NCBI GenBank assembly: GCA_018604165.1 | Contig: CP075895.1 | Location: 1,855,001-1,919,000 of the forward strand | DNA from: Chitinophagaceae bacterium LGM1 | GTDB lineage: Bacteria; Bacteroidota; Bacteroidia; Chitinophagales; Chitinophagaceae | DNA length: 64,000 nt | Direction: 5' to 3' | Part shown: positions 1-64,000 of the stretch, in pieces | Position numbering within the stretch: the stretch's first letter is position 1 | Layout: each line of letters opens with the position of its first letter | Program-made: the position numbers and the translations under genes | Notes under the pieces: model-generated | Seen by the model: only the letters and a program-made list of their open reading frames with translations | Database searches by the model: none | What the model was told of the DNA's origin: nothing

Positions 1-68
1 ACTCATTTATTACCTCAAAAAGAACTTTTTATTACTATTCCGTTACGCCTTTATCCCGTAAGGGAGCG

Positions 69-99
69 CAAAGATAAGCGGTGTATTCTACTTAACAAA
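69..99 (-). promoter_or_regulatory. Leftward promoter P2 (TTTG-N19-TATCTTTG)
   Basis: On the minus strand TTTG (99-96) is followed after 19 bases by TATCTTTG (76-69). This matches the Bacteroidota primary-sigma consensus TTTG-N19-21-TAnnTTTG. It fires toward the left window edge. A boxA-like GTTCTTT lies about 45 bases downstream. Confidence 0.65.
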
Positions 100-196
100 A
101 CTTCTTTCGAAATTAGTTATCCACACCATCCAACTCACCGTACTTTTCAAGGATTATTTTGCTGTAAAGAACTTACCGTTTTTGTGTAACGGGCTG

Positions 197-227
197 CAAA
201 GATAAGCAGCTTTTTGTTTCTGCCAAA
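197..227 (-). promoter_or_regulatory. Leftward promoter P1 (TTTG-N19-TATCTTTG)
   Basis: This is the second copy of the same arrangement: TTTG (227-224), 19 bases, TATCTTTG (204-197) on the minus strand, 128 bases upstream of the other copy. It is also followed by GTTCTTT, at 172-166. Tandem near-consensus promoters suggest a highly expressed leftward transcript. Confidence 0.65.
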
Positions 228-328
228 TAAAGTTTTGCAAACCCGAGTACCTGAAACACAGCGGCACTACTTCAACACCAGCATAACGGGCGTTTTCAGT
301 ACATTTACCTACACTTAAAAAACTGTGT

Positions 329-727
329 ATGAAGAATATATTGCTGGCTACACTACTGATAGCTGCTTGCCTGACAGGATGTAAAGAAACGGACTCTCAA
401 ATAAATATGGCTAATAATAAATTGATGCGCGATAGTGTTTTCAAGGTTATGCCTTATATAAGGCAAATAGAGATAGCTATATATGAGTCAAGCAGAGTGG
501 AAATAAAATGCGGCAGCAAAGAACTATTCAATGCTGATAAAGACATTAAACAAGCTGCAGCAGATGAATTGGCGAAAATCACCTATCATTTTTATAATAA
601 AAATAATTATTTAAGTAAGGGTACGGTAATCATCACACCTATCGAAGACAGGTTGTTTAACGACAACGACCCAAAAGAAGAATACGATATGCACCTGAAA
701 GAATTGGTGAAGGCTAACGAAAAATAG
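329..727 (+). CDS. Small hypothetical lipoprotein
   Basis: The product is a 132-residue protein of unknown function. Residues 1-18 form a lipoprotein signal peptide with a lipobox LTGC (Cys18), so the mature protein should be lipid-anchored in the envelope. The rest is charged and lysine-rich, with no motif I recognise. The gene stands alone and is followed by a hairpin terminator at 757-792. No function can be assigned; the call as a real gene rests on the signal peptide, its position and the terminator. Confidence 0.75.
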   Translation: MKNILLATLLIAACLTGCKETDSQINMANNKLMRDSVFKVMPYIRQIEIAIYESSRVEIKCGSKELFNADKDIKQAAADELAKITYHFYNKNNYLSKGTVIITPIEDRLFNDNDPKEEYDMHLKELVKANEK

Positions 728-756
728 CTTTAGCATTACTATAACATAATAGCATT

Positions 757-792
757 AAACCCTTGGGGTATAAATAACTCTAAGGGTTTTAT
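757..792 (+). terminator. Hairpin terminator after the small lipoprotein gene
   Basis: AAACCCTT (757-764) pairs with AAGGGTTT (782-789), followed by a short T-rich stretch. It lies 30 bases after the lipoprotein stop codon and just before the beta-barrel receptor gene. Confidence 0.6.
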
Positions 793-803
793 TATACCAA
801 CCA

Positions 804-1394
804 ATGAACGTAAAGACAATAATAGTAGCTACAGCAATAGTATGTATGGCACAAATTGCCAAGGCGCAACCATACAGCATTGCAGGCAAGGTAGCTGATG
901 CCAAAGACCAAACACCCCTGACTGGTGTAACAGTAACCGTAGCCCCCATAACAGATACCGCAAAGAAGACAGGCAGCGTTACAGACCCCGATGGCAACTT
1001 TAGTATAGAGAACCTGAACGCAGGTAAGTATCTACTGAAAATAAGCTACATAGGCTTTGAGCCTTATACCCGTATGCTGAACATGACAAGCAATACCAAC
1101 ATCGGTACAATAGGCCTGAAAGCCAATAGCTCGGCTTTAAAAAATGTAACAGTAACAGAAAAGCAAAAACGTGTGGAGCAATTGGGCGATACTACCCAAT
1201 TCAACGCGAATGCTTATAAAACCAACCCCGATGCTAATACAGACGACCTGCTGCAAAAAATGCCCGGTGTAACTACAGAGCAAGGTAAACTGAAAGTAAA
1301 CGGTGAAGAAGTAAAACAGGTATTGGTAGATGGCAAACCTTTTTTTGGCGATGACCCTGCTGCGGCCATTAAAACCTGCCAGCCGAAGTGGTAG
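804..1394 (+). pseudogene. N-terminal part of a frameshifted outer-membrane beta-barrel protein
   Basis: This codes for the first 190 or so residues of a TonB-receptor-like protein: a signal peptide (about 1-21, ending AKA-Q), a carboxypeptidase-regulatory-like domain (about 26-110, with the DPDGNFSIENL and YIGFEPY segments), then the start of a plug-like domain (LLQKMPGVTTEQGKLKVNGE, VLVDGKPFFGDDP). The frame breaks after DPAAAIK: the family sequence continues as NLPAEVVDKIQVFD, and that is exactly what the next frame encodes. One A appears to be missing in the run at 1371-1374. The rest of the protein is read in the frame of 1388-3610. The cause may be a real mutation or a sequencing or assembly error. 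Confidence 0.85.
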
Positions 1395-3610
1395 ATAAAA
1401 TACAAGTGTTTGACAGGCTGAGTGAACAGGCACAGTTTACAGGCTTTGACGATGGCAACGCGCAAAAGACCATCAATATCATAACACGTAGCGGCAAGAA
1501 CAACGGGCAGTTTGGTAAAGTATATGCAGGCTATGGTACAGACGGGCGATACACGGCTGGTGGTAACGTCAACCTTTTTAAAGGCAACAGGCGTATATCA
1601 ATACTTGCATTATCCAACAACATCAACGAGCAAAACTTTTCTACCGAAGACCTTGTAGGCGCATTGGGTAGTAGCAGTGGACAGGGACGTGGTGGGTTTC
1701 AACGTCCAGCTGGTATGCGTGGCGGTGGCAACCGTGGTGGTGGTATGGGTGGTAGTAATGACATGAGCAATTTTTTGGTAAACCAGCAAGGTGGTATAAC
1801 AGGCACACACGCATTGGGGCTGAACTATAGCGACAATTGGGGTAAGAAGATAAAAGTTAGTGGTAGTTATTTTTTCAACGCTACAGACAATGTAAACACT
1901 ACTACCCTAAGCCGTACCTACCTGACGGCGCAGGATAATAGCCTTGTATATAACGAAACATCTGCTGCCGACAATAAGAACCAGAACCATCGCTTGAATA
2001 TGCGATTGGAATATGACATAGATTCATCTAACAGTATAGTGCTGACACCGCGTGTAAGCCTGCAATTGAATGATAACACCAACACGCTTGCGGGTGCTAA
2101 TACCCTACCCACAGGTTTGTCTTTTGGCAATACTAATACTACCACAACAGCAGATAATACAGCACTTAACTTTGGCAATAACCTGCTATACCGCCACAAG
2201 TTTGCCAAACGCGGGCGCACTATATCTTTCAACATAAACACACAGATAAACAACCGTGATGGTGATGGGACTAACTATGCCAACTACCGCTTGCCAACAG
2301 ACACTACCCTGCTCGACCAGCAATATACCCTTACCACACGTGGTTATACTATTGCTCCATCACTTAACTACACCGAACCTATTGGCAAAAACGGACAATT
2401 GCAAGCCAACTATTCGCCCAGCTACACAAAAAACGAGGCAGACAAACAGACCAATAACCTGAATATTGCAGCCAATACCTATACCGACTTTGATACGCTG
2501 TTGAGTAACACCTACGACAACATCAGCATACGCCACCGTGGCGGGCTTGCATACAGATACAATGATAAGAAGCAGACCATCAATATAGGTGCAGATGCAC
2601 AATACACTACGCTGGATGGTACACAGTATTTCCCTACGGCTTTCAGTACCGATAAGCAGTTTACTAATATACTGCCCAATGCCATGTACAACTACCGCTT
2701 TAACACCAGTACCAACCTGCGCATCATGTACCGTACCAATACAGATATACCCGGCATCAGCCAATTGCAAAACGTGGTGGACATCAGTAACCCATTGCTA
2801 TTGAAAACAGGTAACCCCAACCTGCAACAATCTTACAATCATAGATTAGTAACACGCTTTGGTGGTGTGAATCCAAAATCGGCCACCAGCTTTTTTGTAT
2901 TTATAACAGGCAGTGCTACCAGCAACTATATAGGCAACGCCACTTTTATACCACGTGCCGATACGGTGATAAACAACTTCAGCGTAGCACGTGGCAGCCA
3001 AATATCACTACCTGTAAACCTCGATGGTTATTATGAGGGCAGAACATTTGCTACTTATGGCTTGCCTGTGGGTTTTATTAAAAGCAATGTAAACTTCAAT
3101 GCCGGGCTTAGCTATGTACGCACACCAGCCATCATCAACAATCAACTGAACTATAATAACAACTATGGCATAACGGGCGGTGTAACCATCGGCAGCAATA
3201 TCAGCGAGAACCTTGACTTTACTGTGGGCTATACAGGTAGCTACAACAAGGGCATCAATACACTGCAAACACAAACCGACAACAGCTACTACAACCAAAC
3301 TACGACACTACGCTTCAACTGGCTGCCGTGGAAACGGGTGGTGTTGAATACCAATGTAACGCACACATTATATACAGGGCTTGGTGCAGGCTTTAATCAA
3401 AACTTCGTGCTATGGAATGCAGGCGCGGGTTATAAATTCCTGAAAGACCGTTCGCTGGATGTAAGGCTCACCGCGTTCGACCTGCTGAACCAAAACACAG
3501 CCGTTACCCGCAATATTACAGACACCTATATTGAAGACAGCAATACCAATGTATTGACCCAATACTTTATGCTGAATGTTACCTATACTTTGAGGAAGTT
3601 TAAAGGGTAA
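1388..3610 (+). pseudogene. C-terminal beta-barrel part of the frameshifted receptor (OMP_b-brl_3 type)
   Basis: This is the downstream frame of the same gene. It opens with VDKIQVFDRLSEQAQFTGFDDGNAQKTINI, split here as VDKIQVFDRLSEQ and AQFTGFDDGNAQKTINI, the conserved junction of the family. A glycine-rich linker follows (GGGNRGGGMGG), then about 600 residues of alternating aromatic/polar strands typical of an outer-membrane beta-barrel, ending in FMLNVTYTLRKFKG. With the upstream part the intact product would be about 935 residues, a normal length. The codon at 1388 is only the first ATG in this frame and is probably not a natural start. Members of the family act in uptake or export across the outer membrane; the substrate is unknown. 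Confidence 0.8.
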
Positions 3611-3613
3611 AGC

Positions 3614-3643
3614 CTCTTATGTAGCATACTCTTATGTAGCATA
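3614..3643. repeat. Perfect 15-bp tandem duplication
   Basis: CTCTTATGTAGCATA occurs twice head to tail (3614-3628 and 3629-3643), immediately after the stop codon of the receptor gene. It looks like a recent slippage event. Confidence 0.9.
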
Positions 3644-3711
3644 AAAAAGCAATTCATATACAACAAAAACACAATGCATTATTAATGCTATTAGTTTCGT
3701 AGTTTAGAGAT

Positions 3712-3719
3712 TACCTTTG
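3712..3719 (+). promoter_or_regulatory. -7 element TACCTTTG of the E1 gene
   Basis: A perfect TAnnTTTG element lies 28 bases before the E1 start codon. The upstream -33 half is weak (TTAG/TTTC around 3691-3698). Confidence 0.5.
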
Positions 3720-3746
3720 TACATACTTATATTATAGCTACCGATT

Positions 3747-6143
3747 ATGCTGCAAGAAGCTACATCTACACAAACAGAAAGATTATCGTTCGACGAGTTT
3801 AAGCTGGGCGTACTGGAAGATTATCATCTTGCCATTGCCAGTCGTGAGGCCAGCCTGATAGGCAGAAGAGAAGTGCTGACTGGCAAAGCCAAATTCGGCA
3901 TCTTCGGCGATGGTAAAGAACTCGCGCAGATAGCTGTATCTAAATGTATGCAGCCTGGCGATATACGCAGTGGTTACTACCGCGACCAAACCCTGATGTT
4001 TGCTACAGGGATGAGTGATATTGAAAAATTCTTTGCACAGCTATACGCCAACCCCGACTTAGATAACGAACCATCTACCGCTGGCCGTATGATGAACGGG
4101 CATTATGGTACACGCTGGCTGGATGCCAATGGTGATTGGGTGGACCTTACACAAGACATTCACTCATCCAGCGATATATCGCCCACGGCAGGGCAAATGG
4201 TACGTGCATTAGGGTTAGCTTTTGCATCCAAATGTTACCGCAATATTCAGGAATTACAGACAGGCTTTGAGAAGTTTACACGCAATGGTAATGAAGTAAT
4301 ATTCTGTACCATTGGCGATGCATCTACATCTGAAGGGCTGTTTTGGGAAACGGTAAACGCAGCAGGTGTATTGCGTGTGCCGATGGCTATATTCGTATGG
4401 GACGATGGATATGGTATATCCGTACCACGTAAATACCAGACAACGAAAAACTCCATCTCCGAAGCCCTTTCAGGTATGCAGTGGGACGAAGCTACCGGCG
4501 GTTTAAACATATACCGAGTAAAAGGTTGGGACTATGCAGGTATGCTGGATACGGTACAGAAAGGCATAGCCCGTGTGCGCGAAACACACATCCCTGCCAT
4601 ATTCCACGTACAGGAAGTAACACAGCCGCAAGGGCACTCCACATCCGGCAGTCATGAGCGTTACAAAAGCAAAGAAAGACTGGAATGGGAAAAAGAATGG
4701 GATTGTATTACAAAGCTTCGCGACTTCATCCTTGAAAATGAAATAGCTGCCGAAGAAGAGATACTGCGCATAGAAGATGATGCCAAGCAACAGGCACGCG
4801 ATGCTAAACAACGCGCTTGGGATAATTTCATCAATCCCATTAAAGAACAGATACAACAGGCTACGCACCTGTGCAATCAGGTAGTGTACGAAGGTGGCCC
4901 TACGGCTGCTATGATAGCCGAGATGGTAACAAAGCTCAACAGCATTCGCGAGCCCATCCGCAAAGATGTGATGCAAACTGTGCGCCGTATTCTTACACTC
5001 TGTAGTGGCAATAGCGAAGCAGTGCGTGGGTTACGAAATTTTTACGATTACCTGCAACAAGACAATAGAGATAAATTCTCATCTCACCTGCACAGCGAAA
5101 GCCGCCACAGTGCCATGAAGGTAACAGAAGTACCGGCCGTATATATGCCCGATGCACCACAATTAAACGGTTACGAAATACTCAACAAATTCTTCGACCA
5201 TACATTTGCCACCAACCCTGCCGTTGTTGCTTTTGGAGAGGACCTCGGTAAGATAGGTGACGTGAATCAGGGTTTTGCAGGCTTGCAGGAAAAATATGGT
5301 GAAGGCAGAATATTTGATGTAGGCATACGCGAGGCTACAATTATAGGGCAAGGCTTAGGCATGGCTATGCGCGGTTTGCGCCCTATAGCAGAAATACAAT
5401 ATCTTGACTATTTATTGTACGGTCTGCAACCATTGAGCGATGATGTGGCTACCATGCTATACCGTACCAAAGGCGGGCAAAAATGCCCGTTGATAGTACG
5501 TACACGCGGACACAGGTTGGAAGGTATATGGCACAGTGGCTCACCCATTGGCATGATATTGAACAGCATACGCGGCATGTATCTTTGTGTGCCTCGTAAC
5601 ATGACACAGGCTGCAGGTATGTATAACACACTGTTGCAAAGTGATGAGCCGGGTATAGTAATAGAATGCCTGAACGGTTATCGCTTGAAAGAGAATGTGC
5701 CAGCCAATCTATCTACCTACACCGTACCATTTGGTGTACCTGAGGTGATACGTTATGGTACGGATATTACTATCGTATCGTATGGTTCTACACTCCGTGT
5801 TATTGAAGAAGCAATAGTAAATTACTTAGAGCCTGCAGGTATTAGTTGCGAGGTGGTGGATGTGCGTACACTCCTGCCTTTCGACGTGAATAATATGATA
5901 CTGGAATCGTTGAAAAAAACAAACCGTATAGTGTTTGTTGACGAAGATGTACCGGGTGGTGCCAGTGCCTTTATGTTCCAGCAAGTGATGGAAAAGCAAG
6001 GCGGTTATCGATGGTTGGATGTTGCACCACGTACTATAACTGCGCAGGCACACCGCCCTGCTTATGCAACTGATGGCGACTACTTCTCTAAACCAAATGC
6101 GGAAGATATAGCAGCTATCATTGAAGAAATGATGGCAGAATAA
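3747..6143 (+). CDS. Fused 2-oxoacid dehydrogenase E1 component, alpha and beta subunits
   Basis: This thiamine-diphosphate-dependent decarboxylase component of a branched-chain 2-oxoacid or pyruvate-type dehydrogenase complex has 798 residues. Alpha part, about 20-440: the ThDP motif runs from GDASTSEG near residue 190 to WDDGYGISVP near 222. Beta part, from about 470: FGEDLGKIGDVNQGF, then IAEIQYLDYLLYG, and a transketolase C-terminal domain (ITIVSYGSTL, VDVRTLLPFD). Both subunits are in one chain, a form common in Bacteroidota. The gene is monocistronic here, with no E2 or E3 beside it, so the exact substrate cannot be read from context. Its own promoter and a strong terminator frame it. 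Confidence 0.9.
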   Translation: MLQEATSTQTERLSFDEFKLGVLEDYHLAIASREASLIGRREVLTGKAKFGIFGDGKELAQIAVSKCMQPGDIRSGYYRDQTLMFATGMSDIEKFFAQLYANPDLDNEPSTAGRMMNGHYGTRWLDANGDWVDLTQDIHSSSDISPTAGQMVRALGLAFASKCYRNIQELQTGFEKFTRNGNEVIFCTIGDASTSEGLFWETVNAAGVLRVPMAIFVWDDGYGISVPRKYQTTKNSISEALSGMQWDEATGGLNIYRVKGWDYAGMLDTVQKGIARVRETHIPAIFHVQEVTQPQGHSTSGSHERYKSKERLEWEKEWDCITKLRDFILENEIAAEEEILRIEDDAKQQARDAKQRAWDNFINPIKEQIQQATHLCNQVVYEGGPTAAMIAEMVTKLNSIREPIRKDVMQTVRRILTLCSGNSEAVRGLRNFYDYLQQDNRDKFSSHLHSESRHSAMKVTEVPAVYMPDAPQLNGYEILNKFFDHTFATNPAVVAFGEDLGKIGDVNQGFAGLQEKYGEGRIFDVGIREATIIGQGLGMAMRGLRPIAEIQYLDYLLYGLQPLSDDVATMLYRTKGGQKCPLIVRTRGHRLEGIWHSGSPIGMILNSIRGMYLCVPRNMTQAAGMYNTLLQSDEPGIVIECLNGYRLKENVPANLSTYTVPFGVPEVIRYGTDITIVSYGSTLRVIEEAIVNYLEPAGISCEVVDVRTLLPFDVNNMILESLKKTNRIVFVDEDVPGGASAFMFQQVMEKQGGYRWLDVAPRTITAQAHRPAYATDGDYFSKPNAEDIAAIIEEMMAE

Positions 6144-6177
6144 TTGAACAACCTATAATTTCAATAAGTAAGAAATT

Positions 6178-6202
6178 GCACCTCTGTATGAGGTGCTTTT
6201 TT
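6178..6202. terminator. Bidirectional terminator between E1 and the glycosylase
   Basis: GCACCTC (6178-6184) and GAGGTGC (6190-6196) form a 7-bp stem followed by six T. Flanking complementary AAGTAAG/CTTACTT extends the fold. It serves the rightward E1 gene and probably also the leftward glycosylase gene that ends here. Confidence 0.8.
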
Positions 6203-6791
6203 ATAACTTACTTACAAACATGCTCCCCTTTATATAAAACCTGTACGGTAGCAGTGCGTCTTCTTTGGCATAGTCAACCCCAATGCGTGTAGTGGCAGTA
6301 ATCTGTGCTACATCTATACCATCATCGTGCAATGTTATTATACCTTTACTCAGCGATAAGCCTGTGTGCGATGTATGTATGCCCAATGCCATGCTCATAG
6401 CACCCGGGCCTGCTGTAAGTTGGGTTTGTAGTGTTGCTTTCTTTCGGCGATGCAACATGGTATCAATACCTTTTAGTGGTTCTATAGCTCGTATCAGTAC
6501 GGCATGGGGTATGCCTTGTACATTCGTTACTACATTGAAAAGATGGTGTATGCCATAACAGAGATATACATACGCTACCCCGCCTCTTGCATACATCACT
6601 TCAGTACGATTTGTATGCTTACCACCATAAGCATGAGAAGCTTTATCTGTAACGCCTGCGTACGCCTCTGTTTCGGTAATGATACCAGATGCGGTAATAC
6701 CATCTATCTTAGTAACAATCACTTTCCCCAACAGGTCTTTAGCTACCTGCACCACATCTTCGCGTATATAAAAAGATGACGGGAGTATCAT
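6201..6791 (-). CDS. DNA-3-methyladenine glycosylase (AAG/MPG family)
   Basis: This base-excision-repair enzyme of the eukaryotic AAG type removes alkylated purines from DNA. It has about 196 residues, the usual length. Visible motifs are LLGKVIVTK, then GIITETEAY carrying the catalytic glutamate, ASHAYGGKHTNRTEVMY, the DNA-intercalating loop region GVAYVYLCYG, HHLFNVVT, VLIRAIEP and LTAGPGAMSMALGI. I chose the ATG at 6791 because a -7 element TACCTTTA lies at 6803-6796, so the ATG seven codons further upstream (6812) would be outside the transcript. It stands alone, convergent with the E1 gene. Confidence 0.93.
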   Translation of the reverse strand: MILPSSFYIREDVVQVAKDLLGKVIVTKIDGITASGIITETEAYAGVTDKASHAYGGKHTNRTEVMYARGGVAYVYLCYGIHHLFNVVTNVQGIPHAVLIRAIEPLKGIDTMLHRRKKATLQTQLTAGPGAMSMALGIHTSHTGLSLSKGIITLHDDGIDVAQITATTRIGVDYAKEDALLPYRFYIKGSMFVSKL

Positions 6792-6840
6792 GATGTAAAG
6801 GTAGAAATACATTTCTCAAACATTACCGTATTTTAGCAAC

Positions 6841-7542
6841 ATGAGTAAGGGCATACTATACCTGATACCGATACCCATAGCAGAGGGTGCGTTGCATACG
6901 CTGCCTGCAGAGGTATATACACATACTGCTGCGTTGCAATACTATTTTGCAGAGAACATCCGCACAGCAAGGCGTTTCCTAAAATCGTTGCACAAAGATT
7001 TGGTGATAGACGACATACACTTCTCTGAAATAGACAAACATAATGGTGCAGACACTACATTGCTTAAAAAATGGCTGAACGATGGTAAGCATGTAGGCGT
7101 AATGAGCGAGGCTGGTTGCCCCGGTATTGCAGACCCCGGTGCGGTGCTGGCAGGCATAGCGCACAACTTGGGTGCTACTGTAATACCCCTAACAGGGCCA
7201 TCTTCTATCATACTATCGCTCATGGCATCGGGGCTCAACGGACAATCATTTGCTTTTAATGGCTATCTGCCTATTAAAGAACCTGCCCGCAGCCAACAAC
7301 TAAAGGCATTAGAAGCCGCATCGAAGAAAGATAACCAAACACAAATATTTATAGAAACCCCTTATCGCAACAATCAGTTGCTTGATGAGGTATTAAAGCA
7401 TTGTCAGAATAATACAAAGCTGTGCATTGCCGTCAATGTAACGGGTGCAGATAGTTTCATTAAAACAAAAACCATTACCGAATGGAAACAACAAAAGCCC
7501 GAACTGCCTAAAGCACCTGCCGTGTTTTTGCTGCTGGCTTAG
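6841..7542 (+). CDS. RsmI-like SAM-dependent methyltransferase (tetrapyrrole methylase fold)
   Basis: A 233-residue protein of the SAM-dependent tetrapyrrole methylase superfamily, related to RsmI, which 2'-O-methylates C1402 of 16S rRNA. Visible are the N-terminal GILYLIPIPI strand, the conserved VGVMSEAGCPGIADPGA loop (about 86-102, close to the RsmI signature), VIPLTGPSSIILSLMASGL and the region IFIETPYRNNQLL. It is shorter than canonical RsmI (about 280) and has a divergent N-terminus, so it may be the second Bacteroidota RsmI-type paralogue with another target. Its stop codon overlaps the stop of the convergent gene by 4 bases (7539-7542). Confidence 0.85.
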   Translation: MSKGILYLIPIPIAEGALHTLPAEVYTHTAALQYYFAENIRTARRFLKSLHKDLVIDDIHFSEIDKHNGADTTLLKKWLNDGKHVGVMSEAGCPGIADPGAVLAGIAHNLGATVIPLTGPSSIILSLMASGLNGQSFAFNGYLPIKEPARSQQLKALEAASKKDNQTQIFIETPYRNNQLLDEVLKHCQNNTKLCIAVNVTGADSFIKTKTITEWKQQKPELPKAPAVFLLLA

Positions 7543-7940
7543 TAGATGGCGTTTTCTACTTTCTCAATCCTGTCCACCACATACTGCCCTTTCTCTGCAT
7601 TTTGTTTGTTGTAATTCTCGCCACGCCAAGGCAGGGTTTTACGGTATTGTATATAGTGTAGTCTTACAATCTTACCCAAACAGTTTTCAAGGCTGTCTGC
7701 TATTTGCGGGTCGTCCACGCTAAAGTAATAGTATTGAGAATTGATAGCTGCCCCACGTTGGCCAAAACCTAACTGTATCATTTCGCCCTCGTAGGTTTTG
7801 AAGACATTACCCTTACGAGAGAATTTCTGTAAGACTCCTTCCCTACTACCCTCGCTATACGGGTTGTAGTAAAACCAATATACATATCCAGTGCCCAATA
7901 GCAGTATTACTAATATAGAAATAAAGGTAACCTTGCGCAT
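7539..7940 (-). CDS. Conserved hypothetical membrane-anchored protein
   Basis: About 133 residues from the ATG at 7940. A single N-terminal hydrophobic segment (FISILVILLLGTGYVYWFYY) is followed by NPYSEGSREGVLQKFSRKGNVFKTYEGEMIQLGF and a soluble domain ending in RIEKVENAIY. I recognise the pattern as a conserved Bacteroidota protein but know no function. It is probably anchored in the inner membrane with the domain outside. The gene lies downstream of the glycosyltransferase gene on the same strand, with a 50-base gap, and tail-to-tail with the RsmI-like gene. Confidence 0.7.
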   Translation of the reverse strand: MRKVTFISILVILLLGTGYVYWFYYNPYSEGSREGVLQKFSRKGNVFKTYEGEMIQLGFGQRGAAINSQYYYFSVDDPQIADSLENCLGKIVRLHYIQYRKTLPWRGENYNKQNAEKGQYVVDRIEKVENAIY

Positions 7941-7992
7941 AGTATCTATTTGCTTTAAAGTTAGTAAAAACAAGTAGTCTGTAATATGATAT

Positions 7993-9129
7993 TTACTTTA
8001 GTTTTCTGCCTTTCCATTTATACACGCCCACAAACCCCAACATACCTGCCGCTACTATATATAGTATATGCAATGGTTGCAGCAATGGAAAATATAGCAG
8101 ATCCTTACGCTTATTAAAAAACCTTGCCACAGGCAGCAAGTAGTATATTTCTACCTCTGTTTTCAGCAATAGCATGGCAGCAAACAGCAATAGATAATTT
8201 ACATTGAATATACCCACCACCCCTACTACTAACAGCAATACATTATACAAATACACTAACATCAATATTGCAGTCAATTTCTTGTCATCATACTTCCCCG
8301 ATTTGGAAGCCCAGCGTATGCGTTGTTGCAGAAAGCTACCCCAGTCGGGTTGTGGTGCAGTGTGTACAATAGCTGCTTCTGTTTTCAGGTAGCTGATGCT
8401 GGTAGGGTATGCGTAGCGCATCTTCATCATCAGCAGGTAGTCGTCGCCCGATGCCAAATGGTCTATACCTGTATATCCATCAACGGCATCGTAAGCAGTT
8501 CTGGTAAATGCAAGGTTTGCGCCATTGCTCATATTACCCAGCCCCAGTTTGTGCGATGCGGCTGTTATACCCTGCATACTCATAAAGTCGATCGACTGAA
8601 ATAATTGTACTATGCTACCATTGTTTGTAAAATCAACTGGGGCTACAATCATTACAGGTTTATCTCTTTCGTACAATGCTGCTATGTTTTTAAGCCATTG
8701 TTTGCCGGCTATGCAATCTGCATCGGTGGTTATTATCAATTCGCCCTTAGCAGTTGCTATACCAAGCGATAGTGCTTTCTTTTTATAGGCAATGGTTTCA
8801 TCCGTTACATGCCCTGCTAACTGTATGCAGCGGATATTAGATTGCTTGTAATTTTTTACAACGCCTGCTGTATTATCGGTAGAATGGTCGTCAATAACAA
8901 TTACTTCAAAAAGATGATTGGGGTATTCTTGAGCGAGTATGGCATCTATACACTTACCAATATTATCTTCTTCATTTCGTGCAGGCACTATGATGCTGAT
9001 ATGTGTTTGCGGTTGAGCATCATTACAGATAAACAAACGTTGCTCTTGCCATCCCTTACGATAAAGTAACATAAGCGTAGCATAGAGTAACGATAAAATG
9101 GATGATATGACAATAACCGCCAGCATCAT
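7993..9129 (-). CDS. Family 2 glycosyltransferase, membrane-bound
   Basis: A 378-residue processive-type GT-A glycosyltransferase. A hydrophobic N-terminus (1-22) is followed by ISIIVPARNEEDNIGKC, VIVIDDHSTDNT, the DxD-type TTDADC, SGDDYLLMMKM and the QxxRW motif (QQRIRW). Two to three transmembrane helices close the chain (about 285-370), ending in lysine/arginine-rich residues. It should transfer a sugar to a lipid or polysaccharide at the inner membrane. The start codon overlaps the stop of the upstream alpha/beta hydrolase gene (9126-9129), so the two form an operon. Confidence 0.88.
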   Translation of the reverse strand: MMLAVIVISSILSLLYATLMLLYRKGWQEQRLFICNDAQPQTHISIIVPARNEEDNIGKCIDAILAQEYPNHLFEVIVIDDHSTDNTAGVVKNYKQSNIRCIQLAGHVTDETIAYKKKALSLGIATAKGELIITTDADCIAGKQWLKNIAALYERDKPVMIVAPVDFTNNGSIVQLFQSIDFMSMQGITAASHKLGLGNMSNGANLAFTRTAYDAVDGYTGIDHLASGDDYLLMMKMRYAYPTSISYLKTEAAIVHTAPQPDWGSFLQQRIRWASKSGKYDDKKLTAILMLVYLYNVLLLVVGVVGIFNVNYLLLFAAMLLLKTEVEIYYLLPVARFFNKRKDLLYFPLLQPLHILYIVAAGMLGFVGVYKWKGRKLK

Positions 9130-9944
9130 CTGTTCAGCGATTTGGCTATTACAGGCAGTGTGTCTGCATCTATCAATGCATGTCCTTTATCCAATATATA
9201 GAGATTGATGTGTGCGTGGTTGAGTGTTGCTTTAAACTGTTCTGCCAGCGATAAGGGTATTATCTTGTCGTGCTTACCCATATAAACACAAACATGGATG
9301 GAATGTTGGCTGAATATCTTGCGCAGCTTTTTATAATCGGGCAATAGCAAAGACATACAAGGCCATACTTTCAGTAAAAAAAAGCGTTCTTCTTCTCCGT
9401 TAAGGTATTGCATAGCAAATTTGTGTCGCGATGCATCTATCAGTTTTCGCCGTTTTGCCCAGTTAACCACAGGCATATACCTGTTTGGCGACGACAAGAA
9501 ACTACGAAACAAATACCTGCCTGGTGTGGTGCGTGTTACAAAGTAATAGAACGTATTAAATGTAAGTCCGTCTGATGCCAAGAGAATAATATCAGATACA
9601 ACATCGGGCATCAACTCTGCAATCTTCAGGCATACCCTACCACCCATGCTATACCCCATCAGCGATACTTGTGTACAATCGTGCAGCAATGTTAGCTCTT
9701 TTACCAAAGCCAACAAGTGATGGTTATCCAGATGCACATGTGCTGACCAATTGCTTTTGCCATGATGCGGTAAATCTATACTAACAATCGTATAGTCTGG
9801 CAGATAATCTGCAAATGGCATAAACATGGCAGCATCGTTGCCATACCCATGAAATGCGAGCAATAGCTTACTACCATTTCCAGCTTGTAAGTAATGCAGG
9901 TTTTCCGTACCCAGATTGATATATGCAGAATGTATATCCGACAT
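9126..9944 (-). CDS. Alpha/beta hydrolase
   Basis: A serine hydrolase of the alpha/beta fold, about 272 residues. Visible are LLLAFHGYGNDAAMF (oxyanion region HGYG), VSIDLPHHGKS, the nucleophile elbow GYSMGG (serine in GxSxG), VCVYMGKHDKIIPL (acid residue) and DKGHALI (catalytic histidine). The substrate is not evident. I take the ATG at 9944 rather than 9977, because a -7 element TATTTTTG lies at 9963-9956. The transcript would then have almost no leader. It is the first gene of an operon with the glycosyltransferase. Confidence 0.85.
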   Translation of the reverse strand: MSDIHSAYINLGTENLHYLQAGNGSKLLLAFHGYGNDAAMFMPFADYLPDYTIVSIDLPHHGKSNWSAHVHLDNHHLLALVKELTLLHDCTQVSLMGYSMGGRVCLKIAELMPDVVSDIILLASDGLTFNTFYYFVTRTTPGRYLFRSFLSSPNRYMPVVNWAKRRKLIDASRHKFAMQYLNGEEERFFLLKVWPCMSLLLPDYKKLRKIFSQHSIHVCVYMGKHDKIIPLSLAEQFKATLNHAHINLYILDKGHALIDADTLPVIAKSLNR

Positions 9945-9955
9945 TGTATAACTGT

Positions 9956-9963
9956 CAAAAATA
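9956..9963 (-). promoter_or_regulatory. -7 element TATTTTTG of the hydrolase-glycosyltransferase operon
   Basis: A perfect TAnnTTTG element on the minus strand, 11 bases before the ATG at 9944. This implies a very short leader. Confidence 0.45.
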
Positions 9964-10044
9964 ATCAAAGGATACACTTATTTAACATAGTATTTTACAC
10001 CATACACCGATAATAAATAGTAAATTTATAGAAACGACGATGTT

Positions 10045-11826
10045 ATGGAAGCACAAGCCAAGACAGCACTTACAGGCGGGGCATTTCTCATCCAGCCATC
10101 AGATGCCGCCAACACGTTTACCCCCGAAGATTTCAGCGAAGAACAAAAACTGATAGAGCAAACCTGCAACGAATTTCTGGATAAAGAAGTCATACCACAC
10201 CTGCTGGAAATAGACAAGCAACAAGAGGGGTTGATGCCATCTTTATTGGATAAAGCAGGCGAACTGGGCTTGTTGGGTGCAGCCTTTCCCCAAAAATATG
10301 GTGGATTGGGAGAAGACTTTGTTACAGCCACAATCATTAATGAGGCATTAGGTGGTGGGCACTCCTTTGCTGTAGCCATGGCAGCGCATAACGGTATTGG
10401 CTCATTGCCCATATTATACTTTGGTACAGAAGCACAAAAACAAAAATACATACCCAAACTGGCAACAGCCCAAATGAAAGGGGCGTATGCTCTCACAGAA
10501 CCCAATTCTGGCTCAGATGCTTTAGGAGCAAGAACTACCGCTACCCTCACACCCGATGGTACGCACTACCTGATAAACGGGCAGAAGATATGGATAACCA
10601 ATGCAGGCTTTGCAGATGTATTCACCGTATTTGCAAAAGTAGATGGCGATAAGTTTACCGCTTTTATTGTTGATAGAAATACGGAAGGTTTGAGCTTTGG
10701 TGAAGAAGAACACAAGATGGGCATCAAAGGCTCCAGCACTCGTCAGTTGTTTTTTGAAAACTGCAAAGTACCTGTTGACAATGTATTGGGTGAAATAGGT
10801 AGAGGGCATATCATAGCATTTAACATCCTGAATATAGGCAGGCTGAAACTATGTGCTGCCGCATTGGGTGGTGCTAAACGTGCCATGAACACATCAATTG
10901 CCTACGCCACCACACGCGAGCAATTTAAAACACCCATCGCGCAGTTTGGTGCTATACAACACAAGCTGGCAGAGATGGCTATTAAAACCTTTGCTACCGA
11001 TGCTGCACTATACCGTACTGCCAAATGGATAGCCGATAAAGAACACGAACTGGCAGCAGCAGGTAAACCCGATAGCGAAACACTATTGGGTGCAGCCGAA
11101 GAGTATGCCATAGAATGTGCCATGCTGAAAGTAATAGGCTCTGAAACACTGGACTATATTGTAGATGAGGGTGTGCAAATACATGGTGGTAATGGTTTTT
11201 CTGACGAGTATAATATATCACGCGCATACAGAGATAGCCGCATCAACAGGATATTTGAGGGTACGAATGAAATAAACAGGCTGCTGACATTGGATATGTA
11301 CCTGAAACGTGCGATGAAAGGACGCATCAACCTGATGACACCAGCTATGGCTATACAGAAAGAGCTGATGGGCATACCCGAATTTGGTGAAGATGATGCC
11401 CCATTTGCAGCAGAGCTGAAAGCGATTGCCAACTTCAAAAAAGCTGCTTTGATGTGTGCAGGTGCTGCCGTACAAAAACTGATGATGAAGATAGAGCAGG
11501 AACAGGAAGTGCTGATGTACCTTGCCGATATGGTGATGGATACCTTTATGGCTGAAAGTGCATTGCTACGCGCTATGAAGATGCAGGCAAGCAACCACGA
11601 ACACGCCAGCCTTGCAGTAGATGCAACAAGGGTATTGATAGCCGATACGGCAGATAAAGTAAACCATGCAGGTAAAAACGCCGTGAATGCTTTTGCAGAT
11701 GGCGATGAACTGCGCATGATGTTGCTGGGCTTAAAACGTTTTACAAAAACCAATAGCTTCAACACCAAACAGGCAAGGCGTAGCATAGCTGCAAAAATGG
11801 TAGAAAAACAACGTTATTTCTTTTAA
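10045..11826 (+). CDS. Acyl-CoA dehydrogenase, long form with C-terminal extension
   Basis: An FAD-dependent enzyme that introduces the alpha-beta double bond in acyl-CoA during fatty-acid oxidation. Over residues 30-410 the standard domains are clear: AYALTEPNSGSDA, GQKIWITNAGFAD, GIKGSSTRQLFFENCKVP, REQFKTPIAQFGAIQHKLAEMA, VQIHGGNGFSDEY and RINRIFEGTNEINR, which carries the catalytic glutamate. At 593 residues it has about 180 more than the usual short- and medium-chain enzymes. The extension resembles the VLCAD/ACAD9-type helical C-terminal region. It is monocistronic. Confidence 0.93.
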   Translation: MEAQAKTALTGGAFLIQPSDAANTFTPEDFSEEQKLIEQTCNEFLDKEVIPHLLEIDKQQEGLMPSLLDKAGELGLLGAAFPQKYGGLGEDFVTATIINEALGGGHSFAVAMAAHNGIGSLPILYFGTEAQKQKYIPKLATAQMKGAYALTEPNSGSDALGARTTATLTPDGTHYLINGQKIWITNAGFADVFTVFAKVDGDKFTAFIVDRNTEGLSFGEEEHKMGIKGSSTRQLFFENCKVPVDNVLGEIGRGHIIAFNILNIGRLKLCAAALGGAKRAMNTSIAYATTREQFKTPIAQFGAIQHKLAEMAIKTFATDAALYRTAKWIADKEHELAAAGKPDSETLLGAAEEYAIECAMLKVIGSETLDYIVDEGVQIHGGNGFSDEYNISRAYRDSRINRIFEGTNEINRLLTLDMYLKRAMKGRINLMTPAMAIQKELMGIPEFGEDDAPFAAELKAIANFKKAALMCAGAAVQKLMMKIEQEQEVLMYLADMVMDTFMAESALLRAMKMQASNHEHASLAVDATRVLIADTADKVNHAGKNAVNAFADGDELRMMLLGLKRFTKTNSFNTKQARRSIAAKMVEKQRYFF

Positions 11827-11902
11827 CATACAAGACATTCATTCAAAAACTGTTTTAAATTAGTCCTGCATATTTGCGGGATTATTTATTTTATTGGTAC
11901 TT

Positions 11903-13465
11903 ATGGCAGACAAACAGCAATTCATTACAGACATCAACGGTGGTTATACTTTCAAAGGGGCATCTATACTATTAGGTAAAGCTATGCTTGATGGGGAGCT
12001 TGTACCCGAAGCAACCGTTGCAGCACCATTGAAAACCATGAACCGCCACGGACTGATAAGCGGCGCAACAGGTACAGGTAAAACCAAAACGCTGCAAGTA
12101 TTGGCAGAAAGCCTGAGCGATGCCAGTGTACCCGTATTGCTCATGGATATTAAAGGCGACCTGAGTGGCATTGCCGCACAAGGCGCACCCAATGATAAAA
12201 TAAACGACCGTGTGCAACGCATGGGCATCACCTACACATCATCTGCTTATCCTGTAGAATTATTATCGCTGAGTAACGAGCCGGGTGTAAGGTTGCGTGC
12301 AACGGTTACTGAATTTGGACCTGTATTATTATCAAAAATACTAGGGCTAAACAGCACACAGGAAAGCATCTTGTCTATGCTCTTCAAATATTGCGATGAT
12401 AACGAAATGCCGCTGCTCGATTTGAAAGACCTGCAAAAAACATTGCAATGGGCTGCCAATGAGGGTAAGGATGAATTGAGCGAAGCATACGGCAATATAT
12501 CGCCCGCATCGGTTGGTACTATCATGCGCAAAGTAATAGAACTGCAACAACAAGGCGCGGACGTTTTCTTTGGTGAAAAATCGTTTGATGTGGACGACCT
12601 GATGCGCATTAGCGATGATGGCAGGGGTATGATAAGCATCGTACGTGTTACCGACCTGCAAGACCGTCCCAAACTGTTCTCTACCTTTATGCTGCAACTC
12701 TTATCAGAATTGTATGCATCACTACCAGAGGCTGGCGACCTTGACCAACCCAAGTTGGTTATGTTTATTGACGAAGCACACCTGATATTTTCTGATGCCA
12801 ACGAAGTGTTAATTGACCAATTGGAAACCGTCATTAAACTGATACGTTCAAAAGGGGTTGGCATATTCTTCTGTACACAAAACCCGCAGGATATAGCACC
12901 CGCTGTATTAAGCCAGTTGGGCTTGAAAATTCAACATGCGCTACGTGCTTTTACTGCCAACGACCGTAAAGACATAAAACTGGCCGCCGCCAACTACCCC
13001 GATAGTACATACTACCAAACAGAAGACCTGATAACACAATTAGGTATTGGCGAGTCACTGATAACACTCCTGAATGAAAAGGGCATCCCTACCCCATTGG
13101 TAGCTACTATGCTATGCCCGCCGCGCAGCCGTATGGATATACTGACAGAACAAGAGATTACCAATCTAGTAAACAAATCTGCATTAGTTGCTACCTACAA
13201 CAAAACAGAAGACAGAGAAAGTGCTTACGAAATACTGACAAAGAAACTAACCGCCGCTAAAGAAGAAGCACAAGAGCAGGAAACAACTACCAAAACAAAA
13301 AGCAAACAGGAAGAAGAAAAAAGCCTCGTTGAAACTATTACAGACAACCCAGTAGCACGTAGCATGATGCGCACGGCGGGTAATATGCTGGTACGCGGTT
13401 TATTAGGATCATTGGGCTTAGGTGGCACTACATCTCGCAGAAAGAAAAAGGGCTTCTTTTCGTAA
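11903..13465 (+). CDS. HerA-like ATPase (YjgR/DUF853 family)
   Basis: About 520 residues. Walker A is GATGTGKTKT (about 54-63), followed by VPVLLMDIKGDLSG, SVGTIMRKVIELQQQG, Walker B VMFIDEAHLIFSDA, and IRSKGVGIFFCTQNPQDI with the sensor and arginine-finger region. The match is to the YjgR/DUF853 group of HerA/FtsK-like P-loop ATPases; the physiological role is not established. The C-terminus is charged (about 450-490), followed by a GLLGSLGLGG stretch and a KKK tail. The ATG at 11903 gives the MADKQQFITD start that aligns with relatives. It is tail-to-tail with the ABC ATPase gene and touches it at 13465/13466. Confidence 0.88.
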   Translation: MADKQQFITDINGGYTFKGASILLGKAMLDGELVPEATVAAPLKTMNRHGLISGATGTGKTKTLQVLAESLSDASVPVLLMDIKGDLSGIAAQGAPNDKINDRVQRMGITYTSSAYPVELLSLSNEPGVRLRATVTEFGPVLLSKILGLNSTQESILSMLFKYCDDNEMPLLDLKDLQKTLQWAANEGKDELSEAYGNISPASVGTIMRKVIELQQQGADVFFGEKSFDVDDLMRISDDGRGMISIVRVTDLQDRPKLFSTFMLQLLSELYASLPEAGDLDQPKLVMFIDEAHLIFSDANEVLIDQLETVIKLIRSKGVGIFFCTQNPQDIAPAVLSQLGLKIQHALRAFTANDRKDIKLAAANYPDSTYYQTEDLITQLGIGESLITLLNEKGIPTPLVATMLCPPRSRMDILTEQEITNLVNKSALVATYNKTEDRESAYEILTKKLTAAKEEAQEQETTTKTKSKQEEEKSLVETITDNPVARSMMRTAGNMLVRGLLGSLGLGGTTSRRKKKGFFS

Positions 13466-14221
13466 TTACTCCTCACGCCATTCTTTTCCAGTCAGGTTTA
13501 AGAACACGTCTTCCAAATTGGCTTCTTTTACCTGCTTGGTGCGTTTAAAGCCTGTAGCTATCAGGTTGTCTATCAATGCATCGGGGGTATTGAGTGCTAT
13601 GATAGTGCCGCTATCTACAATGGCTACCCTGTCGCACAGCACCTCTGCCTCATCCATATAGTGCGTGGTAATTACAACGGTAGTGCCTCTGTCGCGCACT
13701 TGCTTTATCAGCTCCCACAAATTGCGCCTTGCTTGCGGGTCGAGCCCAGTTGTGGGTTCGTCCAAAAAGATAATAGCGGGCTCATTAATTAAAGTAGTAG
13801 CAATAGAAAAACGCTGCTTCTGCCCACCCGATAATTCTTTGAATTTGTTTTTTGCTTTATCGCGCAGGTTAACGGTATCGAGCAAAGCAAGCGCATCTAC
13901 GGTTCTGTTGTACAAACCAGCAAACAAGTCTATGATTTGCAGCAGATTCAGGTTAGGATAATACCCCGCCGCTTGTAGTTGCACACCGATTATCTTTTTT
14001 ATTTCGTTGGCATCTTTATCAAGGTTCAGCCCCTTTACCCATACTTCGCCCGATGTTTTTTCTCGCAGTGTTTCAATGATTTCCAGCGTGGTGGTTTTGC
14101 CTGCTCCGTTTGGGCCAAGCAGCCCGAATATCTCACCCTCTTTCACTTCAAAACTAATGCCTTTAACTGCCGTAAAATCACCGTATTTCTTAACCAGATT
14201 ATTAACCCTGATGATGCTCAT
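13466..14221 (-). CDS. ABC transporter ATP-binding protein (ABC-2 type)
   Basis: ATPase subunit of a drug-, polysaccharide- or lipid-exporting ABC-2 transporter. Walker A is LLGPNGAGKTTT (about 34-45), followed by the signature LSGGQKQR, Walker B IIFLDEPTTGLDPQ and the H-loop VVITTHYMDEAE. The C-terminus (NLEDVFLNLTGKEWREE) is typical of the DrrA/CcmA-like group. No permease gene is adjacent, so its partner must lie elsewhere. The upstream neighbour is the rRNA methyltransferase, 25 bases away on the same strand. The ATG at 14221 gives the usual MSIIRVNNL start. Confidence 0.92.
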   Translation of the reverse strand: MSIIRVNNLVKKYGDFTAVKGISFEVKEGEIFGLLGPNGAGKTTTLEIIETLREKTSGEVWVKGLNLDKDANEIKKIIGVQLQAAGYYPNLNLLQIIDLFAGLYNRTVDALALLDTVNLRDKAKNKFKELSGGQKQRFSIATTLINEPAIIFLDEPTTGLDPQARRNLWELIKQVRDRGTTVVITTHYMDEAEVLCDRVAIVDSGTIIALNTPDALIDNLIATGFKRTKQVKEANLEDVFLNLTGKEWREE

Positions 14222-14245
14222 AGACTGCAATTTACATAGTAAGCC

Positions 14246-15202
14246 TTATTTTTCAATCAGGTAGCAACACCTGTGCAGCTTACCCTGAAAATCGAATGGT
14301 GTAGTAGCAGCCGTAATATCTTTGATGTGTGGTGTTGGTAGGCTGTCTTTATCAAGTACAAAGTTTCGGTAGTTGTTGCTAAAATATATTTTACCCCCAT
14401 CCCTGCATCCCTTCAGTAGTTGCTTCAACAACCATACATGGTCGCGTTGCACATCAAAAGTTTCTTCCATTCGCTTGCTGTTAGAGAATGTAGGCGGGTC
14501 GCAAACGATGATGTCAAACGTATCGGCTGGTATATCGCGGATGATGTCCATTACATCGCCATGTACAAATTCATGCTTATCGCTATCATACAGTTTATTG
14601 TACTGCATATTGCGTTTAGCCCAGTTGATGTATGTTTTAGATAAATCAACCGAAGTAACACTTGCGGCACCACCATGCGCTGCATACACACTGAAAGAAC
14701 CCGTATAGCAAAACAAATTCAGTACACGTTTGCCCTTAGCTTCTTCGCGTACCATATGGCGGGTAATGCGGTGGTCGAGAAACAAACCTGTATCCAGATA
14801 GTCTGTCAGGTTGATGATGAAATTAAGCCCATTTTCAGGTACAATTCGTTCTGTCTTTTGCTCTGCAAATTTTTCATACTGCCCTTGCCTGCCTGCTTTG
14901 CGTTGGCGTATCTTCATAAAGATATTTTCAACTGGCAATTCTAACACCGCAGCAATCGTTTCTTTACATGCCTGTAGCCAAGCCTCGTGTTCATCATCTT
15001 CCATACCATGCTTGCGTTTATACTCGGCAGCATGTACTACGTCTTTGTATAGCTCTATGGCAAAAGGAAACTCCGGCAAATCGTGGTCGTAAAAGCGAAA
15101 GCAAGCAACATCTTGCCTGCGCGCCAGTTTGCTGAAGTGTTTATACACTTTCCGCAGGCGGTTATCAAACATCGGCAGCTTGGCAGAAAAATCAAATGAC
15201 AT
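14246..15202 (-). CDS. Class I SAM-dependent rRNA methyltransferase (RlmK/RlmI-like)
   Basis: 318 residues. The sequence follows the C-terminal half of RlmKL (RlmK, 23S rRNA m7G2069) and RlmI: FRFYDHDLPEFPFAI near 36-50, KIRQRKAGRQGQYEK, ENGLNFIINLTDYLDTGLFLDHR, the SAM-binding motif VLNLFCYTGSFSVYAA, VTSVDLSKTYINWAKRN, and the catalytic-type DIIVCDPPTFSNSKRM. The N-terminal THUMP/RlmL half is absent, so it is a stand-alone form. Base and position specificity cannot be told from sequence alone. The start at 15202 follows a -7-like TATCTTGC. Confidence 0.85.
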   Translation of the reverse strand: MSFDFSAKLPMFDNRLRKVYKHFSKLARRQDVACFRFYDHDLPEFPFAIELYKDVVHAAEYKRKHGMEDDEHEAWLQACKETIAAVLELPVENIFMKIRQRKAGRQGQYEKFAEQKTERIVPENGLNFIINLTDYLDTGLFLDHRITRHMVREEAKGKRVLNLFCYTGSFSVYAAHGGAASVTSVDLSKTYINWAKRNMQYNKLYDSDKHEFVHGDVMDIIRDIPADTFDIIVCDPPTFSNSKRMEETFDVQRDHVWLLKQLLKGCRDGGKIYFSNNYRNFVLDKDSLPTPHIKDITAATTPFDFQGKLHRCCYLIEK

Positions 15203-15539
15203 GGATGTGCAAGATACAGGATAGCATGATTATATCTTAATACTATAATCACTATAAGTAAATAATATAATCATAATGATGTTTTATTGAACATAACAGC
15301 TATACCTTTGCGCCGTCTTAAAATCAACGCGTTGTGGAAATTCAATATCGCAGTGCAATCACCCAAACTACTTTTGGGCAATCTTTTTCTTTCATCTCAA
15401 CTACTCTTATAAGGAGTATCAGGCTTTCGGGCTAAAGTAATAAGTCAATATTCCTGCATTGTGTTGCGGCTACGTATTGTAGCTCGTAAGCACTGTCGTG
15501 TACATACTATTTTTTTTATCACTCTAAATACACATAAAA
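15203..15539 (+). promoter_or_regulatory. Long leader region of the porin gene, with terminator-like hairpin
   Basis: 337 bases without a gene. An AT-rich stretch leads to the -7 element TACCTTTG (15303-15310). The predicted leader is then about 220 bases, far longer than others in this window. It contains the hairpin CCCAAA (15362-15367)/TTTGGG (15373-15378) followed by a T-rich run (15381-15390), which looks like an intrinsic terminator or attenuator. A second small hairpin, ACTCTT/AGGAGT, lies at about 15402-15416. I recognise no known riboswitch class. It could be an attenuated leader or a short separate RNA of about 75 nt. Confidence 0.45.
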
Positions 15540-16958
15540 ATGAATCGTTTTATTAAACATGCGCTGTGCATAGCCATAGCAACAATTTCAGTTAATGCAT
15601 CTGCTCAAAATGCAGTAAACCCGAACAGCGAAAAAATCATCTCACAAGAAGATGATGAACCTGACGAACAGGTAACTGCAAAAATCCCTTTTGAGGGCAT
15701 GGACCAGACATGGCAAAATGGTAGCGACCGCCGTACCCATTCTGCCCTGCAAACAAAATACTTTACAGGCAGCATTATGTTGGATGCGAATTACAACTAC
15801 TCTTTCAACAACCCTATTGATAATACCGTAGTAGGCTCTACTGCTATGGCAAGGCATAACGAATTGCAATTGTCTTTTGTAGGTATTGGTGGCGAGTTTA
15901 ACTACGAAGGTGCAAGGGCGAAGATTATGACGCAGTTTGGTACACGCTCTACCGTTGTACCACGCAACGACTATAGCCCTTATCGCGGACAGTATGAGTT
16001 GGCAAACGTATATCGTTACCTGAGCGAGGCTTATGCAGGTTACCACCTTAATGTATGGCATGGCATCAATATAGATGCAGGTATGTTTATGTCTTACATC
16101 GGGCTCAACTCTTATTATCAGGTAGAAAACTGGGAATACCAAGCATCCTTTACATCAGACAACACACCTTGGTTTTTTAATGGAGTTCGCATTCAGATAT
16201 TTCCTACGGAAAAGCTGAAAATAGAACCGTGGATAATAAACGGCTGGCAGAGTTATGGCAAGTTCAACAGTATGCCTGGCTTTGGTATGAACATTACTTG
16301 GAGTCCGAAAGAACACATTAAACTACTAACCAATGACTATTATGGTACAGATGCTGCCAACATCCCCGACAGGAAACGTTTCCATTCAGACAATAGCTTG
16401 TTGGTACGTTATTACAACCGTCCGCAATCAAAAGGCATCAGCCGTATGGCGTTTTCACTAACAGGCGATTTTGGCTTTGAAACAGGTGGTGGTGTACGTG
16501 CTTTCAATGGCGATAGCACTACACCTGCCCAACACTTCATTAGCGGCATGTTGTACAACCGTGTATGGTTTAATAAAAACAAATTTGCATGGACGATAGG
16601 TGGCGGTTACATGACCAACCCAGGCAGATATCTTGTGCTATACCCTACCGGCGATGCAAGCCCCTTGCCAAATTCTAACAACCCTACACAAACAGCAGGC
16701 AGTAATCCTTTCAGTGCCAATCCGGGTGATGCTTTTCAAGGTTGGGATTACTCTACCAACTTCGACTGGATGCCCAATCAAAGCATTACATTCCGTTTGG
16801 AATATGTACATCGCGAAGCAAGTGTACCCTATTTTGCAGGGCGTGGTGGTGTTACTTCACCCACTGGCTACACAACAACAGCTATACCTGCAGGGTGGAA
16901 ACCTGATTTAGTAAAATCAGAAGACCGTATCATTTTGGCATTATTATTCCGACTGTAA
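15540..16958 (+). CDS. Outer-membrane beta-barrel porin (BBP2 family)
   Basis: 472 residues. A signal peptide (1-22, ending ASA) is followed by a short acidic linker (EDDEPDEQ) and then beta-barrel sequence with recurring aromatic strands. FTGSIMLDANYNYSFNNP, ARHNELQLSFVGIGGEF, YHLNVWHGINIDAGMF and a C-terminal strand DRIILALLFRL ending in an aromatic-Arg-Leu pattern support insertion into the outer membrane. It resembles the porin-type BBP2 (PF07642) family of Bacteroidota. The solute is unknown. It is preceded by a long structured leader and followed by a GC-rich hairpin at 16973-17013, so expression may be controlled by attenuation. Confidence 0.8.
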   Translation: MNRFIKHALCIAIATISVNASAQNAVNPNSEKIISQEDDEPDEQVTAKIPFEGMDQTWQNGSDRRTHSALQTKYFTGSIMLDANYNYSFNNPIDNTVVGSTAMARHNELQLSFVGIGGEFNYEGARAKIMTQFGTRSTVVPRNDYSPYRGQYELANVYRYLSEAYAGYHLNVWHGINIDAGMFMSYIGLNSYYQVENWEYQASFTSDNTPWFFNGVRIQIFPTEKLKIEPWIINGWQSYGKFNSMPGFGMNITWSPKEHIKLLTNDYYGTDAANIPDRKRFHSDNSLLVRYYNRPQSKGISRMAFSLTGDFGFETGGGVRAFNGDSTTPAQHFISGMLYNRVWFNKNKFAWTIGGGYMTNPGRYLVLYPTGDASPLPNSNNPTQTAGSNPFSANPGDAFQGWDYSTNFDWMPNQSITFRLEYVHREASVPYFAGRGGVTSPTGYTTTAIPAGWKPDLVKSEDRIILALLFRL

Positions 16959-16972
16959 ACAGACATTACAAA

Positions 16973-17013
16973 ACTGCAACACCGCCGAACACCCCTGACG
17001 GCGGTGTGCAGTT
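16973..17013. terminator. GC-rich hairpin after the porin gene
   Basis: AACTGC-A-ACACCGCC pairs with GGCGGTGT-GCAGTT (14 bp with one bulge). The T-run on the plus strand is weak (TTATCTT). It probably ends the porin transcript and also separates it from the convergent DUF2721 gene. Confidence 0.65.
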
Positions 17014-17034
17014 ATCTTCATGGTTAGTTAGGTG

Positions 17035-17487
17035 CTATCTGTTAAACACATATTTGCTTATCAACCATTTCCTGAAGTAGTCATTGTTTTTCTCTTTACT
17101 TTCTTCCTCACCATCCAAAAGCAGGTTCAGCGCATTGGTAGATAATAGCATCTCTGCTATAGACAACGACATAGCCACCCCAAGCAATATCAGCGATGCT
17201 GAAAAAACTATCTGGGCAGCATCTTGCAGGTCGTAAAACAACAGGAACATCGTTACCACACTCAGCAAAAGGCTTGATACCGCAATGATTTGCATATCAC
17301 GTATTATCCTTGCCCGCTTGCGTAGTTTGTTTATCTGCAATAGCGATGCATAGTCAGGGTCTTGTTTATATTTATCGTGCAGGGTGCGTATCAGTTGCGC
17401 AATGCTGATGAAGCGGTTACTGAATGCCAGTATCAGTAACGATACGGTAGAGAACAACAGAGCAGGTGTTGTTAATTCGAGTTTCAT
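17035..17487 (-). CDS. DUF2721 family membrane protein
   Basis: About 150 residues from the ATG at 17487. The N-terminus LTTPALLFSTVSLLILAFSNRF followed by IAQLIRTLH is the characteristic DUF2721 opening. Two further hydrophobic helices lie at about 68-88 and 95-115 (IIAVSSLLLSVVTMFLLFY, IVFSASLILLGVAMSLS). It is an inner-membrane protein of unknown function. A longer frame to 17553 would run through the terminator hairpin at 17534-17564, so the internal ATG is the better start. Confidence 0.85.
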   Translation of the reverse strand: MKLELTTPALLFSTVSLLILAFSNRFISIAQLIRTLHDKYKQDPDYASLLQINKLRKRARIIRDMQIIAVSSLLLSVVTMFLLFYDLQDAAQIVFSASLILLGVAMSLSIAEMLLSTNALNLLLDGEEESKEKNNDYFRKWLISKYVFNR

Positions 17488-17533
17488 TGTATGGTATATT
17501 TTATGGTTGTTTGTATTAAGATTTAAAAATGAA

Positions 17534-17564
17534 AACGCCTTTCGGTATATCATCGAAAGGCGTT
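17534..17564 (-). terminator. Strong hairpin with T-run on the minus strand
   Basis: AACGCCTTTCG (17534-17544) and CGAAAGGCGTT (17554-17564) form an 11-bp perfect stem. On the minus strand it is followed by TTTCATTTTT. It lies upstream of the DUF2721 gene and downstream of the small cysteine-rich reading frame at 17590-17679. Confidence 0.7.
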
Positions 17565-17589
17565 GTTATATATGTTATTACAGATTACA

Positions 17590-17679
17590 TCAACATCGCG
17601 CTTTCGCACAGCTATGCTTACAACAAGTATGCTTGTTGCCTTTTGTGCTTGTATGGTTATATGTCTGTTTCATATTCAT
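17590..17679 (-). CDS. Possible 29-residue cysteine-rich peptide
   Basis: A short reading frame between two minus-strand terminator hairpins (17694-17713 upstream and 17534-17564 downstream). The peptide begins MNMKQTYNH and ends CCKHSCAKARC. It has four cysteines in the last eleven residues plus three histidines and many lysines, so it could bind metal. No homologue is known to me. There is no clear ribosome-binding site, but Bacteroidota seldom use one. It may be a chance frame in a small structured RNA. Confidence 0.3.
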   Translation of the reverse strand: MNMKQTYNHTSTKGNKHTCCKHSCAKARC

Positions 17680-17693
17680 TATAAAAAAAGAAA

Positions 17694-17713
17694 GAGCCCC
17701 GAAATACGGGGCT
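17694..17713 (-). terminator. Terminator of the MORN-protein transcript
   Basis: AGCCCCG (17694-17700)/CGGGGCT (17706-17712 region) forms a 7-bp stem. On the minus strand it is followed by CTTTCTTTTTTT. It ends the leftward hesB-MORN transcript. Confidence 0.75.
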
Positions 17714-17860
17714 GCAAATATTATATATACACAACATTGCCCCTCTGTTATGCAGAGTTTGTACAACAATGTTTTATGTTAGTGCTATTCATTACAATGC
17801 AATACTACGAAGAAAAACAATCAGAAAATCAAACGGCAGAAAAATAATGTTAAAAACACA
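17714..17860. other. Non-coding stretch with nested hairpin
   Basis: No gene seen. A nested inverted repeat is present: outer arms ACATTG (17734-17739)/CAATGT (17767-17772) and inner arms CTCTG (17743-17747)/CAGAG (17753-17757). It lies in the 3' region of the leftward MORN-protein gene, before that gene's terminator at 17694-17713. It could be part of a structured untranslated region. Confidence 0.4.
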
Positions 17861-18511
17861 TCAATTATATGTTACCTGCTTGGCAGGTGGCGGTGCGTAT
17901 TGCTTCTTCCTGTTGTGTGGCATTTTGCTTTCGCGCTTCAGGTATAGCAGGCTATCTGCTTTGCTCATCGGGTAATCTTTATGATACACCAATTCATCTA
18001 TCTGATACTCTTCTTCACGTATCAGCCTGCCATTGTCTGCATCGTAAAATCGCCAGGTACCGTGTTTCAGCGTGCTTCTTTCTGTTGGTATGATGCGCTT
18101 GGTTTCTTTATGCGACACAGGGTCTGTAACATAAATAGTATCGTGAGAGTATTTTGGATTCAACCCGCGATAATAGCCAATACACGTAACCCTGCCATTT
18201 TCGTAATACTTCACCTCGCCATCCAGTACATTGTTGCGGTATGTTTCTGCAGCATATAGCTGTCCTTCGCCATCCAGTTTATACCAAAGGCCTGCTTTAT
18301 TGCCATGTTCATACACACCAAACTCTGTAGTACCACCTTCACCCATTCGTGGTGCGGTAGTATGCAACCACATACCATTTGGTTTGCCATTAGCATCTTT
18401 TTTGTTGATGTCACCCTTAGGGTATGGTGTTGCCTGTTGTTTAGATTGTGCATGTACTGCTACCGATGCTGCAGCCAGTATCAACAAGCATATTGTTTTA
18501 GCTATTCTCAT
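17861..18511 (-). CDS. Secreted MORN-like repeat protein
   Basis: 216 residues with a signal peptide (1-21, ending VHAQ). Repeats of the toxin-antitoxin YwqK/MORN-variant type follow: KPNGMWLHT, GNKAGLWYKLDGEGQLYAAETYRNNVLDGEVKYYENGRV, and LKHGTWRFYDADNGRLIREEEY. Such proteins are widespread in Bacteroidota and their role is unknown. The tail is basic and proline-rich (HNRKKQYAPPPAKQ). It follows the HesB-type gene by 8 bases and is probably cotranscribed with it. Confidence 0.78.
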   Translation of the reverse strand: MRIAKTICLLILAAASVAVHAQSKQQATPYPKGDINKKDANGKPNGMWLHTTAPRMGEGGTTEFGVYEHGNKAGLWYKLDGEGQLYAAETYRNNVLDGEVKYYENGRVTCIGYYRGLNPKYSHDTIYVTDPVSHKETKRIIPTERSTLKHGTWRFYDADNGRLIREEEYQIDELVYHKDYPMSKADSLLYLKRESKMPHNRKKQYAPPPAKQVTYN

Positions 18512-18519
18512 TCAGAATA

Positions 18520-18864
18520 TTATACGGCAAACGAACTACCACAACCACAAGTGCTGCTGGCATTCGGGTTCTTAAACACAAATCCCCTCGCATTCAGCCC
18601 GTCTTCAAAGTCAACCGTCATGCCAAACAGGTAAATGCCATGTGCTTTCTTCATCAATACGGGTATTCCTTCTATTTCATAGGTCTCGTCATCTGCTTCT
18701 TTAGCATCAAAACCCAGCACATAGCTCATACCGGAGCATCCACCACCCTTCACACCAATACGCAGGCTTTGCGTAGTATCAAAACCAGTTTCACCCATCA
18801 GCCTCTTTATCTCCGCAATGGCTCCTGTTGTTAACCCAACAGGGCTTTGCAATGTAGTTTCCAT
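18520..18864 (-). CDS. HesB/IscA-type iron-sulfur cluster carrier
   Basis: 114-residue A-type carrier that receives [Fe-S] clusters from the assembly scaffold and passes them to apo-proteins. The three conserved cysteines are present: one in GVKGGGCSGMSYVLGF (about residue 43) and two in STCGCGSSF near the C-terminus. The family segment DGLNARGFVFKNPNAS is intact. No suf or isc genes are adjacent; the downstream partner in the transcript is the MORN-like protein. A -7 element TAATTTTG (18888-18881) gives a leader of about 10 bases. Confidence 0.93.
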   Translation of the reverse strand: METTLQSPVGLTTGAIAEIKRLMGETGFDTTQSLRIGVKGGGCSGMSYVLGFDAKEADDETYEIEGIPVLMKKAHGIYLFGMTVDFEDGLNARGFVFKNPNASSTCGCGSSFAV

Positions 18865-18880
18865 TAATATATCTTTTCTA

Positions 18881-18888
18881 CAAAATTA
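18881..18888 (-). promoter_or_regulatory. -7 element TAATTTTG of the HesB-type gene
   Basis: A perfect TAnnTTTG on the minus strand, 16 bases before the ATG at 18864. Confidence 0.5.
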
Positions 18889-18989
18889 CCACCATCCCAG
18901 CCCCTATCCAAATAAGGATAAACTAAGTACGGATACATTAACTAAATATATAGAAAAGAAATGGTATAATGTATGTTGCGGAACATTTT

Positions 18990-18997
18990 TATATTTG
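18990..18997 (+). promoter_or_regulatory. -7 element TATATTTG of frr
   Basis: A perfect TAnnTTTG element 25 bases before the frr start codon, divergent from the HesB promoter about 100 bases away. Confidence 0.5.
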
Positions 18998-19022
18998 CCA
19001 CCATTAAACAATCTCTCTTAGC

Positions 19023-19586
19023 ATGAGCGAGGAAATAGACTTGATATATGACGAGGCGGCAGGCTTGATGAAAAAAGCCATCACACACCTGGAAACGGAA
19101 CTGAGCCGCATACGTGCAGGCAAAGCCAATGTAGCCATACTGGATGGTGTGTTTGTAGATTATTATGGTGCTTCTACTGCATTATCGGGTGTAGCGAACG
19201 TTACAACGCCCGATGCCCGTACCATATCTGTGCAACCTTGGGAAAAAAATATGTTGGGTACAATAGAGAAAGCCATCATTGCCAGCAATATAGGGCTGAA
19301 CCCGCAAAACGATGGTAACATCATCCGCCTGTTTTTGCCACCACTAACAGAAGAACGCCGTAAAGAATTGGTAAAACGTGTAAACGGTGAGGGCGAACAA
19401 GCCAAAATATCCATACGCACTATACGCAGAGATGCGATTGAAGAGATTAAGAAACTACAGAAAGACGGACTGAGTGAAGATGCCGCTAAAGATGCGGAAG
19501 GCAGTGTACAGACACTAACCGACAAACACATTGCATTGGTTGACCAGCACTGCCGAGATAAAGACAAAGAAATAATGACTGTATAA
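19023..19586 (+). CDS. frr: Ribosome recycling factor
   Basis: 187 residues, the normal length. It splits post-termination ribosomes together with EF-G. Conserved blocks are LETELSRIRAGKANVAILDG, YYGASTALSGVANVTTPDARTISVQPW, IEKAIIASNIGLNPQNDG, IRLFLPPLTEERRKELVK and SIRTIRRDAIEEIKKLQKDGLSEDAAKDAE. It is monocistronic, with its own promoter and a perfect 13-bp terminator. Confidence 0.97.
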   Translation: MSEEIDLIYDEAAGLMKKAITHLETELSRIRAGKANVAILDGVFVDYYGASTALSGVANVTTPDARTISVQPWEKNMLGTIEKAIIASNIGLNPQNDGNIIRLFLPPLTEERRKELVKRVNGEGEQAKISIRTIRRDAIEEIKKLQKDGLSEDAAKDAEGSVQTLTDKHIALVDQHCRDKDKEIMTV

Positions 19587-19587
19587 T

Positions 19588-19622
19588 AACAAACCCCGAC
19601 ATTTTTGTCGGGGTTTGTTATT
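19588..19622 (+). terminator. Terminator of frr
   Basis: AACAAACCCCGAC (19588-19600) and GTCGGGGTTTGTT (19607-19619) form a perfect 13-bp stem with loop ATTTTT. It starts directly after the frr stop codon. Confidence 0.9.
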
Positions 19623-19673
19623 TACTATATACATAATGTTGCTATGCAAAATCCAACATTATGCAATATGTAA

Positions 19674-20252
19674 TTATTGAGGAATGCTTATAAGGCTCTT
19701 AGTAATATCTAACTTCTTTCTGACTGTTTTATATAACTCCGTAGAGTCTTGTGATGATTTCTCATTCTTAAATGACACTTTCACATCTTCGAAGTGCCAC
19801 GCTCCAACATATGTAACAGTGTCAGGTGCAACATAGAATGTGTAACGTTGGTTTGTATCTTCTAAAGACGTTTCATCTATCCGAGAACGATTTGCCATTC
19901 TTCCCCATTTATAAATATCATCAGCATTGCCTATTGAGCCCTCAAAACGCCACTGACCCCAACGATATTTCAAGAGCACATATTTGCCGGGTGGTACGTA
20001 CCATCTAAAATGACTACCATTTTTATCCCCGGGAGCTATATCAAAGAAATAATACTGATTATTCTCAGTATTATATAACTCTATAAATCCTCCTGTTACG
20101 CCTTTGATTGAAATAAATGAGCCATACATAATAGTACGTCCAAACTTATTTCTCTCATCTCTAATTTTTACGTGCCTGAGTTTGTTTCCTACTTGAGAGA
20201 AACAGACATTTGTTATACAACTGCATAATAGTAAAAGGAATATAGCTTTCAT
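19674..20252 (-). CDS. Secreted hypothetical protein
   Basis: 192 residues. A signal peptide (MKAIFLLLLCSCITNVCFSQ, cleavage about residue 19) is followed by a beta-rich domain: IMYGSFISIKGVTGGFIELYN, YYFFDIAPGDKNGSHFRWYVPPGKYVLLKY, and YVAPDTVTYVGAWHFEDVKVSF. The PPGKY and TYVGAWHF pattern looks like a PEGA- or transthyretin-like extracellular fold, but this is a guess. No function is known. The gene is monocistronic and AT-richer than its neighbours. Confidence 0.65.
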   Translation of the reverse strand: MKAIFLLLLCSCITNVCFSQVGNKLRHVKIRDERNKFGRTIMYGSFISIKGVTGGFIELYNTENNQYYFFDIAPGDKNGSHFRWYVPPGKYVLLKYRWGQWRFEGSIGNADDIYKWGRMANRSRIDETSLEDTNQRYTFYVAPDTVTYVGAWHFEDVKVSFKNEKSSQDSTELYKTVRKKLDITKSLISIPQ

Positions 20253-20267
20253 ACTAAACTATTTGTT

Positions 20268-20675
20268 CTACAGCCCACCCATCTTCATTATCAATTTATA
20301 TTCATCTGGCTTTACAGTACCTACACTCAACCTGCTAAGGCGCACTAAGTCCATATCTTTTAAAGCAAGTGTTGCTTTGATGTCTGCCAGTGTTACAGGT
20401 TTGGGTATGGCTTTCAGTGGTTTTAAATCTACCACTACCCAATTGGGGTCGTCCGTTGTAGGGTCTTGGTAAGCGGTTTTTACCACCTCAGCAATACCCA
20501 CAATCGCCAAGCCCTCGTTGCTATGATAAAACAAAACATGGTCGCCTTTAGCCATCGCTTTCAGGTTGTTGCGGGCTGCATAGTTGCGCACCCCATCCCA
20601 ATGGGTTTTCTTATCTTTTACAAATTGCTCCCAACTATATTTAAACGGTTCAGATTTTACAAGCCAGTAGTTCAT
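20268..20675 (-). CDS. EVE domain protein
   Basis: 135 residues, a single EVE (PUA-like) domain. Signature segments are YWLVKSEPFKYSWEQF, the WDGVRNYAARNNLKAM loop, GDHVLFYHSNEGLAIVGIAEVV and DPNWVVVDLKPL. EVE domains bind modified bases in DNA or RNA. Stand-alone members occur in many bacteria, while fused members occur in modification-dependent restriction enzymes. Nothing restriction-like is adjacent here. It lies 9 bases after the methyltransferase gene 20685-21404 and is probably cotranscribed. Confidence 0.9.
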   Translation of the reverse strand: MNYWLVKSEPFKYSWEQFVKDKKTHWDGVRNYAARNNLKAMAKGDHVLFYHSNEGLAIVGIAEVVKTAYQDPTTDDPNWVVVDLKPLKAIPKPVTLADIKATLALKDMDLVRLSRLSVGTVKPDEYKLIMKMGGL

Positions 20676-20684
20676 GTAGTAGTA

Positions 20685-21404
20685 TTATTTGCGTAGTAAA
20701 AATATTTCTTCCTTTTTAAAAACGTATCGTTCTTTCAATTGTTCAGGGATGCTTTGTACATAATCCGCATACTGCACACTAAAACCTGGTGCTCGGAAAC
20801 GGTTTATATAATCTCTGCCGTATATACGCACATGGTCGCTCTGCCCAAAGTGTTGCTTCCTTGCTTCGGGGCTTGTTATGCTGGCATCTTCGTAGGTATG
20901 TTCCCTACTCTGTTCGTAAGGCACTTGTAGTATAGCATATCCACCCTTTTTTAGTACGCGGTATATTTCTTGCAATGCTTTGGCATCATCCTGCACATGC
21001 TCCAGTACGTGGATGGCTATTACCATATCCATACTGCCATCTTCAAAAGGCAATGAGGTAATATCAACATTGCTGGTGTCTGATGGATAACTGTACCCTA
21101 CTTCAAACTTATCTGCAGGTATATAGTCATTCCCTAATTGCTGCTTGAAGACATCGTACAAACATTGCTCAGGGGCTATATGCAGCAAGCGGGTATTGGG
21201 TTGTATCAATGCCTTATCCTTAATAAACTGGTATATCAATCTGGTACGTTCCAACGAGCGACAACTTGGGCATTGTGCATTGGCGCGGTTCAGATAGGGA
21301 AAAAAGCTGCTGTAGGTGCTACCGCAAACGGTACATGCTACATTATTGCCTTTTAGCAACTTTGCCAGCAAGGCATGTTTCAGCTTTTTTCTCAGTTGTT
21401 GCAT
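20685..21404 (-). CDS. Class I SAM-dependent methyltransferase with N-terminal zinc finger
   Basis: 239 residues. A zinc-ribbon-like CTVCGS...CPSCRS pair of CxxC motifs lies at about 24-50. The methyltransferase domain has LLHIAPEQCLYDVF, a short motif II, FEDGSMDMVIAIHVLEHVQDDAKALQEIYRVLKKGGYAILQVP and a C-terminal YGRDYINRFRAPGFSVQYADYV. The arrangement is common in SAM methyltransferases encoded near glycosyltransferases, but no such cluster is next to it. The substrate is unknown. It precedes the EVE gene in the same transcript. Confidence 0.85.
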   Translation of the reverse strand: MQQLRKKLKHALLAKLLKGNNVACTVCGSTYSSFFPYLNRANAQCPSCRSLERTRLIYQFIKDKALIQPNTRLLHIAPEQCLYDVFKQQLGNDYIPADKFEVGYSYPSDTSNVDITSLPFEDGSMDMVIAIHVLEHVQDDAKALQEIYRVLKKGGYAILQVPYEQSREHTYEDASITSPEARKQHFGQSDHVRIYGRDYINRFRAPGFSVQYADYVQSIPEQLKERYVFKKEEIFLLRK

Positions 21405-21498
21405 CTGGCTGCTATATTAAGCAAACTGTGGTAATTCTTGAAAACAAGCAAATAAAACAAGTTTGGCACATTATATGTTACATATCATAAATATGCGC

Positions 21499-21506
21499 TA
21501 ACTTTG
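21499..21506 (+). promoter_or_regulatory. -7 element TAACTTTG of the Kup gene
   Basis: A perfect TAnnTTTG element 28 bases before the GTG start codon of the potassium transporter gene. Confidence 0.5.
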
Positions 21507-21534
21507 CGCGCTGTAATAAATAACCGCATCTTCT

Positions 21535-23496
21535 GTGGGTCACAAAAATCTTAATAAAGCCAGTTTTGCTGGGCTAATCATAGCTCTCGGCATCATCTAC
21601 GGCGACATCGGTACTTCACCGCTATACGTTTTCAACGCTATTTGTAATGGTAAAGAAATAAGCGAATTGCTTATCATCGGCGGCTTGTCTTGTATTATAT
21701 GGACGCTGACACTGCAAACGACCGTTAAGTACGTACTACTAACACTAAAGGCAGATAACAAGGGTGAAGGTGGCATTTTCTCGCTCTTTGCATTGGTGCG
21801 CCGACATGGTAAATGGACGGTATTCCCTGCCATGATAGGTGGTGCTGCCCTATTGGCGGATGGTATGATAACTCCACCCATCTCGGTAGCATCTGCCGTT
21901 GAGGGTTTACGCAACATCAAAGCATTGCATGATATTACAGACTGGACTATCGTAAATATCATCTTAGCCATTATTACTGCCTTGTTTTTCTTTCAACAAT
22001 TTGGCACTGGTACAATAGGTAAAGCATTTGGCCCAATCATGACGTTATGGTTCCTCATGCTGGCCGTATTAGGTGTTTATCATATCAATGATGACTGGAG
22101 CATAATAAAAGCATTCAACCCTGCTTACGCTATCGAGTTACTTACTATGTACCCAAAAGGCTTCTGGATATTAGGTGCTGTGTTCCTTTGTACAACGGGA
22201 GCAGAAGCATTGTATTCAGACCTTGGCCACTGTGGCAGGGGCAATATCCGTATATCATGGATATTCGTTAAGTCGGCATTGATACTCAACTATCTGGGGC
22301 AAGGTGCATGGTTGTTGACTCAAAAAGGTAAAGTGTGGGACAGCTCTGCACTAAACCCTTTTTACGAATTGATGCCACAATGGTTTTTATTGCCAGGCAT
22401 CATCATAGCTACGATGGCAGCTATTATAGCCAGCCAAGCTTTGATTTCAGGCTCGTTTACACTCATAAGTGAAGCCATCAAGCTAAACCTATGGCCTAAA
22501 ATGAAAATCAACTACCCTACTGTAGAGCGTGGTCAGTTATTTATCCCCGGCATCAACTTCCTGTTATTTGCGGGTTGTACAGCAGTGGTACTCATATTCC
22601 AAAAATCATCGAACATGGAAGCGGCTTATGGCCTTGCCATCACGCTGTGTATGATAATGACATCCTGCCTTTTTGCCTACTTCATGTTTATCAAGCGTGT
22701 GCCTATTATATGGATAGCCGCATACTTGTTTATATTCCTGAGTATTGAGTTTTCATTCTTGGTTGCCAATCTGGAGAAATTCCCGCATGGTGGTTATGTA
22801 GCATTGATAGTTGGTGGCATATTATTCCTTGTAATGATTGCATGGTTTAAAGCACGTAAAATCAAAAACCGATACGTGGAGTTTGTACGATTGGAAGATT
22901 ATGTGCCTATTCTGCAAGAGTTGAGCAATGACAAAACCATCCCCAAATATTCTACACACCTTGTTTACCTCACAAGTGCCAACAACCCCAAAGAGATAGA
23001 ACACAAAATCATTTTCTCTATACTGTACCGCAAACCAAAGCGTGCCGATATTTATTGGTTTGTACACGTAGATGTATTAGACGACCCATATACGATGGAG
23101 TATGCCGTACAAACAATTGTACCCAACGAAATCATCCGTATCGAGTTCCGTTTAGGTTTCCGTGTAGAGCATAAAATACAATTGATGTTCCGCAAAGTAG
23201 TGGAGGAAATGGTACATAACAAAGAAGTAAATGTTGTGAGCCGTTACGAGTCTTTGAGCAAGAACAATGTGAAGGGTGATTTCCGTTTTATTGTTATGGA
23301 AAAATTCCTTTCTCGCGATAACGACTTGCCTTTGTGGGAGCGCCTTGTAATGCGTGGTTACTTCATGCTCAAGAAGATAAGCCTTTCAGAAGAACGTGGT
23401 TTCGGGTTGGATTCTTCAGACGTTACGGTAGAGAAATATCCTATTATCGTATCTAATGTTTCAGACTTCAACCTGAAACGTATAGAGGAAGATTAA
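21535..23496 (+). CDS. kup: Kup-type potassium uptake protein
   Basis: 653 residues. A proton-coupled low-affinity K+ importer of the KUP/HAK/KT family in the inner membrane. Diagnostic is the first helix GIIYGDIGTSPLYVF (about 20-34). Then come LKADNKGEGGIFSLFAL, IGGAALLADGMITPPISV, FQQFGTGTIGKAFGPIM, GAEALYSDLGHCGRGNI and about twelve hydrophobic helices up to about residue 440. A soluble C-terminal domain of about 200 residues follows. The start is GTG at 21535, since no ATG is near. It is monocistronic. Confidence 0.95.
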   Translation: MGHKNLNKASFAGLIIALGIIYGDIGTSPLYVFNAICNGKEISELLIIGGLSCIIWTLTLQTTVKYVLLTLKADNKGEGGIFSLFALVRRHGKWTVFPAMIGGAALLADGMITPPISVASAVEGLRNIKALHDITDWTIVNIILAIITALFFFQQFGTGTIGKAFGPIMTLWFLMLAVLGVYHINDDWSIIKAFNPAYAIELLTMYPKGFWILGAVFLCTTGAEALYSDLGHCGRGNIRISWIFVKSALILNYLGQGAWLLTQKGKVWDSSALNPFYELMPQWFLLPGIIIATMAAIIASQALISGSFTLISEAIKLNLWPKMKINYPTVERGQLFIPGINFLLFAGCTAVVLIFQKSSNMEAAYGLAITLCMIMTSCLFAYFMFIKRVPIIWIAAYLFIFLSIEFSFLVANLEKFPHGGYVALIVGGILFLVMIAWFKARKIKNRYVEFVRLEDYVPILQELSNDKTIPKYSTHLVYLTSANNPKEIEHKIIFSILYRKPKRADIYWFVHVDVLDDPYTMEYAVQTIVPNEIIRIEFRLGFRVEHKIQLMFRKVVEEMVHNKEVNVVSRYESLSKNNVKGDFRFIVMEKFLSRDNDLPLWERLVMRGYFMLKKISLSEERGFGLDSSDVTVEKYPIIVSNVSDFNLKRIEED

Positions 23497-23502
23497 GGCG
23501 AG

Positions 23503-24603
23503 TTACAGTATCTCTTCATAAATAAGCTCGTCATTTTCGCCGCTTATTTCATTTTCTATATAGCTGTTGATAGTACTGTCAAACGCTGTATTGCCATTAA
23601 ATAGAAAAGCAACCTGTATGGGTAGCACTACTATCTGTACTCCCCACTCTTTCAGTTTATCGGCATGAAGATGCAGGCGGGTAGCATCTTTTTCTGTTGT
23701 TATAACCAGCTTATTCTTTACACCCCAGTTATTGTAAGCCTCTTTTATTTCTTGTATATCTCGGTTCAGGAAATAATGATGGTCGGCATAGGTCAGTGTA
23801 TGTATATCAGTTGCACGATTCTTAATGTATTCTACAAACGGTTCAGGCTTAGCAATGCAACATACTATCAATGCATTTTTACCTTGCATACTCACAGCCT
23901 CTCGAGTAAACATATCGTAGGCAGTACCGTATTCTATAGTTGTAAAAAACACCTGCTGATGTTGTAATGGGTTGATGTGCTGTACTATTTCATCTGCAGC
24001 AGTCTTGCTCAAGTCTGCAGGACACTTTGATACAATAATAATATCCGCCCGCTGATAGGCTATACGCCCCTCGCGCAGTGTGCCTATCGGTAAAATATAG
24101 TCTTTATAGAACGGCTTTGAATAATCTGTTATCAATATGTTTCTGCCTGCCTTCACACTACGGTGCTGATAGGCATCGTCCAGCAAAACAACTTCTGTTT
24201 CAGGTCGTTTTTGTATCAGGCTGGGTATGCCTGTCATTCTTTCTTCTGCCACACATACTGCCAAGTCTGGAAACTTCATGAAGTACTGCATAGGTTCGTC
24301 GCCTATACGCAATGCGTTGGTATCTTCTGTTGCAAGCAAAAAACCCTGTGTACGGCGTTTATACCCTCTGCTCATAGTAGCTACCCTGTAGCGGTATTGC
24401 AATAGCCTTATCAGGTATTCTACATGTGGCGTTTTACCAGTACCACCAACAGACAAATTACCCACCGTTATTACAGGCACACTGAATTGTACGGACGAAA
24501 AAAAACCCGTGTCGTACAGTCGGTTTCGCAGCCATACTACGGCACCATATACAAGGGCAAACGGATAAAGGAATATTTTTACAAATGAGAAAAAAGGCTT
24601 CAT
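23503..24603 (-). CDS. lpxK: Tetraacyldisaccharide 4'-kinase
   Basis: Inner-membrane enzyme that phosphorylates the 4' position of the lipid A precursor, the sixth step of the Raetz pathway. About 366 residues. An N-terminal membrane-associated helix (FFSFVKIFLYPFALVYGAVV) is followed by the P-loop VGNLSVGGTGKTPHVEYL, the LLDDAYQHRSVKAGRNILITDY region, GTLREG and ITTEKDATRL. I start at the ATG at 24603; the ATG at 24627 adds eight residues that relatives lack. It confirms a lipopolysaccharide-bearing Gram-negative cell. Confidence 0.95.
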   Translation of the reverse strand: MKPFFSFVKIFLYPFALVYGAVVWLRNRLYDTGFFSSVQFSVPVITVGNLSVGGTGKTPHVEYLIRLLQYRYRVATMSRGYKRRTQGFLLATEDTNALRIGDEPMQYFMKFPDLAVCVAEERMTGIPSLIQKRPETEVVLLDDAYQHRSVKAGRNILITDYSKPFYKDYILPIGTLREGRIAYQRADIIIVSKCPADLSKTAADEIVQHINPLQHQQVFFTTIEYGTAYDMFTREAVSMQGKNALIVCCIAKPEPFVEYIKNRATDIHTLTYADHHYFLNRDIQEIKEAYNNWGVKNKLVITTEKDATRLHLHADKLKEWGVQIVVLPIQVAFLFNGNTAFDSTINSYIENEISGENDELIYEEIL

Positions 24604-24690
24604 TACACGGTAAATGTACCAAAACAAGGGGACTTGTTAAATGATAGTTACTATACCTGTATTATAAAAAACTTGACAGACATTTACTGC

Positions 24691-25296
24691 ATGAACTGGT
24701 CACAACACCCCGTAATATTAGATGGTGAACGTGTAAAATTGCTACCACTTGCCCACGAGCATTTTGACGAGTTGATAGCTAACAGCACTGATAAACGTAT
24801 TTGGGAATTTCTCTCAAAGCCCGGCTATGAAGCTGACGTATTGCGTACCGAATTGCAAAGTGCTTTGCTGAAAAGAATGAATGGTGAAGAATACCCTTTT
24901 GTGATTATTGATAAAGCAACAAATAGCATCATTGGCTGCACACGGTACTTGGATATGTATGCCGAACACCGCAAGCTGGAAATAGGATGGACATGGTACA
25001 ACCCTGCCTATTGGGGTACTGGACACAATCTGGAATGTAAACTCTTATTACTTACCCATGCTTTTGAAGTGATGAATTGTGTACGCGTATGCCTGAAGAC
25101 CTGGGACAAAAACCAACGCAGCCGTGCTGCCATCTTAAAGATAGGCGCACAGTTTGAAGGCTTATTGCGAAATGAGCGCATAAGGTATGATGGCACTATT
25201 CGTAACACCGTGGTATTCAGTATTGTACAAGAAGAATGGCAAGGTGTAAAAAGCAGATTGGCAGCAGCACACAACAGCTCTTTAACTGATAGTTGA
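24691..25296 (+). CDS. GNAT family N-acetyltransferase
   Basis: About 201 residues from the ATG at 24691. It matches the RimJ/RimL-like GNAT group: VILDGERVKLLPLAHEHFDEL, IIDKATNSIIGCTRYLDMYAEHRKLEIGWTWYNPAYWGTGHNLECKLLLLTHAFE (acetyl-CoA-binding region) and VCLKTWDKNQRSRAAILKIGAQFEGLLRNE. The substrate may be a protein N-terminus or a small amine and cannot be told. It diverges from lpxK. Confidence 0.88.
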   Translation: MNWSQHPVILDGERVKLLPLAHEHFDELIANSTDKRIWEFLSKPGYEADVLRTELQSALLKRMNGEEYPFVIIDKATNSIIGCTRYLDMYAEHRKLEIGWTWYNPAYWGTGHNLECKLLLLTHAFEVMNCVRVCLKTWDKNQRSRAAILKIGAQFEGLLRNERIRYDGTIRNTVVFSIVQEEWQGVKSRLAAAHNSSLTDS

Positions 25297-25393
25297 ACTT
25301 AAAAATCTAATTAAAATCTACAATAATTAATTGTAATTAGTATAATGATAGCCTAAAAGATACTAACTTGTAATATAAGTCAATTCTTATATT

Positions 25394-27550
25394 ATGAAGC
25401 TTACCTTTAGCCTCTTTGTTTTTTCCCTGTTATCAATAATTGCTAAAGCACAATCTCCGTGCGAACCTAATATTGATTTTGAGAGCGGCAACTTTACAAA
25501 TTGGTATTTATATACCGGCTCATGTTGTCCCATCACACTTTCTCCATCTGCAGCATTACCTGCACGACATGCCATAACAAGCGGTGCAGCGGTAGATATG
25601 TATGGTGGGTTTCCTGTTGTAGACCCTTCAGCTGGCATATATTCACTAAAACTCGGTAATAATATTAATGGCTCGCAAGCAGAGCAAGCAAGATACTATG
25701 TACATGTACCTAGTGGCAGCAACAATTACTCGTTACTATACAGGTATGCAGTAGTTTTTGAAGACCCCGGCCATCCTGCGGCAATACAACCACGCTTTGA
25801 GGTGAAAGCTTTTGACTCAGCTACCGGCAATCCAATTTTATGCGCACAATACTCTTACGTGGCAGCGTCAACGTTGCCGGGCTTTGTTAAGTCTCCAATT
25901 TCTCCTCAACCAATATATAAAGATTGGACAACAGCATCGGTAGACCTCAGCAGCATGAATGGAAAGACAGTTGGTATTAGCTTTTCTACCGGCGACTGTG
26001 GTGCGGGTGCCCATTTTGGGTACGCATATGTTGATGTAAAATGCGCGCTTTTTGAAACATTTGGTATAGATTGCCTTGATGGTAATCTTACAACGCTTAC
26101 TGGCCCTCCCGGATTTCAATCATATGCATGGTACAATCAGAGCTTTACCTCATTTTACGGTAACGGCCAAACGATACAAATTGCCACACCACCCGTTACT
26201 ACAACATTCGCAGTAGTTGTAACGCCGTTTCCGGGATTTGGGTGCAGCGATACTTTATTTACAACACGCAAGGGTTCTGACTTGGCAGTATATGCAGGCA
26301 GAGATACATCTGTATGTGTAATAACGGGCGATAAGCAAGTGCCGCTTAATGCAATAGCTACCACAAGCATGCAGGGACTATCATACTCGTGGACCCCCAC
26401 TACAGGGCTTAGCTGTACTACTTGCAGCAACCCGATAGCAACTGTTAGCAATACTATTACTTATACTGTATCTGTAACAGATAGTAGCAGATGTATACGC
26501 AGAGATTCGATTAAAATAACAGTTGCACCTACCGTATTTGCCGACCTTAAAGCAGACAAAGACAGTATATGCCAATACTATGACGTATGGATAAACAACA
26601 CCCTCACTAACCCAGCCGGCAACCAGTTTTTCTGGGCAACTGATAGTGCCCAAGTAATACAGAATGACACGATAAATGGTAAAATAAAACTAAGATGGGG
26701 CAGCCCGGGACTGAAAACAGTTACTGTAAGAGTATTTAATAAAGATTGTGAAATATACGATTCGGTGCAGGTGTACATTAAACCTACACCGATGAGTGGT
26801 TTTGAAATGCCATTGCACGGCTGTATTAATAAACCGATTGAATTATTCCCCCGAAATGAAGATAGTTGGTACTACTGGACGATTGATGAGAAAATAATAA
26901 CCGATACTACTTACAAAGATAAAATACTGTTGTCGTGGGCTACAAGTGGGCGTAAAAGAGCCGCATTGGAACTAACAGGTAAAAACGGTTGTAAATCAAA
27001 CATCTTTGAACAAAGCATCATCATACATGATAATCCGAATGCTGTAATAGAAAAACCATCATCTCAAAAACTATGTTTTGGTGATAAAATAACCTTAAAA
27101 GCAAACGTCAATCAGGAATATTATTATGATTGGGAACCCGCAGTGTATTTTGATAACAATAGCTACCACGAAGTAGTATATAGCATTAAAAAAAGCTCAA
27201 CAGTTACGCTCAATATTACTGATGCCTATGGTTGTGCAGGTGTAGATTCAGTATTGGTAGAGGGTAGTATGTGCTGTAAGGTATTCTTACCCGATGCCTT
27301 TACACCCGATGGCATAGGGCAGAATAACAAGTTTAAGCCCGTAAGTATTGAATATCATAAAATACATACTTTCATTATTAAAAACCGTTGGGGGCAAACT
27401 GTGTTTGAAACTAATAATACAAACGATGCATGGGATGGTACATTCAACGGCAAACCACAACCCGTGGGCACGTATATGTATTACCTGAAGTACATATGTG
27501 AAGACAAAGAAACAATAGAACGTAAAGGCAGTGTAATGCTTATCAGGTAA
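25394..27550 (+). CDS. Secreted T9SS protein with type B C-terminal sorting domain
   Basis: 718 residues. The signal peptide is about 1-20 (AKAQ). The first domain (about 25-220) resembles a jelly-roll/MAM-like extracellular module (NIDFESGNFTNWYLY ... AYVDVKC). Then come immunoglobulin/PKD-like repeats (SYSWTPTTGLSCTTCSNPIATVSNTITYTVSVTD). The last 85 residues, starting CCKVFLPDAFTPDGIGQNNKFKP and including NRWGQTVFETNN and WDGTFNGKPQPVGTYMYYL, form the gliding-motility-associated (type B) sorting domain of the type IX secretion system. It should be exported and attached at or released from the surface. Possible role in adhesion. Confidence 0.9.
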   Translation: MKLTFSLFVFSLLSIIAKAQSPCEPNIDFESGNFTNWYLYTGSCCPITLSPSAALPARHAITSGAAVDMYGGFPVVDPSAGIYSLKLGNNINGSQAEQARYYVHVPSGSNNYSLLYRYAVVFEDPGHPAAIQPRFEVKAFDSATGNPILCAQYSYVAASTLPGFVKSPISPQPIYKDWTTASVDLSSMNGKTVGISFSTGDCGAGAHFGYAYVDVKCALFETFGIDCLDGNLTTLTGPPGFQSYAWYNQSFTSFYGNGQTIQIATPPVTTTFAVVVTPFPGFGCSDTLFTTRKGSDLAVYAGRDTSVCVITGDKQVPLNAIATTSMQGLSYSWTPTTGLSCTTCSNPIATVSNTITYTVSVTDSSRCIRRDSIKITVAPTVFADLKADKDSICQYYDVWINNTLTNPAGNQFFWATDSAQVIQNDTINGKIKLRWGSPGLKTVTVRVFNKDCEIYDSVQVYIKPTPMSGFEMPLHGCINKPIELFPRNEDSWYYWTIDEKIITDTTYKDKILLSWATSGRKRAALELTGKNGCKSNIFEQSIIIHDNPNAVIEKPSSQKLCFGDKITLKANVNQEYYYDWEPAVYFDNNSYHEVVYSIKKSSTVTLNITDAYGCAGVDSVLVEGSMCCKVFLPDAFTPDGIGQNNKFKPVSIEYHKIHTFIIKNRWGQTVFETNNTNDAWDGTFNGKPQPVGTYMYYLKYICEDKETIERKGSVMLIR

Positions 27551-27580
27551 AGCAATGTTTTAATGCTCAGGCATTCGCTT

Positions 27581-27588
27581 TATCTTTG
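27581..27588 (+). promoter_or_regulatory. -7 element TATCTTTG of purM
   Basis: A perfect TAnnTTTG with TTTT 19 bases upstream (27558-27561). It lies 18 bases before the ATG at 27607 and rules out the TTG at 27586 as a start. Confidence 0.55.
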
Positions 27589-27606
27589 TGCATCAGTTTC
27601 CGTATA

Positions 27607-28779
27607 ATGTCAGATAATAACAGATACAACCTGCGCGGCGTTTCTGCGCAAAAAGAAGATGTACACAAAGCGATAGCTAAGCTGGATAAAGGGCTATATC
27701 CCAATGCCTTTTGTAAAATATACCCAGATTATTGGGGCGGTGATGATGCGTATTGCAACCTGATGCACGCTGATGGTGCCGGCACAAAATCATCGTTGGC
27801 ATATCTGTACTGGAAAGAAACAGGAGACCTGAGTGTTTGGAAAGGCATAGCTATAGATAGCATTGTAATGAATATAGACGACCTGCTGTGTGTTGGTGCA
27901 ACGGGGCCATTTACCTATTCATCTACCATTGGGCGTAATAAAAACCTGATACCCGGAGATGTTATATCCGAAATCATCAACGGCACACAGTCTTATTTCA
28001 ATACGTTGGCAGGCTATGGTATAGATGTAATGCTGATGGGTGGTGAAACGGCCGATGTTGGCGACCTTGTACGCACGGTAATAGTAGACGGTACCATGAG
28101 CTGCCGTATGCGTAGAGATAAACTGGTAACTACTGAAAAAATGATACCCGATGATGTTGTGGTATCATTGGCAAGCTATGGGCAGGCTACCTACGAAACC
28201 GAATATAATAGTGGTATGGGCAGCAACGGACTGACAAGTGCCCGCCACGAGATGCTGAAGAAAGAATATGCCCAAAAATATCCTGAAAGTGTTGACCCCG
28301 GGCTGCCTCAAGAGGTTGTTTATAACGGTAAATACAGCCTTACAGATGATACCGAAACACCGCTGAATGTGGGCAAGATGATACTATCCCCTACCCGCAC
28401 CTATGCACCTGTGGTATTACAGATATTACAACAGCATTTTGATAAGATACATGGCATAATACATTGTAGCGGTGGTGGGCAGAGCAAAGTGTTGCATTAT
28501 TTGCCAACTGCTTTGCGTGTTGTGAAAAACAATTTATTACCTGTTCCGCCGTTATTTACCATGATTCAGGAATCGGCAGGTACGGCATGGAGAGAAATGT
28601 ATCAGGTATTCAATATGGGGCAAAGGCTGGAGATATATACAGATAGAGAAACCGCAGATGCCATTGTAGATATATCTAAATCTTTCAACATAGATGCGCA
28701 GATTTCAGGGTTTGTAGAAAAAAGTGAGAAAAAAGAAGTAATAATTGATAGCCCGCATGGGGGTTTCAGTTATTCTTAA
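27607..28779 (+). CDS. purM: Phosphoribosylformylglycinamidine cyclo-ligase
   Basis: AIR synthetase, the fifth step of purine biosynthesis. It makes AIR from FGAM with ATP. About 390 residues, the longer Bacteroidota form. Motifs are HADGAGTKSSLAYLYWKETG, IAIDSIVMNIDDLLCVGA, VMLMGGETADVGDLVRTVIVDGT, VSLASYGQATYETEYNSGMGSNGLTSARHE and IIHCSGGGQSKVLHYL. No other pur genes are nearby, so the pathway is dispersed in this genome. Confidence 0.95.
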   Translation: MSDNNRYNLRGVSAQKEDVHKAIAKLDKGLYPNAFCKIYPDYWGGDDAYCNLMHADGAGTKSSLAYLYWKETGDLSVWKGIAIDSIVMNIDDLLCVGATGPFTYSSTIGRNKNLIPGDVISEIINGTQSYFNTLAGYGIDVMLMGGETADVGDLVRTVIVDGTMSCRMRRDKLVTTEKMIPDDVVVSLASYGQATYETEYNSGMGSNGLTSARHEMLKKEYAQKYPESVDPGLPQEVVYNGKYSLTDDTETPLNVGKMILSPTRTYAPVVLQILQQHFDKIHGIIHCSGGGQSKVLHYLPTALRVVKNNLLPVPPLFTMIQESAGTAWREMYQVFNMGQRLEIYTDRETADAIVDISKSFNIDAQISGFVEKSEKKEVIIDSPHGGFSYS

Positions 28780-28861
28780 CGTTTTATATACTAGACAGTT
28801 AATAATTTCAATACTTGGCACAGTGTGTGCTGATAAACAGTAAACTAACCAAAATAGATAT

Positions 28862-29689
28862 ATGAATATTAAAATCACCCTACTGAGCTTTGTAGCTATT
28901 GCTATGGCAGCTACGGCAAACGCGCAAGACAAAATCTATATGCGTAACGGCGATGTTATTGATGCAAAAGTATCTGAAGTAGGTACTCGCGACATCTCAT
29001 ATAAAAAAGCCGATAACCTAACAGGCCCCAACTACAAGATTGCTAAAGGCGAAGTATTGCGTGTGGAATACGAAAACGGCAGTGAAGACATCATTAACCG
29101 TGGAGATGTACGTATGAAAAACGGAAAAGCAGAAAAAGTAAAATATGGCAAAAATATAATAGCTTTTGCACCTGTACAGATATCAAATGCAGGTATTGGT
29201 GCCGGGTTGAGCTATGAAAGATTATTGGATAAAAAAGGCATCATCAGCTTCTATATGCCTGCGGCTATTGGTTTTTTAAGTGAGACTATAAGCACATATA
29301 GCTATACAAGCAGTACCTATATTACAAGCAACGAAACATATACCAACTTTATGGTAATGCCCGGTGTAAAAATATACCCTACCGGCAGCAAGGGCAAAGT
29401 AAGGTATAGTATAGGCCCAAGTATTGCTGCCTTATTTGGTAAAGAATATGGCGGCAGTAAGTTTATTGGTTATGATAATATGGGCAATCCATTGTATTCC
29501 TCTGTTATTGGCGACCGATTTGCATTAGGTGTTTTGGTAAACAATACATTAAACCTACAACCTACACCACGCTTATATCTTGGTCTTGAGTTGGGAATAG
29601 GCATGACCTACATCAACCAATACAACAGTGTGAATCAAGGAGAATCAGCGTTGGCACAATTCGCGTTCAAGCTGGGTTACAGGTTTTAA
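28862..29689 (+). CDS. Outer-membrane or secreted beta-barrel-like protein
   Basis: 275 residues. The signal peptide is 1-21 (ATANAQ). An N-terminal small domain follows (DKIYMRNGDVIDAKVSEVGTRDISYKK ... GEVLRVEYENGSED), a motif often seen in Bacteroidota ahead of barrel domains. A predicted small beta-barrel follows (NIIAFAPVQISNAGIGAGLSYERLL ... LYLGLELGIGMTYINQY), ending in FAFKLGYRF with a terminal phenylalanine, which is typical for outer-membrane insertion. Function unknown. Monocistronic, with a terminator at 29711-29739. Confidence 0.75.
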   Translation: MNIKITLLSFVAIAMAATANAQDKIYMRNGDVIDAKVSEVGTRDISYKKADNLTGPNYKIAKGEVLRVEYENGSEDIINRGDVRMKNGKAEKVKYGKNIIAFAPVQISNAGIGAGLSYERLLDKKGIISFYMPAAIGFLSETISTYSYTSSTYITSNETYTNFMVMPGVKIYPTGSKGKVRYSIGPSIAALFGKEYGGSKFIGYDNMGNPLYSSVIGDRFALGVLVNNTLNLQPTPRLYLGLELGIGMTYINQYNSVNQGESALAQFAFKLGYRF

Positions 29690-29710
29690 TACAAGTAATT
29701 TTATATAACA

Positions 29711-29739
29711 ATAAAGGCAGACGATTTGTCTGCCTTTAT
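29711..29739. terminator. Bidirectional terminator
   Basis: ATAAAGGCAGAC (29711-29722) and GTCTGCCTTTAT (29728-29739) form a perfect 12-bp stem with loop GATTT. It lies between the convergent genes 28862-29689 and 29758-30324. Confidence 0.8.
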
Positions 29740-29757
29740 GCATTTATACCATGTCAG

Positions 29758-30324
29758 TTACTTTGTATTTATCGGACTCGCTTCTATCTTAAAGCTGCTG
29801 TAAAGCAATATTTTTGTATTGCTGTCTGGGTAGCGGGTAAAATGACCTGCCACTTTATAAAACAGGGTATCTCTAGTAAAATATTCTTTCAGGTCTTTAT
29901 CAACAGGTGTGCCTGCTAAATCTCTGCTACCCTTAGGTACAGGATATATATAGCCTGCCAATTGTTCGGGCAATCCTTTAGCAGATACATATATCCAAAG
30001 GCTATCTACATAATCAAGATTGCCGGTTGTTGGCGTTATTAGCTTCAATCCCAGTTTAGTAGCCCTGGCACTTATCAGCCTGTCTGTGGTCGTATTATAT
30101 TCTTTAAGAAAATCGCCTATATATGTAGGATTACCAAATGGCGGTAGTTCTATTTTGACACCCTGTGGCGGAAAAGGGATAGCCGGGTAATTAGGTATAG
30201 CCAGTTCCTGCTCATCATCAATTACTTTCGTTACAATGGTAGCTTGCTGAGCTGCTTCTTTAATTTTCTTACAAGACGCAAACAGTACCAGTGCACTGCA
30301 TAATACAATTACGGGTTTTTTCAT
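29758..30324 (-). CDS. Hypothetical lipoprotein
   Basis: 188 residues. Lipoprotein signal with lipobox LFASC (Cys18). The mature part contains a proline-rich segment (IPNYPAIPFPPQGVKIELPPFGNPTY) and a beta-rich domain. No family is recognised. It should be anchored in a membrane facing the periplasm. Monocistronic, convergent with the upstream barrel gene, divergent from mtaB. Confidence 0.75.
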   Translation of the reverse strand: MKKPVIVLCSALVLFASCKKIKEAAQQATIVTKVIDDEQELAIPNYPAIPFPPQGVKIELPPFGNPTYIGDFLKEYNTTTDRLISARATKLGLKLITPTTGNLDYVDSLWIYVSAKGLPEQLAGYIYPVPKGSRDLAGTPVDKDLKEYFTRDTLFYKVAGHFTRYPDSNTKILLYSSFKIEASPINTK

Positions 30325-30388
30325 AAGCTGATTTTAATCGAATTTACATAAAAACAATATTACTGCAAAGTATATGCCACAAGCTTCG

Positions 30389-30396
30389 TAAATTTG
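30389..30396 (+). promoter_or_regulatory. -7 element TAAATTTG of mtaB
   Basis: A perfect TAnnTTTG ending 12 bases before the ATG at 30409. It implies a leader of only about six bases and argues against the upstream in-frame codon at 30394. Confidence 0.5.
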
Positions 30397-30408
30397 CGCT
30401 CTCTTATT

Positions 30409-31686
30409 ATGCAACAGTTAAAAACAGTAGCATTTCATACACTTGGCTGCAAGCTCAACTACTCCGAAACGAGTACCCTGAGCCGAATGCTGGAAAATGA
30501 CGGCTTTGTGAAACGGGAGTTTGACGAGCAGGCAGATGTGTATGTCATCAACACATGCTCTGTTACTGAAAATGCAGATAAAGAATGCCGCCAACTGGTA
30601 CGCCGCATACAACGCCGTGCACCAGAGGCGATGGTAGTAATAACAGGCTGCTATGCACAATTGAAGCCTAAAGAAATAGCCGATATTGAGGGTGTGGATT
30701 TGGTATTGGGTGCGGCAGAAAAATTCAACCTTGCACAACACCTGCAGGGGCTTACCAAAGGCGATAGCGCTAAAATATGCAGTTGCGATATAGAAGAGGT
30801 GCAGGGCTTTAATAGCTCCTACTCCATCAACGACCGTACACGTACCTTTCTGAAAGTGCAGGATGGATGCGACTATAATTGCAGCTTCTGCACCATACCA
30901 CTTGCCCGTGGGCATAGCCGTAGCGATAGCATCAGTGGTGTAATGCAAAACGTAGCAGCACTGGCACAAAGCGGCACAAAAGAAATTGTACTGACAGGCA
31001 TCAATCTGGGCGATTTTGGCAAAGGTAATGAGGGTGGTAAACGTACCGAAAGCAGCTTTTACGAATTGATACAGGCGCTTGAAGACTTTGATGGTATAGA
31101 GCGCTACCGCATATCATCTATTGAGCCCAACCTGCTGACAAATGAGATAATAGAATTTGTGGCACAGAGCAAAAAGTTCATGCCGCATTTTCACATACCC
31201 CTGCAAAGCGGCAGTAATAAGATACTGGCTGCTATGCGCAGGCGTTATAAAAGAGAATTGTATGCAGAGCGTGTAGCTTATATAAAACAACTAATGCCGC
31301 ATTGCTGTATTGGTGTAGATGTGATAGTAGGTTTCCCTACCGAAAGCGATGCAGACTTTACAGATACGTTCAACTTTCTGCACGATATAGACATATCTTA
31401 CCTGCACGTATTTACTTATAGCGAACGCGCTAATACCCATGCATTAGAACTAAAGCCTGTTGTACCAGTACATACCCGCAACGAGCGCAACAAAACCCTT
31501 CGCAATCTTAGCTATCAGAAGATGCAATATTTCTCCGCATTGCACAACGGACAAACCCGCCCTGTACTGTTTGAAGGGGCAGATAAAAACGGCATGATGG
31601 AAGGCTACACCGACAACTATATAAAAGTACAAACACCCCACCGCCCCGAATGGGCTAATAATATTGTGGACTGGGTGCTTAACTGA
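30409..31686 (+). CDS. mtaB: tRNA t6A37 C2-methylthiotransferase
   Basis: Radical-SAM methylthiotransferase that turns t6A37 into ms2t6A in tRNAs reading ANN codons. About 425 residues. The N-terminal UPF0004 domain has three cluster cysteines (HTLGCKLNYSE, NTCSVTENAD, ITGCYAQLKP). The radical-SAM CxxxCxxC is in DGCDYNCSFCTIPLARG. Then come EIVLTGINLGDFG, PHFHIPLQSGSNKILAAMRRRY and GVDVIVGFPTESDADF. A TRAM-like end is present (PVLFEGADKNGMMEGYTDNYIKVQ). The HTLGCKLN start separates MtaB from MiaB and RimO. Confidence 0.95.
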   Translation: MQQLKTVAFHTLGCKLNYSETSTLSRMLENDGFVKREFDEQADVYVINTCSVTENADKECRQLVRRIQRRAPEAMVVITGCYAQLKPKEIADIEGVDLVLGAAEKFNLAQHLQGLTKGDSAKICSCDIEEVQGFNSSYSINDRTRTFLKVQDGCDYNCSFCTIPLARGHSRSDSISGVMQNVAALAQSGTKEIVLTGINLGDFGKGNEGGKRTESSFYELIQALEDFDGIERYRISSIEPNLLTNEIIEFVAQSKKFMPHFHIPLQSGSNKILAAMRRRYKRELYAERVAYIKQLMPHCCIGVDVIVGFPTESDADFTDTFNFLHDIDISYLHVFTYSERANTHALELKPVVPVHTRNERNKTLRNLSYQKMQYFSALHNGQTRPVLFEGADKNGMMEGYTDNYIKVQTPHRPEWANNIVDWVLN

Positions 31687-31697
31687 TTGCCGTAAGA

Positions 31698-32222
31698 TTA
31701 ATACCTGTCTTTGATATTTGATACCTGCTCTCCTTTATTCACAACACCTTGCCTGTAGAGTTCTTCCATGTAGGCAGATAATTCGTCTGCACTTTGTGTA
31801 CCCAATAGAAAACGCTTACCATTTTTCAGTATTAATTGTAGCCCAATATTGCCAGCTACATTGTACGCAGTATTTTTGCTACCAAAGCCACTACGCAATC
31901 CCCATCCACCATATTCGCTTATTGGTTTATACTTTCTTATATAGGCTGCTTCTACATCGGTCCATGGCAAGTGCTTACTCCTTGTTAACGGAAAGAAACG
32001 ATAAGTTATGCCAACATTATCTATTGTATATGTAAGGCGAAGCTGCCAAAGCAGAAACAATACAAGCATGGGTATAATAGAAAATACAAAGCCGTATTTA
32101 AACTCTGATGTATTGTCTGTTTTGTAATTATATACAAACTCGAACATCAGCATGGCAGCCGTTATTGGTATTACCAACCATATATACCACTGGCGAAATT
32201 TTTGTACTTCGGTGTATTGCAT
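31698..32222 (-). CDS. Conserved hypothetical membrane protein
   Basis: About 174 residues. The opening QYTEVQKFRQWYIWLVIPITAAMLMFEF and a second hydrophobic helix (FVFSIIPMLVLFLLWQL) are followed by a PH-like beta domain: LTYTIDNVGITYRFFPLTRSKHLPWTDVEAAYIRKYKPISEYGGWGLR ... LQLILKNGKRFLLGTQSADELSAYM. I recognise the layout as a conserved Bacteroidota family (perhaps DUF6141), with no known role. The ATG at 32222 follows a TAACTTTA -7 element at 32235-32228; the ATG at 32240 would precede it. Confidence 0.7.
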   Translation of the reverse strand: MQYTEVQKFRQWYIWLVIPITAAMLMFEFVYNYKTDNTSEFKYGFVFSIIPMLVLFLLWQLRLTYTIDNVGITYRFFPLTRSKHLPWTDVEAAYIRKYKPISEYGGWGLRSGFGSKNTAYNVAGNIGLQLILKNGKRFLLGTQSADELSAYMEELYRQGVVNKGEQVSNIKDRY

Positions 32223-32240
32223 TTTCGTAAAGTTAGGCAA

Positions 32241-32275
32241 TAAAAAAAAGCCACCTGCAATACACAGGTGGCTTT
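32241..32275 (-). terminator. Terminator of the ileS-DksA-like operon
   Basis: AAAGCCACCTG (32247-32257)/CAGGTGGCTTT (32265-32275) form an 11-bp stem. On the minus strand it is followed by an eight-T run. It lies 28 bases after the DksA-like stop. Confidence 0.85.
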
Positions 32276-32302
32276 CTTAATATACTCAGTATTTTATTAT
32301 AA

Positions 32303-33505
32303 TTATTTCTTGCTCATCACATTCTTAGCTTCGATGCTCAAAGTAGCATGTGGTACAGCACGCAGGCGGGCTTTGTCTATCAGCTTACCTGTTACACGGC
32401 ATATACCGTATGTTTTGTTTTCAATGCGTATCAACGCTTTTTCCAAGTGGTTGATAAACTGTATCTGGCGGCTGGCAAGCTGTGCAAGCTGTTCGCGCTC
32501 CATAGCACCACTACCGTCTTCCATATTCATGTAGCGGTTTTCGGTATCTTCCGTACCCGCTTCATCTTTGCGTGTTATCAATCCCTGCTGATACGTCAAC
32601 TCTTTGCGTGCTTTATCCAAACGTGCTATAATAAGCTCTCTGAATTCATTCAATTCTTCATCGCTGTAGCGATATACTGGTCCTTGCATTTGTATTGGTT
32701 CGTCTAATATGGAACGTGTAAATTCCGGTTGGTAATTAATCATTGTTTTGCCCGCATCGTCTTTCTGCTTGGCTTTGTTTTCAAGACGGCGATGCGCTAC
32801 TATCACGTTGGGTTTCTTTTCTGCCTTAGCCGATGGTGTTGCCTGCTTTGTAGGCGACGATGGCATAGCTGCAGATGCTGATGCAGAAACAGGGCGGCCC
32901 GGCAATGCACCTTTAGCAAACGTAGTAACTGTTTTAGTAATATGGTGTGCTTGTTTTGATGAAGATTTTTTAGCAGATGCTTTTTTCTCAGCAGGTGCAG
33001 GTGCTGCTTTAGGAGCAGGTGCCGGCTTTTTAGCTTCTACCTTAGGAGCAGGTGCAGGTTTCTTAGCTGCTGCTTTTGGTGCCGGTGCTGCCTTCTTGGC
33101 TGCAGCCTTAGGTGCCGGTGCTGCTTTTTTAGCAGCAGGCTTTGGCGCCGGTGCGGCTTTCTTAGCAGGAGCCGCTTTTTTTGCTGGTGCAGCCTTCTTC
33201 GCTGGTGTCTTTGCTACCGTCTTTTTAGTCGTTGCTGTTGTCTTTTTCAATTGGTTAGTTTTTTTCGAGTCCACTTTTTTGGTGGCTGCTACTTTCTTTG
33301 CCGGTGCTTTTTTAGCAGGTGTGGCTTTTTTAGGCGCAGCCTTTTTCACGGCAGCTTTAGGGGCTGCTTTCTTCACAGGTTTCGCAGGCGTAGCCTTCTT
33401 ACTTGTTGCCACAGTTTTTTTAGCCGGCACTGCCTTTTTAGTGCCTTTGCTTGAAGCTGTTGTCTTTTTTGCTGGCTTGGCTGCCGGTTTTTTTTGTGTG
33501 GCCAT
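32303..33505 (-). CDS. TraR/DksA-like protein with long histone-H1-like N-terminal tail
   Basis: 400 residues in two parts. Residues 1 to about 270 are almost only Lys, Ala, Pro, Thr and Ser, with repeats such as KKAAPAPKAAA, very like histone H1 tails and expected to bind DNA or RNA without a fixed fold. Residues about 275-400 are a DksA/TraR-type coiled coil and C-terminal region: YSDEELNEFRELIIARLDKARKEL, ENRYMNMEDGSGAMEREQLAQLASRQIQFINHLEKALIRIENKTYGICRVTGKLI. Only one cysteine of the usual four-cysteine zinc finger remains (YGICRVTG). DksA modulates RNA polymerase with ppGpp. It starts 9 bases after ileS and forms an operon with it. Confidence 0.88.
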   Translation of the reverse strand: MATQKKPAAKPAKKTTASSKGTKKAVPAKKTVATSKKATPAKPVKKAAPKAAVKKAAPKKATPAKKAPAKKVAATKKVDSKKTNQLKKTTATTKKTVAKTPAKKAAPAKKAAPAKKAAPAPKPAAKKAAPAPKAAAKKAAPAPKAAAKKPAPAPKVEAKKPAPAPKAAPAPAEKKASAKKSSSKQAHHITKTVTTFAKGALPGRPVSASASAAMPSSPTKQATPSAKAEKKPNVIVAHRRLENKAKQKDDAGKTMINYQPEFTRSILDEPIQMQGPVYRYSDEELNEFRELIIARLDKARKELTYQQGLITRKDEAGTEDTENRYMNMEDGSGAMEREQLAQLASRQIQFINHLEKALIRIENKTYGICRVTGKLIDKARLRAVPHATLSIEAKNVMSKK

Positions 33506-33514
33506 AGCGCGTTA

Positions 33515-36500
33515 CTATTTTTTAGTTATTAACACTTTAAGTATTGCTTCATTTACCTCAATTTCCGTACCTGACGAAACTTGCGGGACAATCTCCAATC
33601 TATCTGCCAAAATTTCGGTGCAAATATAATCACTGAAATTTAATATGGCTGATTTTAATGGCTCGTGTTCCTCTACGCTGACTGCTATTCTATCTGTAAG
33701 TTCTAAACCTGTTTCTTTACGAATTTTTTGAATACGATTTACTAATTCCCTTGCATTACCCTCGTCTTGCAACTGCGGGGTAACGGTAATATCCAATGCT
33801 ACGGTCAGGGTATCTTTATTAGCTACGCTCCAACCCGGTATGTCTTCTGCTATTATATCTACGTCTTCTCTTACTATATCTATTGCCTCGCCATCTACCG
33901 TCAGGGTATAACCACCATCTTTTTCCAAAGCGCTTATCTGTTGTTGGTCCATAGTGCCTATGGTGGCAGCTACTGCCTTCATCTTAGCACCCATTTTAGC
34001 CCCCAACGACTTGAAGTTTGGCTTTATCTTCTTTTTTATAAATCCTTCTGTATCAGTAAGGTATTCTATTTCCTTTACATTTACCTCGCCTTTTATCAGG
34101 TCTTCCACTTTCTGCACTTGCTCCTTCATGTGAGCATCCAGCACGGGTATCAAAACCTTCTGCAATGGCTGACGAACTTTGATATTCATCTTCTTGCGAA
34201 GCGATAATACCAGCGATGATACATCTTGTGCCAAACGCATACGTTCTTCCAACTCGGTATCTATTACGTCTGTATTAGCAACGGGGTAATCTGCCAGATG
34301 CACCGACTTGGCTTCGTAACGGTTGGTTATATTATTCAAGTTGCTATACAACCAATCGGCAAAGAAAGGTGATATAGGTGCCATTAATAATGAGAGCGTT
34401 TCAAGACACTCATATAATGTTTGGTATGCACATATTTTATCATGTTCGTATTCCCCTTTCCAGAAACGGCGACGGCACAGGCGTACATACCAGTTGCTCA
34501 ACTGCTCGTCGAGGAAGGTTTCCATAGCCCTGCCTGCCTGGGTAGGTTCGTAATCGTTCATATAGGCGGTTACGTCCTTTACCAATGTGTTGAGCGATGA
34601 CAATATCCACCTGTCTATCTCAGGGCGTTGCTCAACGGGTACATAGCCTTCTTTAAAGGTAAAGCCATCTACATTGGCATACAGCGCAAAGAACTGATAG
34701 GTGTTATACAATGTACCAAAGTACTTCCGCTGAACCTCTTTAATACCCTCTAAATCAAAGCGTAAGCTATCCCACGGGCTTGCATTGGTTATCAGGTACC
34801 AACGGGTAGCATCTGCGCTGTATTGCGCTATAGTATCGAACGGATTGATGACATTGCCAAGGCGTTTGCTCATCTTATTGCCATTCTTATCCAGTACCAG
34901 CCCGTTGCTTACTACCGTCTTATACGCCACATTATCAAACAGCATTACACCCAGCGCATGGAGTGTATAAAACCATCCACGTGTCTGGTCTACCCCCTCG
35001 GCTATAAAGTCGGCAGGGAAGTTATTAGTTAATGTCCTTTCAGCTTTATCCTCAAACGGATAGTGCAACTGCGCATAAGGCATAGCCCCACTGTCAAACC
35101 ACACATCTATCAGGTCCGGCTCACGCATCATGGGCTTGCCACTATCGCTTACCAAAACTATCTGGTCAACAAAAGGCTTGTGCAGGTCTTGTGTTATACT
35201 TTCAATATCCTGATTGATATTCAATGACTTATTAGCCCTACTTATCTCATCTCTCAGTTCTTCAAGGCTGCCTATTACCCGTATTTCGCTGCCATCTTCG
35301 GTAGCCCATACAGGTAGTGGTGTACCCCAATAGCGGCTGCGGCTCAGGTTCCAGTCCACCATATTCTCCAGCCAGTTGCCAAATCTGCCCTCGCCTGTAG
35401 CCTTTGGCTTCCAGTTGATGGTTTTGTTCAGCTCTATCATCCTGTCCTTCACAGCGGTGGTTTTGATGAACCATGCATCGAGCGGATAATAAATAACAGG
35501 CTTATCGGTACGCCAGCAATGCGGATAGGTGTGTTCGTACTTCTCTACCTTGAAAGCCTTACCGTTTTTCTTTAATATATCTACGGCTATGATAACGTCC
35601 GTATCCTGCCAGTCAGGATTGTCTTTATAATTTTTTACATACCTGCCACTCAGCTCGCCCAGATAATCGAGGAATTTACCCTCTTTATCTACCAGCGTCA
35701 GTATGCCTATATTATTCTTTTTCCCTACGCGATAGTCGTCTGCACCAAAAGCGGGGGCCGTGTGTACGATACCCGTACCATCTTCGGTCGTTACAAAGTC
35801 GCCTGTGATAACACGCCAAGGGTCGCCACCTGCTATTTCGGCAGTGTTACCCTCGTATGGCAATAATTGTTCATAACGGCAACCTTCTATGTCTTTGCCT
35901 TTGAATTCTTTTATAATAGCCCAAGGCAGCAATTTGGTATCTGCACCGTAGCCTGCAAAGTCGCCATTCTCCCCTTCGGGTTTGAAGTATTTGCCCAGCA
36001 GTGCCTTTGCCAATATTACATTGATAGGCTGATGCGTATATGGGTTAAAGGTCTTAACCAATACATAATCAATCTTCTCACCTACCGTAAGCCCGCAGTT
36101 GCTTGGTAAGGTCCACGGGGTGGTCGTCCATGCGAGGAAGTGAACAGGTGTGCCTGCCGATGCCTCAAACAAAAACTCCGACTGTGCATTGCGGATGGCG
36201 TTAAACATCGCTACACAGGTAGTATCTTTTACATCCTTGTACGTACCGGGTTGGTTCAGCTCGTGGCTGCTTAAACCAGTACCAGCCGCAGGGCTGTAGG
36301 GCTGTATGCTTACACTCTTGTACAGATACCCTTTCTCGTGCAGGGTTTTGATAGCCCACCACAGGGTTTCTATATATTTATTATCGAAGGTGATGTAGGG
36401 ATTGCCCATATCCACCCAATAACCCATTTTTTCGGTAATGTCTTCCCACTCCTTTTTATAACGCATCACTGCCTCGCGGCATTTTTGGTTATAGTCCTCA

Positions 36501-36844
36501 ACGCTTATCTTTTTACCTATATCTTCTTTGGTGATGCCCAGTTCTTTTTCCACCCCCAGCTCTACAGGCAGGCCGTGTGTGTCCCACCCTGCTTTGCGGT
36601 GTACCTGATAGCCCTGCATGGTTTTGTAGCGGCATACTAGGTCTTTGAGGGTGCGGCTGATGACGTGGTGGATGCCAGGCATACCGTTGGCACTTGGCGG
36701 ACCTTCATAAAACACGAAGGGTTGCGCACCATTGCGCCCGTCAACACTCTTATTAAATGTATCGTTATCCTTCCACAGGCGCAGTATCTCCTGCTCTATA
36801 GAGGGCATGTTTAAACCTTTGTATTCTACGTACCTGTCAGCCAT
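33515..36844 (-). CDS. ileS: Isoleucyl-tRNA synthetase, type 2
   Basis: 1109 residues. It charges tRNA-Ile and edits valine. Class I motifs: the HIGH position reads GIHH within GPPSANGMPGIHHV (GIHH at 57-60). KMSKR, not KMSKS, lies at 657-661 (DNA 34862-34876). The CP1 editing domain lies between (WTTTPWTLPSNCGL, GIVHTAPAFGADDY). The KMSKR signature, length and sequence place it in the eukaryote-like IleRS2 class, known for low mupirocin sensitivity. A possible -7 element TAATTTCG lies at 36933-36926. The downstream gene, a DksA-like protein, is in the same transcript. Confidence 0.95.
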   Translation of the reverse strand: MADRYVEYKGLNMPSIEQEILRLWKDNDTFNKSVDGRNGAQPFVFYEGPPSANGMPGIHHVISRTLKDLVCRYKTMQGYQVHRKAGWDTHGLPVELGVEKELGITKEDIGKKISVEDYNQKCREAVMRYKKEWEDITEKMGYWVDMGNPYITFDNKYIETLWWAIKTLHEKGYLYKSVSIQPYSPAAGTGLSSHELNQPGTYKDVKDTTCVAMFNAIRNAQSEFLFEASAGTPVHFLAWTTTPWTLPSNCGLTVGEKIDYVLVKTFNPYTHQPINVILAKALLGKYFKPEGENGDFAGYGADTKLLPWAIIKEFKGKDIEGCRYEQLLPYEGNTAEIAGGDPWRVITGDFVTTEDGTGIVHTAPAFGADDYRVGKKNNIGILTLVDKEGKFLDYLGELSGRYVKNYKDNPDWQDTDVIIAVDILKKNGKAFKVEKYEHTYPHCWRTDKPVIYYPLDAWFIKTTAVKDRMIELNKTINWKPKATGEGRFGNWLENMVDWNLSRSRYWGTPLPVWATEDGSEIRVIGSLEELRDEISRANKSLNINQDIESITQDLHKPFVDQIVLVSDSGKPMMREPDLIDVWFDSGAMPYAQLHYPFEDKAERTLTNNFPADFIAEGVDQTRGWFYTLHALGVMLFDNVAYKTVVSNGLVLDKNGNKMSKRLGNVINPFDTIAQYSADATRWYLITNASPWDSLRFDLEGIKEVQRKYFGTLYNTYQFFALYANVDGFTFKEGYVPVEQRPEIDRWILSSLNTLVKDVTAYMNDYEPTQAGRAMETFLDEQLSNWYVRLCRRRFWKGEYEHDKICAYQTLYECLETLSLLMAPISPFFADWLYSNLNNITNRYEAKSVHLADYPVANTDVIDTELEERMRLAQDVSSLVLSLRKKMNIKVRQPLQKVLIPVLDAHMKEQVQKVEDLIKGEVNVKEIEYLTDTEGFIKKKIKPNFKSLGAKMGAKMKAVAATIGTMDQQQISALEKDGGYTLTVDGEAIDIVREDVDIIAEDIPGWSVANKDTLTVALDITVTPQLQDEGNARELVNRIQKIRKETGLELTDRIAVSVEEHEPLKSAILNFSDYICTEILADRLEIVPQVSSGTEIEVNEAILKVLITKK

Positions 36845-37016
36845 TGGTTAATTCAAAAATCAAAATTCAAAAGTCAGAAAGCCAACAGGGAACAGTTAGC
36901 CTCAACTTACTGAAAAAATAAGCTGCGAAATTAGGGTAATTTTTTGTGATTTGAGATGTATATAAGGGATGTTAATAGGTGTAATAGGGTAATAAGGCGA
37001 TAAGGTTATTATTGTG

Positions 37017-37223
37017 AGTCTTGGCGAGGAGTTGTGAGGCACGAAGCCATCTCACGGAATGAGTGCCTGCTCTACGCGAATTATTTGCGGCGCTGCTTAC
37101 CTGCGCTTCCTTTCTTTCTTTTGGCAGCAAAAGAAAGAAACAAAGAAAAGCTGCCATAGACCAATGACAGAAAGGTCTATGGTGGCTATCTATTAAGCTG
37201 TATTGCTACTGTACTGCCAAGCT
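37017..37223. repeat. Outer inverted repeat, left arm
   Basis: About 207 bases whose reverse complement recurs at 40701-40947. Shared blocks include the hairpin CATAGACC/GGTCTATG (about 37155-37182), the hairpin TTTCTTTCTTTT/AAAAGAAAGAAA (37111-37140), GGAAGCGCAGG, and GAGATGGCTTC. The right arm has an extra stretch of about 40-60 bases in the middle. Confidence 0.9.
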
Positions 37224-37238
37224 AAACAATACTACTTG

Positions 37239-37346
37239 CTCACAACACTCGCGTCATTGCGAGGTACGAAGCAATCTCACGATAACATGGGAATTGTCCC
37301 ACTGTCCCAAAATATAGTAACTGGTTTTCTGGGACACTTGGGACAG
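37239..37346. repeat. Inner inverted repeat, left arm
   Basis: About 108 bases ending 2 bases before the OLD-like stop codon. They match the reverse complement of 39283-39384. The arm has two parts: a CGTCATTGCGAGG...CGAAGCAATCTCAC element of a type I recognise as a widespread intergenic palindromic repeat, and a TGTCCCA/TGGGACA palindrome with ACCAGTTAC-like centre. Confidence 0.88.
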
Positions 37347-37348
37347 AA

Positions 37349-39190
37349 CTATTTTATGAATGCAGAATTAACATGCTCAAAAAACGTTTTAAACAGAGAT
37401 AATGATGAATGAGATAATATTTTTTTTAGATGTTCGTCATATTCCTTCGATTCAGAAAGCATACCCCACATCGCTGCAAATTCTTTTTTACTGACTTTAT
37501 TACCTGCATTGTCAGGTAAAAGCATATCTCTAATACTTTGCTTTTCAACTTTGGTAAAGCAATCTTCTATTTTTTGATTAGTTGATGGTAGATAATAAAC
37601 TTCATTCGTTAGGTTGTACATTTCAATGTATTTTTGACCTGCAGTATTACCAGCATCGTCGCTATCTAAAAGGATTTTAAAATCTGAATTCCAACCAATG
37701 TTTAATGAGATTAGCTCAGATAAATTATGTGCTGAGTTGCCAGGATAAATGACAAAATCTGGAGCTTTGCCGTATAATATTCTGTAGATTGAAAGTAGAA
37801 CATGTCTATCTGTAGGACCTTCCGTAATGATACATTTTTTCCAAGGAACATCTAGTGAGTGTGGGATAATGTTTAATAGGTTGGCTAAGGGTTGGTAATA
37901 ATGAACCTGAGCATCTTGTTTATTTAAATATACACCCCACTTATGAGCTTTAACTATACCATCTTCTTTTTCAATAACATAAGTATTTTTGATGTTTTCT
38001 AGGGATATTAGATATTGACTATGTGTTGTGTAAATTATGCATGTATCTTTTGCCAAAGCTTTAAAATCGTCAATCATATTAGATTGGGCAGTTGAATGTA
38101 AATTTGAAGCAGGTTCATCTATTAAGAAAACAGGAGTTCCAAAGTTTTTCCTCAATTTTTTACTTCTAAATTCTGTTTTCATAAGGAATGATAGATACCA
38201 TAATGCCCCTTTACTCCTTTCATCGACAGAATAAGTTGTACCATCTTTATCTTTAACTTTTAATGTAAAATATTGTTTTGAAGTTGAATGAATAAAATCA
38301 AGTTCTGTTGTGTCTATCTCTTTAACACCAGATAAGTCCTTCCATTTTGTAGTAAAAGTATCATTCAATGTTTTATTAACACGAGTCTGTACTGTAGATG
38401 CGTCATCATGCATTGGATTAGTTTTAGAATAAAATTTGGCAAATTTGCTAATACTAAAACTGTTGTCAGTGTTATAAAAAAGTCCATCAATAATATCATA
38501 CCATATGGGATCAAACGAATCTGACTTCTTATTAATGTAAATCCTTTCTGGTATTCTATCTTTAAAATCCTCAAAGTATATTATGAAGGGGCATATATTA
38601 ACTATTTCCATTGCTAGATAACTAGACAATTCATTTTGAGCGAATGGATGGTCAGATTCAAACCTATAAAAAAACCTATGAGGCTTGCCATCTTTGAAAG
38701 GAAATACTCTTGAGATTACTACTTCTTTTTGTTTATTTATGTGATGAAGAAAACCATTAATACCATTAATCTGTTCTTCAGATAATTCTGTTTTATGTAG
38801 TTTTTTTAAGCTAGGAACTTTTAGTTCTTCTTCAATTTTAATAACAGCTGTAATAGTTGCTGGTTTGTTACTACCAATATCAGATTTCTTCCTTATAATT
38901 TTGAAAAAATTGGGATTAACATCTTGGCTAGGATCATTTAGAAAACTAAATGCTTCTATCGCCTTTAGAATTGTTGTTTTACCACTTTCATTTAACCCTA
39001 GTAGTAATACTAAGTTATTTTTAACTAAATCAATTTCTACTTCATCAATACCTTTAAAATTAGTTATCTTAAATTTTTGATAACTTAACTTTGGAGTATA
39101 ATCAGGTAAACTGTGCTTACGAGCTTTTGTAAAATCACTAAATACATTGTTGATTAAAATTTTGTAGTATAAATCTAAAATCTGTAGCAT
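37349..39190 (-). CDS. OLD-family ATPase with C-terminal TOPRIM nuclease domain
   Basis: 613 residues. The ABC/SMC-type ATPase part has FKITNFKGIDEVEIDL, Walker A GLNESGKTTIL (about 70-80), a serine-rich signature region SKGALWYLSFLM, Walker B PVFLIDEPASNLH and the H-loop TTHSQYLI. The TOPRIM part (about 470-560) has CIITEGPTDRHVLLS (glutamate), then LLDSDDAGNTAGQKY (DxD type) and QKIEDCFTK. OLD-like nucleases cut nucleic acid in an ATP-dependent way and several serve in phage defence (OLD, GajA). No UvrD-like partner is present. Codon use is strongly AT-rich compared with its neighbours, and it lies exactly between inverted repeats, so horizontal acquisition is likely. Confidence 0.88.
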   Translation of the reverse strand: MLQILDLYYKILINNVFSDFTKARKHSLPDYTPKLSYQKFKITNFKGIDEVEIDLVKNNLVLLLGLNESGKTTILKAIEAFSFLNDPSQDVNPNFFKIIRKKSDIGSNKPATITAVIKIEEELKVPSLKKLHKTELSEEQINGINGFLHHINKQKEVVISRVFPFKDGKPHRFFYRFESDHPFAQNELSSYLAMEIVNICPFIIYFEDFKDRIPERIYINKKSDSFDPIWYDIIDGLFYNTDNSFSISKFAKFYSKTNPMHDDASTVQTRVNKTLNDTFTTKWKDLSGVKEIDTTELDFIHSTSKQYFTLKVKDKDGTTYSVDERSKGALWYLSFLMKTEFRSKKLRKNFGTPVFLIDEPASNLHSTAQSNMIDDFKALAKDTCIIYTTHSQYLISLENIKNTYVIEKEDGIVKAHKWGVYLNKQDAQVHYYQPLANLLNIIPHSLDVPWKKCIITEGPTDRHVLLSIYRILYGKAPDFVIYPGNSAHNLSELISLNIGWNSDFKILLDSDDAGNTAGQKYIEMYNLTNEVYYLPSTNQKIEDCFTKVEKQSIRDMLLPDNAGNKVSKKEFAAMWGMLSESKEYDEHLKKILSHSSLSLFKTFFEHVNSAFIK

Positions 39191-39191
39191 G

Positions 39192-39223
39192 GTGCTTAGT
39201 TTTTATATATATAAAAATAGCAC
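39192..39223. promoter_or_regulatory. Large palindrome in front of the OLD-like start codon
   Basis: Arms GTGCT (39192-39196)/AGCAC (39219-39223) enclose the perfect palindrome TTTTTATATATATAAAAA (39200-39217). It ends two bases from the ATG at 39190. It could be an operator, or an RNA hairpin covering the translation start. Confidence 0.6.
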
Positions 39224-39282
39224 TATTATCTACTACAGACTGTTACTGTAATCCACAAAATGTGAATAATTACGATTTAATC

Positions 39283-39384
39283 AGTCCCAGTGTCCCACCG
39301 TACCAGTTACCATATTTGGGACAAGTGGGACAAACCCCTGTTATAGTGAGATTGCTTCGTGCCTCGCAATGACGCGAGAGTGAG
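39283..39384. repeat. Inner inverted repeat, right arm
   Basis: Reverse-complement partner of 37239-37346, lying 60-90 bases upstream of the OLD-like palindrome. It contains GTCCCAGTGTCCCACCG..., ATTTGGGACA and then the GAGATTGCTTCGTGCCTCGC element. Confidence 0.88.
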
Positions 39385-39400
39385 TAAGTGTTATCAATCT

Positions 39401-39448
39401 GTCCCAGTGTCCCACCGTACCAGTTACCATATTTGGGACAGTGGGACA
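39401..39448. repeat. Direct second copy of the GTCCCA palindrome
   Basis: The first 40 bases (39401-39440) are identical to 39284-39323. TGTCCCAC and GTGGGACA form a hairpin inside the unit. It lies between the inner right arm and the end of the RepA-like gene and may also act as its terminator. Confidence 0.9.
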
Positions 39449-39469
39449 ATGCGGGACAGTTACTTACTG

Positions 39470-40498
39470 CTAATCTTTCAGTATGCGGGCTACTGTACTT
39501 TTACTTGTGCCAAGATGGTCGGCAATATCTCTATAACTACAATCAGGGCAATCGTCCGCTACACGTTTTACTTCTTCTACCAACCACTCTCTATCCCTCT
39601 CATCGCTGGTTTTCAGGTGTTCTTGTTCGGTGCCATAGCCCGTTAGGGTAAATTGCAGAAAGTTGTGAGGCTTCTCTATGCGGCAGTGTGCAACGTTCTT
39701 TTCGTGGTAGATGATTTCGGTATTGCGGGCTTTTATCTGCTTTATGTAGCGCATACCTGCCTGTGTGCCGCTCTCGCCAATACAAAAGCTGCTGTCGCAA
39801 AAGTTCATCAGCATCTTGCTGCCCTGTAGGTCGTTGCGGTTCAGGGGTTTGCTCATATCGCGCTTGGGCGTGTGGGCAAGTGCCAGTATGCTCAGTCCGT
39901 ACTGCTGTTTCAGGGCTTTCAGGTGCTTCATCAGCGGTAGTGCGTCTTTGGCTTTCTCGGTTTCTTGTCGCAGGTAGGTTATGTTGTCTATCACCAATAT
40001 CCTCGCACCTGTTCTGGTAACAGCTGCTTCTATGCTGTCGTACAGGTAATCGTCAAAATGGGTGTACTTGTCGGGTATCTCATCATCGGGGTTCATCTCT
40101 GCCCTGCGCAGGTTGGGGCTGAAGCTGTAGTGCTGTGCATAGTCTATACTATACCGCGCTTCAAACTGTTTGTCGAACAATTCAAAATCGAAATACACAA
40201 CGGGCTGTGCATTGGCTGTCATCTTAAAGCCCTCAATGGGCGTGCCACGGCTGATGCTGTCGGCTATCTGCACGGCCAGTATGCTTTTGCCCGTGTTGGT
40301 ATCTGCAAACAGTATGCAGAGTTCTCCCTCGTGCCATAGCTCGCTGAAAAGCATTTTGGGTACGGGGCGGCGGCTGGCTTGTTGCAGCCATTCGTTGGCT
40401 GTTTTCATAATAAAGAGTCCGCTGTGTTTCTGTTCGTAGTAGTCAAACATCAGGTCTTCGACGGTGGGTTGGGCATTTTCATTTGGTGAATTAATCAT
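39470..40498 (-). CDS. RepA-like hexameric ATPase with C-terminal helix-turn-helix
   Basis: 342 residues of the RecA/DnaB-like AAA_25 (RepA helicase) type. Walker A is FADTNTGKSILAVQIAD (about 63-79), an acidic strand is PVVYFDFELFDKQFEARY, Walker B is ARILVIDNITYLRQE, and a motif-3-like LALAHTPKRDMSKPLNRNDLQGSKML follows. The last 50 residues read as a small HTH (CSYRDIADHLGTSKSTVARILKD). Proteins of this kind sit in plasmids and integrated elements of Bacteroidota. Local G+C is higher than the backbone, opposite to the OLD-like gene downstream. The HTH together with the palindrome over its promoter suggests self-regulation. Confidence 0.82.
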   Translation of the reverse strand: MINSPNENAQPTVEDLMFDYYEQKHSGLFIMKTANEWLQQASRRPVPKMLFSELWHEGELCILFADTNTGKSILAVQIADSISRGTPIEGFKMTANAQPVVYFDFELFDKQFEARYSIDYAQHYSFSPNLRRAEMNPDDEIPDKYTHFDDYLYDSIEAAVTRTGARILVIDNITYLRQETEKAKDALPLMKHLKALKQQYGLSILALAHTPKRDMSKPLNRNDLQGSKMLMNFCDSSFCIGESGTQAGMRYIKQIKARNTEIIYHEKNVAHCRIEKPHNFLQFTLTGYGTEQEHLKTSDERDREWLVEEVKRVADDCPDCSYRDIADHLGTSKSTVARILKD

Positions 40499-40531
40499 AA
40501 CAATAAATGTTTAAAAGGTTTAGAATGTAAT

Positions 40532-40547
40532 TTGTACAAATGTACAA
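40532..40547. promoter_or_regulatory. Palindromic operator over the RepA-like promoter
   Basis: TTGTACA-AA-TGTACAA is a perfect 7-bp inverted repeat with 2-bp spacing. On the minus strand it contains TACATTTG (40544-40537), a perfect -7 element 39 bases before the ATG at 40498. A dimeric repressor bound here would block the promoter. Confidence 0.6.
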
Positions 40548-40700
40548 TAAATATTAAAATAGTAACGTAGAATTGTTATTAACAAAGGGTGGATAAATAG
40601 TTGTGAGGAGTGAGGTATAAGGCGTGAGTCTTTTTGTCAACCGCGAAGACGCGAAGGCGCAAAGATTTCCGCAAAGCAATATAAACAATAGAAGCCCTAC

Positions 40701-40947
40701 AGCTTGGCAGCACAGTAGTAATGGAGCTTAATTGATAGCCACCATAGACCTTTCTGTCATTGGTCTATGGCAGCTTTTATTCATTAATTGTTTGTCTTTT
40801 TTATTGGTATTTATGCTGCTTCGCGGTCTTTGTTTCTTTCTTTTGCTGCCAAAAGAAAGAAAGGAAGCGCAGGTAAGAGTGCGGCAAAAACTCACGTAGA
40901 GCAAGCCCTTATTTCGTGAGATGGCTTCATACTTCGCCATGACGCGT
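40701..40947. repeat. Outer inverted repeat, right arm
   Basis: Reverse-complement partner of 37017-37223. Matching starts at AGCTTGGCAG (40701) and runs through GATAGCCACCATAGACC, TTTCTGTCATTGGTCTATGG, the TTTCTTTCTTTT/AAAAGAAAGAAA hairpin and GGAAGCGCAGGTAAG to GTGAGATGGCTTC. An extra TTATTCATTAATTG-like stretch (about 40778-40835) is absent from the left arm. Confidence 0.9.
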
Positions 40948-40953
40948 GTTCAC

Positions 40954-41343
40954 TTACTCCACATTATACGTCTGCCTGTCTTTTTTGAAGTAGAGGGTGT
41001 AGTAAATAGCCAACACTACCAAGCCGCAGCCAAACAAACCAGCCGCTATCAGCCGCAGGTCTTTGTCGTTAAACTCGCCAATCATCCATGTACTGTTTGC
41101 CAATATCCAAAAACATACGGCAAGGTTATGATACAGTTCGGCACGTACTTTTCTGGCTTTCCACAGCAGGTAAAAGGCAACGCTCACCGTGGGGAAAATC
41201 ATCACCACCCCACCTGTCTTCCACTCCATTGCCCAACAGGTATCTTTTATCAGCCATAGTAATATATGCGCGTTCTCTATCCACCTGAAGGCGGGCGATA
41301 CGTGTATGCTGCGCTGGTGGTGCTTGTGGTGTGTGTGTGGCAT
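40954..41343 (-). CDS. Conserved hypothetical membrane protein
   Basis: 129 residues. The N-terminus is histidine-rich (MPHTHHKHHQRSIHVSP), followed by four hydrophobic helices: AHILLWLIKDTCWAME, VVMIFPTVSVAFYLLW, NLAVCFWILANSTWMIG and LIAAGLFGCGLVVLAIYYTLYF. The tryptophans and WMIGEF pattern look conserved. Function unknown; the histidines may bind metal. Its 3' end abuts the outer repeat of the island, so the island's right boundary lies here. Divergent from gapA. Confidence 0.72.
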   Translation of the reverse strand: MPHTHHKHHQRSIHVSPAFRWIENAHILLWLIKDTCWAMEWKTGGVVMIFPTVSVAFYLLWKARKVRAELYHNLAVCFWILANSTWMIGEFNDKDLRLIAAGLFGCGLVVLAIYYTLYFKKDRQTYNVE

Positions 41344-41447
41344 AGTGCAAGTTTATTACCTATATACGTATTTGCGAAGCAGTTAATACACATTTAATAA
41401 AGATTCATGTTTATATATTTTCATTTCACATTATCCTGCCAAGCACG

Positions 41448-41455
41448 TACCTTTG
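41448..41455 (+). promoter_or_regulatory. -7 element TACCTTTG of gapA
   Basis: A perfect TAnnTTTG element 38 bases before the gapA ATG. A TTTC at 41424-41427 lies close to the expected -33 position. Confidence 0.55.
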
Positions 41456-41492
41456 CACCCGAATTTTAATTAATCTGTTTTAAAACATAGAA

Positions 41493-42506
41493 ATGAGTAA
41501 AGTAAAAGTTGCCATTAATGGTTTTGGGCGTATAGGCCGCCTGGCTTTCCGCCAGATTTACAACATGGACGGTATTGATGTTGTTGCTATCAACGACCTC
41601 ACACAGCCAAACGTACTGGCTCACCTGCTGAAGTATGATACTGCACAGGGCCGTTTTGACGTAGAAGTAAAACACACAGACGATGCTATCGTTGTGAATG
41701 GCAACACCATCAAAATATATGCGCAGAAAGACCCCGCACAAATACCTTGGGGACAGCATGATGTAGATGTAGTACTGGAATGTACAGGCTTCTTTACAGA
41801 TGCTGAAAAAGCAAAAGCGCACATTGCCGCAGGCGCTAAGCGTGTAGTAATATCTGCACCTGCTACGGGCGAATTGAAAACCGTAGTATATAACGTAAAC
41901 CACAACATACTGGATGGTAGCGAAACAGTTATAAGCTGTGCATCTTGCACTACCAACTGCCTTGCACCAATGGCTAAGGTACTGAACGACCAATACGGCA
42001 TCGTTACAGGTATCATGACAACTATCCATGCTTATACCAACGACCAGAACACACTGGATGCGCCACACCCTAAGGGCGACCTTCGCCGTGCACGCGCAGC
42101 AGCGTCAAACATCGTACCCAACTCTACAGGTGCAGCAAAAGCAATCGGCCTTGTATTGCCTGAACTGAAAGGCAAACTGGACGGTAGCGCACAGCGTGTA
42201 CCAACCATCACAGGTTCGTTGACAGAACTGGTTGCTGTATTGAGCAAAAAAGTAACTGCTGAAGAAATAAACGCAGCTATGAAGGCAGCGTCAAACGAGA
42301 GCTTTGGCTATACGGAAGATGAAATCGTATCGAGCGACATCATCGGTACATCATTCGGTTCATTGTTCGATGGTACACAAACCAAAGTAATGACCGTAGG
42401 CGACCAACAACTGGTTAAAACCGTTAGCTGGTACGATAATGAAATGAGCTATGTATCTCAACTGGTTCGTACAGTGAAATACTTCGCTGGTTTGATTTCT
42501 AAATAA
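41493..42506 (+). CDS. gapA: Type I glyceraldehyde-3-phosphate dehydrogenase
   Basis: 337 residues. It converts glyceraldehyde-3-phosphate to 1,3-bisphosphoglycerate with NAD. Visible are the Rossmann start [15 protein letters not shown], the catalytic [12 protein letters not shown] (Cys152), [47 protein letters not shown], and the C-terminal [13 protein letters not shown]. It precedes a DUF433 gene and pgk, separated by a terminator, so the glycolytic pair is only loosely linked. Confidence 0.97.
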
Positions 42507-42527
42507 TCTAAGTTTCTATATACTGAC

Positions 42528-42557
42528 AAGCCCTGTTATGCGGGGCTTTTTTTATAT
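42528..42557 (+). terminator. Terminator of gapA
   Basis: AAGCCC (42528-42533)/GGGCTT (42543-42548) followed by T7. The next promoter element TATATTTG (42553-42560) begins inside its T-run. Confidence 0.8.
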
Positions 42558-42576
42558 TTGTAAGCAACACATCAAC

Positions 42577-42789
42577 ATGCAACCAGTTACTTATTTTGAC
42601 AGGATTACTTTCGACCAAAATGTATTGAACGGAAGTGCAACCATAAAAGGAACAACCTTTTTAGCCAGCAAAATTTTAGAACTGATGGCAGAGGGGTTAA
42701 GTAAAGATGAGATTATTAAACAACATCCTTTTTTAGAACAAGAAGATATTACAGCCACATTAAACGTAGCAATTAAACTACTCAAATAA
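42577..42789 (+). CDS. DUF433 family protein (antitoxin-like)
   Basis: 70 residues from the ATG at 42577. The family core is plain: YFDRITFDQNVLNGSATIKGTTFLASKILELMAEGLSKDEIIKQHPFLEQEDITATLNVA. DUF433 proteins are small HTH proteins, often antitoxins paired with PIN-like DUF5615 toxins. No toxin gene is adjacent here: it sits between gapA and pgk, 3 bases before the pgk start, so it is almost certainly cotranscribed with pgk. The role may be regulatory. Confidence 0.85.
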   Translation: MQPVTYFDRITFDQNVLNGSATIKGTTFLASKILELMAEGLSKDEIIKQHPFLEQEDITATLNVAIKLLK

Positions 42790-42792
42790 CCA

Positions 42793-44004
42793 ATGAGCAC
42801 ATTCAACAATCATAACTTCTCAGGTCAAAAAGCACTGATACGTGTAGACTTCAACGTACCTATTAAAAACGGCAGTATAACAGACGATACCCGCATACGT
42901 GCAGCCCTGCCTACCATCAAAAAAGTATTGGCAGATGGTGGCAGCGTGGTGCTGATGAGCCACTTTGGTCGCCCGCACAAAGACATTGAAAAGAAACCAC
43001 ACCTTACACTAGCCGATTTTACACTGGCACCCGTAGCTGCTCACCTCGCTACCCTGCTGGGTACAGATGTACAGTTTGCTACAGACTGCATAGGCGAAGA
43101 GGCTACTACTATAGCCAACGCATTGCAGGCAGGGCAGGTACTACTGCTCGAAAACCTGCGCTACTACAAGCAGGAAGAAAAAGGCGATAAGGAATTTGCA
43201 GAGAAACTGGCTAAGTATGGCGATGTGTATGTAAACGATGCGTTTGGTACGGCACACCGCGCACATGCTTCTACAGCCGTTATTGCCGACTACTTTGCTG
43301 CCGATAAAAAAATGTTCGGGCTGCTGATGGAAGGTGAAGTAGCTGCTGCTGAAAAAGTAATGAACGAAGCACAGCAACCATTTACTGCCATTATAGGTGG
43401 TGCAAAGGTTTCCGACAAAATACTGATAATAGAAAACCTGCTGGAGAAAGCGACAGACATCATCATAGGTGGTGCTATGGCATACACTTTCTTTAAAGCT
43501 ATGGGTGGACAGATAGGCAACTCGCTGTGCGAAGATGACCGTCTGGAAACAGCTAAAGAACTGCTTGCAAAAGCGGAAGCCAAAGGCGTACAGATACACC
43601 TGCCGTCAGACAGTATATTGGCAGATAAGTTTGCGGCAGATGCCAATACATCGTCTGGTGTAAATACAGAAATACCCGATGGCTGGATGGGATTGGATAT
43701 AGGACAAATGGCATGCGATACTTTCAGCAAAGTAATACGCGATAGCAAAACCATCCTATGGAATGGCCCGATGGGTGTGTTTGAAATGGAAAAGTTTCAA
43801 CACGGTACTAAGTGTGTAGCAGATGCTGTGAAAGCCGCTACTGCCAATGGTGCATTCAGCCTGGTAGGTGGTGGTGATAGTGTAGCTGCTGTAAATAAAT
43901 TCGGCTATACCAACGATGTTAGTTATGTATCTACAGGTGGTGGTGCCATGCTCGAATTCTTTGAAGGTAAACAACTACCGGGTATAGCTGCGATAAAGAA
44001 TTAG
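42793..44004 (+). CDS. pgk: Phosphoglycerate kinase
   Basis: 403 residues. It makes ATP from 1,3-bisphosphoglycerate. Conserved blocks are [101 protein letters not shown], and [13 protein letters not shown] ... [15 protein letters not shown]. It is cotranscribed with the DUF433 gene and followed by a strong terminator. Confidence 0.97.
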
Positions 44005-44030
44005 TGTTTAGTATTACATCATTTTCACAC

Positions 44031-44062
44031 AAAAGCTTCTGTAAATTCAGAAGCTTTTTTTA
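44031..44062 (+). terminator. Terminator of pgk
   Basis: AAAAGCTTCTG (44031-44041)/CAGAAGCTTTT (44048-44058) with loop TAAATT and a T-run to 44061. Confidence 0.88.
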
Positions 44063-44083
44063 GTTTTATAAAAATTATCCTAA

Positions 44084-44713
44084 ATGCACAAAGCCCTAAT
44101 AACATTCTCATTGTTATTATTACAATACTTTTCATACAGCCAAACAAGAGCAGTCACAGATAAAGGTGAAGAAGTAATACTAAATAATGATGGTACTTGG
44201 AAATATGCCAACATAACACCCTCATATAATACACGCTTAGACACCCCTGTAATGAAAAAATCAACAGATGCTACTTTTTTGGTAAAAGGGCAAACTGTTA
44301 AATATGGCGTATATATTGACCCAAAAAAATGGACTTTCAAGAGTGAAAAACAAGAAGGCAGTTCACAAGAATATACATTTTCATTAAAGAATGAAGATGC
44401 GTATGCTATGGTAATTTCTGAACGAATGGAATTAACCCAAGAGCTCGTAAAATCTGCAGCAGTTGAAAATGCAAAATCTGTAGCGCCCGATGTTCATATC
44501 ACAAGAGAAGAAACACGTAAAGTCAACAACCAAATTGTCTGGCTAATGGAAATGCAAGGCACAATACAAGGTGTACCTTTTGTTTATATAGGTTACTATT
44601 ATGTAGGTAAAGTTGGAACGATACAATTTATTACATATACTACACAAAGCCTGCTAAAGCAATACAAGGCTGAAATGGAGACATTGTTAAATGGCTTAGT
44701 ATTACTTGATTAA
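44084..44713 (+). CDS. Secreted hypothetical protein
   Basis: 209 residues. A signal peptide (1-20, YSQ) is followed by TRAVTDKGEEVILNNDGTWKYAN, a short SH3-like motif seen at the N-termini of many Bacteroidota periplasmic proteins. An alpha/beta domain follows (TFLVKGQTVKYGVYIDPKKWTF ... YAMVISERMELTQELV ... GVPFVYIGYYYVGKVGTIQFITYT). No known function. It starts 22 bases after the pgk terminator. Confidence 0.72.
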   Translation: MHKALITFSLLLLQYFSYSQTRAVTDKGEEVILNNDGTWKYANITPSYNTRLDTPVMKKSTDATFLVKGQTVKYGVYIDPKKWTFKSEKQEGSSQEYTFSLKNEDAYAMVISERMELTQELVKSAAVENAKSVAPDVHITREETRKVNNQIVWLMEMQGTIQGVPFVYIGYYYVGKVGTIQFITYTTQSLLKQYKAEMETLLNGLVLLD

Positions 44714-44851
44714 ATTATCCATTAAAAGAAACACCTACAATCACACCGTTCTCTAGCAACAATAGCTTTCTACCAGAATGCTTCAGACATACAACATTCG
44801 TCTGTAGCGTTATGAAATAACACAACCGCACATTTTCCGTAACTTCCACCT

Positions 44852-45193
44852 ATGGCATACAACGAAAAACTGGCTAATCGCATTCGTGAGTCGTTAGCAC
44901 ATATCAAAAAGCTGGAAGAGAAAGCCATGTTTGGTGGGCTTTGTTTTATGGTAAACGACAAAATGTGTGTTGGCATCAATGCCGATGAAATGATGTGTCG
45001 TATAGACCCCGCAGATGAAGATGAAGCATTGCAACGTGCAGGGGCACGCCCTATGGACTTTACGGGCCGCCCCATGAAGGGTTATGTATTTGTTGACGAA
45101 AGCGGCTTGAAAAAGAAATCAGACTTCGACTACTGGATAAACCTGTGCCTTGCCTTCAACCCCAAAGCCAAGTCGAGCAAAAAGAAGAAATAA
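44852..45193 (+). CDS. TfoX/Sxy N-terminal-domain protein
   Basis: 113 residues: the N-terminal TfoX fold alone (LANRIRESLAHIKKLEEKAMFGGLCFMVNDKMCVGI ... DEMMCRIDP ... PMKGYVFVDESGLK), followed by a lysine-rich tail (KAKSSKKKK). In gamma-proteobacteria TfoX/Sxy controls competence, but stand-alone N-terminal-domain proteins in other phyla have no proven role. Confidence 0.88.
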   Translation: MAYNEKLANRIRESLAHIKKLEEKAMFGGLCFMVNDKMCVGINADEMMCRIDPADEDEALQRAGARPMDFTGRPMKGYVFVDESGLKKKSDFDYWINLCLAFNPKAKSSKKKK

Positions 45194-45293
45194 GCTATAC
45201 AGATACTACCTGCTTTGTAAGCTAAACTGCCTGATATGCCTTATCTTGCAGCCACTTCAGTATTATTACTTTTAATATTTTACTTATATATAA

Positions 45294-47063
45294 ATGTACC
45301 GTACACATACTTGCGGAGAGTTAAGAATAGATAATGCAGGCAAAGAGGTAACACTTGCAGGCTGGGTGCAGACTGTGCGCAAATTCGGCAGCATCACGTT
45401 TGTAGACCTGCGAGACCGTTATGGCATCACCCAACTCTTGTTTAACGAAGCACTGAACCCACGCCTCGACGAAACCCCACTGGGGCGGGAGTTTGTATTG
45501 CAGGTAAAAGGCAAGGTAGCTGAGCGTAGCAATAAAAACCCGAAACTGCCAACGGGCGATGTTGAGATACTGGTAAACGATTTTGCCATTATGAACAGTG
45601 CGGCTACGCCACCATTTACCATAGAAGAAGAAACTGATGGTGGTGACGAACTAAGGATGAAGTACCGCTACCTCGACCTTCGCCGCCCTGCACTGAAGCG
45701 CAATATGGAACTGCGCTACAAAGTAAACCGTAGTGTACGCAATTACTTAGACAGCCTCGGCTTTTGGGATATAGAAACACCCTTCCTGATAAAGAGTACA
45801 CCAGAAGGTGCAAGGGACTTTATAGTACCCAGTCGTATGAACGAAGGACAGTTTTATGCACTGCCGCAAAGTCCGCAAACCTTCAAGCAACTGCTGATGG
45901 TAAGCGGGTACGACAGGTATTACCAGATAGTAAAGTGTTTTAGAGATGAAGATTTGCGTGCAGACAGGCAACCCGAGTTTACACAGGTGGACTGTGAGAT
46001 GAGTTTTGTTGAGCAAGAGGATATATTAAGTACGTTTGAGGGCTTATTCAAGCATGTGTTTAAAGATGTAAAGGGCGTTGATATTGACTACAGTTTCCCG
46101 CGTATGACGTGGGACGATGCTATGTGGCACTATGGCAACGACAAGCCCGATATACGCTTTGACATGAAAATCCAAAACCTGAAAGCGGAAAACAAAGTAT
46201 ATGCAGAAGTGCTGAACGGGGTTGACTTTAAAGTGTTTACAGATGCCGAAACTATATTGGCTATTGCCGTACCAAACGCCAGTGAATGGACACGCAAACA
46301 ACTCGACGACCTCACCGAATGGGTAAAACGCCCGCAGATAGGTATGAGTGGCGTAGTGAATGTAAAGTGCAATGCAGATGGCAACTATAAGAGTAGTGTA
46401 GATAAATTCTTTAGCGAGGACAAACTGAAAGAACTGGCAGCCTTTTGCGGAGCTAAAGCAGGCGACTTGATACTGATACTGGCAGGCAACGAAAACCGTA
46501 CCCGAAAAGCCATGAGCGAGCTGCGCCTGGAGATGGGCAACAGGTTGGGCTTACGCAACCCCGACAACTATAAGCCTTTATGGGTAATAGACTTTCCGCT
46601 GTTTGAATATGCAGAGGAAGAGAACCGTTGGGTAGCACGCCACCACCCCTTTACATCGCCCAAACCAGAACAGGTTGCACTGATGAATAACCCTGAACGC
46701 TTTGGCGAAATAAAAGCCAATGCCTACGATATAGTGCTGAACGGTACGGAAATAGGCGGTGGTTCTATCCGTATATTCCAAAAAGACCTGCAAGAAAAGA
46801 TGTTTGCCGCATTGGGCATGGATAAGGAAGAAGCACATGAGAAATTCGGCTTTCTGCTGGGTGCTTTTGAATATGGTGCGCCACCACACGGGGGTATCGC
46901 TTTCGGGTTCGACAGGCTCTGTGCCCTGCTGGGCGGGCAGGAAAGCATTCGCGATTTCATTGCATTCCCCAAAAACAATGCTGGTAGGGATGTGATGCTG
47001 GATGCACCAAGCGCGGTAGATAAGGAACAGCTTGACGAACTGGGGCTACAGCCAAAAGCATAG
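45294..47063 (+). CDS. aspS: Aspartyl-tRNA synthetase
   Basis: 589 residues, bacterial length. It charges tRNA-Asp. The OB-fold anticodon domain runs 1 to about 105 ([24 protein letters not shown] ... [15 protein letters not shown]). Class II motif 2 is [23 protein letters not shown] and the GAD insertion lies at about 290-420. Motif 3 is [20 protein letters not shown]. The C-terminus [19 protein letters not shown] matches bacterial AspRS. Whether it is discriminating or also charges tRNA-Asn cannot be read directly. Confidence 0.97.
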
Positions 47064-47137
47064 TCCACATGCTGTGAAAAACAGCTATTTTGAAATTATA
47101 ATCAGATTGTTATCTTTATACCTTGTAACAATATAGT

Positions 47138-47728
47138 ATGAAAAGACTTTTTATAGGTTCTCTGTTAACACTTGGCATAGCAGGCATTATGGCATCTTGC
47201 AATAACGGTGCGTATGATGCTAACCCCAATAAAGACCTTCAGGCTGCATTGAACCCACTTGGCGATACTACGGGCAAAGGCCCTGTTGTGTATATTGGCA
47301 CTATGAGGGGGTTGATAGATGGCGGAGAGGTTGTTTTTTCTCCTGCATATTTTACCATAGATACAAATGGCATGAGGCGTATATACGGATGGGCACAAAA
47401 AGACACAGTATACTGGCGTAGTATAGAAATGTGGGCATCAGATACTGCTGTAAAAGGCAAACAAAACTACAAACTGCCCAATTCTACTTATTTCTTTACT
47501 TATTCTGTATATGACACCGTACGCAAAGTGCATAAGAAATATACCAGCAGCGTAAGCCAACCCAATAACTTTGTAGTAACTATTATTGCAGAGCAAAACA
47601 ATACACTACGCGGGCATTTTAACGGTACAATTAAAAATACTGAGCCTATATTGCCACCACCAAACCCCAATGACATTGTTACTTTCAAAAACCTTGTCTT
47701 TTATCTTGATTCAAGGCCTTTCAAATAA
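47138..47728 (+). CDS. Hypothetical lipoprotein
   Basis: 196 residues. Lipobox IMASC with Cys21. The mature protein is beta-rich: PVVYIGTMRGLIDGGEVVFSPAYFTIDTNGMRRIYGWAQKDTVYWRSIEMWAS, and later NTLRGHFNGTIKNTEPILPPPNPNDIVTFKNLVFYLDSR. No family is recognised. It should be anchored in a membrane with the domain in the periplasm or on the surface. Confidence 0.75.
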   Translation: MKRLFIGSLLTLGIAGIMASCNNGAYDANPNKDLQAALNPLGDTTGKGPVVYIGTMRGLIDGGEVVFSPAYFTIDTNGMRRIYGWAQKDTVYWRSIEMWASDTAVKGKQNYKLPNSTYFFTYSVYDTVRKVHKKYTSSVSQPNNFVVTIIAEQNNTLRGHFNGTIKNTEPILPPPNPNDIVTFKNLVFYLDSRPFK

Positions 47729-47747
47729 CAGAACATATTATTAATGT

Positions 47748-47773
47748 AAACGCCCCAACTTAGGGGCGTTTAT
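47748..47773. terminator. Bidirectional terminator
   Basis: AAACGCCCC (47748-47756)/GGGGCGTTT (47763-47771) with loop AACTTA, between the convergent genes 47138-47728 and 47773-49287. Confidence 0.82.
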
Positions 47774-49287
47774 TATTTGTAGTAACTCTTGTATTCGTTG
47801 TTCCTGAACCGTTGGGGCGGACAATCTACCCCCTTACCACTACCTCTCAGGAAACGAGGAATTAAACGCCTGATGCCTTCAGGGTTTGTGCCATTATCGT
47901 ACGTGCTTTCTCTTACTTTATTCGATTTATAGAACTTCCAACCTACACCTGCATATATATCAAAGTTTTGCACGTTCTGCCCGCTTGCAGCCGTTAGTAT
48001 GCTGGATGAACCAACAAATAGAGGCCCCATATACAATATTGCGCCAATATTCATCGTCTTATACTTCACCAATGTTAGTGGCAATCCTACTTTTAAATAT
48101 TTCAGGTCTATACGTGGTGTTATGTTCAGATAGCTTGCGTAACCCGGGTTGTATATCTGGCCGTTGTACCCTCGCAGGTTCAGTAATGTATTGACAGATA
48201 CATATATTTTAGAGCCGAGGTTCCAGTCAGTATTCAGACGGAAAGCTGTAGGTAGCCCTATCCTGAATTTTTCGCCCGACTCTGTTTGTGTAATGTAGCC
48301 AATATCTCTTAGTCTGTTAACGTAGCGATAAAACTCATTGGCATCATTATCGCGTTGCAGCTCTACGGTAGATATGGGTGTCTTAAAGCCATTAACATTA
48401 TAGGTGCCACTACCCTCATCACCATTGTATGCCACACTGCCAATATCTGTGATAGATGCTGCTATACTGAATTTATAAGGCACTGTAACGTTGGGGTCCA
48501 TATTACCATAATACTCATAAAAAAAGCCAACATCCAAGCCTATACCACCCCTACCTGCCCTTGATGTATAATCTGCTGTACCGGGCGATGTATTATATGT
48601 GTATAGCAATGTAACATCTCCTGTTGCATATATGAGAGAGTCGCTTAGCCTTTGATAGCTGACAGACTCTGTATAGGCATTAATAGCTGCATAACCCATC
48701 AGATATTTCAAGTTAACACCCACACCGGCTTTTGCATAGTCGTCGTCCCGTATCATTTTACCTGCAGATATGCCTATCTCTCCAAAAGCATGTGCTACTG
48801 CCCCTACTTTATCATAGGTAAGATTATGATTAAAGAACTGTGGGTTCTTATTGTCCGATATTATGTCGAAATTAGGCTTAGTAACATTACCACCATTAGC
48901 TATCGCCCTGAAGCGTGTATAGAAGCCTACCTGATATTTACCTTTATAAGTAAACGAAGCAGCAGGGCCTATTATATCAGCATTACCCCATACTTTTCTG
49001 TTGGCATCACCTTTCAGCCTGCCAAAGTCTTTATCTTCTTTAGCTTCTCCACCACTTAATGTTGACAGTACGGATGCATTGACAAAATAAGCATTATTGC
49101 CAACAAGCAAATTGCCTGCAAACAGATTTACTTCGGGTGCTGTACGGGCATTGTTTACCCAAGCGGGGTTTAGCGGTAGTTGGTGGGCAGCAGTATAGTT
49201 GTGTGTCGACATGCCGATGAACTGCTGGGCAGGTGCCGTTTGAACACATAATAAACCTGCAATGGCAATTGATATTCTCTTAATCAT
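47773..49287 (-). CDS. DUF5723-like outer-membrane protein
   Basis: 504 residues. The signal peptide is 1-20 (APAQ). The start QFIGMSTHNYTAAHQLPLNPAWVNNARTAPEVNLFAGNLLVGNNAYF and the repeated barrel strands (IIGPAASFTYKGKYQVGFYTR, RAGRGGIGLDVGFFYEYYG, FDIYAGVGWKFYKSNK) match the DUF5723 family of Bacteroidota, predicted beta-barrels. The C-terminus carries an arginine-rich stretch (RRLIPRFLRGSG) rather than a terminal aromatic. Function unknown. Confidence 0.78.
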   Translation of the reverse strand: MIKRISIAIAGLLCVQTAPAQQFIGMSTHNYTAAHQLPLNPAWVNNARTAPEVNLFAGNLLVGNNAYFVNASVLSTLSGGEAKEDKDFGRLKGDANRKVWGNADIIGPAASFTYKGKYQVGFYTRFRAIANGGNVTKPNFDIISDNKNPQFFNHNLTYDKVGAVAHAFGEIGISAGKMIRDDDYAKAGVGVNLKYLMGYAAINAYTESVSYQRLSDSLIYATGDVTLLYTYNTSPGTADYTSRAGRGGIGLDVGFFYEYYGNMDPNVTVPYKFSIAASITDIGSVAYNGDEGSGTYNVNGFKTPISTVELQRDNDANEFYRYVNRLRDIGYITQTESGEKFRIGLPTAFRLNTDWNLGSKIYVSVNTLLNLRGYNGQIYNPGYASYLNITPRIDLKYLKVGLPLTLVKYKTMNIGAILYMGPLFVGSSSILTAASGQNVQNFDIYAGVGWKFYKSNKVRESTYDNGTNPEGIRRLIPRFLRGSGKGVDCPPQRFRNNEYKSYYK

Positions 49288-49474
49288 TCAGTCCTTTAAT
49301 TACTTGGATGGTATTGATATACGTAAGCAAAAGGGGTGTGGCAAGATACTCATATTTGTTTATGCCTCACGCATATTTGTATAACGTAATTGTAAAATGT
49401 TTAGTTGATATTGAATATCAATCTCCTCTATTTGACAATATTCAGACAATACTGCTACCTGCTTATTAAAGCAA

Positions 49475-49499
49475 ATAGCCACTTTGATGGAGTGGCTAT
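49475..49499 (-). terminator. Terminator of sucC
   Basis: ATAGCCACT (49475-49483)/AGTGGCTAT (49491-49499), a 9-bp stem followed on the minus strand by TTTGCTTTAATAA. It lies 31 bases after the sucC stop codon. Confidence 0.7.
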
Positions 49500-49529
49500 C
49501 TGTAAAGTATATACTATTGTCTTTTGTTA

Positions 49530-50750
49530 TTAATTGACACTAACAGCTTTCTGTACAAGGTCTGCAGCCTCACTCAGCAAGATGGCAGATTGTACTTTCA
49601 GGCCGCTGTTTTCTATCAGTTCTTTCGCTACCTCGGCATTGGTACCTTGCAGGCGTACGATGATGGGTATATTGATATTGCCCATGTTGTTGTAAGCCTC
49701 AATAACACCTGCAGCCACCCTGTCGCAACGAACGATACCACCAAAGATATTGATGAGTATCGCTTTTACATTCGGGTCTTTCATAATGATGCGGAAACCA
49801 GCCTCAACTGTTTGTGCATTGGCACTACCACCCACATCCAGGAAGTTGGCTGGTTCGCCACCGGCCAGTTTTATCATATCCATCGTAGCCATAGCAAGGC
49901 CGGCACCGTTTACCATACAGCCTACGTTACCGTCCAGCTTTACATAGTTCAGGTTGTGTTCGCCAGCTTCTACTTCAGTAGGGTCTTCTTCGCTCTTATC
50001 GCGCATATCTGCTATGTCTGCATGGCGCATCAGTGCGTTGTCGTCAAGGCTCATTTTGCAGTCAACCGCAAATATCTTGTCGTCTGCAGATTTGAACAAC
50101 GGGTTGATTTCAAGCATCGCGCAATCCAAACCTACATAAGCGTTGTACAGTGATGTTACAAACTTCACCATGTTCTTATGCGCTTCGCCACTCAGCCCCA
50201 GATTGAACGCGATTTTGCGTGCCTGGAAACCCTGCAATGGCATAGTAGGTGCTACCCACTCTTTGAATATTTTTTCAGGCGTATGGTGGGCTACTTCTTC
50301 AATATCCATACCACCCTCTGTACTGTACATGATAACGTTTTGCTTCTTTGCACGGTCCAGCAGGATAGACAGATAGAACTCTTTACGCTCGCTTGGCCCA
50401 TCGTAATACATATCCTGCGCTATCAGTATCTTGCTCACCTTCTTACCTGCAGGGCCTGTTTGGATGGTTACCAATGTATTGCCCAGTATGTTTTTAGCAA
50501 CTGTTTCTACATCTTCCGCACTCTTTATCACTTTAACGCCGTTTTGTTCAGGCACTTCTTTCATTGTACCCTTACCGCGTCCGCCTGCATGTATCTGCGC
50601 TTTTACTACAGCGAATTTAGTGCCCGACTCAGCGGCTATTTGTTTGTATGCTTTTACGGCATCATCAACGTTTTCTACAGCTATACCGTGTTGTGTAGGC
50701 ACGTTGTAACGCTTCAATAATTCTTTGGCTTGATATTCATGCAAATTCAT
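49530..50750 (-). CDS. sucC: Succinyl-CoA ligase (ADP-forming), beta subunit
   Basis: 406 residues. ATP-grasp subunit of the TCA-cycle enzyme that makes ATP from succinyl-CoA. Motifs: MNLHEYQAKELLKRYNVPTQHGIA, VVKAQIHAGGRGKG, MLEINPLFKSADDKIFAVDCKMSLDDNAL, GCMVNGAGLAMATMDMIKLAGGEPANFLDVGG, and LINIFGGIVRCDRVA. The alpha-subunit gene sucD is not in the window, so the subunits are encoded apart. It has a consensus promoter. Confidence 0.96.
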   Translation of the reverse strand: MNLHEYQAKELLKRYNVPTQHGIAVENVDDAVKAYKQIAAESGTKFAVVKAQIHAGGRGKGTMKEVPEQNGVKVIKSAEDVETVAKNILGNTLVTIQTGPAGKKVSKILIAQDMYYDGPSERKEFYLSILLDRAKKQNVIMYSTEGGMDIEEVAHHTPEKIFKEWVAPTMPLQGFQARKIAFNLGLSGEAHKNMVKFVTSLYNAYVGLDCAMLEINPLFKSADDKIFAVDCKMSLDDNALMRHADIADMRDKSEEDPTEVEAGEHNLNYVKLDGNVGCMVNGAGLAMATMDMIKLAGGEPANFLDVGGSANAQTVEAGFRIIMKDPNVKAILINIFGGIVRCDRVAAGVIEAYNNMGNINIPIIVRLQGTNAEVAKELIENSGLKVQSAILLSEAADLVQKAVSVN

Positions 50751-50778
50751 GACTGCAAACGATTTTTTTAATACGGGG

Positions 50779-50809
50779 CGAAGATAGGGTTAATTGCGCA
50801 ATTACTCAA
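50779..50809 (-). promoter_or_regulatory. Promoter of sucC (TTG-N20-TATCTTCG)
   Basis: On the minus strand TTG (50809-50807), 20 bases, then TATCTTCG (50786-50779), 29 bases before the sucC ATG. It fits the Bacteroidota consensus except C for T at the seventh position of the -7 element. Confidence 0.6.
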
Positions 50810-50862
50810 TGGCTGGATAGCTCAATTTATATGTTTTATGATGTGTAATATATAAGGGTTTT

Positions 50863-51768
50863 TCAAAATAAAGTCCCGCTATTCCCCTCACTATACAGCC
50901 TTGGTGGTACCAGTGATGTGCCACAATGTTTGTTCAGTTGTTCTATCAGGTATTTGATGAGTTCGGGGCTGTGCAGTTCTTCGTGCTGGTGCATAAAGAA
51001 GTAACATTTTTCAAGCCCTTGCTCCATCCATGTTTTGATGCGTTGCACCCATTCGTCAATACGTGCATAATCGGTAGGGTGTAGTGAGTTGCCTACAAAA
51101 CGTATAAAACATTCGGGGGTGCTGAGGTGCATGTGTACATAGTTGCGCTTGCCTGCCGCATCTGTAATAATTGTGCCGCGATGGTTGGCTTGCAGATAAC
51201 TGAAGATGTCTTTGTTGTAGCCTTGGGCATACACATCATCGTGCCTGAGCTCCAGAAACAGGGGTACGTCTTTCGGAAAGTCATCTATAAACGCTTTGAT
51301 GGTATCAAAATGCTTTACACCCATTTGCGGATGCGGCATCAGGAAGATGGGGCCAAGGTTATCGCCAAATTCAGTAATTGCTTCAAGAAAAGCACCTGTT
51401 TCTATGTTGGTATTCTTCAGCCTTTTGAGGTGCGTAATGGTTTGTGGAAACTTGGGGAAAAACTTAAAGCCATCGGGTACTTTGCTTTTCCAACGTAATA
51501 CATCTGTTGATGAGGGAGATTTGTAGAACGTAGCGTTCATCTCTATACAATTAAACAAACGCGCATAATGCTCCAGAAAGTCTTTATCCTTCGTGCCGGG
51601 TGGGTATAACTTACCTACCCAATCTTTACGCCCCCACTTAGCACAGCCTATCCAAAACTGCGTATTGCCTTTACCCGACTTTAATATTCTAGTAGTTTCT
51701 TTTGCGTCGGGTGGCAGAGAGAAGTTGATGCTCTCCAGCTCTTGCGGTGTAACACGACCGAATTCCAT
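50863..51768 (-). CDS. DUF72 family protein
   Basis: 301 residues with the TIM-barrel-like DUF72 pattern: FWIGCAKWGRKDWVGKLYPPGTKDKDFLEHYARLFNCIEMNATFYKSPSSTDVLRWKSKVPDGFKFFPKFPQTITH, then FLMPHPQM, PLFLELRHDDVY and VHMHLSTPECFIRFVG. The family is widespread, resembles TIM-barrel hydrolases, and has no established reaction. Monocistronic. Confidence 0.9.
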   Translation of the reverse strand: MEFGRVTPQELESINFSLPPDAKETTRILKSGKGNTQFWIGCAKWGRKDWVGKLYPPGTKDKDFLEHYARLFNCIEMNATFYKSPSSTDVLRWKSKVPDGFKFFPKFPQTITHLKRLKNTNIETGAFLEAITEFGDNLGPIFLMPHPQMGVKHFDTIKAFIDDFPKDVPLFLELRHDDVYAQGYNKDIFSYLQANHRGTIITDAAGKRNYVHMHLSTPECFIRFVGNSLHPTDYARIDEWVQRIKTWMEQGLEKCYFFMHQHEELHSPELIKYLIEQLNKHCGTSLVPPRLYSEGNSGTLF

Positions 51769-51883
51769 AGCATGAAGTTAGGTATTAGATGTCAGTGTTT
51801 TGTTCAACTTATCACTATAAATCTATTGTATAATTTGAGACAATAAATGAAATTTGTATCTTTCATTAATAAAGTACATTACC

Positions 51884-52270
51884 ATGTCTGAAAATAACAC
51901 AACCGAGCAGCCCAAAGAAGGTAGAGCAGGTATAGTAGTATTAACTTGTATAGCATTACTACTAATCATGTTTTCTGAAATACCTATACTGCAGGCTTAT
52001 CTTGTAGGCGTACTTATACTTTCTTTTATCAGTGCCAATATTGGTAAAGACAGGCAAATAGGGTTTAATAATGCTTTTTTCGTTACATTTTTTTTAGGGG
52101 GTGTAATAGGTTTGATAATAGTAATACTTTCTAAAAAGATTGATGATAAACCTACAGCCATTATTGAAAAGCAAAATGTTGCAGATGAGTTGCTGAAGTT
52201 TTATGAATTGAAAGAAAGAGGCGTTATTACAGAAGAGGAGTTTGAAAAACAAAAAAGTAAACTGATATAA
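51884..52270 (+). CDS. Small membrane protein with C-terminal SHOCT domain
   Basis: About 128 residues from the ATG at 51884. Two to three hydrophobic helices (GIVVLTCIALLLIMFSEI, LQAYLVGVLILSFISA, AFFVTFFLGGVIGLIIVILS) are followed by a short linker and the SHOCT domain (VADELLKFYELKERGVITEEEFEKQKSKL). SHOCT domains mediate oligomerisation or protein contacts; the role of this protein is unknown. The upstream TTG at 51854 overlaps the promoter-like TATCTTTC (51857-51864) and is not the start. Confidence 0.85.
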   Translation: MSENNTTEQPKEGRAGIVVLTCIALLLIMFSEIPILQAYLVGVLILSFISANIGKDRQIGFNNAFFVTFFLGGVIGLIIVILSKKIDDKPTAIIEKQNVADELLKFYELKERGVITEEEFEKQKSKLI

Positions 52271-52621
52271 TTACTTACCAACAAACTCTACAAAATACAA
52301 CCAACCCAATACTACTGCTGCTGCCAATACAAACTTGCCAAAGCGTATCAGTATGTGCGCTTCTTTCTTTTCAGGCTCTGCGGGGGTATCAAAAACAGTG
52401 CGGTAACCAGAATACCTGAGCAGGCTGACAGCCGTTGGCACATCTTCTTCCATCACCTGTAGCTTGATGCCGCCGAGGGCGTTGTTGAGCATGGGGTTTA
52501 CCTGTAGGGTATGCTCATCTTTTATAAAACAAGGTATGCCATCTGCCTCGAGCCTGCCCTTTAGCAACTGCGCCTGAAACGCAACTGCAAACACGGCTAT
52601 GGTTATCAATCTGCTACTCAT
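52271..52621 (-). CDS. DUF2007-like protein with C-terminal membrane anchor
   Basis: 116 residues. N-terminal DUF2007-type alpha/beta domain (LITIAVFAVAFQAQLLKGRLEADGIPCFIKDEHTLQVNPMLNNALGGIKLQVMEEDVPTAVSLLRYSGY), then a charged linker and a single membrane helix at the end (FGKFVLAAAVVLGWLYFVEF). DUF2007 is described as a putative signal-transducing or PII-like domain without a proven role. Its stop codon directly abuts that of the SHOCT gene. Confidence 0.8.
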   Translation of the reverse strand: MSSRLITIAVFAVAFQAQLLKGRLEADGIPCFIKDEHTLQVNPMLNNALGGIKLQVMEEDVPTAVSLLRYSGYRTVFDTPAEPEKKEAHILIRFGKFVLAAAVVLGWLYFVEFVGK

Positions 52622-52702
52622 CTTACAAGCAATTTACACAATAAGCCACAAGCGGCAGTATTGGTAAAGGATATGGATGTATAAGGGATAAGGATAAGCG
52701 TA

Positions 52703-55078
52703 TTATTCCTTATCCAGCTTAATGCTAAGCTGGTAGTTATTGTGCACAAGTTTCATAAAGTATTTGCCGGCTGGCAACCCATCAACCGTCACTATTTCTC
52801 GCATCGAAGTACTTTGTTTTGATACAAGTAACCTGCCTAATACGTCATATAAATAAATAGATGTGCCTATTTCAACACCTTCCACAATCAATTCATTCTT
52901 AAAAGGATTAGGATATATTTTGGGCAGCTCAGTATTAGAATGGTTGCTGATACCAGTTGTTTCTATACTTACTTTTATTGCACTGCTCTTAGCCGTCTTC
53001 GGGCTTGGACATAGATAATTACTTGTCATTTCTACATGCACACTATCGTTGTTGCTAAGCGTTGCTGCCCCCCACACATTACTTGTAGCTCCTAACACAT
53101 TCGCATTATTCCGTTTCCACTGATAGGTAGGGCTTGGGCCTGCATTAACAGGTGTAGCTGTAAAGTTGATAACAGTGCCGCTTGGTACAGTACCCGTAGG
53201 GTTGGCTGTAATACTAACAGATGGCGTAAGGTATGGCAACACCCTGATAGAAATAGAGGTACTGGTATCTGTATATGGAGTAGAGCAAATATTGGGGCTG
53301 GTCATTATGCAATAAAACAGGTCGTAATCGGCAACAATAGATGTGGAATAAGTAACAGCAGTGGCACCCGTAATAATTGAATGGTTTTTGTACCACTGGT
53401 ATTGGGGTGATGTACCTGCATTATTAGGAACAGCGTTCAGCCTGATGGTGCTGCCTACACATATACTATCCTTAGGGCTAGGAAAGATGTTTACGTACGG
53501 TGCAGGTATAACATTTACATTTACAGTTCCTGCAACAGAAGTACATCCGTTAACGGTAGCTGTTACACTATACGTACCTGCCATAGCAGTAGTTGCATTA
53601 GATATTACAGGGTTTTGCAGTATTGACGAAAAGCTTGCAGGGCCATTCCATTGATAAGTAGCACCGCTGATGTTATTTACACTTAAGTTGATAGGAGTAC
53701 CTACACAAACGGGATTGTTTGCTGAAGCAACAGGTGTAGGTGTGGTAATATATACTTGTAATGTAGTATTGCCTGCGGCTGATGTGCAACCGTTGAGTGT
53801 AGCTGTTACACTATAAGTACCTGCATTGACAGTAGACGCACCTGTTATGGATGGATTTTGTATTGCACTGCTGAACGAGGATGGTCCGGACCATGCATAA
53901 GTAACACCTGAGGTGGCACTGCTTGCTGTAAGGAATATTGTATCGCCCGGGCATACTGGCGTATTACTGCCTGCAACAGGCACAGAAGGTAATGCTTTTA
54001 TGACCACCGTAGCAGTATCTTTTGCATTACAACCCAATAGTGATGCTGTCAATATATAATCGCCCTGACGTGCTGATGATGCATTGGGCTGTACAGGATT
54101 TTGCAGAGCAGAAGAAAATGCCAAAGGCCCTGCCCAACTGTATGTAACACCTGTGGTAGTACTGCTGCCAAATAGCTTTAAGGTATCGCCGGCACAAATA
54201 GGTGTGTTACTTGTGGCAGTAACATTGGGCAGTTCTTTTATCCTGATGTTCACCCCATTGGTATTAGACGTAAGTGAAGGATTACTAGACACTATCCTGA
54301 GTCTGTAACCTGTGCCTGCTATAGTGCCTGCAGGTATACCACAGCGAATACTATCATTATTTGTACCCAAACTATTGACTGAACCGATATTTACAGGCGT
54401 AGCAAAACTGCCTGTAGCATTTGATAGCTGAGCTGTAAACGTATTGCCGGCATTAAAGGTACGCGTAGTAAAATACTTGAGGTTGAAACTATCGCCTGCA
54501 CAAAAAACAGTATCTGTAAATGGTTGCTTAATATAGATGCTGCTATCATTCACAAACTCCATACTATATAACACGCCCCCACCCTGATATTGGCCTATAT
54601 GAAAAATACGGAATGAATCTATTGGAAGGCCAGGATTGATGACAACTTCGCCATTGCCAACACCTGTAGGCATTATTAAATCTCCACCAGAAGCTGCAGC
54701 TACAGGAGTTGAACCTGAACAAGTACCAGGATATGCTGCAACATTTGTTGATGTTATTGAATATTTAGAACCATTGATGTAGAAGCTGATAACTTCTCCG
54801 TTATTCATACCGGTTACTCTTACCCTCACTTGCTGTGCTTTATTTGAGAACTCGTATAAATAAGCAACTTTCCCAAGGCTTGCATTACTGATACCAAACC
54901 AATATGGACTAATGCCGCAATTAGTACCTGTAACAATACTACCACCACCTATTGGTGTAACCGTTACATTATTACCTGCAATGGTTGATGTACCCGAAGT
55001 ATGGGTAACTGGGAAAAACTGACCGTATGAACTGTATTGGAGTAACAATAAACATATTGCTGTATATATTATTTTCAT
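52703..55078 (-). CDS. Large secreted T9SS protein with Ig-like repeats and type A sorting domain
   Basis: 791 residues. Signal peptide 1-19 (YGQ). An N-terminal domain (about 20-190) contains GISPYWFGISNASLGKVAYLYEFSN. At least three repeats of about 85 residues follow, each with the pattern P(I/V)C(A/P/V)GDT-like start, TYSWxGPxxFSSxxQNP and GxYxVTATxNGC. Two more Ig-like modules (PQYQWYKNH, PTYQWKRNN) precede the end. The last 75 residues (LPKIYPNPFKNELIVEGV ... YDVLGRLLVSKQ ... GLPAGKYFMKLV) are the type A sorting signal of the type IX secretion system. Probably a surface adhesin. Confidence 0.9.
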   Translation of the reverse strand: MKIIYTAICLLLLQYSSYGQFFPVTHTSGTSTIAGNNVTVTPIGGGSIVTGTNCGISPYWFGISNASLGKVAYLYEFSNKAQQVRVRVTGMNNGEVISFYINGSKYSITSTNVAAYPGTCSGSTPVAAASGGDLIMPTGVGNGEVVINPGLPIDSFRIFHIGQYQGGGVLYSMEFVNDSSIYIKQPFTDTVFCAGDSFNLKYFTTRTFNAGNTFTAQLSNATGSFATPVNIGSVNSLGTNNDSIRCGIPAGTIAGTGYRLRIVSSNPSLTSNTNGVNIRIKELPNVTATSNTPICAGDTLKLFGSSTTTGVTYSWAGPLAFSSALQNPVQPNASSARQGDYILTASLLGCNAKDTATVVIKALPSVPVAGSNTPVCPGDTIFLTASSATSGVTYAWSGPSSFSSAIQNPSITGASTVNAGTYSVTATLNGCTSAAGNTTLQVYITTPTPVASANNPVCVGTPINLSVNNISGATYQWNGPASFSSILQNPVISNATTAMAGTYSVTATVNGCTSVAGTVNVNVIPAPYVNIFPSPKDSICVGSTIRLNAVPNNAGTSPQYQWYKNHSIITGATAVTYSTSIVADYDLFYCIMTSPNICSTPYTDTSTSISIRVLPYLTPSVSITANPTGTVPSGTVINFTATPVNAGPSPTYQWKRNNANVLGATSNVWGAATLSNNDSVHVEMTSNYLCPSPKTAKSSAIKVSIETTGISNHSNTELPKIYPNPFKNELIVEGVEIGTSIYLYDVLGRLLVSKQSTSMREIVTVDGLPAGKYFMKLVHNNYQLSIKLDKE

Positions 55079-55163
55079 AACTGTGCTATTATATCAATGT
55101 ATAATTGTCATTGCAGATATATAAATATAAAAAGAAATAATGAAAGGAATAGATAATAAAACA

Positions 55164-55188
55164 GCTTATTAACCGTAGGCTAATAAGC
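55164..55188 (-). terminator. Terminator after the glycosyltransferase-DUF2062 gene
   Basis: GCTTATTA (55164-55171)/TAATAAGC (55181-55188). On the minus strand it is followed by TGTTTTATT. It lies about 55 bases after the stop codon. Confidence 0.55.
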
Positions 55189-55240
55189 AACTCAGACTTA
55201 GGCTTTTATAATATCAGACTGTAAACTCTGTTATTCACAA

Positions 55241-56413
55241 TTATCTCCTACCCCTGAACAAGAGCAGCAATACATACGTAAACACATACGCCACAATACC
55301 GGCAGCTATGCTTAGTACCGTACCACCTAGGAAGAAAGCCAGCCCCTCTTGCATAAAGCGTTGCAGGGTAAAGTCTTTCCACGCTACTACCCATTCCTGA
55401 TTACCCAATATCCATTTACCTGTTATCAGGCTTGCCATCCATATAAAGGGCGTGAAGGGGAAGATGCTGATGTTCGCAGCTATGATAAACAGTGCTTTGT
55501 TCAACCGCATAAAAATTGCTGCCGGTATGCCTATGGCCAACTGAAACCCCCATACCGGTACAATACCCATGAAAATACCAAATGCAACTGAGGCTGCTTT
55601 AGTATGGTTCGTTTCTTCAGGCCTGATAAATATGGTTTTCCAAATGGTTTTGATGCCCTCTTTTTTCAGTAATAGCCTGAAAAAATCTCTTGGCTTTACC
55701 CATAGCAAAGCAATGAGTACTAATACCGTATTGAGTAAGCTAATGCGTGAAAAATCTTTAAACGGCCTGAAATGCGATACTCGCTCCTCGGGCTTGGGAT
55801 AGTAAACCGATGTGGGTATGTAAGTAACAGGTACTCCACTCCATGCAGCGCGTACTATTACTTCTATCTCAAACTCGTACTTGCGGGTGTAGTAGTTCTT
55901 CTTTGCCAATGCATGCACAGGATACAGCCTATAACCGCTTTGGGTGTCTGGTAGTGTGATACCCGTATTTACCCAAAACCAGAAGTTGCTGAACTTGTTG
56001 CCGAAACTGCTTTTGAGTTGCACGTTTTCCTGATTCAGGTTGCGCGCACCTATAATCAGGCTTTGGGGTTGTGCCTCTATAGCATCGAGAAACAAAGTCA
56101 GGTCGCTTGCATAATGCTGCCCGTCACTATCCAATGTTATGGCATACTCATAGCCCAACTTAGCTGCTTCTTTTATGCCAGTACGCAATGCTACACCCTT
56201 GCCCTTGTTAGGACTATAATTAATAGCTTGTACCTCTGGAAACTGTTTTAATATCTCAATGGTGTTATCGGTACTACCATCGTTTACTACCAACAGGTCG
56301 TCAGTATATGCCAATACTTTCGTCAGCACATCTGCAAGCGTACCCGCATTGTTGTATGTGGGTATCAGTACACAAGCCTTTAGCTCTTTAAACCTTGTTT
56401 TGGTATCAGACAT
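55241..56413 (-). CDS. Glycosyltransferase family 2 fused to DUF2062
   Basis: 390 residues. Residues 10-230: a GT-A domain of the dolichol-phosphate-mannose-synthase type (ACVLIPTYNNAGTLADVL, LLVVNDGSTDNT, SPNKGKGVALRTGIKEA, AITLDSDGQHYASDL, DTQSGYRLYPV). Residues about 275-390: a DUF2062 membrane domain (KAASVAFGIFMGIVPVWGFQLAIGIPAAIFMRLNKALFIIAANISIFPFTPFIW). This fusion is common in Bacteroidota; it may transfer a sugar to polyprenyl phosphate. Its own -7 element TACTTTTG lies at 56437-56430. Confidence 0.9.
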   Translation of the reverse strand: MSDTKTRFKELKACVLIPTYNNAGTLADVLTKVLAYTDDLLVVNDGSTDNTIEILKQFPEVQAINYSPNKGKGVALRTGIKEAAKLGYEYAITLDSDGQHYASDLTLFLDAIEAQPQSLIIGARNLNQENVQLKSSFGNKFSNFWFWVNTGITLPDTQSGYRLYPVHALAKKNYYTRKYEFEIEVIVRAAWSGVPVTYIPTSVYYPKPEERVSHFRPFKDFSRISLLNTVLVLIALLWVKPRDFFRLLLKKEGIKTIWKTIFIRPEETNHTKAASVAFGIFMGIVPVWGFQLAIGIPAAIFMRLNKALFIIAANISIFPFTPFIWMASLITGKWILGNQEWVVAWKDFTLQRFMQEGLAFFLGGTVLSIAAGIVAYVFTYVLLLLFRGRR

Positions 56414-56429
56414 TTACAAAGATGGTGGG

Positions 56430-56437
56430 CAAAAGTA
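56430..56437 (-). promoter_or_regulatory. -7 element TACTTTTG of the glycosyltransferase-DUF2062 gene
   Basis: A perfect TAnnTTTG on the minus strand, 16 bases before the ATG at 56413. Confidence 0.5.
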
Positions 56438-56454
56438 AGATTTACTGTTTATGT

Positions 56455-58134
56455 TTATTGCTGCACAGCCAGATTCAACTTAGCCGCTTCTTTTATCTTT
56501 TCCAAAATAGCTTTGCGTTCGCCTTTCGTGGCTATTTCAAGTGTCAGGGCTTTGTTGTAATAATTGATAGCAGCTGTGTACCATTCTTTATTCATGCAGT
56601 AATCGCCCGCTATACGGTAGGCATCGTAGTATTGCGGGTTGCTACGCACTACTGCTGCTGTGTCAACAGGCTTGTCTTGCAGCAAAGCCATCTTATTAGC
56701 CCTGAAAACAAGAAAGTCGCGATACTGCCTTGTGTATATAAAGCTATCGGCAGGTATATTCAGCGTATTAATGGCTATGGCTGTATCTTTCACAGGCTTT
56801 TTGCCAAACACTTTGCGCATATCGTAGCATACATACGTACCCAATTGCCAAGGTGCAGTGCTTACCCACATCCGCAAGCTATCCGGCTGAAATATTACGG
56901 AATGGTGGGCTATGAGTTGGTTCACTGCTTTTTCATTTCCCTCACCAATATCTGCATTGCCAATACCACGCCTGTCGCGCAGTATATTAGCCATTTTTTG
57001 TGGTGTAAGCGGATAGCTTTGCTGCATCAGTTCTTGTAAGCGTTGGTAACGATAGACAGATGCGCTGTTGGCTATTTGCTCACGGTTCAGCTTTTGGGTA
57101 GCGAATGTCTTGCTTTGGTAGTGGTTAGTGCATTGTATATTATCGCTGGCAGGATCGTACACAGCCAGTTCTTTGGGTGTTTTTTCTATGATGATGGTTT
57201 TATGGTCGGCAGCACTACCTACCAAAAAACTCTCGCTCACAAACATTTTACGGCTACGTGCTATAGCTATAGCTTCTTTTATGTTTGATGCATATTGCAG
57301 CACTTCCCTTGCTACTAATGATACGGGTGTTGCTGTATTAACAGGTATATCAGATGCCGCAGCGTTGATGGTAACTGTCAACCCTTTTTCGTTCATACCA
57401 CTTACTACACCCGTAAAGCCACCCCATGTTACAAACATAAACCGATGCCCTTTTTCGGGTGCATAAAAAGCTACTATTTTCTCTTCTGCAAACTTATCGC
57501 CCACCCAAAAGTCGAAATTGCGACCTATGAGCATCGAGCCATCTGCTGTTTTACTATCCCATGCGCCGAATGAGGTACAACCAACCAACATCAGGTTTTG
57601 CAGCGCATGGCCTACATCGTGCGCCGAATGGTAGTTGAGAATGCGGGCATAGTTAGTACCTATCCAACCAAAGCTATGTGCCGCAGCGTGAGATATACCG
57701 TATATCTCTTGCTGGTATTCATTCCGTACGTGTTTGGGCAAGTCGCGGTTGATGAAGCCCGTCATATATTTTAAAAACTTCAGGTAGCCATCATCAGGTA
57801 TCATCTGTTTTATCTGCTGTGTAAAAGCTATTTCCTGATTGATGATGAGTTGTTGTGAGAGCTTACCGTTTTTCACACCCAGTTCAAATGGTTTGCCCGA
57901 TACATACATTTCGTACAGGCCATATTCGTTTTTACGTATCCAGTTATCACCAATAGTATGAAAATTACCATCTGTGCTATCAACCTGCAAAGAAAAAGCG
58001 GATGTATCGGCTACTTTGGGTGGTACGATGTTGTCAGACACATTATAAACCCATATACCAAATACAATAAGTATCAGCAAAAAGATACCGATAAATATAG
58101 CCAGACATTTCAGCAGCCAACGGAGTATGCGCAT
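56455..58134 (-). CDS. Membrane-anchored C45-like autoproteolytic acyltransferase/hydrolase
   Basis: 559 residues. One N-terminal membrane helix (about 8-30). The Ntn-hydrolase domain has a nucleophile candidate Cys186 in LVGCTSFGAWDS, followed by GSMLIGRNFDFWVGD, FMFVTWGGFTGVVSGMNEKGLTVTINAA, and LVAREVLQYASNIKEAI. This fits the C45 (acyl-CoA:6-aminopenicillanic acid acyltransferase/Phospholipase B-like) group, which can self-cleave before the cysteine. Here about 185 residues precede that cysteine. The C-terminus has a tetratricopeptide-like helix pair (YDAYRIAGDYCMNKEWYTAAINYYNKALTLE). The substrate is unknown; the catalytic part should face the periplasm. Confidence 0.82.
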   Translation of the reverse strand: MRILRWLLKCLAIFIGIFLLILIVFGIWVYNVSDNIVPPKVADTSAFSLQVDSTDGNFHTIGDNWIRKNEYGLYEMYVSGKPFELGVKNGKLSQQLIINQEIAFTQQIKQMIPDDGYLKFLKYMTGFINRDLPKHVRNEYQQEIYGISHAAAHSFGWIGTNYARILNYHSAHDVGHALQNLMLVGCTSFGAWDSKTADGSMLIGRNFDFWVGDKFAEEKIVAFYAPEKGHRFMFVTWGGFTGVVSGMNEKGLTVTINAAASDIPVNTATPVSLVAREVLQYASNIKEAIAIARSRKMFVSESFLVGSAADHKTIIIEKTPKELAVYDPASDNIQCTNHYQSKTFATQKLNREQIANSASVYRYQRLQELMQQSYPLTPQKMANILRDRRGIGNADIGEGNEKAVNQLIAHHSVIFQPDSLRMWVSTAPWQLGTYVCYDMRKVFGKKPVKDTAIAINTLNIPADSFIYTRQYRDFLVFRANKMALLQDKPVDTAAVVRSNPQYYDAYRIAGDYCMNKEWYTAAINYYNKALTLEIATKGERKAILEKIKEAAKLNLAVQQ

Positions 58135-58141
58135 GTGGGTG

Positions 58142-58149
58142 CAAAGATA
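58142..58149 (-). promoter_or_regulatory. -7 element TATCTTTG of the C45-like gene
   Basis: A perfect TAnnTTTG only 8 bases before the ATG at 58134. The transcript would begin at or next to the start codon, so it may be leaderless. Confidence 0.5.
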
Positions 58150-58206
58150 AGACCTTGTGCATCACCAATTATATCAGACTACATCGCAATTACATGACAT
58201 CTATCA

Positions 58207-58237
58207 TTTCATTACTCCACAATTCGGGTTATTTTTG
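58207..58237 (+). promoter_or_regulatory. Promoter of hutI (TTTC-N19-TATTTTTG)
   Basis: TTTC (58207-58210), 19 bases, then TATTTTTG (58230-58237), 24 bases before the hutI ATG. Confidence 0.6.
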
Positions 58238-58261
58238 GCATAGTTATTTGAATTTTGAATC

Positions 58262-59509
58262 ATGCAGCATTTACTTCTTATTAATATCAGACAACTTGTT
58301 GGTGTAGAAAAAGGTGACAACAGGATGAGCCGAGTGGCCGGAGCGGACATGAAACACCTGCCAACTATTGATAACGCTTGGCTATTTATCGAAAACGGAC
58401 GTATCCACAGCTTTGGTACTATGGATGAGGAACACTTTATACAATGTAATGATATAATAGACCTCAAGGGAAAGAAAACAGTAATACCTGCATTTGTAGA
58501 CTCGCATACCCATCTCGTATTTGCAGGTAGCAGAGAGGGTGAATTTGTTGACCGCATCAACGGGTTGAGCTATGAAGAAATAGCCCGCCGTGGTGGTGGC
58601 ATATTGAACAGTGCAGCTAAACTAAATGCCGCCAATGAAAACGAACTATACCATGCTGCCCACGAACGCCTGCATCGTGTTATGGCTCAAGGTACGGGTG
58701 CTATAGAGATAAAAAGTGGCTATGGACTAACAGTTGAAGGAGAGTTGAAAATGCTGCGTGTCATTCGCCGATTGAAGGAAAACTCACCTATCCCAATAAA
58801 GGCATCTTTCTTAGCTGCTCATGCATATCCTATTGATTATAAGAAAAATCATGAAGGTTATCTAAACTTAATTATCAATGAAATGCTGCCCCAAATAGCG
58901 GATGAAGGACTGGCAGATTATATGGATGTTTTTTGTGAAGAGGGCTTTTTCAGTGTAGATGAAACGAGCAGATTATTAGATGCCGGAGCCAAATACGGAT
59001 TGAAACCAAAGATACATGCCAACCAACTCCATTATTCAGGTGGCGTACAAGTAGGCGTACAACACAAAGCCATAAGTGTTGACCATTTGGAATGTATTGG
59101 AGATGCTGAAATAGAAGCATTGAAAAGCAGTAACACGATGCCTACCCTACTACCTGCTGCCGCATTCTTCCTCGGCATACAATACCAACCTGCCCGAAAA
59201 ATAATTGATGCAGGGCTACCCGTATGTCTGGCAAGCGATTATAATCCCGGCTCTTGTCCATCGGGCAATATGCCATTGCTTTTAACCATAGCCTGTACCC
59301 AACTGAAGATGACACCTGAAGAAGCCATCAATGCGGTAACCATTAACGGGGCAGCCGCTTTGGAACTGGAGCAGGAAATAGGCAGCATTGCTATTGGCAA
59401 AAAAGCCAATCTGATAATAACGAAAGACATACCAAGCATTAGCTACATACCGTACGACTTTGGAAACAACCCTGTTGAAAAATTAATCATAAATGGTGCC
59501 GTGGTGTAA
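58262..59509 (+). CDS. hutI: Imidazolonepropionase
   Basis: 415 residues. It opens the imidazolone ring in the third step of histidine degradation. Amidohydrolase features: the metal-binding DSHTHLVFAGSRE (about 80-92), EIKSGYGLTVEGELKMLR, FLAAHAYP, KIHANQLHYSGGVQVGVQ, SVDHLECIGDAE, the metal-site aspartate in CLASDYNPGSCPSGNMPL, and NAVTINGAAALELEQEIGSIAIGKKANLII. No hutH, hutU or hutG gene is adjacent, so the pathway is dispersed or incomplete. Confidence 0.95.
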   Translation: MQHLLLINIRQLVGVEKGDNRMSRVAGADMKHLPTIDNAWLFIENGRIHSFGTMDEEHFIQCNDIIDLKGKKTVIPAFVDSHTHLVFAGSREGEFVDRINGLSYEEIARRGGGILNSAAKLNAANENELYHAAHERLHRVMAQGTGAIEIKSGYGLTVEGELKMLRVIRRLKENSPIPIKASFLAAHAYPIDYKKNHEGYLNLIINEMLPQIADEGLADYMDVFCEEGFFSVDETSRLLDAGAKYGLKPKIHANQLHYSGGVQVGVQHKAISVDHLECIGDAEIEALKSSNTMPTLLPAAAFFLGIQYQPARKIIDAGLPVCLASDYNPGSCPSGNMPLLLTIACTQLKMTPEEAINAVTINGAAALELEQEIGSIAIGKKANLIITKDIPSISYIPYDFGNNPVEKLIINGAVV

Positions 59510-59625
59510 AACAAAGCACAATGCACCGCAATCTGTTTTTGGTGATTTTTCATCAAAAAACAGGTTATTTATACACAAAACAGGGCATTTCATAGCCATT
59601 TTCTTTTAATTTTTGAATTTTCGAC

Positions 59626-59633
59626 TACTTTTG
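59626..59633 (+). promoter_or_regulatory. -7 element TACTTTTG of efp-accB-accC
   Basis: A perfect TAnnTTTG 21 bases before the efp ATG at 59655. It also rules out the in-frame codon at 59613 as the start. Confidence 0.55.
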
Positions 59634-59654
59634 CTGTCCGCACAAAAATCAATT

Positions 59655-60221
59655 ATGGCTACAACAGCAGATATCAGAACAGGCCTCATCATAAAACTGG
59701 ATGGCAGCCTTTATTCAGTAGTAGAATTCGGACAAAACAAGACGGCACGCGCTGCCGCCAAAGTATGGGCAAAGCTGAAAGGCGTGGACAATACACGTAC
59801 CATAGAGCACACATGGAACTCAGGCGACAACATCTACCCAGTACGTGTAGAACGCCGCAACTATCAGTTTTTGTATAAAGACGATAGTGGCTTCAACCTG
59901 ATGGACGTTGAAACTTTTGAACAAATATCAATACCGGAAAACCAGATAGAACGCCCTGAACTGTATAAAGATGGTCAGGAGTGCTTTATACTGGTAAATA
60001 CAGAAACAGAACAACCCATGAGTGTGGAGTTGCCTGCCAACGTAAACCTGCGTGTTACCTATTCAGAACCAGGCGTAAGAGGCGATACGGCTACTCGTAC
60101 GCTGAAACCAGCTACAGTAGAAACAGGTGCTACGGTAAACGTACCACTGTTTGTAAACGAAAATGACCTGATAAAGATTGATACTAAAACAGGGGCATAC
60201 GTAGAACGCGTAAAAGAATAA
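59655..60221 (+). CDS. efp: Elongation factor P
   Basis: 188 residues, the usual length. It relieves ribosomes stalled at polyproline. KOW-like domain I is TADIRTGLIIKLDGSLYSVVEFGQ, domain II is FNLMDVETFEQISIPE, and domain III is LRVTYSEPGVRGDTATRTLKPATVETGATVNVPLFVNENDLIKIDTKTGAYVERV. At the tip of domain I, where many EF-Ps have a modified lysine (KPGKG), this protein reads NKTARAAA with arginine at position 32. It heads the efp-accB-accC group. Confidence 0.96.
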   Translation: MATTADIRTGLIIKLDGSLYSVVEFGQNKTARAAAKVWAKLKGVDNTRTIEHTWNSGDNIYPVRVERRNYQFLYKDDSGFNLMDVETFEQISIPENQIERPELYKDGQECFILVNTETEQPMSVELPANVNLRVTYSEPGVRGDTATRTLKPATVETGATVNVPLFVNENDLIKIDTKTGAYVERVKE

Positions 60222-60269
60222 TATCAAACAAATTATCCATTCAGTATTTAACTTCTAAAAACATCCGTT

Positions 60270-60761
60270 ATGGAATTTAAGCAAATACAAGAGTTGATTA
60301 AGGCTATTAATAAGTCGAACATCAGCGAACTGAGCGTGGAAGAAGGTGATTTCAAAATCACTATCAAACAAGCACAAACTATCAGCGAAACACAATTTGT
60401 AGCTGTACAGGCACCTATGCCGCAAATGCTGCCACAGGCTGCACCAGCACCCGTAGCGCTGCCGCAAGCCGCACCCGCACCTGCTGCATTACCAGCCGCC
60501 GCACCTGCTGCAAGCGATAAACTGATAACTATCAAATCTCCCATGATAGGTACATTCTACCGTAGCTCCGCACCAGACAAACCATCGTTTGTAAATGTGG
60601 GTGACGACATCAAGCAAGGCGATGTACTGTGCATTGTAGAAGCAATGAAGCTATTTAACGAAATAGAAAGTGAAGTGAGTGGTAAAATCGTTAAAGTGCT
60701 GATAGATGATGCTTCTCCTGTAGAGTACGACCAGCCATTGTTCCTTGTTGAGCCAGCTTAA
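60270..60761 (+). CDS. accB: Biotin carboxyl carrier protein of acetyl-CoA carboxylase
   Basis: 163 residues. The N-terminal helical region ([34 protein letters not shown]) is followed by an Ala/Pro linker (about 50-88) and the biotinyl domain [51 protein letters not shown], with the biotinylated lysine in EAMK. It carries carboxybiotin for malonyl-CoA synthesis. It lies between efp and accC. Confidence 0.96.
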
Positions 60762-60763
60762 TA

Positions 60764-60856
60764 AATTCAAAATTAAAAAGTCAAAAATCAAAAAACACAT
60801 CATTAGGAACATGATGAAAAGCTTTTTGAATTTTGGCTTTTGACTTAAAAGTTTGA
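60764..60856. repeat. Long imperfect palindrome between accB and accC
   Basis: Centre CATCAT (60798-60803)/ATGATG (60811-60816). Flanking arms are AAAAAGTCAAAAATCAAAAA on the left and, reversed, TTTTTGAATTTTGGCTTTTGA on the right. It would fold into a long AT-rich hairpin in the mRNA. A related half-element lies at 36846-36880. Confidence 0.65.
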
Positions 60857-60859
60857 AAC

Positions 60860-62197
60860 GTGTTTAAGAAAATATTAATAGCAAACAGGGGCGAGATAGC
60901 TTTGCGTGTGATACGCACTTGCCGTGAGATGGGTATTAAAACAGTAGCAGTGTACTCTACTGCCGATAAGGAAAGCCTGCACGTCCGTTTTGCCGATGAG
61001 GCAGTATGTATTGGTAAACCCCAAAGCAGTGAGTCGTACCTGAACATACCTCATATTATGGCAGCTGCAGAAATTACCAATGCCGATGCGATACATCCTG
61101 GCTACGGTTTCTTGGCAGAAAATGCCAACTTCTCAGAGATATGCGCTAAGCACAATATTAAATTCATTGGTCCTACACCCGAAATGATACGTGCGATGGG
61201 TGATAAGATGACTGCAAAGGAAACAATGATTAAAGCTGGCGTACCTGTTATTCCGGGTTCAGAAGGTTTGCTTGAAAGTGTGGATGAGGCTAAGAAACTG
61301 GCTAAAGAAATGGGCTACCCCGTGATACTGAAAGCTACTGCCGGTGGTGGTGGTAAGGGTATGCGTGTGGTATGGGAAGAAAGCGAGTTGGAAAAAAACT
61401 ACAACAACGCCAAAGCAGAAGCAGCCGCATCTTTTAAGAATGATGGTATCTATATGGAGAAGTTTGTAGAAGAACCACGCCATATAGAAATACAGATAGC
61501 GGGCGACCAGTTTGGTACAGTATGCCACCTCAGCGAGCGCGACTGTTCTATACAACGCCGCCATCAGAAGCTGGTTGAGGAATCTCCATCTCCGTTTATG
61601 ACACCAGAACTACGTAAGAAAATGGGGGAAGCTGCCAAAAAAGCTGCCAAAGCCATCAACTACGAAAGTGTAGGTACGATAGAGTTTCTGGTAGATAAGC
61701 ACCGCAATTTCTACTTCATGGAAATGAATACCCGTATACAGGTAGAGCATTGCGTAACGGAAGAAGTTATCAACTACGACCTGATAAAGGAGCAAATAAA
61801 GATAGCAGCAGGTATTGCCATCAGTGGTAAGGACTACGAACCTGAAATGCACGCTATTGAATGCCGCATCAATGCGGAAGACCCGTATAACGATTTCCGC
61901 CCCAGCCCGGGTAAAATAACTGTGCTGCACACACCAGGTGGTCATGGCGTAAGGGTTGACTCGCACATATATGCCGGTTATACCATACCACCCTACTACG
62001 ACTCGATGGTTGCTAAACTGATAGCTGTAGCACAAACACGCGAAGAAGCGCTTGATACAATGGAGCGCGCACTGAGCGAGTATGTAATAGAGGGTGTAAA
62101 TACCACTATCCCATTCCATCAGCAATTGATGAAAAACGAAGATTTCAGGAAAGGCAACTTTACAACCAAATTCATTGAGAGTTTTGAGTTGAAATAA
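60860..62197 (+). CDS. accC: Biotin carboxylase, acetyl-CoA carboxylase subunit
   Basis: 445 residues. It carboxylates biotin on AccB using bicarbonate and ATP. ATP-grasp motifs: [111 protein letters not shown] and [16 protein letters not shown]. The start is GTG at 60860 (MFKKILIAN). It is 98 bases downstream of accB, across a palindromic spacer. Confidence 0.97.
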
Positions 62198-62282
62198 GGT
62201 TACACTGTCAATAATTGTAAAGAGCTTTGCTAAGGATTTGCTAAGAGCAATGAATTGTAAAGCTCTTTACTTTTTAATTAGT

Positions 62283-62290
62283 TAATTTCG
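62283..62290 (+). promoter_or_regulatory. -7 element TAATTTCG of rfbB
   Basis: A TAnnTTCG variant of the -7 element, 24 bases before the rfbB ATG. The -33 half is not clear. Confidence 0.4.
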
Positions 62291-62314
62291 CACCCATATT
62301 TACAGAACATCAAT

Positions 62315-63364
62315 ATGTCTAAAACATTACTCATAACAGGTGGTGCAGGTTTTATCGGTTCTCATGTTGTCAGGTTGTTTGTAAACAAATACCCTGATTA
62401 TACAATCATCAATCTTGATGCATTAACCTATGCAGGCAACCTTGAAAACCTGAAAGATATTGAGGATGCTCCTAACTATACATTTGTAAAAGCAGACATC
62501 ACAGATGCACCTGCTATGTACGAACTGTTTGACAAATACCAGTTTGATGGTGTGATACACCTGGCAGCCGAAAGCCATGTGGATCGTTCCATTACCAACC
62601 CCAATGCATTTATACAAACCAATGTAATGGGTACTGCCAATCTGCTGAATGCGGCACGCAAAGCATGGGATGGCAAATATGATGGTAAGCGGTTTTACCA
62701 TGTATCAACAGATGAAGTATATGGTTCACTTGGTGAAACAGGTTTCTTTTTAGAAACTACACCATACGACCCTCAATCGCCCTACTCTGCTTCCAAAGCG
62801 GCATCAGACCATTTGGTACGCGCTTATGGCAACACATACCACCTGCCTTTTGTACTTACAAATTGCAGCAACAATTACGGCCCTAATCATTTTCCTGAAA
62901 AGCTGATACCACTTTTCATCAACAACATACGAAACAACAAACCACTGCCCGTATATGGCGATGGCAAATATACCCGCGACTGGTTGTATGTAGTTGACCA
63001 TGCAAGAGCTATCGATATGGTATTCCACAATGGCAAAAACGGCGAAACCTACAACATTGGCGGATTTAACGAATGGCAGAATATAGAATTGGTGAAACTG
63101 CTGTGCGAAAAAATGGATGAAAAGCTTGGGCGTGAACAGGGAACATCTGCACAACTGATAACTTACATCAAAGACCGCCCAGGACACGACAGGCGCTATG
63201 CTATTGATGCCAATAAAATAAAAAATGAATTGGGCTGGGAGCCGTCAGTTACTTTCGAGCAAGGGCTTGCAATAACGATAGATTGGTATCTCAACAATCA
63301 GGAATGGCTTGACCATGTTACATCAGGCGATTATCAAAAATATTATAATACTCAATATAGTTAG
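62315..63364 (+). CDS. rfbB: dTDP-glucose 4,6-dehydratase
   Basis: 349 residues, SDR fold, second step of dTDP-L-rhamnose (and related deoxysugar) synthesis. NAD-binding LLITGGAGFIGSHVVRLF, VIHLAAESHVDRSI, the active-site STDEVYGSLGETGFF, YxxxK in SPYSASKAASDHLVRAY, NCSNNYGPNHFPEKLIPLF and YTRDWLYVVDHARAI. It is followed by an S23-like gene and the start of rfbA, so a sugar-nucleotide cluster runs off the right edge. The mRNA arm that encloses the S23-like gene begins at its stop codon. Confidence 0.96.
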   Translation: MSKTLLITGGAGFIGSHVVRLFVNKYPDYTIINLDALTYAGNLENLKDIEDAPNYTFVKADITDAPAMYELFDKYQFDGVIHLAAESHVDRSITNPNAFIQTNVMGTANLLNAARKAWDGKYDGKRFYHVSTDEVYGSLGETGFFLETTPYDPQSPYSASKAASDHLVRAYGNTYHLPFVLTNCSNNYGPNHFPEKLIPLFINNIRNNKPLPVYGDGKYTRDWLYVVDHARAIDMVFHNGKNGETYNIGGFNEWQNIELVKLLCEKMDEKLGREQGTSAQLITYIKDRPGHDRRYAIDANKIKNELGWEPSVTFEQGLAITIDWYLNNQEWLDHVTSGDYQKYYNTQYS

Positions 63365-63390
63365 TCGTAAGTAATAAGTAGTAAGTATTA
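63361..63390. repeat. Left arm of inverted repeat around the S23-like gene
   Basis: Begins TTAGTCGTAAGTAATAAG and continues in TAAGTA-like units. It matches the reverse complement of 63764-63793 at 23 of the first 26 positions. It overlaps the rfbB stop codon. Confidence 0.85.
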
Positions 63391-63402
63391 AGTTAGTGGC
63401 TG

Positions 63403-63753
63403 ATGACATTTCAAAAATTTGAAGACATTATTGCTTGGCAGAAAGCGCAAGATTTTACTGTTGATATTTATTCGCACTTCAGAAATATAAAAGATTTTGC
63501 TTTCAGGGATCAGATATGCAGAGCAAGTGTAGCAATTTCAAGTAATATAGCGGAAGGATTTGACAGAAACAGTAATGCAGATTTTGCAAGGTTTTTATAC
63601 ATATCAATCAGCTCCGCAAGTGAGGTGAAGTCAATGATTTATCTAGCGTGTAGGCTTAATTATATGAATGAGCAAACTAAATTAAATTTATTAAGCCAAG
63701 TGAATGAAGTTTCTAAAATTATTAGAGGGCTTATTAAATCAATATCAGAATAA
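63403..63753 (+). CDS. Four-helix-bundle protein of the S23 family (23S rRNA intervening-sequence type)
   Basis: 116 residues. Characteristic sequence: FQKFEDIIAWQKAQDFTVDIYSHF, FAFRDQICRASVAISSNIAEGFDRNSNADFARFLYISISSASEVKSMIYLACRLNYM. Members are encoded in the intervening sequences of 23S rRNA in Leptospira and Coxiella, and in many other bacteria as stand-alone genes. Function is unknown. Here it sits between rfbB and rfbA, enclosed by complementary arms (63361-63390 and 63764-63793), and is more AT-rich than rfbB. Confidence 0.92.
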   Translation: MTFQKFEDIIAWQKAQDFTVDIYSHFRNIKDFAFRDQICRASVAISSNIAEGFDRNSNADFARFLYISISSASEVKSMIYLACRLNYMNEQTKLNLLSQVNEVSKIIRGLIKSISE

Positions 63754-63763
63754 AAGAAATACT

Positions 63764-63793
63764 TACAACTTATTACTTACTACTTACAACTAA
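63764..63793. repeat. Right arm of inverted repeat around the S23-like gene
   Basis: Ends ACTTACTACTTACAACTAA and pairs with 63361-63390. The two arms could form an RNA stem of about 26 bp with the S23-like gene in the loop. It ends eight bases before the rfbA ATG. Confidence 0.85.
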
Positions 63794-63801
63794 AAAAATA
63801 A

Positions 63802-64000
63802 ATGAAAGGCATAGTATTAGCAGGTGGTTCAGGTACACGTTTGTATCCTCTTACTATAGCAGTCAGCAAGCAGTTGATGCCTGTGTATGATAAACCGATG
63901 GTGTATTATCCGTTATCTACACTGATGCTGGCAGGTATCAGGGAGATACTGATTATTACCACCCCCGAAGACCAGGCAGGGTTTAAAAAACTATTGGGTG
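63802..64000 (+). CDS. rfbA: Glucose-1-phosphate thymidylyltransferase, N-terminal part
   Basis: Partial: the first 66 residues, cut off by the window end. [18 protein letters not shown] is the nucleotide-binding start of the RfbA/RmlA family. Then come [25 protein letters not shown] and [19 protein letters not shown]. It makes dTDP-glucose from glucose-1-phosphate and dTTP, the first step ahead of RfbB. The order rfbB, S23-like gene, rfbA suggests a dTDP-sugar cluster continuing to the right. Confidence 0.95.

Follow-up and report, generated by a model that had tools for sequence, protein, structure and literature searches.

The RepA gene and the OLD-like gene found together in the window (the whole 64-kb stretch of DNA that was analysed) probably belong to a replicon-derived cassette platform that exchanges defence genes, a reading to which we assign a probability of roughly 0.6. 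In the loci of the genus, and in one further locus (L117), cargo genes that are often anti-phage are held between a hairpin of iterated short words at the 3' end of the RepA gene (the near hairpin) and a counterpart built on the same word (the far hairpin), which usually abuts the cargo stop codon.

At the window locus, the two-gene content described in the sequence-only reading is borne out, since both ORFs are open, and the repeats that it reported are present. The outer inverted pair is made up of three blocks, 37096-37146/40827-40877 (51 nt, 100% complementary), 37143-37223/40701-40781 (81 nt, 93%) and 37036-37085/40886-40935 (50 nt, 80%), and the inner inverted pair of two, 37245-37311/39315-39381 (67 nt, 82%) and 37289-37341/39286-39338 (53 nt, 77%). 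A direct copy links 39279-39323 and 39396-39440 (98%). The inner arms are hairpins of the iterated word TGTCCC, which lie at the 3' end of the RepA gene and again, inverted, past the OLD gene (Table 1).

Table 1. Features of the RepA/OLD locus, in window coordinates.
Feature	Position	Strand	Details
RepA-like ATPase, replicative-helicase type, C-terminal helix-turn-helix (HTH)	39470..40498	-	342 aa; Pfam AAA_25 1.2e-21
HTH-coding stretch of the RepA gene (last 42 residues)	39470..39598	-	varies between loci along with the hairpin word
Near hairpin 1, word TGTCCC (3+2), putative origin/Rep-binding site	39400..39458	.	starts at base +12 past the RepA stop
Repeat A, CGTC-type palindromic, between both near hairpins	39346..39376	.	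repeat comparison
Near hairpin 2, word TGTCCC	39284..39331	.	hairpin finder, DNA folding
Cargo, OLD-like ATPase	37349..39190	-	613 aa; PADLOC Old 1.9e-24, Pfam AAA_15 4.3e-19
Far hairpin, word TGTCCC, inverted relative to the near copies	37295..37345	.	starts at base +4 past the cargo stop
Repeat A, second copy, outside the far hairpin	37247..37282	.	repeat comparison
Outer left arm, genome-wide repeat family, not locus-specific	37017..37223	+	18 genome matches including itself
Outer right arm, same repeat family as the left arm	40701..40947	-	29 genome matches to 40600-40953 including itself

Hairpins were called where a 6-mer occurred at least twice forward and then at least twice in reverse inside 95 bp. 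Four were called in the window, three of them at the RepA/OLD locus and the fourth a low-complexity TCAAAA hairpin at 60767. In 125.5 kb of loci from genome G000, 27 hairpins were observed, compared with 0, 0, 0, 0 and 1 in five first-order Markov shuffles. DNA folding of the three locus hairpins against shuffles gave z-scores of -4.8 (near hairpin 1), -3.0 and -4.1, and none of the six sites resembling intrinsic terminators (a GC stem followed by a T run) overlaps them.

The predicted model of RepA (pLDDT 85.1) has a DnaB/KaiC-like fold, with KaiC, DnaB and T7 gp4 as its top structural matches and with C-terminal helices at 322-329 and 333-341. Pfam HTH_38 and HTH_24 both match RepA under their cut-offs, and a PDB search by sequence profile returned a single, irrelevant match. 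A genome scan for RepA relatives yielded 382 stretches; within the genus, RepA is present in 10 of the 15 genomes, and 0/20 RepAs have an internal stop. At the RepA 3' end of Bacteroidota loci, a word with at least four copies on both strands occurs in 78/83 cases, versus 70 of 1660 random places drawn from the same loci. With five copies the counts are 68 loci and 14 random places, and a strict hairpin (2+2) is present at 75/83 loci, while a loose criterion of three copies on both strands is unselective (79/83 loci, yet 421/1660 random places). By analogy, we infer that the near hairpin is a putative RepA origin.

The identity of the word covaries with the HTH when the RepA core is taken into account (partial Mantel r=0.472, 0/999 permutations), and this is seen for the genus alone (19 loci, r=0.326, 0/999 permutations); the set was formed by leaving out 10 duplicates and L155 and then four loci without a word. 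A recognition code is discernible across 33 loci, in which a helix Lys goes with C at word position 4 (7/7 vs 0/26) and the Arg in TVxR with C or G at word position 6 (11/11 vs 1/22); here three loci were unparsed, the word of L067 was a manual entry, and other HTH/word classes lie outside the 33 loci. These patterns are consistent with the C-terminal HTH of RepA recognising its own hairpin word. Seven pairs of loci, all inside the genus, combine close RepA cores (92-100% identity) with different HTH, word and cargo, and L072 and L091 have near-identical cores with different HTH and word; among non-genus pairs above 88% core identity, 0/63 differ as much in word. At the chromosomal site shared by L066 and L068, homology breaks off ~137 nt ahead of the RepA stop, resuming beyond the cargo. 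Since HTH, word and cargo change together while the RepA core is near-constant, the 3' block appears to be exchanged as one unit. Within the open-licence PMC literature, nothing was found on HTH/word covariation, on same-word origins flanking cargo or on nested hairpin shells.

The sequence-only reading had suggested that the locus may be cargo marked by its arms. This is supported for the inner shell, as a second same-word hairpin cluster is found past the near hairpin in 19/20 genus RepA loci, with 10 different words and varied cargo. The cargo has the orientation of RepA in 20/20 loci, and the gap from its stop to the far hairpin is 2-13 bp in 12/20. When near and far hairpins were compared by BLAST, the best match was inverted in 14 of 17 loci and direct in three (L066, L067, L099), although their relative orientation is weakly defined because the hairpins are near-palindromic; a pair is missing from L087, and the 17 were counted without L091 and L235. 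In L099 the second exact-word cluster lies away from the cargo end. Clusters of other loci's words are seen in 5/20 genus loci (L062, L070, L071, L072 and L091), with five such clusters in L071. Several of the genus genomes are fragmented assemblies.

Anti-phage matches below 1e-5 were obtained for 11/19 cargos versus 1/10 controls, among them matches to bSEFIR (2e-96), PDC-S31 (1e-51), Fic-type PDC-S04 (9e-35), ThsA (4e-30) and AbiU (3e-29). A PADLOC match better than 1e-4 is absent for 8/19 tested cargos, and several cargos without a family match occupy the slot that elsewhere contains TIR, SIR2, OLD, Fic and AbiU-type genes. The window cargo contains an N-terminal ABC/SMC-type ATPase domain (AAA_15) and aligns with the PADLOC Old profile over residues 38-593; its C-terminus gave no Pfam TOPRIM match at 1e-3, and the Old profile alignment runs through residue 593. 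Nothing closely related to it occurs in the other 14 genomes of the genus, where the best match scores 113.8 bits over residues 35-389 and three further matches score 25 bits or less. The OLD gene was also considered as a conserved partner of RepA and rejected on these matches.

Cassettes are also found without RepA, and some of these have nested hairpins of other words; in L056 and L057, several words appear in mirrored order. Searches for RepA remnants at these cassettes gave noise only (E 0.2-1). Their existence suggests that cargo may move in trans, as the sequence-only reading had proposed. An empty cassette site is present in two relatives, with no readable target-site duplication. The site upstream of a 309-aa gene has different cargo in G000, G006, G002, G008 and G005, and among these five genomes the RepA-kind iterated hairpin occurs only in G000 and G006. 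One locus, L341, has a two-gene array.

The outer shell leans toward what had been named as a refutation of the cargo interpretation, in that its arms recur across the genome; the match counts in Table 1 include partial copies as well as the arms themselves. One partial copy adjoins a Y1 transposase gene. The outer arms as ends of the window island alone were rejected, the repeat family being genome-wide. An empty site had been sought in the ileS-to-gapA interval, but the comparison gave no clean one: 14/14 relatives are without the gapA side, OLD or RepA within 1.5 kb upstream of ileS, and none of the 14 has RepA at 1.5 kb or less from the gapA side. Repeat A is probably a member of the CGTC-tagged REPs described in PMC3733652. 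This genome shares with the REP/RAYT and TIRtron repeats palindromes of the CGTC type as well as a Y1 transposase gene bordered by repeats; such repeats may explain repeat A and the outer arms, but not the iterated-word hairpins.

On the cassette-platform reading, RepA, as a DnaB-like ATPase, probably loads at its own origin, the iterated-word hairpin immediately 3' of its gene. The C-terminal HTH would recognise this hairpin; the covariation is observed, while binding and origin function are predicted. The 3' block would be exchanged by homologous recombination through the conserved RepA core, and the nested hairpins in RepA-less cassettes may be traces of past stays beside RepAs of other specificity. 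For cassette entry, RepA/primase-dependent copying between cognate hairpins, together with host recombination, is favoured over a dedicated recombinase because no recombinase was found nearby. At somewhat less than even odds, we further propose an undescribed class of gene cassette, whereby single defence genes would travel from genome to genome as units delimited by the iterated-word origin of the Rep helicase next to them. Rep-HTH/word pairs would then be swappable compatibility tags, nested shells would record earlier host replicons, and the cassettes would have no recombinase or transposase of their own.

Loci outside the genus bear on a different origin for these structures. A DUF6371-like ORF directly follows RepA in 52/56 non-genus loci, and an integrase-like match lies at most 5.5 kb upstream in 39/50 (for L098, integrase and HTH_17 were confirmed by Pfam). 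Bacteroidota integrative mobilizable elements of the Tn4555 kind are treated in PMC5704250, and PMC13183296 lists for Tn4555 an ATPase plus DUF6371, with integrase and excisionase. The likeness, a DUF6371 protein coming after an AAA ATPase (also in L098), is one of described gene content. The genus loci could be decayed elements of this type, originally made up of integrase, excisionase, RepA, origin, DUF6371 and an accessory gene, that lost their integrase, with the second hairpin as a mere duplicate of the origin, cargo turnover by ordinary host recombination at a hot spot, and RepA uninvolved in cargo exchange; the 309-aa-gene site, with varied cargo in five genomes and a RepA-kind hairpin in just two, also fits. 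Unlike Tn4555-like elements, the genus loci gave 0/29 integrase matches (418 kb; eight queries, E<1e-3; IntI was not a query and other families could escape). At the window locus, too, these eight queries found no integrase-like sequence and no transposase is evident among the ORFs, in line with the earlier view that both are absent. The DUF6371-like protein occurs in 8/15 genus genomes, its ORF is absent within 6 kb in 11/19 genus loci, the window locus among them, and where the gene is present the cargo sits between it and RepA. Outside the genus, a second same-word cluster was seen in 5/47 loci with enough sequence, and only L117 has the genus-like geometry; in L114, L134, L135 and L140 the second cluster is upstream. 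Overall, we consider a decaying relic rather unlikely, because the near/far word match is maintained in 19/20 loci across 10 words and the RepAs are intact; the mirrored multi-word order in RepA-less L056 and L057 also argues against it.

Other explanations give the hairpins a role in the cell. They could be operators instead of origins or ends, with the RepA HTH bound to both flanks looping the DNA and controlling how a toxic defence gene is transcribed. The HTH/word covariation fits such a bracket, and co-expression is plausible because the cargo follows RepA in the same direction in 20/20 loci. However, the hairpin is also present at cargo-less RepA loci, between RepA and the DUF6371-like ORF, and cassettes far from RepA retain words matched by no RepA found in the same genome, so we regard this as improbable. 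Still less probable is re-replication from mirrored origins around the cargo on RepA induction, increasing defence-gene dose during infection. The helicase-type fold, the iteron clusters at both cargo ends (mirrored in several loci) and a DUF6371-like gene further on in 8/19 genus loci are consistent with amplification, but alone it leaves nested shells and RepA-less cassettes unexplained, and the window copy has no such ORF within 6 kb. Finally, the arms could drive inversion, or a RAYT-type transposase could move the island via the outer arms, which are indeed inverted and have a partial family copy beside a Y1 transposase gene. Inversion, raised in the sequence-only reading, is unsupported, as cargo orientation is fixed in 20/20 loci, and the outer-arm family occurs at many other sites; this is very unlikely.

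A replicon-derived cassette platform shares features with several known systems. Integron attC sites are a parallel to the cassette hairpins, and hairpins at ORF stops, one-way ORFs, exchangeable single genes and a two-gene array (L341) are common to both. Unlike integrons, the genus loci are without an integrase match (L341 included; IntI was not a query), the hairpin words vary between loci, and recognition appears to be by the Rep HTH. In P4-like satellites, defence hot spots are fixed positions whose defence genes vary; the slot described here is instead marked out by hairpins covarying with the Rep protein. In SaPI and PICI origins, according to PMC7581432 and PMC6092414, short iterons lie directly 3' of the rep helicase/initiator gene with a primase nearby, two iteron sets flank an AT-rich region in PICIs, and SaPI Rep reads the origin through its C-terminal domain. 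Here, too, iteron sets in opposite orientation lie immediately 3' of the initiator gene, as the strict hairpin count shows. The SaPI/PICI Rep is of DUF927 or D5 type, whereas the window helicase is AAA_25 with a DnaB/KaiC-like fold, and in the genus the origin-like hairpin recurs beyond the cargo gene, with no integrase match in 29 loci.

If this reading is true, it adds a mechanism by which anti-phage genes are swapped singly, and the slot could be an unrecognised route for the shuffling of immunity genes. The slot also points to unknown defence genes, since several cargos without a family match share it with defence-type genes. In addition, the likely target of each RepA lies right beside its gene, which would provide a natural protein-DNA recognition code that is directly testable over hundreds of relatives, with near-identical cores that differ in HTH and word, such as L072 and L091, as natural test pairs.

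The sequence-only reading had described two nested shells of inverted repeats around an OLD-like gene and a RepA-like ATPase gene, and re-examination of the sequence bore out its positions for these repeats and genes. The outer arms are members of a repeat family: counting partial matches and the arms themselves, the left arm has 18 matches and the right stretch 29 in the 3.32-Mb genome (G000). The inner arms match at a second set of places, which pointed to hairpins of an iterated short sequence (the word; TGTCCC in the window) as the actual feature. The locus reads RepA, hairpin, a CGTC-type palindromic repeat (repeat A), hairpin, OLD, hairpin, repeat A, outer arm and ileS, and none of the terminator-like sites in the window coincides with a window hairpin. 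PADLOC (Old, 1.9e-24) and Pfam (AAA_15, 4.3e-19) matches mark the 613-aa protein as OLD-like; in the 14 other genomes of the genus its top match scores 113.8 bits (residues 35-389, G010) and three others each score at most 25 bits.

The 342-aa RepA has an AAA_25 match and weak C-terminal helix-turn-helix (HTH) matches. Its structure model (pLDDT 85.1) is closest to KaiC, DnaB and T7 gp4, with TM-scores by query length of 0.39-0.54 among the matches listed. RepA is present in 10 of the 15 genus genomes (G000 included), in 20 copies free of internal stops, and the 44 other relatives yielded a single weak match (2.6e-6). A pattern scan of named genomes returned 382 RepA-related stretches, 80 of which were kept; the records are nearly all named as Bacteroidota, the exceptions being L088/L089 (Azovibrio), L133 (Bacillota) and L123. 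The L088/L089 contigs, whose record assigns them to the proteobacterium Azovibrio restrictus, match G011, which the search tool puts in the present Bacteroidota genus; the record is probably a mislabelled MAG. Relatives in viral contigs are distant (22-43% identity, 45 loci).

Across the 20 RepA loci of the genus, the first base of the near hairpin is +1 to +13 past the RepA stop and all listed cargo ORFs are co-directional with RepA. The slot between near and far hairpins holds a single main ORF in most loci and three in L069. A second cluster of the same word follows 1-2.2 kb further on in 19 of the 20 and was not found in L087; other loci's words form clusters in L062, L070, L071, L072 and L091. 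By printed distance, the far hairpin lies 2-13 bp past the cargo stop in 12 loci and 70-168 bp past it in L064, L067, L069 and L235; the clusters of L088 and L089 begin 4-5 bp past the stop, their printed distance being skewed by a stray word or further cluster. In L099 the exact-word cluster lies away from the cargo end, and BLAST finds a diverged copy directly past the cargo. BLAST comparison of near and far hairpins in 17 loci gave an inverted best match in 14 and a direct one in L066, L067 and L099. By eye, GIY-YIG-like and DUF559-like ORFs adjoin repeats in L053, L064, L065, L067, L068, L134 and L235.

PADLOC was run on 19 cargos, a set that does not include the L091 cargo. Eleven match below 1e-5 (Old in the window, AbiU, bSEFIR, TIR effector, SpbK/ThsB-type TIR, GajA-like, PDC-S31, ThsA-type SIR2, Fic-type PDC-S04, ThsB-type TIR and a weak SIR2), two match weakly (4-5e-4) and six have no match; one of ten chromosomal control genes, a sigma-54-activator-like ORF, also matches. 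The only homologous pair among slot cargos at 1e-4 is L091/L064 (64% identity over 213 residues), whose RepA words differ (TGCCCA and TGTCCC, respectively).

Differences at shared chromosomal sites come in blocks. G002, G005 and G008 carry RepA at the same site with three different cargos. L066 and L068 are ~90% identical up to ~137 nt before the RepA stop, have no match across the HTH end, hairpin and cargo, and are similar again from 60 bp past the L066 cargo. At another shared site, RepA and an AIPR gene in G006 correspond to different genes in G000 (L055 in the table), namely a D12 methylase with a familyless ORF next to it and a BT4734/DUF3987 pair.

The word at the RepA 3' end was assessed in 83 loci (94 locus entries less 10 duplicates and L155) by counting copies on both strands from -20 to +115 of the RepA stop, with 1660 random places more than 1.2 kb away in the same loci as controls. 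A word with at least four copies is found in 78/83 loci versus 70/1660 random places, and one with five copies in 68/83 versus 14/1660. A strict hairpin finder (a 6-mer at least twice forward, then at least twice reverse, within 95 bp) has a match there in 75/83. A looser three-copy test is passed by 79 loci (not L087, L137, L149 or L152), but also by 421/1660 random places.

Across these 79 loci, word distance tracks HTH distance (r 0.573). The partial correlation with RepA-core distance removed is 0.472 (0/999 permutations, null sd 0.034), and r within the genus is 0.326 (19 loci, 0/999 permutations). Where the helix could be compared (33 loci), Lys at its variable position is accompanied by C at word position 4 (7/7 with Lys, 0/26 without), and C or G at position 6 accompanies Arg in TVxR (11/11 with, 1/22 without), with Fisher values of 2e-7 and 6e-8 that ignore kinship. 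Stronger support comes from close-core pairs: among the eight genus pairs whose cores are more than 88% identical, seven differ entirely in word and also differ in HTH, namely L088/L089 (100%), L088/L090, L089/L090 and L072/L091 (99%), L066/L067 (95%), L067/L068 (94%) and L066/L068 (92%), whereas none of 63 such non-genus pairs passes the same word-distance cut. This contrast points to exchange of HTH and word as a mark of the genus lineage.

Outside the genus, RepA keeps different company. Among the 56 non-genus loci that extend 1.5 kb or more downstream, 52 have a DUF6371-like ORF beginning no more than 450 bp from the RepA stop; it lies further on in L117 and L134 and is absent in L126 and L157. 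The profile behind this count draws on at most 13 DUF6371-like proteins from those loci, and one such protein, that of L053, was compared with Pfam DUF6371. An integrase-like match lies within 5.5 kb upstream in 39 of the 50 non-genus loci with at least 4.5 kb there; L098 has Pfam matches to phage integrase (4e-20) and HTH_17, and mnmE adjoins L098, L125 and L144 by eye. An ATPase and DUF6371 are listed for Tn4555 (PMC13183296). Given this company, RepA-hairpin-DUF6371 seems to represent the replication module of integrative elements. Within the genus, a DUF6371-like ORF lies 1.8-3.6 kb past RepA in 8 of 19 loci checked (the one copy in G000 being at its second RepA) and was not found within 6 kb, or to the locus end, in the other 11, the window's included; eight integrase queries gave no match in 29 genus loci (418 kb). 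As described in two papers (PMC7581432, PMC6092414), SaPI/PICI origins lie directly 3' of the initiator gene, where two sets of iterons flank an AT-rich region, and SaPI Rep reads them with its C-terminal domain. This is the same layout as the RepA-hairpin arrangement; by analogy the hairpin is a candidate origin, putatively bound by RepA.

A tree built from 79 RepA cores, L087 not among them, and rooted at the midpoint places 19 genus loci together with L117 in a single clade (support 0.985). L117 (recorded as Bacteroidia bacterium) has the same cassette geometry, with word ATTCCA, a 318-aa cargo and then its DUF6371-like ORF, which suggests that the cassette form arose in a single RepA lineage.

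Some cassettes without RepA show nested shells as well, read partly by eye since the finder catches only the better hairpins. L057, L056 and L054 are examples of RepA-less cassettes from G000. The L057 cassette (223 aa) is flanked on either side, from the outermost inward, by TATTCAC, TTTTCAC and TGTTCCA hairpins plus repeat A, with one TGTAAC hairpin unpaired. At L056 (210 aa) the words TTCAC, TTCGC, TAAC and TCCC mirror each other across the cassette; one flank has the inner pair twice, and TGCCCA and GCTCAC hairpins lie further out on one flank. Around the 200-aa cassette of L054 all hairpins carry TGTCCC. Because resemblance to the window arms was the criterion for picking these G000 loci, their TGTCCC hairpins do not form an independent sample. 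G006 and G002 have an empty L057 site (~150 bp). Another 10 relatives have the marker gene, but its partner gene did not turn up within 1.5 kb, which gives no information on emptiness. Upstream of ileS in G009, a two-gene array (L341) has hairpin clusters of five words: TTTCCA, TTTCA, TTCAC and TTCAA hairpins, ordered alike both times, come 1-2 bp past each ORF stop, and the left end carries a roughly reversed cluster (TTCAA, TTCAC, TTCCA, TTTCCA, TTTCA). Its cargos are 246 aa (no Pfam or PADLOC match) and 428 aa (weak TPR), and its words differ from those of G009's two RepAs (TGCTCC, TGCCCA). Nine of the 13 distinct words in these four loci (by eye) are genus RepA words; TGTAAC occurs only in RepAs elsewhere, and TGTATC, TTTTCAC and TTTCCA in no RepA seen. 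Such hairpins are few in spaced control stretches: seven in G000 (399.8 kb; a single one, TGTTGC, looks iteron-like by eye), four in G013, where RepA was not found (399.8 kb; none iteron-like), and five in G006 (394.8 kb; TGTTGC and TGTTCA iteron-like).

Positions of features in the extracted loci
Locus	Genome	Position	Feature
L054	G000	14046-14876	further same-word pair (TGTATC) around 245-aa ORF without Pfam match
L054; L251-L261, L342-L346		upstream of 9111 (L054)	hot spot upstream of 309-aa gene, content varying by genome: 200-aa cargo (G000), DUF2971 (G006), NACHT protein (G002), AAA_15 protein (G008), pentapeptide + nucleotidyltransferase (G005), two small ORFs (G012), little or nothing (L256-L259, L261)
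L055	G000	4859-9822	between repeats: D12 methylase, 268-aa ORF without Pfam family, BT4734/PriCT-2 and DUF3987 genes; shares its chromosomal site with the RepA + AIPR locus of G006
L058	G000	4000-11300	outer-arm copies; the surrounding ORFs, read by eye, include DnaB-like and RecT-like ones (prophage-like)
L060	G000	4857-5414 (G000 633856-634413)	Y1 (IS200-like) transposase gene adjoining partial outer-arm copy; may drive the outer-arm family
L135		-3177 to -3128 from RepA stop	same-word hairpin ~10 bp past stop of integrase-like ORF; with RepA hairpin, brackets 446-aa gene, small HTH ORFs and RepA
L266, L324	G000 and G006	8166-8221, 1377-1431	TGTTGC iterated hairpin
L341	G009	991-3955 (in G009:C11:11500-18500)	two-gene RepA-less array

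The sequences directly show the module, the co-variation of its word with the HTH, the bracket of one word, cargo that varies, blocks that differ next to a constant core, and nested shells; origin function, binding and movement are inferred. We found no description of such an origin-bracketed exchange platform or cassette class in searches of open-licence papers. That the cassettes are a distinct mobile class, which would be moved through the Rep system, is a tentative proposal to which we give somewhat less than even odds. For the locus itself, we favor, with a probability of about 0.6, an exchange platform built on cognate origins.
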